Virus record (IMG/VR): IMGVR_UViG_3300046517_000617
Location: 1 to 36,330 of that record
DNA: 36,330 nt
Direction: 5' to 3' (one strand)
DNA from: a virus
In this document: positions 1 to 36,330 of the stretch, in pieces
Numbering within the stretch: position 1 is the first letter of the stretch
Layout: each line of letters opens with the position of its first letter
The notes under the pieces: generated by a model
What the model was told of the DNA's origin: nothing
The model's database searches: none
What the model saw: the letters and a program-made list of their open reading frames with translations, nothing else
Translations under genes and position numbers: made by a program

Positions 1-13
1 ATGTCACAACCCC
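1..13. repeat. Terminal direct repeat (circle junction), left copy
   Basis: The 13 bases ATGTCACAACCCC begin the window and are also its last 13 bases (36318-36330). The minus-strand operon also runs off the left end and resumes at the right end. The simplest reading is a circular molecule or circularly closed assembly with 13 redundant bases. A short cohesive-end or terminal-repeat structure is an alternative that sequence alone cannot exclude. Confidence 0.7.
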
Positions 14-66
14 ACCGAACTTCCAAATCCAAAGAGATTCCTTAATGCTCTATGGAGCGTATGCGG

Positions 67-528
67 CTACGAACAATGGCGCCAGAGCATGGTTGCGAAG
101 CTGACATCGGGAGTGGCCGCGGTTCCCTCCTCAATCACTAAAGCTTGCTTCTTGCTGCCCGCCCCACCGGATGTGTCGTCCGGGCTCTCGCCTTTATGCC
201 ATGCGACTCTTATTGCGGACAGTCCCTCGCTCCACATTTGGCCCTTTGGCGCTTCAAGTTGAAGCACGTTCCATCTGCCGCAAGACTCATCCACAACGAG
301 TCCGCCGCGCCGTTTGATTTCGTTCAGTAACTTTCTTTTCACTCCTACAAGTTTACCAGATCGCATTTGTCGAAGTGCGTAAAGTAAGGCGTTATCGCTC
401 ATTTCGACACGTAGCCACCGAGCCTCAAATAATTTGTTGACACGATTTTGGCTTACCTGTTCAAGAGCGAGTTTTCGATCCAGTCGCACCTGTATAGAAC
501 GAAAGTGATTACAAACAGCGATTTTCAT
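67..528 (-). CDS. Hypothetical phage protein, 153 aa
   Basis: I do not recognise this family. The protein is basic in its first 80 residues (many Arg/Lys, for example RSGKLVGVKRKLLNEIKRRGG around 57-77) and has a Ser/Gly-rich stretch near 115-130. The N-terminal half is predicted-helical in character and could bind nucleic acid, but no named fold is visible. An AAGGTG stretch lies just before the ATG. It is the last gene of the early leftward run before the circle junction, 32 bases downstream of the VRR-NUC gene, and it precedes the terminase block across the junction. That position would suit a late regulator, which is a positional guess only. Confidence 0.65.
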   Translation of the reverse strand: MKIAVCNHFRSIQVRLDRKLALEQVSQNRVNKLFEARWLRVEMSDNALLYALRQMRSGKLVGVKRKLLNEIKRRGGLVVDESCGRWNVLQLEAPKGQMWSEGLSAIRVAWHKGESPDDTSGGAGSKKQALVIEEGTAATPDVSFATMLWRHCS

Positions 529-560
529 TCACACCTTTTCAATCCTGATTTCGGCGTGGT

Positions 561-866
561 TCATAAATTCGGTATCATCATCGATCTACTCGCCACGTTC
601 AGCGCCTGGTCGACGTTTTTTACAACGTGAATCTGAGCCTTCCATGTGGCATGAAATCGAACCTCGTCAGGCGTCAGCTTTTGTGCGCTCAAACATTTGT
701 CCCCATTCTTAATTTCCATCAGCCACATATTGCCATTACGCGCGGCGAGCAGATCGGGACAGCCGTTGCCGACCGCGGCGAGCGAGACGACGGAGCATCC
801 TGCTTGGCGCAAGGCTTTGACGATGGCCGATTGGTTAAGATCGACCTTGGCGTAAATGCGTTTCAT
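561..866 (-). CDS. VRR-NUC domain nuclease
   Basis: Small PD-(D/E)XK-type nuclease of the VRR-NUC family, 101 aa. The diagnostic core is visible: GCPDLL with the catalytic Asp near residue 38, then the strand MWLMEIKNG with the E-x-K pair near 51-53, followed by LTPDEVRFHATWK, the typical post-core helix. VRR-NUC proteins are stand-alone phage nucleases thought to act on branched DNA. Here it may serve recombination or DNA processing before packaging. The start is set by a 4-base ATGA overlap with the preceding gene. A longer reading to 923 is possible but would overlap that gene heavily. Confidence 0.88.
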   Translation of the reverse strand: MKRIYAKVDLNQSAIVKALRQAGCSVVSLAAVGNGCPDLLAARNGNMWLMEIKNGDKCLSAQKLTPDEVRFHATWKAQIHVVKNVDQALNVASRSMMIPNL

Positions 867-1072
867 CGTTTCTTTCTCAATTTCCCAAGCGATTCCAAAA
901 CGGAATACATTGTGGCCGCACAATGCTTGGGGTCTTCCTCAAACATCCAATACCGTCTACCAGATGCCAAACAGTCGGCCATTATGAGCAGGTGCCGACT
1001 GGCTGGGCACGTATGTTCGATCGCTCGTTCTGCGCGGCGTCTAACGTTTTGAAGTCGATTACAGGGAAGCAT
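863..1072 (-). CDS. Hypothetical small protein, 69 aa
   Basis: Unrecognised. The protein is Arg/Cys-rich (LQNVRRRAERAIEHTCPASR at residues 7-26) and ends LGKLRKKR. Its stop codon overlaps the ATG of the VRR-NUC gene in an ATGA junction, the arrangement used by most genuine genes in this operon. The next gene upstream ends 45 bases before its start. The three cysteines and one histidine in the first half do not form an obvious zinc knuckle. Coding status rests on context, not homology. Confidence 0.5.
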   Translation of the reverse strand: MLPCNRLQNVRRRAERAIEHTCPASRHLLIMADCLASGRRYWMFEEDPKHCAATMYSVLESLGKLRKKR

Positions 1073-1117
1073 ATTAAATCAAAAACGGTTTCTTTAGCGC
1101 CTGTTGCGCCTGGTTGT

Positions 1118-1702
1118 TCACGCTGCTTGCTCCATTTCTGCTCGGAATTTGCGCCATTCTAGTTCGATTGCGGTCGGCCCTTTCCCGTCGCGCCGAATCT
1201 TGCCTGCCACTGTGAGTCCTTTAGCGAGATTTTCGGCGGCGATTAAGCGATACCGACGGCGCTGATATTCCCTGTTGGTATTTCCAAGCGCCGGGACGCC
1301 AGTGTTCAATTCCCGCTTGATTCGTTTTTGGCCACGCCGTTTTCCACCGATTGCAATTCCAGCCGCCCGCATCCTGGCATAGTAAATCTTCTGTCGCGCA
1401 GCTTTCCGAGCATTGCCCTTGAGACTCTTGGGCAATATCCAAAACGCTTCGGTCTTTCTCGGTGTGCCAAGCGAAGTCAAACCGAGGTTGCGAAAAGCCT
1501 CGGTGCGAGCGTGGCTAAGTGCGCGTTTGCGTCTGAGTTGAAGTTGGCGCTTCGATTCTGACAGTGCAGGCGGTTTAGTTTCGGATTTTCTTTCCGTCGC
1601 GCGACAGGTCAACCCACGTTCAACAAGCTTCGCCCTGTAACGGCGCTGGTAGACAATCTGCATTGCGGCAGGGTTTAGGATTGTCGCTTCTGGGATGTTC
1701 AC
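1118..1702 (-). CDS. Very basic repeat protein, 194 aa
   Basis: Strongly basic protein built from about four degenerate copies of a helix-then-loop unit. Examples are YQRRYRAKLVERGLT (about 18-32), ARTEAFRNLGLTSLGTPRK (about 65-83), KIYYARMRAAGIAIGGKRRG (about 105-124) and YQRRRYRLIAAENLAKGLT (about 146-164). Each unit has aromatic and Arg residues on a helix, then G-(L/I)-(T/A), then a Gly/Arg/Lys-rich turn. This suggests a nucleic-acid-binding modular protein, and I do not know a named family. Its ATG overlaps the stop of the HNH gene (ATGA), so the pair is probably translationally coupled and may work together. Confidence 0.72.
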   Translation of the reverse strand: MNIPEATILNPAAMQIVYQRRYRAKLVERGLTCRATERKSETKPPALSESKRQLQLRRKRALSHARTEAFRNLGLTSLGTPRKTEAFWILPKSLKGNARKAARQKIYYARMRAAGIAIGGKRRGQKRIKRELNTGVPALGNTNREYQRRRYRLIAAENLAKGLTVAGKIRRDGKGPTAIELEWRKFRAEMEQAA

Positions 1703-2067
1703 GCTCGCCTTTCGTGCGCCAGAAGTTGATTCAACCGCTCTTTAGCTTCCTCCATTGTGATTTGCTTCCCTTCATACTTCCACGCATAGAACGCGGCCAC
1801 ATAAGGCTTCAGCCAGTCTGAGTGTTCCAAGAAATAGGGAATTTCAGGGTCCACTCTGCCCTGAATTTGCAAGTGGCAAACCTGACATAATGCCAGAAGG
1901 TTCCACCAAGAATCGTTCGATTTGTCGCCATCAAAATGATGCGTTGTGAGAATCTTACCCGGCACTGATGGACTGCCGCAGCGGATGCACTTATTACCAG
2001 CGCGTTCTCTCGCCTCGCGTCGTTTCTGTTGGCCGTCTGCGTTATAGTCGTTTCGGAAATTCCTCAT
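1699..2067 (-). CDS. HNH endonuclease
   Basis: 122-aa HNH nuclease. Zinc-knuckle pairs are visible as CIRCG (Cys27, Cys30) and CQVC (Cys61, Cys64). The histidine-rich core is LTTHHFDGDKSND (about 40-52), followed by WWNLLALCQVCHLQIQ, with the last histidine of the motif near 65. Such proteins cut or nick dsDNA and in phages occur as packaging-associated nucleases or homing-type enzymes. This gene sits in the early/middle block, not beside the terminase in the linear view, though only about 2.2 kb of circular DNA separates them. HNH-terminase cooperation is therefore conceivable but unproven. Confidence 0.9.
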   Translation of the reverse strand: MRNFRNDYNADGQQKRREARERAGNKCIRCGSPSVPGKILTTHHFDGDKSNDSWWNLLALCQVCHLQIQGRVDPEIPYFLEHSDWLKPYVAAFYAWKYEGKQITMEEAKERLNQLLAHERRA

Positions 2068-2109
2068 TTCATCGCCTTTCTATCGGTTTAACAATTGGTT
2101 CGCGGATGG

Positions 2110-2637
2110 TCATAGGTAAGCCGTTTTTACCGTGCCGAGCTTGTTGAACGCTCGGAAGAAATCCCTCAGCTTCAGTTCCGGCCCCAAGTAAGTCACGACA
2201 CTACCCTTGGTGTTTCCAACCAGAATTGATCCGTCTGGTTTGCGGTAGTTTGTGCGCCCATTCAGGAAGCATTGCGGAAATTTCAGGAGCGGCTGGAACC
2301 ACTTTTCCGAGGTGCAGGCGTAGGTTATGCAACAGGCTTGATTAAACCGGCCAACGCGCCACTCGCCCATTAGTTTTGAAATCCAGAGTTGGTTTAGGCC
2401 GCGCCCAAATGGGTGATTTAGCCAAACAGTTTCGGCTTCCCATCGTTTCGATATTCCATCAATCGCTTTTGTGAAGTATCGACCAGCGCCAACAATCATG
2501 TTCGCTGTTTCGCAACTGGCGGGATCAAGGTGAATGAACCCCATGCAATCCATTGCCGCCTCGATAATTTCAACGGGCGTGTAATACTCCACGACGCCGC
2601 TTGTCTGGTTGATTAAAGTTGCTGCATTCATATTCAC
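2110..2637 (-). CDS. Phage DNA N6-adenine methyltransferase, Dam-like
   Basis: 175 aa, matching the small phage 'DNA N-6-adenine-methyltransferase' family in length and order of motifs. It has YYTPVEIIEAAM near 18-29, LDPAS near 37-41, and the catalytic strand VWLNHPFGRG near 71-80. Further on come a Ser/Glu/Lys-rich TSEKWFQPLL segment and GNTKGSVVTYLG near the C-terminus. The catalytic tetrapeptide reads NHPF rather than the usual (D/N)PP(Y/F). The expected role is methylating phage DNA, protecting it from host restriction or marking replication. Its start overlaps the next upstream gene by 4 bases. Confidence 0.82.
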   Translation of the reverse strand: MNMNAATLINQTSGVVEYYTPVEIIEAAMDCMGFIHLDPASCETANMIVGAGRYFTKAIDGISKRWEAETVWLNHPFGRGLNQLWISKLMGEWRVGRFNQACCITYACTSEKWFQPLLKFPQCFLNGRTNYRKPDGSILVGNTKGSVVTYLGPELKLRDFFRAFNKLGTVKTAYL

Positions 2638-2843
2638 GCCTCAAAAATCACACGCCGAATTTTGATAACGCGGGAACGCTTGCGGAGCGGCTTGTCTAAC
2701 CCTCGTTTGTACGCCTGAGCATCTATTCGATAATAAAATTGTCTCTCATGCAAATAGCTCTCCGTCCCGCATATAAACTTCGATTGCACCGCGTAAAGAA
2801 TGACGCTCGATAGGGGTTTCATGGCTTTAATGTCATCCCGCAT
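2634..2843 (-). CDS. Hypothetical protein, 69 aa
   Basis: Unrecognised small protein beginning MRDDIKAMKPLSSVILYAVQ and ending in a highly basic tail (LRKRSRVIKIRRVIF). A longer frame opens at 2966, but its first 41 residues lie inside the neighbouring gene. I chose the ATG at 2843, which overlaps the end of the upstream gene by 11 bases. The downstream junction is an ATGA overlap with the methyltransferase. The basic tail would suit nucleic-acid contact. There is no family assignment. Confidence 0.6.
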   Translation of the reverse strand: MRDDIKAMKPLSSVILYAVQSKFICGTESYLHERQFYYRIDAQAYKRGLDKPLRKRSRVIKIRRVIFEA

Positions 2844-3027
2844 ATTTGTAGCCCCATTCATGCACGAGGTAGTCGATTGCATCGGCTTGGCGTTCGGTTG
2901 GTTCAAATTCCTTACGATCCTCGGTTCGGATGATTGGCGCCGGTGCCAAGATAACCCGCCGCTCAATTTCGAACTGTCCCAGCTCCAAGACTTTTAAGGC
3001 CTGCGCCTCTGAGGAAAAGTGTTTCAT
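2833..3027 (-). CDS. Hypothetical protein, 64 aa
   Basis: Small, mildly acidic protein (FSSEAQALKVLELGQFEIER, then a C-terminal helix ERQADAIDYLVHEWGYKYAG). It is coupled by ATGA overlap to the end of the replication-protein candidate upstream. No domain is recognised. The helix-rich C-terminus with Trp/Tyr could be a protein-protein interface. A role as an accessory to the adjacent replication protein is positional inference. Confidence 0.62.
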   Translation of the reverse strand: MKHFSSEAQALKVLELGQFEIERRVILAPAPIIRTEDRKEFEPTERQADAIDYLVHEWGYKYAG

Positions 3028-3821
3028 TTCAAACTCGCTTTTAGTTTCTCAAGGTCTGCCTTGGTTTGTTCGCTGATGGTTCCCTGGTCCGGTGCCGAGT
3101 CCAGGAGTGCGCTTGCAGACACGGTTTTCGTGGCTGGCCGCACGTATTGCGCTTTGAATTGACGCGCCTTATCCAATTCGCCTTGCCAGTTCTCCAAGAC
3201 GCTCTTGACCGAAGTGCGGAGCTTTGTATCGGTTTTCGATGCGGCTCGACGGTATGCCAGAATTTCAAGCCATTCGGATTCGGCTGATGGCCGGCGGCAG
3301 ACTTCGACTAGCGCAAATTCCTCGTCGTAACCCCAACGATCTTCGGGCTTTCGGTTGAAATGCTTCCCGATTTCAGCCTGAAGTTGCAGCGTCACGTTTC
3401 GCCCATTTCCCCGGCCCCCTATCCCTTCGGAAGATTCAGAGTCAGATACAGATACAGAACCTTTGGTTGTGTTACACCCTAGACGATCTCTAAACTGAGA
3501 CTGTCGCTTTCGCCCATTTTCACGAGAAATATACTCTCTTTTGAGTCTGCGGCTGGCTAGCGTTACAGACCCTGTGTTATGGAGCGTTACAACCCCAACG
3601 TCGCTTGCCAGTAGATTAGGTAGAGCGGCATTCAAGTCCCCGATACCGCAACGCAGGAGCGTCGCCAGCTCTTGCCGACTTCCCTCAAGTTTGTAGGTAT
3701 CGTTCGCTATCATGACGTTTAGTGCCTCAATCCAAAGGCCGCGCGCGGCGAGTGATGTTTTAGCGATTGTCTTTTCACTGAGCCAATCTCGGGAGAACCA
3801 TTTCTTCCATGGGAATTTCAA
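3024..3821 (-). CDS. Putative replication initiator / replisome organiser
   Basis: 265 aa. The N-terminal 90 residues (KWFSRDWLSEKTIAKTSLAA, then RGLWIEALNVMIANDTYKLE, then an LAxLL-type helix and a strand-rich GVVTLHNTGSVTL) look like the winged-helix head of phage replication organisers of the lambda O / DnaD class. A low-complexity Ser/Gly linker (about 140-165) follows, then a helical region with an RTSVKSVLENWQGELDKARQFKAQYV stretch split across 203-228, resembling DnaD-like C-terminal segments. It would recognise the origin and recruit host helicase. No helicase or loader gene is evident beside it. No clear iteron array was seen inside the gene. Confidence 0.55.
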   Translation of the reverse strand: MKFPWKKWFSRDWLSEKTIAKTSLAARGLWIEALNVMIANDTYKLEGSRQELATLLRCGIGDLNAALPNLLASDVGVVTLHNTGSVTLASRRLKREYISRENGRKRQSQFRDRLGCNTTKGSVSVSDSESSEGIGGRGNGRNVTLQLQAEIGKHFNRKPEDRWGYDEEFALVEVCRRPSAESEWLEILAYRRAASKTDTKLRTSVKSVLENWQGELDKARQFKAQYVRPATKTVSASALLDSAPDQGTISEQTKADLEKLKASLK

Positions 3822-3865
3822 AAAGTTTGTTTTAGAGTTAGGTCACGGGGTCAGAAAATAATGGG

Positions 3866-4075
3866 TCAATTTACTTTTACTGTTCCGTCTTCAATCAGCC
3901 CGAAAACTTTATCCCCGATGGGTTTGGCGTGATCGCAAAGCTCTTTTGTTTGTCCGAAGCTATGGACGGCATAAGCACCCCCATACCTCACCTCGATAAC
4001 GATTAGTTGTTTCGCGGCCCACTTCCTTGCCAAGTCTCGAATGTCAGCCATTTGTGGTGAAGGGTTCCAAGCCAT
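3866..4075 (-). CDS. Conserved phage hypothetical protein, 69 aa
   Basis: Begins MAWNPSPQMADIRDLARKWA, a pattern I associate with small phage proteins of type 'MAWxPSPxVAxARD...'. The strands KQLIVIEVRYGGAYAVHSFG and a short C-terminal VFGLIEDGTVKV suggest a small alpha/beta fold. Function is unknown. It follows the 67-aa gene by one base and lies 44 bases before the replication-protein start. Confidence 0.7.
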   Translation of the reverse strand: MAWNPSPQMADIRDLARKWAAKQLIVIEVRYGGAYAVHSFGQTKELCDHAKPIGDKVFGLIEDGTVKVN

Positions 4076-4076
4076 A

Positions 4077-4280
4077 TTAATAGTCCTTTGCGTTTATTAT
4101 GATTTTTAGATCATCCTCAGTGATGCGTTCCGAATCTCGGAAAGCCTTTAGGCGCGGCTCAAACTTTTTGTCCAAATCAGCGAGAACATTGTCGAACTTC
4201 TTCCGATCCGAGACCGCCTTTCTTCGCTCCATGCTTTTCCATTTCCTCTTTGCCTTGACGCCTCTCTTTTTGGGTTTCAC
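4077..4280 (-). CDS. Hypothetical basic protein, 67 aa
   Basis: Highly charged and predicted helical. A Lys/Arg-rich N-terminus (MKPKKRGVKAKRKWKSMERR) precedes an amphipathic helix containing DNVLADLDKKFEPRLKAF, and it ends with DDLKIIINAKDY. Its ATG overlaps the stop of the cysteine-rich gene upstream (ATGA). No family is recognised. The basic head and acidic-amphipathic tail would suit a nucleic-acid-binding accessory of the recombination/replication block. Confidence 0.65.
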   Translation of the reverse strand: MKPKKRGVKAKRKWKSMERRKAVSDRKKFDNVLADLDKKFEPRLKAFRDSERITEDDLKIIINAKDY

Positions 4281-4465
4281 AGCACACCCCTTTGCCTCAA
4301 GTCCTCGTCGTCACGTTGGAGCGAGTAATCGTTTCTGGCTTCCTCGGCGGGATCGTAGTCGTCGCTGTCGTTAAACCATTCCTCGTTAGCCTCACACGGC
4401 GCACAGAGATTGCTATGCACCGACTGAGACGGCTTGCCGCAGCATCGACAGACACGCGATCTCAT
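4277..4465 (-). CDS. Small zinc-ribbon-like protein, 62 aa
   Basis: Four-cysteine arrangement near the N-terminus: CRCCG (Cys6, Cys8, Cys9) followed by NLCAPCEAN (Cys21, Cys24), consistent with a minimal zinc ribbon. An acidic tail follows (DSDDYDPAEEARNDY). A purine-rich AAGGAGGGGGA stretch immediately precedes the ATG, and that ATG overlaps the stop of a 35-aa membrane peptide (ATGA). Phage zinc ribbons of this size are often anti-repressor or RNA-polymerase-binding adaptors. Nothing in the sequence proves such a role here. Confidence 0.68.
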   Translation of the reverse strand: MRSRVCRCCGKPSQSVHSNLCAPCEANEEWFNDSDDYDPAEEARNDYSLQRDDEDLRQRGVL

Positions 4466-4569
4466 TCCCCCTCCTTATCCGGCGGCAATGGCTCGCCTTG
4501 GCCAGCTTTGCACAGTGGCGCCCAAACTATCGCCAGGAGGATTAAAAAGCCGATGATGAGTTGGATCAT
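4462..4569 (-). CDS. Small single-span membrane peptide, 35 aa
   Basis: ATG at 4569 gives a 35-residue peptide starting MIQLIIGFLILLAIVWAPLC, an almost ideal single membrane helix, with a short Gly/Pro/Glu-rich tail. It lies 2 bases after the upstream gene's stop, and its own stop overlaps the next ATG (ATGA). It therefore fills the only gap in an otherwise contiguous operon. Function is unknown. Early-region phage microproteins of this kind sometimes act on host membranes or membrane complexes (inference). Confidence 0.6.
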   Translation of the reverse strand: MIQLIIGFLILLAIVWAPLCKAGQGEPLPPDKEGE

Positions 4570-4571
4570 AA

Positions 4572-4775
4572 TTATTTGTTTATCCACACGTCGAAAATGT
4601 CCCTAGCGGAGGCCAGCAGTCGCCAATCCTTTGCCATTTTCATCATTATCAAAAGTTCGTCCTCGTCCTCCATATCCAGCATATGTTTTCTCACCTTGCG
4701 GCTCAAATTATCGACGCGGAGCAGGAAAGACCCTCGCGCCTTGGCTTTGCAAATTTCTTCAATTTCAACACTCAC
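4572..4775 (-). CDS. Hypothetical helical protein, 67 aa
   Basis: Start chosen as GTG at 4775, which overlaps the stop of the YqaJ nuclease gene (GTGA). A longer frame reaching 4880 lies within the nuclease gene and is unlikely. The protein is helical and charged: VEIEEICKAKARGSFLLRVD, then RKVRKHMLDMEDEDELLIMM, ending ASARDIFDVWINK. No domain is recognised. Coupling to the nuclease suggests an accessory role in recombination. Confidence 0.62.
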   Translation of the reverse strand: MSVEIEEICKAKARGSFLLRVDNLSRKVRKHMLDMEDEDELLIMMKMAKDWRLLASARDIFDVWINK

Positions 4776-5458
4776 GGCGTTATCCCTTCGTAATTTGGTT
4801 GGGTTTCTCGGTCGGTGGAAAATGTCATCGGGATTCGCTTCGGCGGTGGACCTCCGTTTAGATTCAAAAGCCTGTCCCATCCCGCCGCGAACTTAACCGT
4901 AAACGCTTCCAACGCCTCGCTGAGAGCGTCCTGATAGTCAGGGTCGGGTTCAACGTCCACCATGAGCACCGGATACGGGTTGCGCTTGCTGATAAATCGC
5001 CAGCAGGGGTATTTCGTCACCCAAAGAGCCATTTGAACTTGCCCGACGTATTCGGCAGGGACTTTTCCGGCCAACAAGTAGCGGACTTGCATGGCCGGAC
5101 CAGGGCTTTTGATTTCCAACCCACGATTGCGCTCCAACCCATCAGGCGACACGCCAAATAGCCCGTCGTCAGTCGTAATGAACCCTACGCGCTGCACTTC
5201 GGCGTTGAACTTGAATTCATACCACCCGATTGCGTCTTGCTCGCCCCAATGCCCCTGGTCCGCATTCCAGAAGCTATTTGACGGCAACGGCCCTTGCCAT
5301 TTCTCAGCCAGCTTGCGGGCGAGATATTTTTCAACATCTTTGCCGGTCCTGACTTTGCCCAATGGCGTGACAAGTTCATCGGCCTCGCTCGCGGTGACGA
5401 CCCCGGCGCGGGCTTCCAGCCATTCCTGCGAACCTTGTGCCACGTTGATTATCTTCAT
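4772..5458 (-). CDS. YqaJ / lambda-exo-type recombination exonuclease
   Basis: 228 aa, in the usual range for YqaJ-like viral recombinases. Visible family motifs are QGSQEWLEARAGVVTASEAD (8-27), with the conserved W-x-x-A-R and (T/S)AS. GHWGEQDAIGWYEF follows (Glu near 73), then the metal-binding and catalytic core GLFGVSPDGL (Asp106) and LEIKSPGP (Glu115, Lys117). Enzymes of this family degrade dsDNA 5' to 3' to expose single strands for an annealing protein. The partner ERF annealing protein is two genes upstream, with an SMC-like ATPase between them. ATG overlaps the ATPase stop (ATGA). Confidence 0.92.
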   Translation of the reverse strand: MKIINVAQGSQEWLEARAGVVTASEADELVTPLGKVRTGKDVEKYLARKLAEKWQGPLPSNSFWNADQGHWGEQDAIGWYEFKFNAEVQRVGFITTDDGLFGVSPDGLERNRGLEIKSPGPAMQVRYLLAGKVPAEYVGQVQMALWVTKYPCWRFISKRNPYPVLMVDVEPDPDYQDALSEALEAFTVKFAAGWDRLLNLNGGPPPKRIPMTFSTDRETQPNYEGITP

Positions 5459-6750
5459 TTGGTGATGACTTTTCCATCCTCCACAACGAACACGCCAATG
5501 TTCTCAGGCTTTTGGGATGGAGCCTCGCCCACAATCGTTGCCAGAATTGTTGTTTCCCGTTCCTTGGCACGATTCACGTAGTCGAATATCGTGCGGCCAA
5601 GTGATTCGCCGCGGTCTATCAAATCAATCCCAAAGCCTTCTGGATAAAGCGCCGACAACTCAGAACTGAGTTGCATGATTTGGCTGGTGGAAAGCATCCC
5701 GGCCTGAGTGCCCTGATAGGTAAATGTTCCATCGCCGTCGAATGAGAGTCCTTTGATTCCAGACTTTTCCGAAACGCCTTTTAGTTTGGCGGTCTTTTCT
5801 GTTTTTATTGCCCGCTGGCGAGTTTCGAGAAGCGCCAAAGCCGTTTCATCTGCCTCTTTCTGGTTTTGCCTTTTGACGTTCTTTTCAAGTTGCTCCAATC
5901 GCACCTTGTTCGCCGCCGCTTCGTTGATTTGCGCTTCGATTGCGGACGTATCCGGGGACGGTGGCATCGCCATTATTTCTTGCGGATTCGTTCTTTCCAA
6001 CCATGCGGAAATCTCTACAAGTTCACCCTCTGACGCCTTGAGATTTGCCTTTAGCCGTGCAATTTCCTGATTGAGCTTAGCCGCAGCCTCTTTGTTCCGT
6101 TCAATATCCGCGTTAAGCCTGATTGCCCGGCTGTTGGAATCGGAAATCTCCGATACCGCCTTTGAATGCGCAGTCTTGACGCTTTTTAGCTGTTCGCGCA
6201 GCTTTGTGTCATCAATCACTTGGACCGGCGTTAAATCAATCTCGCCGTAACCCTTAATCTTCGCTCGCAAATCCTTTGCCTTGCGCTCGCATTCAAACGC
6301 CTCGCCATCCAGCTCGGACGTATCGATCGCCAGAACTTCAGCGAAGAACGATTTACGTTCTGGCTCGCCCATGTTTTTCAAATGGTCCTGATTGAGCAGG
6401 AACGGATTCAGAAATCGTTCTATCTCAGCGACGGGGCTTTGCACCGGCCTGCCATTCCTGACAAAAGTAATGGGCCTCGCCTTCGTGCTTTTATCCTTGG
6501 CGATATACCACTCACGCGAGATTAGCCCGCCGTCGAAACCGAGTTCTACCGCCGCCTCTTTCTCGCCATGGCGGATAATATCGCTTGGAAAGGAGCCGCC
6601 GAAGCACCAGCGGATCGCATTCAAGATCGTGCTTTTCCCCTGTTTCACTTCGCCGTAAAAGAGCAATAGCGGCTTATCGAAAGTGATTGTCGTGTCGGCA
6701 ATAATGCCGACATTCTTAATTTTCAGGTATTTGACTTTTATTTGATTCAT
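5455..6750 (-). CDS. SMC/RecF-like AAA ATPase of the recombination module
   Basis: 431 aa. The N-terminal head has a RecF/SbcC-like start (KYLKIKNVGIIADTTITFDK) and a Walker A loop GEVKQGKST near 33-41. A coiled coil spans about 150-310 (heptad-like KLREQLKSVKTAHSKA, RLNADIERNKEAAAKLNQEI). The C-terminal lobe has LSTSQIMQLSSEL, a degenerate ABC signature, and IDLIDRGESLG in the Walker B/D-loop position. It lacks a zinc hook, being short between coils. Such phage ATPases accompany exonuclease and annealing proteins in recombination-dependent replication. It overlaps both neighbours by 4 bases, making a tight annealer-ATPase-exonuclease cassette. Confidence 0.85.
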   Translation of the reverse strand: MNQIKVKYLKIKNVGIIADTTITFDKPLLLFYGEVKQGKSTILNAIRWCFGGSFPSDIIRHGEKEAAVELGFDGGLISREWYIAKDKSTKARPITFVRNGRPVQSPVAEIERFLNPFLLNQDHLKNMGEPERKSFFAEVLAIDTSELDGEAFECERKAKDLRAKIKGYGEIDLTPVQVIDDTKLREQLKSVKTAHSKAVSEISDSNSRAIRLNADIERNKEAAAKLNQEIARLKANLKASEGELVEISAWLERTNPQEIMAMPPSPDTSAIEAQINEAAANKVRLEQLEKNVKRQNQKEADETALALLETRQRAIKTEKTAKLKGVSEKSGIKGLSFDGDGTFTYQGTQAGMLSTSQIMQLSSELSALYPEGFGIDLIDRGESLGRTIFDYVNRAKERETTILATIVGEAPSQKPENIGVFVVEDGKVITK

Positions 6751-7499
6751 CTTGTTGATTCCCTTTTTCTAAGTTCGGCGTCCAATTCGGCATAGCGCAC
6801 TGAGCCGATTTCTTCGAATTCCTTAGCGCCGGCGAATTTCAGGAACTTCACCATGTCGGAGCCAGTTTCCAGAACGCGCTTTTTGAGGCTTGCCGCTTGC
6901 GCTGCCGTAATGAAAGCACCCTCGTTGCGCCGGTCGTCGTCTTGCTCAATAATGATGTTCAAGCAGTTGCACAGAGCGAACCGTTTTGCGTAAGTGCTGG
7001 CGCTTCCATCCGATTGGCTTTCTGTAGCCCCTGGCGGACCGCCGCCGATGCGAACCGCAAACTCATTCTGGGAACTGTGACCTGAGGTATGGCGCAGGGT
7101 GCAAATCTGAATAATGCGCGGGCCATCATACTTCTGAGAGAATGAGATCGTGAATCCATGCTTGATGAGCAACGGACGCACTTGATCCATAATGTCCTCG
7201 TATGGCGCATAAGCATATTTGACGTATTTCTGCTCACCCGCCTTGCCGCCTTGAACGGGTTTCTTGGCAGTGATATTCGGCATTTCGGCTTGCAGGGCAT
7301 TAAAGGCGGCATTGAAATCCTGCTCCGCCTTCTTGTCCTGCATCTTTTGAAAAAGTTCCAGCATCTTCCCAAGAGCTTCGGTGTTCTCGGTCGTGATGCC
7401 TTTATCGAGCGTCGTTTGCAGCATCATCCCGACTTGCGACAACGGATCGTCGCGCAGGGCGACTGGCTGAGATTCGATTTTGGCTAATGATTCATTCAT
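6747..7499 (-). CDS. erf: ERF-family single-strand annealing protein
   Basis: 250 aa from the ATG at 7499. A GTG at 7511 is also in frame, but a GAGG sits about 11 bases before the ATG and falls inside the longer version's start. The ERF core is clear: KYAYAPYEDIMDQVRPLLIK, then GFTISFSQ, a strand TLRHTSGHS, and the signature ATESQSDGSASTYAKRF with the S-x-x-(T/S)YA(K/R)R motif, then EQDDD. ERF proteins form rings on ssDNA and anneal complementary strands, here with the YqaJ exonuclease. The C-terminal 60 residues are helical and may bind the ATPase. Confidence 0.92.
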   Translation of the reverse strand: MNESLAKIESQPVALRDDPLSQVGMMLQTTLDKGITTENTEALGKMLELFQKMQDKKAEQDFNAAFNALQAEMPNITAKKPVQGGKAGEQKYVKYAYAPYEDIMDQVRPLLIKHGFTISFSQKYDGPRIIQICTLRHTSGHSSQNEFAVRIGGGPPGATESQSDGSASTYAKRFALCNCLNIIIEQDDDRRNEGAFITAAQAASLKKRVLETGSDMVKFLKFAGAKEFEEIGSVRYAELDAELRKRESTR

Positions 7500-7504
7500 A
7501 AATT

Positions 7505-7693
7505 TCACCACCTCGCTTTCTGCGGCCCAACCGCCGCGGCGTTTTCCCGGCCCTTAATCGCGCTTACATCCGCCATCACCTCGGCCTGAGTCTCGCGCCA
7601 TGGCGTATAAAATCCTTGGCACGAGGCGCGATAAACCGGCCCTTCACATTCAAGTTTCCAGCCGAGTTGCCAGAGCTGTTCAACGATGGTCAT
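7505..7693 (-). CDS. Hypothetical protein, 62 aa
   Basis: Start placed at the ATG at 7693, which overlaps the stop of the upstream gene (ATGA). The 101-aa frame reaching 7810 lies mostly inside that gene. The sequence has a compact alpha/beta look: MTIVEQLWQLGWKLECEGPV, YRASCQGFYTPWRETQAE, then a helical, basic tail. Phages often carry a small protein of this shape (a short helix plus 'G-x-x-F-x-A-x-x-A' element), but I cannot name a family. It lies 5 bases before the ERF gene. Confidence 0.62.
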   Translation of the reverse strand: MTIVEQLWQLGWKLECEGPVYRASCQGFYTPWRETQAEVMADVSAIKGRENAAAVGPQKARW

Positions 7694-7932
7694 ACCTTCA
7701 CAACCTCCGTGGTTTGTGCCGACGCTTCGCAGATCGCTTTGTGCTTGGCCTCGGCTCTTAAACCCAAGGCATCGTTGATTTGGTTCCTCAAAATTTCCAG
7801 TTGTTCCCAAGTGATGAACTGCCGAATTCGGTCGTCAGACACTCTAAAAAGAATGCTGGTATAGGGACGGTCTAGTTCGTCGGTTTCGACGTGGGTTACA
7901 AGTCCTTGCTCTACGTAGCTGGTTACATCCAT
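7690..7932 (-). CDS. Hypothetical protein, 80 aa
   Basis: Unrecognised. The N-terminus looks beta-rich (VEQGLVTHVETDELDRPYTS, ILFRVSDDRIRQFITW), and a helix around EQLEILRNQINDALGL is followed by an Ala/Lys-rich tail. It is coupled downstream by ATGA overlap. A CTACGTAG palindrome lies inside the first codons (7911-7918), matching one in the control region at 9914-9921. This could be coincidence. Confidence 0.62.
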   Translation of the reverse strand: MDVTSYVEQGLVTHVETDELDRPYTSILFRVSDDRIRQFITWEQLEILRNQINDALGLRAEAKHKAICEASAQTTEVVKV

Positions 7933-7936
7933 AAAA

Positions 7937-8194
7937 TTACTTACTAACCGCCGCGATTATCGTCCACACAACGAAACCGAACGCGAAGATGAATCCGGCC
8001 AGCACCGCGTAAATCAGCACCATTTGAATGCTTTCACTGCGATCAACCTGGCGCTTGGCTTTTTGGTAATCCGCCTCGGCCCTGTTGTAATCGTCTAAAA
8101 GCGTTTCTGCGTTTTTGTAATTCTGCCAATCTTGAAAACGCTGCCGAGCTGCCTGGGATTGTTCTTCGCAATGAATTGAATAAAGTGTTTTCAT
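7937..8194 (-). CDS. Tail-anchored membrane protein, 85 aa
   Basis: The N-terminal 55 residues are charged and predicted coiled coil (AARQRFQDWQNYKNAETLLD, AEADYQKAKRQVDR). A single hydrophobic span follows at about 58-82 (MVLIYAVLAGFIFAFGFVVW). The layout suggests a cytoplasmic coiled coil anchored at the inner membrane by its C-terminus. It overlaps the upstream lipoprotein gene by 4 bases (ATGA). A lipoprotein plus membrane protein in the early region would suit superinfection exclusion or host takeover, which is inference from placement. Confidence 0.68.
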   Translation of the reverse strand: MKTLYSIHCEEQSQAARQRFQDWQNYKNAETLLDDYNRAEADYQKAKRQVDRSESIQMVLIYAVLAGFIFAFGFVVWTIIAAVSK

Positions 8195-8439
8195 TTGGAT
8201 TCAATTGCCGATGCGTCGGTAACTTCACAGACCGAAACGGCGTCTTTATAGCTGGAGTGAACCAATAGAAAGCGATGGCCTGAATTAGTGACCATCATCA
8301 CCCGGACAGAGCAGAAATAACCATCGGCGGGAATTATGGTTTTTGGAATACTGTCCGCCTCGGTGATGTGCGTTGTGGCCCTCTCTTCATAGCACCCGGT
8401 TAGTAACAGCGCTATTAAGATTGAATAAAGTATTTTCAT
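8191..8439 (-). CDS. Small lipoprotein, 82 aa
   Basis: Signal peptide MKILYSILIALLLTGC with a lipobox LLTGC, so lipidation is expected at Cys16. The mature part is about 66 residues with possible strands (YFCSVRVMMVTNSGHRFLLV) and two further cysteines (Cys43 and Cys71) that could form a disulphide. It is ATGA-coupled on both sides. Early-region phage lipoproteins are commonly involved in blocking secondary infection at the receptor. That is a family-level precedent, not shown here. Confidence 0.72.
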   Translation of the reverse strand: MKILYSILIALLLTGCYEERATTHITEADSIPKTIIPADGYFCSVRVMMVTNSGHRFLLVHSSYKDAVSVCEVTDASAIESK

Positions 8440-8726
8440 AGATCCTCGCGGACTTTGATGACTTTCTCGGCTGTTTTAGCCGCCGTAAAATTCTGCAATT
8501 CCGAGCTGGTCAATCCGTATTCAACCAGATTTCCAGCGTCGTTTAACTTTACATAAAATTCCCTCGGCTCCGGCTTGATGCGGTGGTCGCAATTGTTGTC
8601 TAATGGAAAATTCTCCTCATCACATAACCACCAATTGTTGCCACTTCTACACGTTTGCTGAATGCGCTTTCCATCCAACCACGCCTGAAGGATTGGGATG
8701 AGTTGCCTGATTTGCTCTTTGGTCAT
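8436..8726 (-). CDS. Conserved small phage protein, 96 aa
   Basis: Starts MTKEQIRQLIPILQAWLDGK, followed by a Trp-containing strand (NNWWLCDEENFPLD) and the sequence HRIKPEPREFYV. The order 'helix plus AW-x-x-G-K, Trp strand, YRIKPEPREFW' recurs in small early proteins of many phages. I recognise the pattern but not a function. It is ATGA-coupled to both neighbours. Confidence 0.72.
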   Translation of the reverse strand: MTKEQIRQLIPILQAWLDGKRIQQTCRSGNNWWLCDEENFPLDNNCDHRIKPEPREFYVKLNDAGNLVEYGLTSSELQNFTAAKTAEKVIKVREDL

Positions 8727-8935
8727 CGCACTTCCTCTGGTTCAGGACACATCGCGTAAACATCGGAGCGGACAATCCGCACCCATCTGTTTTCCATCAA
8801 TCGGTATCGCATTTTTCCCTTCACTGGTTTTTTGTTGTCATCAAGTTTGATGAGGTTCTTGTCGATTGTGTCCACGCTCCATCGCAGGTATTCCGCCGCT
8901 TCACTGCGCGTTACCCATGGGGAGTCGGGGGTCAC
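8723..8935 (-). CDS. HTH DNA-binding protein, excisionase/MerR-like
   Basis: 70 aa from a GTG at 8935. This start overlaps the methyltransferase stop (GTGA) and has a perfect AGGAGG 10 bases upstream (8946-8951). The helix-turn-helix is WVTRSEAAEYLRWSVDTIDK, typical of HTH_17/excisionase-type winged helices, followed by a wing (MRYRLMENRWVRIVRSDVYA) in the usual place. It could be the excisionase for the integrase in the other arc or a transcription regulator. It lies in the leftward operon and so would be made during lytic expression, which suits an excisionase. Confidence 0.75.
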   Translation of the reverse strand: MTPDSPWVTRSEAAEYLRWSVDTIDKNLIKLDDNKKPVKGKMRYRLMENRWVRIVRSDVYAMCPEPEEVR

Positions 8936-9666
8936 AAACTCAAAACCTCCTGTTGCAGCCGTCGCGCGGACGATTCGCAATGCGCCTCGTCAATGTCTAT
9001 GCCAATTGCGTTTCTCCCCAAGTCTTTGGCCGCTCTTAAAGTGGTCCCACTCCCCATAAATGGGTCTAAAACGGTATCCCCCAGATCGGTAGTGGCCAAA
9101 ATCGCCCGCAATGGATACTCGAGCGGGAACGCACACGGATGAAACCCTGAAACCTGATTGCCAAGTTTCCAGACCGTTAAATATCCAACGCAGTCTTGGT
9201 TCCATTTGTGCTTTTCCTTTACAAGCCAGTAAATTCTTTCATCAGACGGCCCAAACATTCTGGCATTTAACGTGCAGCTGCCATCGCGCTGCCAAATGAT
9301 TTCTTGCCTCACCCTCCACGGGGAACGCCTAATCCAATCCAACGGGAAAATGATATTGCCGTCACGCCATCTCAATTTATGGTTGTAAAACAAAGATCCG
9401 GTTGCCCCAATGCACCGATGAAGCAACTCCAGAATGTTGGATTGCCATTGCTGGTAATTTTCCTCTGGCATCGAATCAAAATAACCGTCTGAAATTTTGT
9501 CTACCCACCGCGTCTCCTTGTGCATCCCTGACGGCCTAAATGTATCAATTTTCTGATTATACGGCGGGCTGGTAACGGCGAGATGTATTTCCGGCAACGT
9601 CGGCAAAATCTCGCGGCAATCGCCGTGATAAATCACTATCCCGTTTTCTGAGTAATAGGGGGTCAC
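8932..9666 (-). CDS. DNA methyltransferase, SPPY-type (N4-cytosine/N6-adenine)
   Basis: 244 aa from a GTG at 9666, which overlaps the RHH gene stop (GTGA). The longer frame to 9765 lies inside that gene. The catalytic motif IV TSPPYN (32-37) precedes the S-adenosylmethionine motif DPFMGSGTT (201-209), so the order is the beta class. FHPCAFPLEYPLRAI and GRNAIGIDIDEAHCESSARR surround the cofactor pocket. No cognate restriction gene is seen. Likely a solitary methyltransferase guarding phage DNA or modulating operator binding. It is the second gene of the leftward operon, hence expressed very early. Confidence 0.92.
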   Translation of the reverse strand: MTPYYSENGIVIYHGDCREILPTLPEIHLAVTSPPYNQKIDTFRPSGMHKETRWVDKISDGYFDSMPEENYQQWQSNILELLHRCIGATGSLFYNHKLRWRDGNIIFPLDWIRRSPWRVRQEIIWQRDGSCTLNARMFGPSDERIYWLVKEKHKWNQDCVGYLTVWKLGNQVSGFHPCAFPLEYPLRAILATTDLGDTVLDPFMGSGTTLRAAKDLGRNAIGIDIDEAHCESSARRLQQEVLSL

Positions 9667-9845
9667 GCGGCTTTTCGCTTCTCGGAATTCAAATCGATGC
9701 GGACCAACGTGCGGATGTATTCGCTGAATGTGGCCATCTTGAGGTCGCGCATCCGTGCGTGGCACTCCTGAAACAGGTCATTCGAAATGGCTATAGACCG
9801 CTTGCCCAACACGGCTTTTTTCTCTTTGGATTGTTTGTCTTTCAT
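9663..9845 (-). CDS. Ribbon-helix-helix regulator A (leftward)
   Basis: 60 aa. A basic leader (KDKQSKEKKAVLG) precedes the RHH core. The DNA-contacting strand KRSIAIS is followed by helix 1 NDLFQECHARMRDLK and helix 2 ATFSEYIRTLVRIDL. The same core, with matching spacing, is found in the two plus-strand RHH proteins at 9972-10151 and 10148-10384, so the three are paralogues. It is first in the leftward operon and is transcribed away from the shared control region. Likely role: Arc/Mnt/CopG-type repressor controlling the divergent promoters and its own synthesis (inference). Confidence 0.8.
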   Translation of the reverse strand: MKDKQSKEKKAVLGKRSIAISNDLFQECHARMRDLKMATFSEYIRTLVRIDLNSEKRKAA

Positions 9846-9971
9846 AATGGAATAGCTACTAATTCGCTAAAAGTAGGAAAACTAACTACTTTTGTCCAGA
9901 ACTATTTTTCTATCTACGTAGTTTTTCTTGTAGACAAAGGCCGTCCAGTGTGAATAAGTAGGAAGAATGTT
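9846..9971. promoter_or_regulatory. Divergent control region with CTAC/GTAG operators
   Basis: This 126-base AT-rich gap separates the two divergent RHH operons. It contains an inverted repeat AAAAGTAG (9869-9876) / CTACTTTT (9886-9893) with a 9-base spacer, and a perfect palindrome CTACGTAG (9914-9921). Further CTAC/GTAG half-sites lie near 9856, 9931 and 9958. Repeated 4-base half-sites of alternating orientation are what RHH dimers bind. Both arcs must start here, but I could not identify convincing -35/-10 pairs, so exact promoters are left open. Confidence 0.7.
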
Positions 9972-10151
9972 ATGAATACTAACGAGAAAAGGGATTGGGA
10001 AAGGGCTGTTAAAAAATCCGTCAGTATGCCAAAAATACTTTTGGATGAGGCGGAAACTAGACGGCGGGAAACAAGATTAACGACACTTTCTGATTATATT
10101 CAGTGGCTAATCAGGGAAGACGTGAACAGAAACAGGCGGATGGCCGCGTGA
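9972..10151 (+). CDS. Ribbon-helix-helix regulator B (rightward)
   Basis: 59-aa gene with ATG at 9972. The core reads VKKSVSMPKILLDEAETRRR (14-33) then TLSDYIQWLIREDV, aligning residue for residue with regulator A's strand and helices (K-(R/K)-S-(I/V), S-x-Y-I-x-x-L-(I/V)-x-x-D). A purine stretch AGTAGGAAGAATG lies just upstream and may double as ribosome site and operator. Its stop overlaps the GTG of the next RHH gene. It is probably an antagonist or co-repressor to regulator A. Confidence 0.8.
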   Translation: MNTNEKRDWERAVKKSVSMPKILLDEAETRRRETRLTTLSDYIQWLIREDVNRNRRMAA

Positions 10152-10384
10152 GCGCCAAGAAGCGGTCTATTAGCGCCCCGGAAGAATTATTTCAGGAAGC
10201 CGATGCGCGTTGGAAGCGCCTGCGCTACAAAAAGTTCTCGCAATATATCCAAGAGCTTATAGAATCTGATGTCGAAAACAGGCCCGCGCATGGCGCACGA
10301 ACCGAGCGACAACCAAAACCAAATCCTGCACCCGCTACAAAGTTGGCACAGTTGGCGAAGACAAGGGCAATTCATTCAAAATGA
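10148..10384 (+). CDS. Ribbon-helix-helix regulator C (rightward)
   Basis: 78 aa from GTG at 10148, overlapping the previous stop (GTGA). A frame from 10103 exists but would overlap gene B by 49 bases. The core KKRSISAPEELFQEADARWK then KFSQYIQELIESDV matches regulators A and B. A 35-residue Pro/Gln/Lys-rich tail, absent from the other two, extends it. The tail could mediate multimerisation or contact RNA polymerase (inference). B and C are adjacent paralogues, probably a tandem duplication. Confidence 0.78.
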   Translation: MSAKKRSISAPEELFQEADARWKRLRYKKFSQYIQELIESDVENRPAHGARTERQPKPNPAPATKLAQLAKTRAIHSK

Positions 10385-10511
10385 CATGCCCATATTCATT
10401 CCAGATTTGCGCGGCCCAATCCGCGAACTGGAACGCCATAGCCAGTTTCTCCTGTTCTGTCATGCCCACAAGCATGGCGATCAATTCGGGGTCGGTAAGG
10501 ATGGATAACAT
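10335..10511 (-). CDS. Possible small protein, 58 aa, antisense to the RHH-C 3' end
   Basis: ATG at 10511 on the minus strand opens a 58-codon frame starting MLSILTDPELIAMLVGMTEQ, with a helix EKLAMAFQFADWAAQIWNEY. The composition looks more like a folded protein than the plus-strand frames here, which read as shadow sequence. It overlaps the end of regulator C by 50 bases in convergent orientation. It would be a lone leftward gene upstream of the switch. No ribosome site is evident, so this is tentative. Confidence 0.4.
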   Translation of the reverse strand: MLSILTDPELIAMLVGMTEQEKLAMAFQFADWAAQIWNEYGHVILNELPLSSPTVPTL

Positions 10512-10605
10512 AGGGAAGGATTTATCCGAAAGTCACCCAACCGTTGCAACGCCGTATCCTTCGGAACGGTTTCCCGAATAATACGTATAGTCAATAAGTG
10601 ACATT
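10385..10605. other. Intergenic segment before the integrase cassette
   Basis: No convincing plus-strand gene is seen here. Two plus-strand frames are open (10269-10508, 10381-10581), but their Ser/Cys/Ile-rich composition looks like the antisense of the minus-strand 58-aa frame. A palindrome ATACGTAT (10581-10588) lies about 18 bases before the next ATG and shares its TACGTA centre with the control-region palindrome. It may be an operator for the integrase cassette. Confidence 0.4.
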
Positions 10606-10839
10606 ATGCGCTTCCTCGAATTCCTTGAACCGTTCGCCTATGCGTTTGCTGGAATAGCGGCGATTATCGGTGTTGTCTATTTGATTTACGTCGCATGGGC
10701 ATGGCTGCTATTTCCCTTCAAAGTTTTGCACAGAATGGACCGCCTGATAGATTTGCAGAGCCAAACGAACACGCAACTTGCGGCCCTGAATCAGCGTCTC
10801 GGCTCCGCTGAGATTGTTACCGAACAAGTGGACGCATGA
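10606..10839 (+). CDS. Small membrane protein, 77 aa
   Basis: Hydrophobic N-terminal half (FLEPFAYAFAGIAAIIGVVY, then VAWAWLLFPFKVLH) with one long or two short membrane spans across about 7-40. A C-terminal amphipathic helix follows (RMDRLIDLQSQTNTQLAALN) that could form a coiled coil. Its stop overlaps the integrase ATG (ATGA), so the two are translationally coupled, which is unusual for an integrase. Function unknown. Confidence 0.68.
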   Translation: MRFLEFLEPFAYAFAGIAAIIGVVYLIYVAWAWLLFPFKVLHRMDRLIDLQSQTNTQLAALNQRLGSAEIVTEQVDA

Positions 10840-12104
10840 GCTTCACCCTACTCACCCCCGGCATCTACAAAGATTCGCGCACGGGCAATTTCTTCGAACG
10901 TCCGCGCGTTAATGGCCGTCGAACGTGGCGCAAACTCCATAGCCGCACGCTCAAGCTGGCGCGGGAAGAACTTGCGGCCAAACGGTCGGACCATGCCCGG
11001 TCAAAGCTAGGACTCGCCAAGAATCCCTATGATGCCAAGCCGCATTCGATAGGCGGTTTGTGTATTCAATACCTCGAAGCTGGTTGCCCCAATCGCCAGC
11101 AGCAGGAACGCACCGGCAAACAGTTGGCCCAGGAACAGTTTCGGCTAAACGCTTTGATACCCTTTTGGAAAAACATATTCCCCACCGAGGTGAAGTATTC
11201 GCACTATTCACAGTATTTCAACTGGCGCAAGAAACAGACGAAGAAAGCGCGATTTGGCGGTCGCGCGGTGGACATGGAATTAAACACGCTTTCGAATGCG
11301 CTGAGTTGGGCGTTGTCAGTCGGCAAGATTGAGATCAACCCATGCGCGGGCGGGCGCCCACGATTCAGGCCGGGTAACACGGTACGGCACTGCCGCGAGT
11401 TCGCACCATTGGACGGTAACGAGCTGCACGCATTGGCCGGCCATTTCTTTGAAGACCGCCGCAGCGAAGTCCTCGGCTGGCAACTGTTAATCGAAGCGAT
11501 GACGGGGTGTAGAACTTCCGAGGTGTTGAAATTGCGTCTCGATGCCAGGCACAAGGGCGAACCGGGATTCATTGATCATCTTCCTGATTCCGGGAAGGTG
11601 ATGGTACAAGATGGAAATCATGGATGGCTATGGATAGCTCGCTCGAAAGGCGGGGTGAAACCGTTTGTTCAGATTCATCCGGCGCTTGCTGAGTGCTTGG
11701 AATCGTTCAACCGCTGGCATCTGTGGCGGTTCCCAAAGTCAAAATGGTGGTTCCCTAGCTCGCGTAAAGGCGAACATCTGCCAATTGACCTCGGTTCACT
11801 CACGCAGGCGCTCAAGATGGCCGGGAAGCTGATTGCTGGCGCTCACCGCACGTCTCACGGCTTGCGAGCCTACTACGTCACCGTGCGGCGTTCCCAAGGC
11901 ATACCCGATGCACAGATAGCGGACGAAATAGGCGATAGGACCGGCGCGGCCATGATTGTCTCGACATACGGCAGCGTCCCGCCGAATTGGCGCGGCTCTG
12001 AGGCGATTCAATGGCTCCCGACGAAGGGTAAACCGGCGTGGACGGTGTTGAAGATGCCGGAGAATGTGGTGGCGCTTGACAGCGGGGTTAAAGTGGCGGG
12101 GTGA
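10836..12104 (+). CDS. int: Tyrosine recombinase integrase
   Basis: 422 aa. The N-terminal region (1-65) with a three-strand-like start FTLLTPGIYKDSRTG and VNGRRTWRKL matches the arm-binding domain of phage integrases. The core-binding domain lies around 70-180. The catalytic domain shows Arg226 in TGCRTSEVLKL, a Lys in RSKGG (271), H-x-x-R in SHGLRAYYV (341-344) and nucleophile Tyr378 in VSTYGSVPPNW. The box II second His is replaced by Asp (IGDRTG, 366-367). It catalyses attP x attB recombination into tRNA-Arg. attP lies about 1.1 kb downstream, on the same side as the cargo-like genes. Confidence 0.95.
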   Translation: MSFTLLTPGIYKDSRTGNFFERPRVNGRRTWRKLHSRTLKLAREELAAKRSDHARSKLGLAKNPYDAKPHSIGGLCIQYLEAGCPNRQQQERTGKQLAQEQFRLNALIPFWKNIFPTEVKYSHYSQYFNWRKKQTKKARFGGRAVDMELNTLSNALSWALSVGKIEINPCAGGRPRFRPGNTVRHCREFAPLDGNELHALAGHFFEDRRSEVLGWQLLIEAMTGCRTSEVLKLRLDARHKGEPGFIDHLPDSGKVMVQDGNHGWLWIARSKGGVKPFVQIHPALAECLESFNRWHLWRFPKSKWWFPSSRKGEHLPIDLGSLTQALKMAGKLIAGAHRTSHGLRAYYVTVRRSQGIPDAQIADEIGDRTGAAMIVSTYGSVPPNWRGSEAIQWLPTKGKPAWTVLKMPENVVALDSGVKVAG

Positions 12105-12307
12105 AATTGGCGCACATTGTAGAGGATGCGAGATTTGTGCTGGCGATAGGAATGGCGGTCGTATTTTTCACCATCATGCTTTTGCTCGGCAGTATTATAA
12201 GGCTGTTCGACTTGTTGGATTTGGGAACGGCTGCGGACGTGGTTGCAATCGCGGCGGAAGGATTTTACGATTGGGGATGGGATGCAGTTAGGAAGGTTAA
12301 GCCATGA
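12101..12307 (+). CDS. Small membrane protein, 68 aa
   Basis: GTG start at 12101 overlaps the integrase stop (GTGA). A membrane span occupies about 12-37 (FVLAIGMAVVFFTIMLLLGS). It is followed by an amphipathic tail containing LGTAADVVAIAAEGFYDWGW and a basic end. Its stop overlaps the ATG of the 276-aa gene (ATGA), so the two form a coupled pair between int and attP. Unknown function; a cargo/lysogenic-conversion pair is possible. Confidence 0.62.
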   Translation: MKLAHIVEDARFVLAIGMAVVFFTIMLLLGSIIRLFDLLDLGTAADVVAIAAEGFYDWGWDAVRKVKP

Positions 12308-13134
12308 ATGTTTCAAAGAGGTCTTATACAACAATGGCTCTGAACTTCGCGCCTTACATCAAGAAGCACCAGACAAGTTGGGACGAGCTGGCTGAACAAT
12401 TCAAATCCCTTGGCCAAGAATCGACAATGGCCGATTCTCATTTGAGCGCACCCGATCAAGAATGGGATTCTTATCTGAAGAGGGCAACTTTCGCTATGGA
12501 ATGGTTGGTTAACAAATCGGATGCGGTGCACATTTTTATTCAATCCTCTAATTTTGTTAATTGGCTTATTTCATGCGTTCCAGATGTTTTCGGGGACGCC
12601 AAATATCTAAAGGATGCAATAAGCATAAGCGAAAACAAATTCCCGTGCGTAGTTCATTTTCCCACGTCTTCGGGATACAGCTCTTTCATCTATTGGGCAG
12701 GGGACCAAAACAAGGAGCTTATGCTTTTGGATATTAGCCGTGGAAACAAATCGGGAATCGGGACACTCGCGATCAACGCCAATCACATAGGCGAAATTGA
12801 TAAACAATGGCTTCCTTACGTCAAAATCGTTTTAGCATTGGGAATGTACGTGTCGTGCTTTCCTGAAACCGTAAAGACCGGGCCACCGGACGATTTAAGA
12901 CACCCATCGCTTCATTCTTATAAAAGTTCGCAGACAATTGAAGTGTCTCCAAAAATTGTAAATCCGATAAGCCACGAAAGCCCGACTGCACACTTCAGAA
13001 AAGGGCATTTTAGGATTTTACAATCTGAGAAATTCACCAATAAAAGGTTTCAGGTAATTTTCGTGCGGCAGACTTTCGTAAAAGGAAAAGCCGTGACGAT
13101 TGTTTCCCCGGAAGAGGCTACGGTCTGTAGTTAA
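12304..13134 (+). CDS. Unknown cargo-like protein, 276 aa
   Basis: No family is assigned. The first 200 residues look like a folded alpha/beta domain with Trp/Phe-rich segments (TFAMEWLVNKSDAVHIFIQS, IYWAGDQNKELMLLDISRGN). The C-terminal segment SPTAHFRKGHFRILQ ... KRFQVIFVRQTFVKG resembles the 'H-x-R-(R/K)-G-H-(W/F)-R ... I-x-V-x-x-x-x-V-x-G' tail I associate with uncharacterised mobile-element proteins. It ends exactly where the attP arm repeats begin. A gene squeezed between int and attP is a classic site for phage cargo such as defence or immunity genes. That role is inference. Confidence 0.72.
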   Translation: MNVSKRSYTTMALNFAPYIKKHQTSWDELAEQFKSLGQESTMADSHLSAPDQEWDSYLKRATFAMEWLVNKSDAVHIFIQSSNFVNWLISCVPDVFGDAKYLKDAISISENKFPCVVHFPTSSGYSSFIYWAGDQNKELMLLDISRGNKSGIGTLAINANHIGEIDKQWLPYVKIVLALGMYVSCFPETVKTGPPDDLRHPSLHSYKSSQTIEVSPKIVNPISHESPTAHFRKGHFRILQSEKFTNKRFQVIFVRQTFVKGKAVTIVSPEEATVCS

Positions 13135-13158
13135 ATGGTATTCCAGATGGTATACGGC
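13135..13158 (+). promoter_or_regulatory. Integrase arm-type sites, left pair
   Basis: Two copies of ATGGTAT start at 13135 and 13147, exactly 12 bases apart. The second extends to ATGGTATACGGC. The same pair with the same 12-base spacing lies at 13354-13377 on the other side of the tRNA-derived core, in the same orientation. Paired direct repeats flanking a core on both sides are the classic pattern of integrase arm binding. Confidence 0.78.
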
Positions 13159-13199
13159 AAGTATCCGGAAATTCCGGACAGCTCAAACACTAAGCGGGC

Positions 13200-13246
13200 T
13201 GGTGCACCCATCAGGAGTTGAACCTGAAACCTTCTGATCCGTAGTT
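13200..13246 (-). other. attP: attP core: 3' half of a tRNA-Arg(ACG) gene
   Basis: Read on the minus strand, the segment gives the anticodon loop CTACGGA (anticodon ACG), the 3' anticodon stem TCAGA and variable loop AGGTT. The T arm TCAGG-TTCAACT-CCTGA, the 3' acceptor TGGGTGC, discriminator A and CCA follow. The 5' half is absent: the bases before the loop do not pair with TCAGA and no D arm follows. So it is not a functional tRNA but the identity block that restores the host tRNA after integration. It sits between two pairs of arm-type repeats and downstream of int. Confidence 0.85.
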
Positions 13247-13353
13247 TTCTGTAAGCATAACCGCTGGCAACCTAAAGCGAGGTAAAAAGTCACTTCCAAC
13301 CGCATTTTAACGAGGGTTTTAGACCGTAGTCGACCGAACTAGACGGATTTGGA

Positions 13354-13377
13354 ATGGTATGCGAAATGGTATACGGC
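13354..13377 (+). promoter_or_regulatory. Integrase arm-type sites, right pair
   Basis: ATGGTAT at 13354 and again at 13366, 12 bases apart. The second reads ATGGTATACGGC, identical over 12 bases to the left-hand second copy at 13147-13158. Same orientation and spacing as the left pair. Confidence 0.78.
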
Positions 13378-13474
13378 CAAAAGAAAGTTGAAAATAGTTC
13401 TTGCATAGCGAAGCGGTTGGGTTTAGTGTGTGGGTATGAAAGATAAAATCTCTCATGGCGGAAGCGCGATAACG

Positions 13475-13741
13475 ATGACGGAATATGAAGTTCGCGAGAT
13501 AGACGAATTTGGTGACTGTCAAAGCGTGGACCATTATCCATCAAAACGTGAAGCTTTGGAGGCTGGAAAACAGGCGCTATTGGCTTCAAAAGCCGTGGCT
13601 ATCGAAAAACACACATCGCGTCGGCCTGTTCACTTGTTTAATGAGCCCGACAGATTTACAACTATTGCAGTCATGGGCGATAAGTCCGCGCTGGAGCTTT
13701 GGGGATGGAAGCCAGGCGAATCGACACATTTGGAGGATTGA
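13475..13741 (+). CDS. Hypothetical protein, 88 aa
   Basis: Start placed at the ATG at 13475, preceded by GGCGGAAG. Alternative in-frame starts at 13430 (GTG) and 13436 (ATG) add 13-15 residues. The protein starts MTEYEVREIDEFGDCQSVDH and has a helix SKREALEAGKQALL and a beta-like tail, a small alpha/beta fold of unknown family. Its stop shares a base with the next ATG (TGATG). First gene of a four-gene plus-strand run after attP. Confidence 0.6.
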   Translation: MTEYEVREIDEFGDCQSVDHYPSKREALEAGKQALLASKAVAIEKHTSRRPVHLFNEPDRFTTIAVMGDKSALELWGWKPGESTHLED

Positions 13742-13932
13742 TGAAAACACCAAACCCACACGCCGCAGCATTAGGCCGCCTCGGAGGTTCGGCCAAGTCA
13801 AAAGCTAAGACCCGCGCGGCCCGCAAGAACGCCAAGAAGGGCGGCTGGCCGAAGGGAAGGCCGAGACGTATATCGGCGGCAGAACTGCTTTGGTGGAAGA
13901 AAACGCTTCCGCTTAGAAAGAAACCACTATGA
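13741..13932 (+). CDS. Small basic protein, 63 aa
   Basis: Sequence MKTPNPHAAALGRLGGSAKS followed by a Lys/Arg/Ala-rich run (KTRAARKNAKKGGWPKGRPR) resembles the widespread 'xxAALGRKGG-x-KGGxARA' small proteins. These often occur near phage or toxin-antitoxin-like loci and probably bind nucleic acid. The C-terminus ISAAELLWWKKTL is amphipathic. Start set by overlap with the preceding stop. Function unknown. Confidence 0.65.
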   Translation: MKTPNPHAAALGRLGGSAKSKAKTRAARKNAKKGGWPKGRPRRISAAELLWWKKTLPLRKKPL

Positions 13933-14288
13933 CCCCCGAAATTAGCGACGAGGCGCGGAAGTGCGATGCCGCCAAACAGTTGTTAGATGATTTGGATGCG
14001 CAAACTTATGCACCAAATAGATTCGCAGACCTTGCCATCATCCAGCGCCACCTTTCGGCCTACGCCATCGCCTATCACGAATCGAAGTCGAAGGAGTTGG
14101 TGAGGGATAAGGAACGCAAGGAATGGTTGTTATCTCAATGCAAAATAGTTCACTTTATCCGCGATGAGGCAAACGATTTAGGGAATTATCCCGTCGAGCA
14201 TTACGCAAACGTTGGAAAACTAATGATTGACGACAACTATATCGACACCGCCATGAACAACACCGCAACAAAGGAGAAACATGACTAA
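13929..14288 (+). CDS. Hypothetical protein, 119 aa
   Basis: Coupled by ATGA overlap to the preceding gene and overlapping the next by 8 bases. Mostly helical and charged (DAAKQLLDDLDAQTYA, FADLAIIQRHLSAYAIAY, KSKELVRDKERKEWLL), with an acidic tail. No family recognised. Confidence 0.65.
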   Translation: MTPEISDEARKCDAAKQLLDDLDAQTYAPNRFADLAIIQRHLSAYAIAYHESKSKELVRDKERKEWLLSQCKIVHFIRDEANDLGNYPVEHYANVGKLMIDDNYIDTAMNNTATKEKHD

Positions 14289-14805
14289 GGAAGCAATCGA
14301 ACGAATCGAGACACAGGCGAAGGAGCTTGCCGTAATGGCGGCACAGACGAAGGAGATTGAAAAGCTAACCGAGATAAATAAACGTGCCCGCGAAGATTGG
14401 GCCGACGATGACACAAGGGTCAAGGAAGCCGCCAAGCCATTCTTTACCGACTTCGAGATTAACGGTGACAGCTACGGTGTTCCGGGTGTCATTGATATTG
14501 CGGAGTTGATGGCCAAACGGATTCAGGAGCAGGCGAAGGAGATTGAGGGGTTGAAAGCCCAACGGGAAGGCGTCTCTCAAACCATTGGTCAATTCATCGC
14601 CCAGACAGAAACCCTCCGCACCGAAAACGAGAGGCTGAGGAAGGCGTTGGTAAGAATCGCTAACGGGTGGGGGTGGCAAGGAATAATTGCTTTCGACACA
14701 TTGGGGATTCAAGTGCGAGGCAAAACCTGCGAAGAAGCCAAAGCCCTGCTGGCGGAGGTGCCAATCAAGGCAACCGACCGTGCATCCGATACCAGTGCCC
14801 ATTGA
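14281..14805 (+). CDS. Hypothetical coiled-coil protein, 174 aa
   Basis: Two helical stretches with heptad-like pattern (IERIETQAKELAVMAAQTKE at 5-24; ELMAKRIQEQAKEIEGLKAQ at about 75-94, then TETLRTENERLRKALVRIAN) flank a beta-like segment FFTDFEINGDSYGVPGVIDI. It is last in the rightward arc and overlaps the convergent lipoprotein gene tail to tail by 41 bases. No family recognised. Confidence 0.65.
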   Translation: MTKEAIERIETQAKELAVMAAQTKEIEKLTEINKRAREDWADDDTRVKEAAKPFFTDFEINGDSYGVPGVIDIAELMAKRIQEQAKEIEGLKAQREGVSQTIGQFIAQTETLRTENERLRKALVRIANGWGWQGIIAFDTLGIQVRGKTCEEAKALLAEVPIKATDRASDTSAH

Positions 14806-15124
14806 AGTCTAAGGCAATCGTCACCCAAGCGTCATTGGTGTAACCGTAGGGATAGTTTGTGACCGTCTGCCAGGATGAGAAGTCGCCAGTGGTTTCCAGG
14901 CTCCATTGATAGCCCGCTGAATTCGTCGGGTAACGCCACGCCACAAGTTTAACCGTGTTCGTTTGGGGAGCGACTGCCGCGTATGTCACGCCCTTGACCA
15001 ACTTTCGGATCGGTTGATACTGCGGATCGGGTGGATATTCCACCGGCCATTTGGTTTCCGTAACGCAACCCAAGAGCGTAAGAATCGCGCACAATGCCCC
15101 GCACAGCCTTTTTGATGGATTCAT
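14765..15124 (-). CDS. Lipoprotein, 119 aa
   Basis: Start placed at the ATG at 15124, giving signal peptide MNPSKRLCGALCAILTLLGC with a lipobox around LTLLGC. A longer frame to 15205 would put basic residues ahead of the signal and is unlikely. The mature part has a Pro-rich linker (KWPVEYPPDPQYQP) and a beta-like domain WRYPTNSAGYQWSLETTGDF then NDAWVTIALDFNGHWYR, resembling a fibronectin-like fold. Last gene of the leftward transcript, in the lysis/envelope cluster. Possible outer-membrane spanin component or conversion lipoprotein. Confidence 0.7.
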   Translation of the reverse strand: MNPSKRLCGALCAILTLLGCVTETKWPVEYPPDPQYQPIRKLVKGVTYAAVAPQTNTVKLVAWRYPTNSAGYQWSLETTGDFSSWQTVTNYPYGYTNDAWVTIALDFNGHWYRMHGRLP

Positions 15125-15230
15125 AGCGATGATCGTTGCTCCGAAGTTGCTCCAATAGATTGACCGCCTGAATTTCGAAACTATGCGCCGGATGAATTGT
15201 GACAACCGAATGCTTATTGATGCCCTTCAT
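14949..15230 (-). CDS. Hypothetical protein, 93 aa, overlapping lipoprotein genes
   Basis: ATG at 15230 overlaps the stop of the upstream lipoprotein gene (ATGA). The first 60 residues (MKGINKHSVVTIHPAHSFEI, then VNLLEQLRSNDHRYESIKKA) look properly coding. The last 35 lie out of frame inside the next lipoprotein gene and are Gly/Ser/Arg-rich. No signal or membrane span. It could be a short helical protein whose end was extended by overprinting. Confidence 0.5.
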   Translation of the reverse strand: MKGINKHSVVTIHPAHSFEIQAVNLLEQLRSNDHRYESIKKAVRGIVRDSYALGLRYGNQMAGGISTRSAVSTDPKVGQGRDIRGSRSPNEHG

Positions 15231-15448
15231 TTTCCATTCCACGGCCCGGCGAACCAACCCGCGGGAAGTTTCATTTTTCCCGCGTCCTGCCACTTGCCAT
15301 CGCGATAGGTGTAGACATGACCGCTAACGTCAGCCCCGAGCCGAACCACGTCCGATTGACTATTTACGACCGTTACTGTCCTGGTCGCGCAACCAGCTAT
15401 CAAGAAAACCATCCCAGCCGCGCTTAGTGTTTTTAGGAGTGTTCGCAT
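15227..15448 (-). CDS. Small lipoprotein, 73 aa (o-spanin candidate)
   Basis: Signal MRTLLKTLSAAGMVFLIAGC with lipobox LIAGC at about residue 19. The mature part is about 54 residues with strands (VTVVNSQSDVVRLGADVSGH) and a Trp/Pro-rich end. Its first 89 bases overlap the 60-aa gene upstream in another reading frame. Overlap of a small lipoprotein gene with a short membrane-associated gene is how Rz/Rz1 spanin pairs are organised, hence the suggestion. The assignment is by architecture only. Confidence 0.68.
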   Translation of the reverse strand: MRTLLKTLSAAGMVFLIAGCATRTVTVVNSQSDVVRLGADVSGHVYTYRDGKWQDAGKMKLPAGWFAGPWNGK

Positions 15449-15542
15449 CTTGCATTGTTGGCGGTTTCTCAGCCTGCTTTTGGCCCCATGAAAAGAGAGC
15501 GTTGAACAGAGCCGAGAGAATTGGTTTGAGCCAGGACCACAT
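15360..15542 (-). CDS. Small membrane-associated protein, 60 aa
   Basis: N-terminus MWSWLKPILSALFNALFSWG is an amphipathic or short membrane helix. The rest is polar (Lys/Pro/Asp/Gln-rich) and ends LDSWLRDQDSNGRK. Start overlaps the stop of the beta-barrel gene (TAATG). The downstream lipoprotein gene begins inside it. It could be the inner partner of a two-component spanin or a pinholin-like helper, with no family proof. Confidence 0.6.
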   Translation of the reverse strand: MWSWLKPILSALFNALFSWGQKQAEKPPTMQDANTPKNTKRGWDGFLDSWLRDQDSNGRK

Positions 15543-16180
15543 TAGAATTTGTATAGTGCCCCAAAGCGGTATTGCAGACCGTCAAACGAAGTCCATTTTT
15601 CGCAGTCGGCAATCAGGTCAAACTTTGCTGAAACCCTGACAGCCAGCCCCGCGCCGAAGATGCCCACCGCGGTTCCGTTATCAGTCCCCTTGCCAGCAAT
15701 CGGTGTCGCAATGCCACTAAGCGCGAACGGGATAACAGTCAGCTTGCCGCCAATGGTGATCGGCGATTGTAGTTGCAGTGAGGCAGACGGCATCCATACC
15801 TTGCCGTCCCAATAATCGAGGCGCAGCGTCGGAGCCAGAAAATCACTGACCTTGTAGGCAAGCGCCACACCCCCGCCGAATTTGTCAGCCTTATCGTTCA
15901 TGGTGCCATAAGCGATGCCCATGATGTTCGAGGCAGACCCGAGCCAAGTCAGGCCGGTGACGAGTGGCCCGCTCGTGAATGGATTGTTGGTATCGGTTTG
16001 CGCCTTGGCCGCGAGGCTGAAGGCGAGGAGGATAGAGGACAGAACTGTTTTCATTTTTTTGATTTTGAAATCCTTGAACGTGGATGTGAAAACTAAGTCC
16101 ATCGGATAGACTCGCCCGTTTTTAACATCTGCCATCGCTCGCTTGAATGATGCGGGTATTTTCTGTGTTTTTTTCTTCAT
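15542..16180 (-). CDS. Outer-membrane beta-barrel-like protein with N-terminal extension
   Basis: The main part, from an internal ATG at 16054, is a typical exported beta-barrel protein. Signal MKTVLSSILLAFSLAAKA is followed by QTDTNN and alternating strands (VTGLTWLGSASNIMGIAYGT, LAPTLRLDYWDGKVWMP, AGLAVRVSAKFDLIAD), and it ends FGALYKF with a terminal aromatic as in BAM substrates. The frame stays open for 42 more codons upstream to an ATG at 16180, which overlaps the previous gene (ATGA). That extension (KKKTQKIPASFKRAMADVKN) looks like a separate small cytoplasmic protein. Either two starts are used or two genes fused. Likely alters the host surface. Confidence 0.72.
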   Translation of the reverse strand: MKKKTQKIPASFKRAMADVKNGRVYPMDLVFTSTFKDFKIKKMKTVLSSILLAFSLAAKAQTDTNNPFTSGPLVTGLTWLGSASNIMGIAYGTMNDKADKFGGGVALAYKVSDFLAPTLRLDYWDGKVWMPSASLQLQSPITIGGKLTVIPFALSGIATPIAGKGTDNGTAVGIFGAGLAVRVSAKFDLIADCEKWTSFDGLQYRFGALYKF

Positions 16181-16473
16181 GGTTTGATTTCGGTTTGAGG
16201 TTCAGGCTTTGCAACAAAGGTCGTGTCGTCAAATTCCAGTGGCGGCAACGGGCTTTTCATCACCCACGCCGCGCCATGGCTAATCACTCCGCTCAGAAAT
16301 ATAATCCCCATCCCTTTGAAATTAAGAACAGGCACGTCCATGCCGGATGCGTGGGCGCCAGCAAGTCCGCCCCACGAAAGCAGCGACGCCACGCCGCCGC
16401 CGATGCAACCTCCGACCAGGCCATAAGCCCAAGCCGCAAACGCTCGCTTGAACCGTTTCATGCTCATGGGCAC
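16177..16473 (-). CDS. Membrane protein, holin-like, 98 aa
   Basis: Two probable membrane spans: RAFAAWAYGLVGGCIGGGVA SLLSW (about 10-35, written in two parts) and FKGMGIIFLSGVISHGAAWV (about 52-72). A polar Pro-rich tail follows. Start at 16473; an internal Met5 is an alternative. Size, span count and place next to lysis-type genes suit a class II-like holin. Small Gly-rich two-span proteins of other roles cannot be excluded. Confidence 0.6.
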   Translation of the reverse strand: MPMSMKRFKRAFAAWAYGLVGGCIGGGVASLLSWGGLAGAHASGMDVPVLNFKGMGIIFLSGVISHGAAWVMKSPLPPLEFDDTTFVAKPEPQTEIKP

Positions 16474-16516
16474 CTCAAAAAGTAACTAACGCTACACATT
16501 TTAGCAAGGACTACGT

Positions 16517-17485
16517 TCAATACACTTTATCGCTGCCGATCTTCTTATGCGTCACGCTGAACTTGCCGCCTCGGTCTATCTCCACTGTGGCAAATCCGTG
16601 AGACCATTTGTTGTAAGGCCGATACTTAGGCCGCAAATCGCACAGGCAGCCCGTAGACCAGGTTGTAACCGATTGGTGACGGATATTGTTCTCGGTATGC
16701 TTACTTTCCTGATGGAAGTGTCCACACAGCGCGTGATTCAATGCCCGCGTGAACAGCCCACGAGCTGGGTTGACCGGGTTTGAGATTGCAAACTTGTATT
16801 CGTGCCCGTGGATGATGGTCAACTCCCCGGCATTGATCGCTCGCTGGTCGCCAATGTATTCAATTCCTGAAGCATCCATTTCGAGCAGGCTATCAAACTC
16901 GAAAGCAGCGATGCCGAGGAACTCAGGGCAACGGTCAATCATATACTTTTCGTACCGTTCCTCGTGGTTGCCCTCCTTGTAAAGAATCTGGGCTTTTGGA
17001 AACTTCGAACGCAACCAAGCGAGGAATGCAACCATCGCCTTGACCTCCTCTTTGAAATTGCGTTCGCGCGGATCGCGACACCACCAAGAAATTGAATGCG
17101 CATCAAAAGCGTCTCCATTCAACAAGACAATATCGGGGTTGAAATCAACGCCGTATTTGACGGCAACCGATACAGCCCGGTCGTCGTGGTATGGAACGTG
17201 AATATCTGGCAGCAGCAGAACCTTAACGCCGTTTGGCAACTGATAAGGAGTAGGGTCAAGCAGCGAAGTCTTTCCTTTGGGCAACCGAGGCACGACGCTG
17301 GCGGTTCGGCTTTTCTTACCGGACAACCCGCGCACCCGTCGAATTACAGACCTTGCATGTTCGGTATTGGTGAACAGTTTGCGCTCGTCACGCATCGCCA
17401 TTCTTGCGAGCGTATGACTGCCCGCATGAGGAAATTCAAGGCACAATTCCTCCACATAAAGGCGAGCTGGTTCTTTTGGAGTCAC
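16517..17485 (-). CDS. Metallophosphoesterase (calcineurin-like)
   Basis: 322 aa with all five metal motifs: DIHVPYHDD (Asp94, His96), NGDAFDAH (Asp125, Asn123), GNHEER (172-177), IIHGHEY (His226, His228) and CGHFHQES (GHFH 255-258). The N-terminal 60 residues are helical and basic and may be an HTH-like DNA-binding arm. Enzymes of this fold cut phosphodiesters in nucleic acids, nucleotides or lipids. Its place between holin-like genes is unusual: a role in degrading host nucleotides or cell-envelope phosphates is conceivable but not shown. Confidence 0.9.
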   Translation of the reverse strand: MTPKEPARLYVEELCLEFPHAGSHTLARMAMRDERKLFTNTEHARSVIRRVRGLSGKKSRTASVVPRLPKGKTSLLDPTPYQLPNGVKVLLLPDIHVPYHDDRAVSVAVKYGVDFNPDIVLLNGDAFDAHSISWWCRDPRERNFKEEVKAMVAFLAWLRSKFPKAQILYKEGNHEERYEKYMIDRCPEFLGIAAFEFDSLLEMDASGIEYIGDQRAINAGELTIIHGHEYKFAISNPVNPARGLFTRALNHALCGHFHQESKHTENNIRHQSVTTWSTGCLCDLRPKYRPYNKWSHGFATVEIDRGGKFSVTHKKIGSDKVY

Positions 17486-17490
17486 AACAG

Positions 17491-17703
17491 CTAATCGTCT
17501 GAATCTTTAGTTTTCTTGCCCTTGTAACGGTCCCACACGAGAAAAACCGTCTTGATTCCGAAATATGCGAACGTCGCCAAAGATGCTAATGCGCCCCATG
17601 AAAGGCCGGTAAACCACGCCACAGGATTTCCAATCGCGGCAACCGTCGCCGCATCCCTATTTTCCTTTGCCCACTCGATGAGTCTGAGAAGGTGTGGTTT
17701 CAT
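17491..17703 (-). CDS. Small membrane protein, possible holin, 70 aa
   Basis: Central hydrophobic stretch NPVAWFTGLSWGALASLATF to about residue 54 provides one to two membrane spans. The head (KPHLLRLIEWAKENRDAATV) is charged and the tail (RYKGKKTKDSDD) very polar. ATG directly follows the stop of the fibre gene. Holin-size and lysis-cassette placement make this a holin candidate alongside the 98-aa protein at 16177-16473. Confidence 0.6.
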   Translation of the reverse strand: MKPHLLRLIEWAKENRDAATVAAIGNPVAWFTGLSWGALASLATFAYFGIKTVFLVWDRYKGKKTKDSDD

Positions 17704-20700
17704 TTACTGGTTTATGTACAAAACATCCCAATCAAACCGAGTGTTGGTCGTAGCCGTAGCCGAGCTAACGATTCGAATGCCGATGGAATCGCCAGCCGCT
17801 TCAGTTATTGGAATACTGGTAAACTGACTGGCGGTCGTGGCTGATGCTCCGGCAATCTGTGGAGCCAAGGCAGTTGCAACACCATTCGTCATTACGGTTA
17901 GCGTGTAAGTCTGTCCTGCACCTGCTGCCTGCGAGGCTTTGAAATAAACGCCAACCACCTTAAATCCGGTACCGATTGCCTGCCGTGACTGCATATCAAC
18001 ATCCGAAGTCTGAATGTTGGTTACAGCATTGCCCTGTGGTGCCCAAAAAGCGGTAGTGTTCTGCGCCAGCAGTGCATAAGACTTGCCTTGAATGTGATTA
18101 GTAGTGATCGTGGTCAATGCCCCTTGGGTGACTGCGCTTCCCAAAGCGAACGTGCCGTTTGTGAATGCGAAATAGGAGCTTGCCGCGGCAGAGTTGCTCA
18201 TGAAATGACTCTTTGCCCGCACGTTGAATGTGTCCTGTCCAACATCGTTGTAGTCCGCATCCGTAGAATCTCCCCAAATGAAAACGCCATCGTGTGTCGC
18301 TTTAGATCGTCTCCCCGCCGCTAAGTCGTAATTGTGATCCGCCTTGTTGAACTGCCCTGCGATCACAGCGGACCAAGATCCGCTGTTGGTATTGTTAAGG
18401 CCACCAAGGATGATGCACTTTTGCGCCCCAACCCCACCCGCAAGAGAACTGTCCGCGCCAATGATAGTGCAAATGTCCGAGTTGTTTGGAATGAATGAAC
18501 TTAGCGAATTATAGATGCCGCCGCGAACACTTGTACCCATATGATTGTCGTCTCCACCCAATATCACACTGATAGCGGTGCTGTTAGAGATAGAGTTGTT
18601 AAATCCGCCACCGATAAAATTACCTTCGCATGTGGAATTTGTATAAATGGCATTCGGTTGAGATGCCGTTCCACCCGTCATAACGTTTGCGGCGTCCATC
18701 ATGTCAGCGAAAAGAAACCTTCTATTGGCAGTTCTCAGTTCAAGCGGATAAAAGTCTGTAGTGCCGAGAAAGCTACTTGCAGCAAGCCCCGAATTTCCGG
18801 TAAGGCTCCATCCTGTCGAAACCCCCGCTTCTCCCTTACCTAATAAATTAGTGGATGTCCACGCAATTCCAGCAGGGTCAGATTGCAGGAGATAAACATA
18901 AGAATTTGAATTGACCAACCCGAAGCCGCCGCGCGTGAGAGGAGCGGTAGGCCAACTCGAAACGGTATTGGTGCAATAATAAAATCCCATACCATTGATG
19001 CGGATGATCTCACCGTTCCCCGAAGTGCTTTCGATTGAAACGCCGGTGTTGGCATCGCCTTGAGGTCCGATTATACGCAGGTTCCCCGTAACCCCAGACC
19101 GCACCATATCGTATTCATTTCCAGCAGAATCGTATAAGGCCAAAGAAATTCCACCCGAAGACGCCGCGGCGCTTAGCGCCACATTTGCATTTCCAAATAA
19201 TCCAACGTTAGTCCCTACCATAACGGAACCGCTCGGGCCGTAGAAGCGAACCATGCGCATATTGTTCTGCCCATTGATCCAGCCCGAATTATTGACCGAA
19301 TCCCAAAACATTTGCCCATTGTTCGTTCCACTATCCGTGAGGATTTGAGGCGGAATCCTGAATAGAAACGCGCTCGACACTGGGACACTCCACGTAATTG
19401 AGTTTGTGTAAATCCCGAAATATCCATTCGTCATTATGTCGACTGGGTTTGCAATCGTATTTGAAGCAATTCCCAACTGGCTCCAATTAACGGTCAGATT
19501 CGTTGGGTTATCCGTCCGCGAATTTTCCATCAGCACCAACTTGGAACCATCGCTCAATTGTCTGAACCAAATGGAATTGTTTGTGTTTAGTGAAAGGCAG
19601 ACTGACGGATTCAAAGAAACATCCTGATTCACTTTGATCCAATTATACCCGACGGTTTTAACAAGATTGCTAAAATTCACCCCCGTCGCATAACCCCACT
19701 GATTTGCCGCGCCACTGTCCGACATGAAGAAGGGATTCGCATTGAAGAACGCCACCGCCGCGAAGTGGCCCATCCAATCATTGTAACCCCACGAGTTGTA
19801 AAGATTACCATCCCCCGCAAATGTCGGATGGCAGAATCCGAACGCATTGGTCAGGAATATCGATTTCCATTTTGCCTGGTTCATCGTCCAGCCCACGCCG
19901 GTATTTCCCGAACCGCTTGGTCCCGCCATCGCGTCATTTGACTCATTAAATATGGCGTTCAGGTCTATGGCGTATTTCGGCGGGTTTGGCCCGCCAGTCG
20001 CGGCCATGAACATTCCGCTGGCCATAGCGTGCTTTGCGTTCCTCCCGTTCTGCGCAAATACAGTGCTATAGTTTAGCCATGACCCATCAACATTCTGATG
20101 CCCCGACCAATCCTGATTGATATAATACGGATTCAGAATCGCCCCCTGCATCATCCGCACCATCTGATCGAAGTATCCCGATTGACTCTGGTTTACATCC
20201 TGAAAGATGATCCCGGCTATGTCATTCGCATACAGGGAGGATATATCCCGGTGAATGCTTTCTGGATTGCAAGTGACGGCATATTCCACACCCGCTCCGA
20301 AAGGGTTCGCTCCAAATCCATCCCATTCAGTATTTCCACTGTTATTCGCATAGGTAAGTGCGACTCCGTTCCAATGATTCGTCGCCGGAACAAGTGAAGT
20401 CCCGTATATCATCACCCAAGGTTCATACCCATTCGTACGAAGGTAGGTCGTTACATTCGTAGCAATGTAAGGATGGCCGAATAATCCAGCACTAACCCAA
20501 CCCAATGGAAAACGATTCGTGTTCCAGCAAAGATACCCCTCGAAAGAACGATAGTTGGTAACCCAACCAGGACTCTCCAAAAGGAATGCGACCTGCACGC
20601 CGAAGTTAGTCCATGCTTGCACGTATCCGTTCGTTGCAAATACCCGCGCTCCATTTGTCACTGTTGTGATCGTAGTCGCCCCCGGCCCTGTGCTGCCAGC

Positions 20701-21546
20701 GTTTCTCGTGCTGATGATGAAGAATGGCTTGGTCATTCCGCCCCAGCGGTCAAACCCCCTTGATGGCAAATCTGATAAGGCCGAACCCGAACCGCCATAC
20801 ATGCGGCTGTATATGCCTGAGAAAGCCGCGCCGGAATTGCGAATGTTAGCGCCACCGTCGATTCCAATTTTGTTCGGTAGGGTCGAATCTGATGATGGGC
20901 TGAACACACTTTGATAATCGCCGTTTATTGTTGGATTATTGGTAAGCGCAATTACATTAGTAAGCCCCGATCCATTACCCGCGAAGTTCGTGACGTTGCC
21001 GGTGATGGAGGAGGCTGGAAGATTCGTAACACCGGATCCGTCACCGTAAATGACGCCAGTGGAAGCGATGGATGGCACGCGGAAAATACGGCCCGAGCCG
21101 CCGAGTGCGAGACTGAAGGCGGAAGGGTCGCTCGTCAGGAGATCGGAGAATCCGCCGTTGGCCGTGTTGCCGGAAATTATCAATTGAGCAGAGCTTCCCC
21201 CAGCGGCGGCATTGGTCACAATCACTAAAGCACCATTTGCGCTAACGGTGCCGTAAAACGTATTATTTGTTTGAAGCGACCCATCTTTGACAACGATATG
21301 ATTACCGGGGTCGGTTCCGAATTGGTTCGGGCTTCCGTTGAAAGGTCCGCCGCTGTTATTGAGTGGGAGCCCTGTAGTCGCATCGATATAATTCGTGGCT
21401 ACAACCTGATTCAGATTTGTCCACGATTTATGGTTCCCATCCGCGTCAGTTTGCAGCTGCCCGCGATTGATTGGTGTGCGATTGGTCGTCTGCCCGAGTG
21501 CGCTTACGCACAGAAAAGCCAGCAATAAACTTAAAAGTGTTCTCAT
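17704..21546 (-). CDS. Giant fibre / secreted glycosidase-like protein, 1,280 aa
   Basis: Signal peptide MRTLLSLLLAFLCVSALGQT. Residues 80-205 hold fibre-like repeats (GDGSGVTNLPASSITGNVTN; NGSGLTN). About 265-650 reads as a TIM-barrel glycosidase: FDRWGGMTKPFF, NGYEPWVMIYG, AGIIFQDVNQS (possible nucleophile Asp450) and WMGHFAAVAFFNANPFF. About 655-732 (IWFRQLSDGSKLVLMENS, then a beta stretch ending AFLFRI) matches the C-terminal beta-domain of GH27 alpha-galactosidases. Residues 960-1130 contain YadA-head-like repeats (GNFIGGGFNNSISNS; CIILGGLNNTNSG). Probably a receptor-binding fibre or an exported surface protein. The signal peptide on such a protein is odd. Confidence 0.82.
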   Translation of the reverse strand: MRTLLSLLLAFLCVSALGQTTNRTPINRGQLQTDADGNHKSWTNLNQVVATNYIDATTGLPLNNSGGPFNGSPNQFGTDPGNHIVVKDGSLQTNNTFYGTVSANGALVIVTNAAAGGSSAQLIISGNTANGGFSDLLTSDPSAFSLALGGSGRIFRVPSIASTGVIYGDGSGVTNLPASSITGNVTNFAGNGSGLTNVIALTNNPTINGDYQSVFSPSSDSTLPNKIGIDGGANIRNSGAAFSGIYSRMYGGSGSALSDLPSRGFDRWGGMTKPFFIISTRNAGSTGPGATTITTVTNGARVFATNGYVQAWTNFGVQVAFLLESPGWVTNYRSFEGYLCWNTNRFPLGWVSAGLFGHPYIATNVTTYLRTNGYEPWVMIYGTSLVPATNHWNGVALTYANNSGNTEWDGFGANPFGAGVEYAVTCNPESIHRDISSLYANDIAGIIFQDVNQSQSGYFDQMVRMMQGAILNPYYINQDWSGHQNVDGSWLNYSTVFAQNGRNAKHAMASGMFMAATGGPNPPKYAIDLNAIFNESNDAMAGPSGSGNTGVGWTMNQAKWKSIFLTNAFGFCHPTFAGDGNLYNSWGYNDWMGHFAAVAFFNANPFFMSDSGAANQWGYATGVNFSNLVKTVGYNWIKVNQDVSLNPSVCLSLNTNNSIWFRQLSDGSKLVLMENSRTDNPTNLTVNWSQLGIASNTIANPVDIMTNGYFGIYTNSITWSVPVSSAFLFRIPPQILTDSGTNNGQMFWDSVNNSGWINGQNNMRMVRFYGPSGSVMVGTNVGLFGNANVALSAAASSGGISLALYDSAGNEYDMVRSGVTGNLRIIGPQGDANTGVSIESTSGNGEIIRINGMGFYYCTNTVSSWPTAPLTRGGFGLVNSNSYVYLLQSDPAGIAWTSTNLLGKGEAGVSTGWSLTGNSGLAASSFLGTTDFYPLELRTANRRFLFADMMDAANVMTGGTASQPNAIYTNSTCEGNFIGGGFNNSISNSTAISVILGGDDNHMGTSVRGGIYNSLSSFIPNNSDICTIIGADSSLAGGVGAQKCIILGGLNNTNSGSWSAVIAGQFNKADHNYDLAAGRRSKATHDGVFIWGDSTDADYNDVGQDTFNVRAKSHFMSNSAAASSYFAFTNGTFALGSAVTQGALTTITTNHIQGKSYALLAQNTTAFWAPQGNAVTNIQTSDVDMQSRQAIGTGFKVVGVYFKASQAAGAGQTYTLTVMTNGVATALAPQIAGASATTASQFTSIPITEAAGDSIGIRIVSSATATTNTRFDWDVLYINQ

Positions 21547-21806
21547 GTAAAAATCAGGTAATCCAACTTGTAATTCGCGCTGTCAGTCTCGCCGCTCAAA
21601 TAAAATCGGAAGCCGTCCAAAGATTCCGAATGGGATACCACAGACGCAAAAATGTTCAGTCCGCCAGCGGGTTTTCTTACCCTCACCAATACTTTCGGCA
21701 CCGGGAAAATTCCGGGCGGGATAGTTCCTTCGTAGCTAATGGCAAGGCCGGTAACAGCGCCCGCGATTGCGCCATTTGCAATTGCATATGTACCACACGT
21801 CATCAT
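21543..21806 (-). CDS. Small tail-associated protein with duplicated C-terminal module
   Basis: 87 aa. Its last 45 residues (VRKPAGGLNIFASVVSHSES then DGFRFYLSGETDSANYKLDY) are clearly paralogous to the last 45 residues of the next gene upstream. There the matching text is IRKPAGGFNIYGLVVTDTVT then DGFRVDLSGETDTSTYKLDY. Its head is Gly/Ala-rich. Stop and start overlap its neighbours. Likely a minimal tail-tip or fibre-linked protein carrying a shared beta-rich binding or attachment domain. Confidence 0.75.
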   Translation of the reverse strand: MMTCGTYAIANGAIAGAVTGLAISYEGTIPPGIFPVPKVLVRVRKPAGGLNIFASVVSHSESLDGFRFYLSGETDSANYKLDYLIFT

Positions 21807-22498
21807 TAAAAAATCAGGTAGTAATCGAGCTTGTAAGTGGAGGTATCAGTCTCGCCGGAGAGGTCCACGCGGAAGCCGTCTGATGTAACTGTATCGGTTA
21901 CAACTAGCCCATAGATGTTGAAACCGCCTGCGGGCTTTCGAATGCTCGAAATAACTTGTCTAGGCACCGCCGATAATCCCAGGCCGGAAACCAAAACAGT
22001 ATCAACACCCGCAGGTATAGAAAAGGTGCCGGTCGTATTATTCGGCGAGGGCGTGACAACTAAATCGGAGTCCGCCGCCACACGGTTCCAGATTTTGATT
22101 GGCGTAATGAGGTCGGTTACAGGATAACCAAGAGCATCAAAGATGGTTATTTCCAGCGAGCATGATAACGGGTCGGTGTCCAGCGTGGTAAACAGGTCCG
22201 CAATCGCTTGCGTATTGGTTGCGATGACACCCGCCCACCCCGCTGGCGGGCCCGTAAATGCCGTCCAATTGGTGTTCACCCAATCCATCTCGATACCCGG
22301 CAGGCCGATGCTGACGCGTAGTGAATAGTCGGGGTTGCCGGAGTTTGAATCGTAGGCGCCTACACCGCTAGCCAGATAGATATTCGTCTGAAGAATGTTG
22401 CCCAAAACGAAATCGCGAACCGGAACCGCAGTCGGATTCAGAACCGAAAGCACGATTGAACCGCGCGGCGATAGATTGGGATTGATGATGAGGTTCAT
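21806..22498 (-). CDS. Tail protein with C-terminal RKPAGG module, 230 aa
   Basis: Beta-rich structural protein of unknown family. The N-terminal part (INPNLSPRGSIVLSVLNPTA, VRDFVLGNILQTNIYLASGV) lays out strand-turn-strand repeats. A Pro/Thr-rich linker (VTPSPNNTTGTFSIPAG) leads into the 45-residue module shared with the 87-aa protein. It shares a single base with both neighbours. Its place between tape measure and fibre suggests a distal tail or fibre-attachment protein. Confidence 0.72.
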   Translation of the reverse strand: MNLIINPNLSPRGSIVLSVLNPTAVPVRDFVLGNILQTNIYLASGVGAYDSNSGNPDYSLRVSIGLPGIEMDWVNTNWTAFTGPPAGWAGVIATNTQAIADLFTTLDTDPLSCSLEITIFDALGYPVTDLITPIKIWNRVAADSDLVVTPSPNNTTGTFSIPAGVDTVLVSGLGLSAVPRQVISSIRKPAGGFNIYGLVVTDTVTSDGFRVDLSGETDTSTYKLDYYLIF

Positions 22499-23544
22499 CA
22501 GAACATGGTGAGTTTCGAGATTTGAATGAATTGAGACGCACCATCAAAAGGATTGGTTGGGGTGCCCCCAAGTTGCCCGGGTGAACCGACCCAAACGAAA
22601 ACGCCATCGAAGTTGCTTGGGGTGTCGTAATTGAAAAAGTCCACCCAATCGCCGGGATACCACCATCTGTTACCGCTGTTCACTCCGGCTGTGCCGACAA
22701 ATGCTGAACCGCTTATTATCCAATCGCCCTGAAATTCAGAACCATTCAGGCTGTTATTATCCGCCGGGAATCTGCCTGTGTAATGGTCGCGCTTGTGTTG
22801 GTAAACATCGCCATCGGCACCGGGGGCAATCCCCAAGCCAACTCCAAAGGCTGTTTCTGTCGTAACTTGGACAACGCCTATCGGCAAAATTTCGTCAGGC
22901 ACCGAAGCTGGGAGGCTTGGATACACATATGCGTCATAAATTGAAGCACCGGGATTAGCTGTAAATCTGTGATATTGAATGGACACGGCACCGTCATAAG
23001 CCCCGCCATTGTCCGTGTCTGGAGTTATCTGAACCCAAAATGCGTAATACGATCCATAATTAACACCGCCAACAATTTCTGCCGTTGGATCAAGGAAAAA
23101 CGTTGCCGGTGTAACTATTAGATTTTGATCTGGAAATGCCCCGTCCGAATTTGTTGGCACGAACGGGCTGGAATAGTTTCCCTGATTGAAAGAAGCAAAC
23201 CAGCCAGAAAGCCCCGTACTGAAAAATTGATGAAACCTTGGCCTGATTTCTACCGTTCCGCTTCGCACCTGATAACCACGATGCCCATTTATGTCCACCT
23301 CGCCCGTCGCGTAAATCTTAAACGGATGCATTCCAAGAGTGTTCGCTGACGCCGACGCATCCTTAATCTGAATCGTCATGTTGTTCGGCGTGATCCGAAA
23401 ATCGTCCGAAGTGCCGCGCACAATCTGCGTATTCATCAACGCCTGAGAGCAGGACGCGAACACCTCAGACTGTCGGCGTGTCGGCAATCCCTGCTTGCCA
23501 ATCCCTTTTATCTTCATCCCCGGTCGTATAGGTGCGAATCCCAT
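22498..23544 (-). CDS. Putative distal tail protein, 348 aa
   Basis: Mostly beta sequence with many Gly/Asn/Pro turns. The N-terminus MGFAPIRPGMKIKGIGKQGL is basic. A middle section reads NMTIQIKDASASANTLG then TVEIRPRFHQFF. The C-terminal third is Trp/Tyr/Asp-rich (NRWWYPGDWVDFFNYD). No recognised Dit, Tal or J domain. Position after the tape measure and before the fibre suggests a tail-tip component. Confidence 0.7.
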   Translation of the reverse strand: MGFAPIRPGMKIKGIGKQGLPTRRQSEVFASCSQALMNTQIVRGTSDDFRITPNNMTIQIKDASASANTLGMHPFKIYATGEVDINGHRGYQVRSGTVEIRPRFHQFFSTGLSGWFASFNQGNYSSPFVPTNSDGAFPDQNLIVTPATFFLDPTAEIVGGVNYGSYYAFWVQITPDTDNGGAYDGAVSIQYHRFTANPGASIYDAYVYPSLPASVPDEILPIGVVQVTTETAFGVGLGIAPGADGDVYQHKRDHYTGRFPADNNSLNGSEFQGDWIISGSAFVGTAGVNSGNRWWYPGDWVDFFNYDTPSNFDGVFVWVGSPGQLGGTPTNPFDGASQFIQISKLTMF

Positions 23545-23545
23545 A

Positions 23546-24202
23546 TTATTTCGCTTTCACGTACCGGGTTTCTCTGACGAAGATGTTCCCCATCCAACGG
23601 CTGAACACCGAGGTGTCAACGGTGATCTCCGCGCCGCTCGATACCCAAGCCAAGTATTGTTCGCCGCTCGGTGTTGTCGGCACGTCAGAACCCACTGGCG
23701 TCAACTTGTCCACGTAAGCCGACTGGTACAGCGTGAAGTAATAGAGTTGCTGCGGGATGGTGTTGGCCAAAACAAGCGCCTCATAGGTCGCAAAGCTTCC
23801 TCCGGTGCCGACGAGGTAATAATCGCGTTGAATCCTTAGCGGCGCGTCGATCACTTGCCGGTTGCGTCCAGTCGGATAGCTTGGCAGAGAATCAATCCCG
23901 ATGAAGTTGTAGCTGTAATTTCCGCCCGCATCGGTCCATGAATCTGGAATCTTGGCATATTTCCGAGTCCATTTACGAACGCCAGAGCCGGGGGATTGGG
24001 GCGAACCTTCCTCAACTAAATAATAAGTTGGAAAATCGGGCGAGACGGTATTCAGTGCAGTTGGCGTGAATGAAATCTCATCGCAAAGATAATCCTGTTC
24101 CAAGAGATAGAGCGCCGAAGTGTTTGGCAGCGGCGCAGAGAACCGCGGCGGCCCGTCGATTTGCGGGCTTGACCAGTTGCCGTCTCTGAGAAAGTCGCTC
24201 AT
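23546..24202 (-). CDS. Putative tail-tip protein, 218 aa
   Basis: Beta-rich, aromatic-rich protein (ALYLLEQDYLCDEISFTPTA, FPTYYLVEEGSPQSP, IQRDYYLVGTGGSFATYEAL, SRWMGNIFVRETRYVKAK). ATG overlaps the stop of the tape-measure-like gene (ATGA), and one base separates it from the next. Not recognised as a named family. Likely one of a compact set of tail-tip proteins. Confidence 0.7.
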   Translation of the reverse strand: MSDFLRDGNWSSPQIDGPPRFSAPLPNTSALYLLEQDYLCDEISFTPTALNTVSPDFPTYYLVEEGSPQSPGSGVRKWTRKYAKIPDSWTDAGGNYSYNFIGIDSLPSYPTGRNRQVIDAPLRIQRDYYLVGTGGSFATYEALVLANTIPQQLYYFTLYQSAYVDKLTPVGSDVPTTPSGEQYLAWVSSGAEITVDTSVFSRWMGNIFVRETRYVKAK

Positions 24203-25356
24203 TCGTCTTTGACTTGAAAATTGACCTTCATTCCATCAGTCGGATTGATTATGTCTCCGAGCATCTTATTCAGGTCAGCTATATCGTTTGATGTTTTGTC
24301 CTGAATGTTTTTACTGACGGGAGATTTAATATCGCCAATGCCGTGACTTATGTTCCATTCGTTCAGGCGAGCCGCCTTATCGGCCAACCATTGCTCAGTT
24401 GTAGAGATGGGAGACGTGTTTCCAAATCCGCCGCTGGTTCTAATCGATTGATTTGTTTGATCCAGCGCCATGGACATGTTGTCGAATGCAGAAGTTGCGC
24501 CTGAGAGCCTTCCGCGAGCTGAGGCGGTACGAGCTGCTGCGTTCTTTTTCTCCTCCTCTGTCCTTAGAACAAAATTCTTATTCTGTTCAATGCGACGTTC
24601 GGCCGCCTGGATTTGTTGTTCTAGCGAGCTTCGCGCTGCGTTTTTTGCCATTAGCCCTTCCACCTCGCCCGGGGGCATTCCAGGCACAATGTCATGGTGT
24701 GGCATGTGCTCCAACTCGGCCCGCTGTTTGGACACAAACTCTTCATCAGCCTTAATTAGTCCCTCCGCCCTTGCAATTGATGGACGCCCTGAAATGGAGC
24801 GTTCAGCAGCATTGGCCGCTGATACTTCGTTTCCAGCCGCTGTCTTTTGTGCGTTCAGCGCGAACAAAGCCCGAGATTGCAACCCTTGCGTGACCAAAAG
24901 CTTCTGATGCTCCAATCTTTCTTTATCCACCTTGGACAACTTCTCCGCCGCGCCGACTTGTTTATCCAATAGCGAGAGCTGCTCGTTAAGATTTTCAACC
25001 AGTTTTTCCGCCCCAGACTTATTCTGGCCGTTTTGAAACTTTTGCCAGTCTCGGTCAAAGTCTGCTACCGCCTTTTGAGCCTCTCGCAAGGCATCTTTGA
25101 TATTGATAATTGGTTTGTTGGTTCCCTTTTCCAAGGCATCCGTTCTCGCACCGAAATCGTCGATTGCTTTTTTGAAGAAACCAAATGCAATTGTAGCAGC
25201 GGTGAGTGCCGCACCAACTGGAGAAATCATCGCTTTGAGAGCAATACCGGCGATTGGTGCCTGGTCTGTCAATTCATGCAAAAGCTTTTTGAACTCTCTC
25301 CCGCCGTTACTGGCATGGATAAAGGATTTGTGCGTATCCATCGCGCCGCCCTGCAC
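24199..25356 (-). CDS. Short tape-measure-like protein (start uncertain)
   Basis: 385 aa from a GTG at 25356. Helical, Ala/Lys/Glu/Gln-rich, with long coiled-coil stretches (GAEKLVENLNEQLSLLDKQV, KVDKERLEHQKLLVTQGL, SLEQQIQAAERRIEQNKN) and a hydrophobic stretch near 35-65 (ALKAMISPVGAALTAATIAF). Its site just after a chaperone-like gene is typical of the tape measure, though it is short. The reading frame continues open upstream without a start codon and encodes EEITVRFGADTGPVDRAF, a typical tape-measure start, so the true N-terminus is probably near 25418 after a frame change. Confidence 0.75.
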   Translation of the reverse strand: MQGGAMDTHKSFIHASNGGREFKKLLHELTDQAPIAGIALKAMISPVGAALTAATIAFGFFKKAIDDFGARTDALEKGTNKPIINIKDALREAQKAVADFDRDWQKFQNGQNKSGAEKLVENLNEQLSLLDKQVGAAEKLSKVDKERLEHQKLLVTQGLQSRALFALNAQKTAAGNEVSAANAAERSISGRPSIARAEGLIKADEEFVSKQRAELEHMPHHDIVPGMPPGEVEGLMAKNAARSSLEQQIQAAERRIEQNKNFVLRTEEEKKNAAARTASARGRLSGATSAFDNMSMALDQTNQSIRTSGGFGNTSPISTTEQWLADKAARLNEWNISHGIGDIKSPVSKNIQDKTSNDIADLNKMLGDIINPTDGMKVNFQVKDE

Positions 25357-25414
25357 ACTGCGAAATGCGCGGTCTACGGGGCCAGTATCGGCACCAAAGC
25401 GGACTGTGATTTCC

Positions 25415-25999
25415 TCATTGATTGGACACCTCGCCGTTAATTCGTTGAAGCCGTTCGCTGAGAATCTTTCCAGACCTGCCGCCCACCCGATAGTTCGGAT
25501 CGTGCCGATGCTTCGTGCAGTTCATTAGTTGGTTCTGAATTCGCAATGGCATGTTAAGAATGTATTCGACTGAGTAGCCGTATTCCGAGGCGAGGAAGTC
25601 CACCCGATGCGCCAGCCAACTTGCTATTGGGCCCGGCGTTATTCCTGCCGCCTTGGGACCGCCAGGCGTGTCCTGAATGGTTGCCGCGAAATAATTAGCC
25701 AGTGCCGACAAAGCTTCCCCATAATCCATTCGCAGCATTTTCCAAAAGTGCCGCCACGGTTTTCGCTTCACCGACATGAACCGAATGAAATCCGAAATTT
25801 CCTCGCGGTCTGGCATTCGTTGTCGGGAGAGAACGGGACATTCCAAGCCATCCAAAATGAGCCAATCCCTTGGCGTCATCTGCCGAATCTCAATCCCGCA
25901 AATGTTCGTGGGGAAATTTAGAAACGCGGCGTCTCGAGCGTCATTCTCCGCTTTGACCGCCTCGCGGAACCCCGGAATGTCATAGCGATTGAATTGCAC
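25415..25999 (-). CDS. Tail assembly chaperone-like protein, 194 aa
   Basis: N-terminal half contains ICGIEIRQMTPRDWLILDGL, followed by PDREEISDFIRFMSVKRKPW, a layout like phage tail-assembly chaperones (small alpha/beta start then helices). The rest is helical and basic (GEALSALANYFAATIQDTPG, VEYILNMPLRIQNQLMNC). It directly precedes the tape-measure frame, the usual site of chaperones with programmed frameshifting. Its stop overlaps an ATG at 25418 in ATGA form. Confidence 0.62.
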   Translation of the reverse strand: MQFNRYDIPGFREAVKAENDARDAAFLNFPTNICGIEIRQMTPRDWLILDGLECPVLSRQRMPDREEISDFIRFMSVKRKPWRHFWKMLRMDYGEALSALANYFAATIQDTPGGPKAAGITPGPIASWLAHRVDFLASEYGYSVEYILNMPLRIQNQLMNCTKHRHDPNYRVGGRSGKILSERLQRINGEVSNQ

Positions 26000-26002
26000 A
26001 CG

Positions 26003-26362
26003 TTAAGTAATCACTACAGTGCTGATGGCTGATTTAATGGTGCAGGGAATCGTTGTTTGTCCGGCCTGAGTTTGGGAGACGCCAGTGGAAACGATGTAAC
26101 AAGCACCGTAGACAGTTGATGTGAACGTGGCAAAGTTTGAAGGGATCGGCTGCGTCTCGGAAGACAGTTGCAACGTCATGCTGCCAGTTTTTTCGCCGCG
26201 TGTTTCTTTTCGTCCGCTTGGCAGATTTTGACGGTCAGACCGCAACACCGAATTGCTGCTGGTCGTCATCGAAATATCGATGCAGGTGTAAGTCTGCCCA
26301 CCGATACTCAAGTCCTCCGCTATTCCGGCCCTTACTGAGCCGTCGTTTAAGATGTCGCTCAT
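26003..26362 (-). CDS. Putative major tail (tube) protein, 119 aa
   Basis: Beta-rich protein: GIAEDLSIGGQTYTCIDISM, KTGSMTLQLSSE, FTSTVYGACYIVSTG, TTIPCTIKSAISTVVIT. Short for a siphovirus tube protein, but the position (between tail terminator-like and chaperone-like genes) is where the tube gene lies. No signal peptide. Alternative: a second decoration or head-tail protein. Confidence 0.58.
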   Translation of the reverse strand: MSDILNDGSVRAGIAEDLSIGGQTYTCIDISMTTSSNSVLRSDRQNLPSGRKETRGEKTGSMTLQLSSETQPIPSNFATFTSTVYGACYIVSTGVSQTQAGQTTIPCTIKSAISTVVIT

Positions 26363-26368
26363 AAAGTC

Positions 26369-26749
26369 TTACAGAGGAATTGCCACGATTTGCAGGTTTA
26401 CCGTCGCTGTATCGGCCAATGCGTAAATCGTGGTTCTCGATGTTGGGATGAACGCCCATTCGCCAGCCCTCAGCTTGCAGAACGCGGTCGAACCGGCGAC
26501 AACCGGCGTATTCAAATCTATGTTGACGAAGTTGGTCGCGTCGAGGTTCTTGAGAAACAGATACCCCGGCATCACGGAATCTGCCGCGACCACGAGTGCC
26601 TCCGTAGTTGTGCCGATGGCCTGAACATTGACCGCCGCCGTGCTGCCGGATTGCGTTACGGAATTGGAAGACGAAGCAGAGATGCTGCCCCCGGCGGTGG
26701 TTCCGTTTGCCCAATTAACTACGCCAGAGAATGTAACGGTGTTTGCCAT
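26369..26749 (-). CDS. Structural protein, 126 aa
   Basis: Ala/Ser/Thr/Val-rich beta sequence with a Ser-rich segment (GGSISASSSNSVTQSGSTAA) then strands (VNVQAIGTTTEALVVAADSV, CKLRAGEWAFIPTSRTTIYA). Typical of small virion proteins (decoration or tube-associated). Lies between the tail terminator-like gene and the tube candidate. I cannot say which virion part it builds. Confidence 0.62.
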   Translation of the reverse strand: MANTVTFSGVVNWANGTTAGGSISASSSNSVTQSGSTAAVNVQAIGTTTEALVVAADSVMPGYLFLKNLDATNFVNIDLNTPVVAGSTAFCKLRAGEWAFIPTSRTTIYALADTATVNLQIVAIPL

Positions 26750-26752
26750 AAA

Positions 26753-27259
26753 TTAAGTTAGGAATATTGAGTTTTGTTTTTGTTCGAAAAGGATGCGCAT
26801 AGTGAAGTTGTAAGAGAGGGTTGTGCTGTCCTGGTGCCGGTCGTCTTCGAAAGTTGGCGTTGAACCTGTTTCCTCGATGTGCGCGAGCGAATGCCATTCC
26901 ATAGCGTCGGAAACGGATTGCCGGTGCGACAGCATCAAATAACGGACGGTTCCGAGCAGTCCATAATGGTCTTGGTCCGGGTCGGAGCCGCGGCGGGTAA
27001 CAACCTTCAAATAAAGGGTTCCAGTCCACGAATCCGCCCAACCCGTCGAATCGCTTTGGCGTATCCATCGAGGCACACCGTTCGCCCCCGGAACCTTATT
27101 GCCATTCGTGACAACTTTGATTTCTACACGAGGTGTCGCCAGCCCTTCCGTGGATTGCTGCTTGTTCGGGTCATTCAACCCATTAGCCAACAGCACACTT
27201 GCAACCGCCAGAGTTAGCGCCTTTTCAATCTGATAAATTTCCATCCTTGGCGTGCTCAC
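26753..27259 (-). CDS. Tail terminator / minor tail-like protein, 168 aa
   Basis: GTG start at 27259 overlaps the previous stop (GTGA). N-terminal helix EIYQIEKALTLAVASVLLAN, then strands TPRVEIKVVTNGNK and WTGTLYLKVVTRRGSD. A loop HYGLLGTVRYLMLSHRQ follows, then a final beta part. The alpha/beta order suits tail terminator proteins (lambda gpU class). It comes directly after the neck protein. Similarity is by architecture, not motif. Confidence 0.55.
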   Translation of the reverse strand: MSTPRMEIYQIEKALTLAVASVLLANGLNDPNKQQSTEGLATPRVEIKVVTNGNKVPGANGVPRWIRQSDSTGWADSWTGTLYLKVVTRRGSDPDQDHYGLLGTVRYLMLSHRQSVSDAMEWHSLAHIEETGSTPTFEDDRHQDSTTLSYNFTMRILFEQKQNSIFLT

Positions 27260-28059
27260 GCGGCTTGCCTCAATTCTTGCGGCCTGATGACTTGGCCGGT
27301 TTTCCAGTCGTAAGCGTATCCCTGTAAAATGTATTTACTCTTTTTGCTGATGTTATTGGCGGTTATCCGCATCGCATCGCGCACGATGCGTTCATCATCG
27401 CCAACACCCGCCGCGCGGCTAACGAGCGTTACAGACGGATGATTTTGAACGGAGAGCCCATTGTGAAAATCGCCTTTCGCTCCCTGAACATGGTCCAATA
27501 TCCAACTCGCAACACTTCCGCCGCGGTCAACAATCCATTTCGCCCAAGCGGCCTTTCTTCGTCCAACGTGCGATTTGATTTTATCAGCATAGTCTTGGAA
27601 GTCCTCGAACGAGACGACATAAGGCGCGAACCATGCCGTTCCACCTTTCTTCTTTAGATTGCGAGTCCTGCCCCGACTGTTTCGGTTAGCTTCGTGAAAC
27701 GCCTTCATCCCCGCTCCGGTTGGGTCAATTCTATTCCAAACAAGATGGGTGTGTTTGTCATTGGCGCCTGTCACCCATTGGTCTATGCCGGATACACCGA
27801 ATTGACTGCCAACATCGTTCAGCATATCTGCGCTGACCGGCGTGAAAATCTTCATCAGGTCACGCCCGACCGCGTCCTGCCCTTGTTTCTTTGTTTTCGG
27901 AGGGGTGAATGCAATTATCCGCTTGGCGCATATCAAAGATTCGTTCTCAATCAACCTCGCTGCGTCCCCCGGCTGCCCTCTGCCAATCAATGCATCATGC
28001 AACTGGCCTAACTTATTGTTAAGCACATCGCTTTGCATTGTGACGGTTCCGAAGTCCAT
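27256..28059 (-). CDS. Minor tail / neck protein, 267 aa
   Basis: Start chosen at the ATG at 28059, overlapping the previous stop (TAATG). A longer version to 28089 would overlap by 31 bases. The N-terminal helices (DVLNNKLGQLHDALIGRGQP, ENESLICAKRIIAFTPPKTK) look like lambda gpZ/HK97 gp10-type tail-completion proteins, with the typical L-x-x-x-x-A...(T/S)PP-K pattern. Arg/Lys-rich mid-section, then a helical C-terminus. Role: tail completion at the head-tail joint. Confidence 0.68.
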   Translation of the reverse strand: MDFGTVTMQSDVLNNKLGQLHDALIGRGQPGDAARLIENESLICAKRIIAFTPPKTKKQGQDAVGRDLMKIFTPVSADMLNDVGSQFGVSGIDQWVTGANDKHTHLVWNRIDPTGAGMKAFHEANRNSRGRTRNLKKKGGTAWFAPYVVSFEDFQDYADKIKSHVGRRKAAWAKWIVDRGGSVASWILDHVQGAKGDFHNGLSVQNHPSVTLVSRAAGVGDDERIVRDAMRITANNISKKSKYILQGYAYDWKTGQVIRPQELRQAA

Positions 28060-28415
28060 TAGTTGCTTTTGATGGTTGTGATAAGCCAAGCCTCGCCCGC
28101 ATTGTGAATTTCGGAGACTTCGTAACCCGCATTGTTGTAAAGAACGGGGTCTAGTTTCTTTGGAACTACCCCTCGTAAGTCCAAAGGCACAATGACCCCG
28201 TCGATTGAAATAGTTTTCGTGCTGCCCCGATCCCCTTTGAAGACTTCGATGGTTACAGGAGATCGTGAATTAAACCCGGCGTCCTCCATTACGAATTGCA
28301 TCGGGTTATCATTTACGATGGCCGCAACTTTGCGACCCGCGTACAAGACCAGCTCGCGGCTCGTTTGGACTTCCGCGAGCTGGCCTTCAGTTCTGCATGT
28401 GTCAGCAATGCTCAC
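28059..28415 (-). CDS. Head-tail completion protein, 118 aa
   Basis: GTG start at 28415 overlaps the previous stop by one base (TAGTG). Beta-rich small protein (TSRELVLYAGRKVAAIVNDN, SPVTIEVFKGDRGSTKTISI, AGEAWLITTIKSN) with the look of lambda FII/neck-type connectors. Located between the capsid region and the minor tail gene. Family not proven. Confidence 0.58.
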   Translation of the reverse strand: MSIADTCRTEGQLAEVQTSRELVLYAGRKVAAIVNDNPMQFVMEDAGFNSRSPVTIEVFKGDRGSTKTISIDGVIVPLDLRGVVPKKLDPVLYNNAGYEVSEIHNAGEAWLITTIKSN

Positions 28416-28873
28416 TAAGGGGCTTGGGTCTTAATTGCGTATCCAAAGAACACGTCGCCAAGGTTTGTTGCTGAACCGCTGGAATTGGTGCAGTAACGAA
28501 ACAATAGAAACCGAGCGCCGAGTGTATCGACATTGGTCGTTACAATCTTATATGTCGCCGGGTCTTGGCTTGAACTGGTCCAACCGAGTGGGCGCGTCAA
28601 GCTTTCAAAGGCATTGGTGCCGTTGATGACTTGTCCTGTTCCAATGCTGTAATAAAACGCGCATTGGTTGACGGTTTCAGCCGCAGCGTTTGTGCTGGCG
28701 ATTTGAAATGTCACCTTGTTCTGCTTGCTCACATCGACAACCAAATTAAGATTGGTTGCGGCGGAGAACGCCAAAGCGAAATGATTGGTGATCGTTTTAT
28801 ACGCATCAACCGCGTCTGAGGCGCTCGCCGCAATTGCGGCGAGCGTGAACAGTGAGAGAATTAGTTTTTTCAT
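28415..28873 (-). CDS. Signal-peptide protein in the head cluster, 152 aa
   Basis: N-terminal MKKLILSLFTLAAIAASA followed by SDAV is a textbook Sec signal with AxA-type cleavage. The mature part is beta-rich (LAFSAATNLNLVVDVSKQNK, VTFQIASTNAAAETVNQCAF, ARFLLFRYCTNSSGSATNLG). It sits directly after the major capsid gene, the usual decoration-protein slot, yet appears exported. Either the signal marks a host-envelope protein inserted in the head operon, or the N-terminus serves another purpose. Unknown function. Confidence 0.72.
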   Translation of the reverse strand: MKKLILSLFTLAAIAASASDAVDAYKTITNHFALAFSAATNLNLVVDVSKQNKVTFQIASTNAAAETVNQCAFYYSIGTGQVINGTNAFESLTRPLGWTSSSQDPATYKIVTTNVDTLGARFLLFRYCTNSSGSATNLGDVFFGYAIKTQAP

Positions 28874-28908
28874 ATTCGTATCAGTTAAGATTCGTGTTTG
28901 GTTTCGGA

Positions 28909-31140
28909 TTATGCGCTGGTGAGGATGAATCCCGCGGTTGCGTCAACTTTGGCGAACCCGTCAATGCAGCGGAGCGAGTTCCATGAGGTGCGAGTAGCTG
29001 GATTAAACCAGGCTTCAGCGAGCACCTGAATGTCCAGACCATCAACAGTCATGGTCGAGCTTGAAAAAACGCCGCTGGTGTTCACGGACGGAAGGATCGG
29101 CAATCCGATAATTCCACCGATGGCCTGCGGATTGCAGGCAAAGCCCTGAGCATTGGCGGCAGACCCGGTCCAATCAGTGTTGTTGTAGATGCCATCCCAA
29201 CCGTATGGCTTCCAAGCCTGTGGGCTGCCCCCGACAGTTCCCGCCACTTGGAAGAATCCGGGCACGTTGGAAATGCGGGCGATGTAGGAACCGTCAATTA
29301 TGAGGTTCTTGATTGACGATTTCTTCAATGCAGCCTGAAGTGTGGCAAGGTCGGTGAAGCTGAACAGTTCCGCCGCACGAATTACAGTTGCCGCCCCGAA
29401 GTTGGCGACGCTGATTGGGGCAATTGCCGCCTCAATAACAACGTTAGCAAAGTTGGCGGTGTTTCCAGTCACAAGGTCTTGCATCCTGACTCCGCTGTTC
29501 AGATCGATGTTTGAAATCTGATATGAAACAGAGTGTTCATGCGGGGTGACGGTGACGGGAGCGACCGTGCTATTCCCAGATTCGTAACTCGTCGGGTCGG
29601 TCTGTGCTGTGCTGAAAGCCGTGACATGCTTCAGGATTCCGGGCGCAAGCGGCTTGTAGCCGTCAGGACGCGTATCCATAGAGAAGGCCCGTAGCATCGC
29701 CCAACGGTTTTGGAGGTCGGTCACAGAGCCATCCATCAGGAAGCTTGTAAGAACCGAAGTTATCGTGTTGGCATTCTGAGGAAACGGCATTTGCTGATTG
29801 CTGAAAGGGTTAATCCCAGCCGATGCCAGTGCCGCGAAAAGCGGGTCTTTGACGCTGCCGCTTCGCACGTCTCTTCGGCAGGCTTCGATCAAAATCTGAT
29901 TCCAGTCGTTTACTTCGACCTTGTACCGTTCGGCGCGAACGGGATGTTTGGTCTTCAAGTCGAGAACTGGATCAACCGCCGAAATGTTGAAAGTGGTTCC
30001 CATGGCTGAATTGCCACTGATGGTGTGCGGCGTCCGCTTGGCGATGGTTTTCAGCCGTGCTTCATTTTCCATGCAAAGCGCGAGTTCCTCATCGCGTTCG
30101 TCATTGGTCAGCTTCATGTCGGCGATGAAACCATCGAGGGCGGCGCTCACCCGAGCTTTCTTCTCCTCAGCAAGTTGCTTCTGCATTGCTGCAATCTGAG
30201 AAGAAAGGCCAGCGTCGAGAACGATTGTCTTTCCGCTTTTGTCGGTGTTATCACTTTTGGTCGTCGGGATGTTCTCCAAAGCGGCCATTAGGGTTTCTTC
30301 GGTTGCGTCTTCGGCAACTTCGATGCCGTGCTTCTTGAGCAGGGCTTTGATTTTGTCCATACGGTGTGTATTCCTTGCCCCACCGGGAACACCGGCAGAG
30401 ATTGTCTGTGTGTTTACGCTCCCCGGCGTATTCGCAGCGGGAGCAAATTGTGAATAAATGTTTGAGACTGGGTGATTCCCAAACATCAGGCCCATTGCCG
30501 CGACTCCGTTTTTACATCGGTCTAAGTAAGCGGCAGGAAGTGGTCGATAAGCGGAAGCAGCAACGCTCGACGCATCCGTCTCGTCAGCCAAACCGAAATT
30601 GACTGCCTCGCTTCCGCGAATCCATGTCTCTTTGGCCATCGCATCGCGCCATTCCTGAATAGGCTTTCCGGTTTCCTCCGCATAAATTTCAGCCATCATC
30701 TCGCCATGCTCTTTGAGCATTTCGGCGGCTTTCTCCATTTGGTCGTCATCTCCGCGAACGTCCGACCATGGCTTATGAATCATCCAAATGGCAGACTTCG
30801 GGCTGACGACTTTTGAAGCTGCCAACGGGAAAACGGAAGCGATTGAAAGCGCGTATCCGTCCACGTAAGCTGTAATGTCTGCGCTGCGCTGCTTGAATGC
30901 GTTATAGATTCCGAGTCCTTCCTGAACGGACCCACCTTCCGAGTTAATGTGAACGTTGATTGGTTTACCTTTGGGGATGGATTTGAGTGCATCGCGCACC
31001 TCCTTTTCTTTGATGCCGGAATCGTCCCAGAAAGAACCACCAACCGCGCCAATCAGAAACAACTCATGCGGCCCGTTATCCTTCGCTGAGACTTCCAGAC
31101 GATTGTTGCCCCGGCTGATATTTACGAAAGCTTTTGCCAT
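28909..31140 (-). CDS. Fused ClpP-type prohead protease - scaffold - major capsid protein
   Basis: 743 aa, one frame. Residues 1-190 are a ClpP/S14-like protease: INSEGG (66-71), catalytic Ser99 in VDGYALSIAS, His122 in WMIHKP, GLADE near 183-187. About 261-370 looks like a scaffold: MDKIKALLKKHGIEVAEDAT then coiled coil QIAAMQKQLAEEKKARVSAA. About 380-743 is the capsid domain (PVLDLKTKHPVRAERYK, NANTITSVLTSFLMDG, DIQVLAEAWFNPATRTSW). The protease should free the capsid domain during assembly, removing the scaffold. Lambda-class phages usually encode protease/scaffold and capsid as separate genes. Confidence 0.88.
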   Translation of the reverse strand: MAKAFVNISRGNNRLEVSAKDNGPHELFLIGAVGGSFWDDSGIKEKEVRDALKSIPKGKPINVHINSEGGSVQEGLGIYNAFKQRSADITAYVDGYALSIASVFPLAASKVVSPKSAIWMIHKPWSDVRGDDDQMEKAAEMLKEHGEMMAEIYAEETGKPIQEWRDAMAKETWIRGSEAVNFGLADETDASSVAASAYRPLPAAYLDRCKNGVAAMGLMFGNHPVSNIYSQFAPAANTPGSVNTQTISAGVPGGARNTHRMDKIKALLKKHGIEVAEDATEETLMAALENIPTTKSDNTDKSGKTIVLDAGLSSQIAAMQKQLAEEKKARVSAALDGFIADMKLTNDERDEELALCMENEARLKTIAKRTPHTISGNSAMGTTFNISAVDPVLDLKTKHPVRAERYKVEVNDWNQILIEACRRDVRSGSVKDPLFAALASAGINPFSNQQMPFPQNANTITSVLTSFLMDGSVTDLQNRWAMLRAFSMDTRPDGYKPLAPGILKHVTAFSTAQTDPTSYESGNSTVAPVTVTPHEHSVSYQISNIDLNSGVRMQDLVTGNTANFANVVIEAAIAPISVANFGAATVIRAAELFSFTDLATLQAALKKSSIKNLIIDGSYIARISNVPGFFQVAGTVGGSPQAWKPYGWDGIYNNTDWTGSAANAQGFACNPQAIGGIIGLPILPSVNTSGVFSSSTMTVDGLDIQVLAEAWFNPATRTSWNSLRCIDGFAKVDATAGFILTSA

Positions 31141-31141
31141 A

Positions 31142-32752
31142 TTAAGTCAGTTGAAATCGCATTTCTGGCGCTTTGCCGGAGGAATAATCTGCGTCTGGCT
31201 CGGTCTGTGGCGGAACCGGCAGGGCCCCGGTGGGGTTGATAATCTGCGCGAGGGTTATGCCCTTGTATTTCGGGTTTTCCAGAAGCCTGATAGCGAATGC
31301 TATTTCCTCCGCCCGTTGAGTCATTTGCTCGTGCCAGTCCAACCCGAGCTCTGCGCATATATCCTGAAGGGTGCGAAGTCCGGCCTGATATTCAGAGATT
31401 ATGGCGTTTGAATTGCGCCCGGTGTCCACGTTCGGAGCCCGCGGAGGTCGGACACACGCCTTGAACCAATCTTTCGGGGTTCCGCCTTGGACAGCCATCG
31501 TCTTGTCGAATCGGCTGGCGTAGAACATGTACCACTCGTAGATACTCCGAACCGCCGTCTCGATTACCGCGGAGCGCGACCGGAAAAATATCGTGCTGAT
31601 GTCCAAATCAGCACGAGTGACCGTACCTTGCATCGAGTAAGGCAGGACGAGGAGTTTGGAAATCCCAACGCCAGCACAAATCTTGGCGATGAGATGTTCC
31701 CAGAAGGCTTGTTCTGATGCTGATGGCCGAGTGGCTCCAAATTGAGATATGTCCTCCCCGGTGCGTAGATAGATCGTGTCATCACCGAGCGTTGATTTGT
31801 AATACTGGTCATCCGCCTTTGTAACACTTGTTCCAGCCGCATTTTGGCTGTTGGTATTCATCCGGGCCCGGCGGAGAGTGGCCGCATTCGGTTCGCCAGC
31901 CGCGTTCTTGATGACGGCGCTCAATCGTGCGGCATTCTTGGATGTCCGCTTCATGTACATTTGGATGTCGTCCAAGTCGTGCAGGTCGTTCATCACCGGG
32001 TAGAGGAAAGACAACCCGCGATACATTCCCGGGCGTTCCGGTTCGAATAGATGAATGATTTCAGACGCGGGAATCTCTTTGAATCCAGCCGAACCTTCGT
32101 CTTTGTCGGACTGCTTGATCCAATAGCTGATTGGCCGGCCAATGGCGTCAATCCCCACCCCATCAACGATGGTTACGCCTTCCTCTTTGCTCTTATCCTT
32201 CGGCGTATAGCACCTGTGCGATTCATAAAGGCGCAGTCGTGGCCGTCGGGTGTCCGGTGATATTGTTTTATGGATGAACACCTCACCATCGATGAACCAA
32301 CGCCGCGCCATTTGGCTTTGTAAACAGCCAAAGTATTGGAGAGAGACTAAATCGGGATACTTGCACCACGTCTGCCAGGATTCCGCCGCGAGTTGATTCC
32401 AAGCCTCATTGCTGGAATCGGGAATCACCTGAAGGCCGGTTGCCCCGACTGTGAATTGCTCGAAAAGGTCAACCAGACGGTTGCAAATGGCGTTATTAGC
32501 CTCGAAATATCGGGCTTTGCGGAGAATTTCGATTCTGGCGCTGGAATCCGCATCAAACCGGGCGTCTTGAACCGAGCTTTGAATGTAGGTGCGGTCCCCT
32601 GACCAGTTCCAATAGGCCGCTTCGTAGCGATTCAGAACCCGCTTTCCCCAATCCCATACACTTTTCAAGGCGTTACCAAAACCACCCCGATTTGGTAACG
32701 CTTGATTTTTAGGCTTAAAAACCCCCAAGAAATCGAAGATGAGCTTTTTCAC
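31142..32752 (-). CDS. Portal protein, lambda gpB type
   Basis: 536 aa with GTG start at 32752 overlapping the gpW-like stop (GTGA). Characteristic lambda-portal segments: DADSSARIEILRKARYFEAN, VDLFEQFTVGATGLQVIP, QMARRWFIDGEVFIHK, RLRLYESHRCYTP, IIHLFEPERPGMYRGLSFLY and DIQMYMKRTSKNAARLSAVI. Forms the dodecameric ring at the head vertex. Followed one base later by the protease-capsid gene, which is the lambda-like gene order (joining protein, portal, protease, capsid). Confidence 0.95.
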   Translation of the reverse strand: MKKLIFDFLGVFKPKNQALPNRGGFGNALKSVWDWGKRVLNRYEAAYWNWSGDRTYIQSSVQDARFDADSSARIEILRKARYFEANNAICNRLVDLFEQFTVGATGLQVIPDSSNEAWNQLAAESWQTWCKYPDLVSLQYFGCLQSQMARRWFIDGEVFIHKTISPDTRRPRLRLYESHRCYTPKDKSKEEGVTIVDGVGIDAIGRPISYWIKQSDKDEGSAGFKEIPASEIIHLFEPERPGMYRGLSFLYPVMNDLHDLDDIQMYMKRTSKNAARLSAVIKNAAGEPNAATLRRARMNTNSQNAAGTSVTKADDQYYKSTLGDDTIYLRTGEDISQFGATRPSASEQAFWEHLIAKICAGVGISKLLVLPYSMQGTVTRADLDISTIFFRSRSAVIETAVRSIYEWYMFYASRFDKTMAVQGGTPKDWFKACVRPPRAPNVDTGRNSNAIISEYQAGLRTLQDICAELGLDWHEQMTQRAEEIAFAIRLLENPKYKGITLAQIINPTGALPVPPQTEPDADYSSGKAPEMRFQLT

Positions 32753-33165
32753 GGAACCACCCCCGCTCCGCTTGGCCAGCGGCCCAAAGTGTGATCGATA
32801 TGAACTGAATCCACTCGTTGCATCCGGTCGTCGTCCATCATCTTGGCGAAAATGGCGGCGTTATTGGTTGAATCGTCCGCGTCCGGCTCGTCAAGGCTCA
32901 GAAGGTCTAGCGCCGTCTCGTGAACCTCCGCGAATAGTTCCAACATTTCGGAAAAGTCCTCGAAAGTGATCGCTTGATTGCGATTAGGGATTGCGAACGA
33001 AGTGGATCGGCCATTACCAGAGGTGCCGATGATTTGCCGACCTGTTCCGGGGTCTTGAGCAAGGATAGAAGCCTCAATTTGACTGAGAAGGGAAGCAGAT
33101 TGATCGTTGGCTCGCAGTAGCAACCTGCGAAGTTCCATCCGGCGAAAAGCTGCGGTCGTGGCCAT
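32749..33165 (-). CDS. gpW-like head-tail joining protein, 138 aa
   Basis: N-terminal helix AAFRRMELRRLLLRANDQSA, then a short strand pair around GRSTSFAIPNRNQAI and a second helix FEDFSEMLELFAEVHETALD. This helix-hairpin-helix plan and the location between terminase and portal match lambda gpW, which seals the portal. It is longer than lambda gpW (68 aa), with an acidic tail (DEPDADDSTNN). Preceded by a 187-base gap that contains a structured element. Confidence 0.62.
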   Translation of the reverse strand: MATTAAFRRMELRRLLLRANDQSASLLSQIEASILAQDPGTGRQIIGTSGNGRSTSFAIPNRNQAITFEDFSEMLELFAEVHETALDLLSLDEPDADDSTNNAAIFAKMMDDDRMQRVDSVHIDHTLGRWPSGAGVVP

Positions 33166-33182
33166 CTACCGTTACCCGCCGC

Positions 33183-33260
33183 ACAGTAGGGTTTCGGTGT
33201 CCGGTTCAGTGTTTCGTTAATGCCGCATGGGGAGCGACCCCTACACGGCGAAACTACTGT
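33183..33260 (-). other. Nested hairpin element upstream of the gpW-like gene
   Basis: On the minus strand, ACAGTAGTTTCG (33260-33249) pairs with CGAAACCCTACTGT (33196-33183) as a 12-base-pair stem with a CC bulge. Inside it, GCCG-TGTA-GGGG-TCGCT-CCCC-ATG-CGGC forms a nested hairpin. No open frame crosses this part. It lies in the longest non-coding gap of the late operon and may be an RNA processing or regulatory leader for the head genes. Not matched to a known RNA family. Confidence 0.5.
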
Positions 33261-33352
33261 CCGGCTAATGTGGTTTTAACCCGTTTCCGCAATGGGGTCA
33301 ATACCTACAGCTAATTTTGTTAGCCGAAGCTACATTTTTGTTCTACGTGGAA

Positions 33353-33532
33353 CTATTTCCCCCAACCCCAAGCACTGCCCTTGCCTCTCATCGGCGTGCG
33401 TGACCGCGACCGTTCGCCCAATTGCAGCCAGCCGCGCAATAGTGCCAGTTCAGCTATCCGCTTGCATTCGGCGCGGCCCTCAGCGGTTTTGTAGGTTGGT
33501 TCCGTGAGTAATGGTTCGTTTTTAGGTTTCAT
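33353..33532 (-). CDS. Small protein, 59 aa, between terminase and gpW
   Basis: ATG at 33532 overlaps the terminase stop (ATGA). Sequence starts MKPKNEPLLTEPTYKTAEGR, has a helix ECKRIAELALLRGWLQLGER and a basic, Gly/Trp-rich end. Its coupling to the terminase and lambda-like gene order support a real gene. Function unknown. Confidence 0.6.
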   Translation of the reverse strand: MKPKNEPLLTEPTYKTAEGRAECKRIAELALLRGWLQLGERSRSRTPMRGKGSAWGWGK

Positions 33533-35370
33533 TTCTCCACCAAATCAATAATCCCAAAGAACGCCGCGAGCGCGATTTGCATTATCTCGCAATCGTCCAA
33601 GTGGTCCGGCCAATGTTGCGACCGCTTCTGCCAGTGCATAACGGTTTTCCCCGTCCTCCGCTTAAACTCTGACACCTTTATTTTCGCGTCGAGGTGCCGC
33701 CAGTAAACCTCGTTGTTCATCGCAGGGCTCACGCTCCATTTATGGCCAGCCTCACCCTTTCGCAAGTCCTCCAAAATGTCTTTGATGTAGTCAGACGAGA
33801 ATTCAAACAGGCTCATCTCAATCTGCCCCGCTTCCGAGGTGCCGATATACGGATCGATGGGTTGAAGGAAGTAAGGAACTTTCAACCCGTCCACCGTCCA
33901 TCGCTTGTTCTCCGGCATTCCTTTGGCCGGCATCCAGCCCATGTGTAGGGGAATGGCGTCCGCGCGGTGGAGTATCTCGCCGAAGCGGGCGCAGTTTTTG
34001 TAGATGCTGGCGTCTGACTTGGCGCCGTGGCCAGAATCGAGCATCACCGCCGCGTCGGGTATTTTGTGCTTTGTCTGAACGTCCCTTAGCTCCTCGATGG
34101 TATCGCGATTTCCACAGTCTATCCCCATCGATTCTTTGCCGCTGAACCCGCGCACGACGTACCAGAAGTGCGGCGATTTGAACTGGCAATCAGCCGTAAG
34201 TTGCAACTTCCATTCGGCGCCCATCTCAATTTGTTGCTTCGAAATAAGCTCGATGCGTTCCCGTTGCCGGTCCTGGGATTGGTATGGCTCTGCCAAATCG
34301 CCGTTGATGAACCCCTGCAAACCAAGCAGTGAATTCTTCGCGTTCAAAAACTTCATCGCCAGATTGCCGATAGACGTTTCCGGTGAACACGCATAAAGAC
34401 TCGGAAGATGCCTTGAAACAAACCCAGCCGATGCAGTCTTCGTCGGTATCCAAATACCGTTGCGGTTCATCGTCGTCTTGTGCCCGTCGAGAATATGCCC
34501 ACCGCAGTGCGGACATTGGAACCGTGCCGAACGAAACACCCGATCCATGTCCCAAGTGCTGTCAGCCCGCCGCGCCTCTTTGTCCCAGAATACGTAAGCG
34601 CAATTGGCTTTAGGCAGGACGGTATAAGCCTCAGACCACGCCAACACGAACCTTCTACTTGTCGGGTGATGGATACCGCATAGCGGGCACGAGACGTTAT
34701 ACCGCCTGAAATCGCCTTTCATCGCTTCCTGCCAAATCAATTCTTCTTCAATGGTTGGCGTCGATGACTTCCACCGCTGCGGGTTGGCCTGGCCCTTCGT
34801 TCGCTGCTCCGCGAGGTTCACCGCGTCCGCTTCGGTGTTGCCTTTGTCGAACTTGTCCACTTCATCGAGAATGACGCGCCTGCAAGGTTCGGAAGATAGG
34901 CCGCCGGGGGAATTGCTGCCCACGATGGTAAACGCCGCGGCACCTACCCGTTGCTCTAAGGTCTTCAGGTCGTGCCGCGCAGCCCCACTTGGCAATGAAT
35001 TCCGGGTGCCTTGCGAGGCTCTCAGCATCGGAATCCACCGCTTGCGCGAGAACCGTTGCCCCAAGTTAATCGAGGACATTACCCACATGAAGTTACACGG
35101 GTCATTTTGTGAACACCAAGCCGCACCGGCCATGAAGATTACCGTCTTGCCCGACTGCGATCCGAAAACTAACACCTCATCGTGAACCGACTTGTCCGCG
35201 AAGTCGTTAACAGCATCGATGATATATTCCCGGCCACTCGTCACGAACGGCCCGCGGTTGCCCGCCTCATCAAACCGCAGATTTTCAACGCACCATTCCG
35301 CCGGGAGTTGCTTTGGTATATCCGAGAAATACCGGACGGCGTTGAGGGATGCTGATTGGAGTGCGGTCAT
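33529..35370 (-). CDS. terL: Terminase large subunit, lambda GpA type
   Basis: 613 aa from the ATG at 35370, overlapping the previous stop (ATGA). A frame to 35427 adds 19 residues within the neighbouring gene. Walker A is GSQSGKT at about 70-76 and Walker B RRVILDEVDKF has DE near 169-170. GpA features follow: WKSSTPTIEEELIW, zinc-binding-like CPLCG and CPHCGGH, and a C-terminal nuclease region with LDSGHGAKSDASIYKNC and MGIDCGNRDTIEELRD. It packages DNA through the portal and cuts at cos, so cohesive ends are expected. Confidence 0.95.
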   Translation of the reverse strand: MTALQSASLNAVRYFSDIPKQLPAEWCVENLRFDEAGNRGPFVTSGREYIIDAVNDFADKSVHDEVLVFGSQSGKTVIFMAGAAWCSQNDPCNFMWVMSSINLGQRFSRKRWIPMLRASQGTRNSLPSGAARHDLKTLEQRVGAAAFTIVGSNSPGGLSSEPCRRVILDEVDKFDKGNTEADAVNLAEQRTKGQANPQRWKSSTPTIEEELIWQEAMKGDFRRYNVSCPLCGIHHPTSRRFVLAWSEAYTVLPKANCAYVFWDKEARRADSTWDMDRVFRSARFQCPHCGGHILDGHKTTMNRNGIWIPTKTASAGFVSRHLPSLYACSPETSIGNLAMKFLNAKNSLLGLQGFINGDLAEPYQSQDRQRERIELISKQQIEMGAEWKLQLTADCQFKSPHFWYVVRGFSGKESMGIDCGNRDTIEELRDVQTKHKIPDAAVMLDSGHGAKSDASIYKNCARFGEILHRADAIPLHMGWMPAKGMPENKRWTVDGLKVPYFLQPIDPYIGTSEAGQIEMSLFEFSSDYIKDILEDLRKGEAGHKWSVSPAMNNEVYWRHLDAKIKVSEFKRRTGKTVMHWQKRSQHWPDHLDDCEIMQIALAAFFGIIDLVEK

Positions 35371-35555
35371 GTGGTTTCGTGCGTCCAGACACAAAATGCA
35401 ATCTCGTCTCCAGACCGATTCATCCACAATTCCGCAACTTTTTCAGCTTCCTCTAAAGAATCATAAAATACGGTATCCTCCCTAACTCCAAATAACGGAA
35501 GCTCCGATGCCGCATATGACGCAACATCTGGCTCATCTACGTAATATTTTATCAT
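35367..35555 (-). CDS. Hypothetical protein, 62 aa
   Basis: Begins MIKYYVDEPDVASYAASELP and ends EKVAELWMNRSGDEIAFCVW plus HETT. A small alpha/beta layout with an acidic helix (YDSLEEAEKVAELW). ATGA overlaps with the small terminase gene upstream and the large terminase gene downstream. Possibly an assembly partner of the terminase. No family recognised. Confidence 0.68.
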   Translation of the reverse strand: MIKYYVDEPDVASYAASELPLFGVREDTVFYDSLEEAEKVAELWMNRSGDEIAFCVWTHETT

Positions 35556-35974
35556 TCCTTCACCTTTCCAATTTCAGTTCGCAACATCGTCAACGTCTCC
35601 GCGACGTAACGATCTATCTGGTCTTGCGCGTGCTTCGGGTCTGTGGGGTTTACTAAATGCGCCAGTGTGCCGGACATTGAGAGTAGCCGCTGGCGTATCG
35701 GCATCAGCACATTGTCTTGCCACTTCAAATTATCCGCGAGCGGGATTGTCTCGCCATCCGCGATCTTGTTCTTTCGTTCCTGGTCCGCCGCTTGCGCGTT
35801 CTTTAGCCTGATTTCCGCCTCAGCCTTTTCGCCAAGCATCGCGCAGTTGTAAGCCTTAAGCGGTATCAACTCCCTCGGCTTAAACGTGAAGCCGTTCTTT
35901 ACAAACTTACGTTCCAGCGTCCGCGATTCTATGCCTGCTGAGGTCGCGTAGTCGTTTAGTGTGTGTTCAATCAT
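35552..35974 (-). CDS. Terminase small subunit-like protein, 140 aa
   Basis: N-terminal helix-turn-helix-like segment LNDYATSAGIESRTLERKFV, then a Lys/Arg-rich helix AEAEIRLKNAQAADQERKNK, a short loop DGETIPLADN and C-terminal helices (LMPIRQRLLSMSGTLAHLVN). This order, with the 'R-L-x-x-A-Q-A-x-x' linker helix and an E-x-I-P step, is typical of Nu1-type small terminases. It would recognise cos and hand DNA to the large subunit. Immediately upstream of the terminase genes, as expected. Confidence 0.7.
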   Translation of the reverse strand: MIEHTLNDYATSAGIESRTLERKFVKNGFTFKPRELIPLKAYNCAMLGEKAEAEIRLKNAQAADQERKNKIADGETIPLADNLKWQDNVLMPIRQRLLSMSGTLAHLVNPTDPKHAQDQIDRYVAETLTMLRTEIGKVKE

Positions 35975-36177
35975 CGCAGCTTGTCCACGATCCGAACATG
36001 GTCCGCGCCTGTAACGGATTGGAGCCGCTCGTTGATGGCGCGAAGCTCATCAATAATCAGAACAAGAAGATCCGCATCGGGTTTGGCCCGAATCGTTTCT
36101 ACCACCTGAACGTCTGGGTCTGGTGGTATCTGTGTAATGCCTCGATATTCAGTTGGTTTCTTAGGTTTTTGGCTCAT
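35971..36177 (-). CDS. Hypothetical protein, 68 aa, first gene of the packaging block
   Basis: Pro/Lys-rich head (SQKPKKPTEYRGITQIPPDP) followed by an amphipathic helix LLVLIIDELRAINERLQSVT. A possible -10 element lies about 26 bases upstream of the ATG. The stop overlaps the next ATG (ATGA). Unknown function. Confidence 0.62.
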   Translation of the reverse strand: MSQKPKKPTEYRGITQIPPDPDVQVVETIRAKPDADLLVLIIDELRAINERLQSVTGADHVRIVDKLR

Positions 36178-36192
36178 AGCTAATTTTTTTTC

Positions 36193-36210
36193 TTACGTTA
36201 ACGTTATAGG
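36193..36210 (-). promoter_or_regulatory. Possible late promoter -10 and palindrome
   Basis: On the minus strand TATAAC (36208-36203) is a good -10 element about 26 bases before the ATG at 36177. It partly overlaps a perfect palindrome ACGTTAACGT (36195-36204) that could be an operator. The -35 region is weak (CTGGAA at a 16-base spacing), so a positive regulator may be needed. This is the only clear promoter-like site near the packaging genes. Confidence 0.3.
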
Positions 36211-36317
36211 AGCTTGACAAGGGTTTCCAGTTCCCCTTTCACTAATCGAATACCCATCTTTCACGACTGTCTCGATTGTGGACATTTTCAAAATCGCTCT
36301 CATAAGAATGTTGCGCT

Positions 36318-36330
36318 ATGTCACAACCCC
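36318..36330. repeat. Terminal direct repeat (circle junction), right copy
   Basis: The last 13 bases, ATGTCACAACCCC, equal the first 13 bases of the window. The surrounding 36178-36330 plus 1-66 form a roughly 206-base gene-poor gap on the circle. Confidence 0.7.

Follow-up and report, generated by a model that had tools for sequence, protein, structure and literature searches.

Paralogous ribbon-helix-helix proteins around a divergent control region: a probable lysis-lysogeny switch in a tailed phage genome

Introduction

Models of the phage decision between lysis and lysogeny have mostly been built on helix-turn-helix CI/Cro pairs. In lambda (CI/Cro) and P2 (C/Cox), opposed regulators are encoded at a divergent control region, and none of these is a ribbon-helix-helix (RHH) protein. 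P2 also keeps its repressor and integrase in one operon and an excisionase-like factor on the lytic arm, and lambda CI carries an S24 domain for RecA-linked induction. In P22, mnt and arc-ant are divergently transcribed.

The P22 repressors Arc and Mnt are small RHH paralogues of 53 and 82 aa, about 40% similar, which share one control region; one serves the lytic state and the other the lysogenic state (PMC7549136). Arc and Mnt belong to immI (mnt, arc, ant), which P22 carries next to immC as a second control region (PMC8022706, PMC7549136). F55 of the archaeal fusellovirus SSV1, a temperate virus, is a CI-like RHH protein that keeps lysogeny by binding to short tandem repeats at several of the early promoters and at its own, and a review describes a single RHH protein and no opposed Cro-like RHH paralogue (PMC5569661). 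Cooperative binding of RHH dimers to multiple operator sites has been described (PMC5569661). YosL, a predicted Arc-type RHH protein, was proposed as a component of SPbeta induction (PMC10516654). In the archaeal lipothrixvirus AFV6, AvtR (gp29) is a tandem RHH monomer, and AvtR/gp30 are not described as an integrase switch. Both RHH repressors of lysogeny, such as SSV1 F55, and opposed pairs of RHH proteins, such as P22 immI, are already known; the literature covered, mostly open-access papers, yielded no account of opposed RHH paralogues serving as the main switch for a group of phages.

Results

Gene map of the window

The analysed virus record, referred to here as the window, is a stretch of 36,330 bases. 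Comparison of its proteins with PHROGs marks it as a tailed phage, with a terminase, a portal, a head maturation protease, an Erf annealing protein, an exonuclease and a tyrosine integrase. The codon-based gene map has two minus-strand blocks (67-9765 and about 14,765-36,177) and one plus-strand block (9972-14,805). Gene order suggests that the molecule is circular, a property that the record itself does not show. If it is, both minus-strand blocks would form one long lytic arc that begins at the gene designated RHH_L. The sole major divergent junction of the map lies at 9846-9971, and a second divergent junction hinges on a doubtful 58-aa ORF. The large features are:

67-9765, minus strand: early part of the lytic arc, with Erf annealing protein, exonuclease, SbcC-like ATPase, nucleases and methyltransferases (gene map, PHROGs)
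15227-36177, minus strand: late part, on the same strand as the early lytic arc, with terminase, portal, protease/capsid and other virion genes (gene map, PHROGs)
9846-9971: divergent control region, 126 bp, 34% GC (sole major divergent junction; composition)

In a 743-aa protein of the late part (28909-31140, minus strand), the first half contains a ClpP-type head maturation protease domain; the long C-terminal part may be the capsid protein.

Three small RHH paralogues flank the control region

The first-pass annotation had placed three paralogous RHH proteins around a divergent control region, one facing the lytic arc and two facing the integrase arc. The three ORFs are indeed open, the region between them is divergent, and the gene map bears out the direction of each arm:

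9663-9845, minus strand: RHH_L, 60 aa, first gene of the lytic arc (ORF, paralogy, AlphaFold/Foldseek)
9972-10151, plus strand: RHH_I1, 59 aa, first gene of the integrase arc (ORF, paralogy, AlphaFold; weak NikR-model match, E 0.0024)
10148-10384, plus strand: RHH_I2, 78 aa, GTG start, C-terminal tail (ORF, paralogy)
8932-9666, minus strand: N6/N4 DNA methyltransferase (PF01555, E 9e-36; phrog_67)
10606-10839, plus strand: small predicted membrane protein of the integrase arc (phrog_1009 of unknown function, E 3e-4; membrane call by eye from the sequence)

RHH_L overlaps the methyltransferase gene by 4 nt (GTGA), and RHH_I1 overlaps RHH_I2 in the same way (4 nt, GTGA). Convergent with RHH_I2 is a 58-aa ORF (10335-10511, minus strand) with a positive coding score and no family match.

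The claimed common core of the three proteins was supported by BLASTP, shuffle z-scores, profile comparison and AlphaFold models. Pairwise BLASTP gave 26.9, 39.7 and 34.7 bits, with 37-45% identity across 38-46 residues, and shuffle z-scores among the three ranged from 12.6 to 17. No Pfam or PHROG family was found above threshold for any of them, and neither the RHH_1 nor the Arc model matched; a curated model match is useful for database work and does not define the fold. When a 7-sequence profile was searched against the PDB, it retrieved NikR (E 0.004), MazE6, a CopG-family chain and Arc (E 0.62). AlphaFold modelled RHH_L and RHH_I1 as an extended stretch followed by two confident helices (residues 22-34 and 40-59 in RHH_L, 21-34 and 39-58 in RHH_I1; pLDDT about 94), with the beta strand itself left unassigned in these single-chain models. 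Foldseek matches in the PDB were mostly RHH proteins (MatP, NikR, ParD2, MazE, CopASO, CopG, CdbA), every one with E >0.2, which is unsurprising as the fold has only 40 residues. The predicted structures fit the RHH (Arc/MetJ/CopG) fold, in which about 45 residues form a beta strand and then two helices. Members of this superfamily bind the major groove of DNA as dimers, through their paired strands. At the positions which, by strand alignment, we take to be the DNA-facing residues of Arc and CopG, all three proteins have K-S-(A/S).

DNA-level comparison of the three paralogues gave no sign of recent duplication; RHH_L and RHH_I2 have in common a near-identical 15-nt stretch that encodes the strand (p 0.04). 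Pattern scans of viral and genome contigs detected no close relatives of the trio, and tblastn in a phage collection found nothing.

Candidate operators in the control region

The tetramer CTAC/GTAG is strongly clustered between the two arms:

9856-9961: candidate operators CTAC/GTAG at 9856, 9873, 9886, 9914, 9918, 9930 and 9958 (motif cluster)

The control region holds 7 copies against 0.4 expected from the genome, and not one of 20,000 dinucleotide shuffles of the region reached at least 7 (mean 1.4). AAAA aside, CTAC/GTAG forms the strongest tetramer cluster of the whole genome. The sites form a palindrome, CTACGTAG, at 9914-9921 and an inverted pair with 13-bp spacing (9873 and 9886), and a direct repeat, AAGTAGGAA, is found at 9871 and 9956. 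The motif was chosen post hoc; the result still holds under a rough correction (<1 in 20,000 shuffles, times 136 tetramers), but when the most frequent tetramer, whichever it is, is taken from each shuffled copy of the region, a count of 7 is reached with P 0.06. Since CTAC/GTAG was picked after inspection, the cluster is good evidence of a non-independent kind. Scans for sigma-70 promoters and for terminators were no better than chance, and the control region showed no sigma-70-like promoter.

Integrase, putative attP and candidate excisionase

The integrase sits on the arc headed by RHH_I1 and RHH_I2, an arc that ends near a putative attachment site, and a candidate excisionase was also located:

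10836-12104, plus strand: tyrosine integrase (phrog_1, E 3e-26)
13200-13250, minus strand: putative attP, the 3' half of a tRNA-Arg(ACG) through CCA, 66 nt past the 12304-13134 ORF (sequence)
8723-8980, minus strand: candidate excisionase (HTH_17-like) on the lytic arc (weak: phrog_66, E 0.019; TIGR01764, E 0.037, below cut-off)

The tRNA half matched the 3' end of an ARAGORN-called tRNA-Arg(acg) at 39 of 40 positions in one of the 388 genomes of the phylum searched. The stretch at 13200-13250 was not called by Rfam, and an exact scan of viral contigs for it found nothing, nor did an integrase scan. The half tRNA is a plausible attP, and its internal position suits a free genome better than an integrated one. 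In a relative, G011, a tRNA-like stretch was seen at the start of the integrase gene (L100 11885-11961; Rfam tRNA 22.1 bits, below gathering), which is perhaps the attP of that phage.

No CI/Cro-type repressor domain was detected

The first-pass annotation had seen no CI/Cro-like gene, and HTH_3 and Peptidase_S24 searches of the window, empty for both, agree with it. A switch of the lambda CI/Cro type would have an HTH_3-type repressor, often with Peptidase_S24; above cut-off, neither domain was found in the window or in eight relatives. Only sub-threshold HTH_3 stretches were observed, in four of the eight, and no S24. No antirepressor-like gene was recognised among the window proteins scanned.

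The divergent pair recurs in distant relatives

Relatives were collected as 80 viral loci by terminase alignment, and 33 whole records were searched. Pairs were found with an RHH profile (G020) and then by inspection of divergent small genes and integrase neighbourhoods. Integrase was detected with phrog_1 in the window and in G002, G011, G015, G018, G022 and G023, the last of which is cut off beside its integrase fragment. All six integrase-bearing records in which the region is intact, the window included, have a divergent RHH or RHH-like pair beside the integrase. These terminase-identified relatives show that the arrangement in the window is not a one-off. RHH_I genes precede the integrase in the window, G022, G011, G015 and G018; in G002 the integrase is on the opposite strand and the plus-strand RHH gene does not lead into it. 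G020 and G007 have a pair and no detected integrase. G007 (L105) carries three small RHH-like genes (8760-8990, 9202-9396 and 9495-9656), and its pair without a detected integrase indicates that a pair need not imply lysogeny.

Pair identity is strong in the window and G022, and paralogy between the arms is clear in G015 (z 8.1). By profile comparison, the window trio is linked with the pairs of G020 (E 4e-8) and G022 (E 2e-4). One arm of G018 (G018_L) matches Pfam RHH_1 (E 4e-7). Both arms of G011 match phrog_3887 (E 0.17 and 4e-4); profile comparison of this pair with the 7-sequence alignment was not significant, so its RHH identity is drawn from phrog_3887 and from reading by eye. RHH calls were made by eye or from a weak profile for the pairs of G002 and G007 and for parts of those in G018 and G011. 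Aligning the pairs of G007, G002 and G018 globally was uninformative, and PDB searches with single G007 and G018 proteins or with the G020 pair profile matched no RHH chain.

Repeats were also seen in control regions of relatives. That of G002 has a perfect 16-bp direct repeat, CAAGTTGTATTACAAA (L092 9412 and 9466), with one equally long in none of 100 shuffles; that of G011 (L100 11509-11569) has a 14-bp palindrome, GTTGTATATACAAC, and an inverted repeat, AGTTACGC/GCGTAACT.

Arms of one phage tend to resemble each other

Pair members were more similar within a phage than between phages (median z 7.1 vs 0.3), and label permutation with the window left out gave p of about 0.001 for this excess. 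The coupling was clear in the window, G022 and G015 and present in G020 and G011, though pair members of these last two had their best partners in other phages. Similarity between pair members was undetectable in G018, G007 and G002. The predicted DNA-reading strand also tracks the phage: K-S-S/A in the window, x-G-S in G020, P-G-S/A in G022 and a shared NFKLS in G015. If both arms share an operator, greater likeness within a phage is expected; the simplest account would be that the two must read the same operator and hence duplicate or diverge together.

Discussion

We consider it probable that the lysis-lysogeny switch of this phage is made of paralogous RHH repressors that share CTAC/GTAG operators in the 126-bp control region. 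The sequence itself provides the gene order, the paralogy, a predicted RHH-type fold, the motif cluster, a putative attP, the lack of detectable CI-type domains and the recurrence of the arrangement. Comparison with distant relatives strengthens this reading: in the window phage and several distant integrase-bearing relatives, two or three back-to-back proteins of the Arc/CopG fold seem to decide between lysis and lysogeny, and their genes seem to occupy the position that CI and Cro have in textbook phages.

The best reading is that the switch would work like Arc/Mnt of P22 immI and sit as the main switch. RHH_L heads the lytic arc and RHH_I1/I2 the integrase arc, and both sides would read short CTAC/GTAG operators. 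In the lysogen, RHH_I1/I2 would keep the lytic promoter shut, a Mnt- or CI-like role, and their operon would also supply integrase. Once the phage grows lytically, RHH_L would take the Arc- or Cro-like part, closing the integrase arc and damping expression from its own promoter; an excisionase-like gene is present on the lytic arc. These roles are assigned on the model of P22 Arc and Mnt, with lysogeny predicted to be maintained by the proteins of the integrase arc and ended by that of the lytic arc. The RHH proteins of the window would bind DNA and may compete with each other, and mixed dimers between paralogues are possible.

Predicted opposed regulators at a divergent control region are seen here as in lambda and P2, and a predicted repressor in one putative operon with integrase, with a candidate excisionase on the lytic arm, as in P2; the regulators differ in being RHH proteins, and the S24 domain of lambda CI was not found in the window. 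The first-pass annotation had called the switch unlike the lambda type. That description is fair, but the arrangement is not without parallel, since an RHH paralogue pair sharing a control region has a precedent in P22 immI (Arc/Mnt). As in immI, divergently encoded paralogous RHH proteins surround one control region, their repressor role here being predicted. P22 immI is secondary to a CI-like immC repressor and controls the antirepressor Ant, whereas neither a CI-like gene nor ant was found in the window. The window also differs in having two RHH genes on one side and in a pair that lies beside the integrase and heads the lytic arc. With no CI-like domain and no recognised antirepressor, we propose an Arc/Mnt-like way of working and do not class the locus as an immI region. 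Set against SSV1 F55, which binds repeats at its own and early promoters, the window has a repeat cluster of candidate operators that its RHH proteins may bind.

The main rival to a switch built of RHH proteins is an immI-like secondary role, in which these proteins regulate only themselves or local genes (e.g. integrase or methyltransferase) and immunity comes from an unrecognised repressor elsewhere. P22 sets the example, with immI a second region beside immC (PMC8022706, PMC7549136), and many small ORFs of the window have no family match. We nevertheless judge this unlikely, as neither HTH_3 above cut-off nor S24 was found in the window or the eight relatives, the RHH junction is the sole major divergent one and no antirepressor-like gene was recognised.

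Two other readings fit less well. RHH_I1/I2 might be accessory factors of recombination (directionality factors or integrase regulators) and RHH_L a general early-gene repressor, with no mutual switch; this agrees with the RHH_I genes upstream of the integrase in the window, G022, G011, G015 and G018 and with a weak match of G018_I to a phrog named recombinase. It is quite improbable in view of G002, whose plus-strand RHH gene does not lead into the integrase, of the pairs without detected integrase in G007 and G020, and of the likeness of the two arms within a phage, which suggests a shared site. Least credible of all, and in our view very improbable, is that the proteins are orphan antitoxins of the ParD/CopG kind or toxin-antitoxin remnants. 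ParD, MazE and CopASO antitoxins do appear among the Foldseek and profile matches, but no adjacent toxin family was found in Pfam, NCBIfam or PADLOC, the surrounding genes encode a methyltransferase, a membrane protein and an integrase, and relatives show the divergent arrangement again at their switch position. A type II antitoxin with an RHH domain was disfavoured because no toxin was found next to these genes.

Returning to the RHH switch, a more tentative extension would apply it to a clade of tailed temperate phages. There, opposed RHH paralogues might be the only lysis-lysogeny switch, the two arms might evolve in step with their operators when immunity types diverge, and the threshold of the decision may be set by mixed dimers between the arms; we regard this as possible but doubtful. 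If true, a conserved switch consisting solely of RHH proteins, each about 60 residues long, would be a very small circuit. Since it has no S24 part to link induction to DNA damage, the question arises how these prophages are induced. In several phages the DNA-reading strand is common to both arms and not shared between phages, which would make them a tractable system for the diversification of immunity types. Annotation by curated families overlooks such a switch, because most of these proteins match none.

Cellular RHH genes were seen in the 388 genomes mentioned above, which belong to the phylum of an uncultured Verrucomicrobiales bin. No prophage with an RHH pair was found among them; their RHH genes are chromosomal, occur singly and are not divergent, and NikR-like genes are present as well. 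Among those seen, the nearest cellular look-alike of the window proteins is a conserved chromosomal family of 94-aa RHH proteins (L159 4785-5069, L160 4543-4827 and L161 5124-5408).
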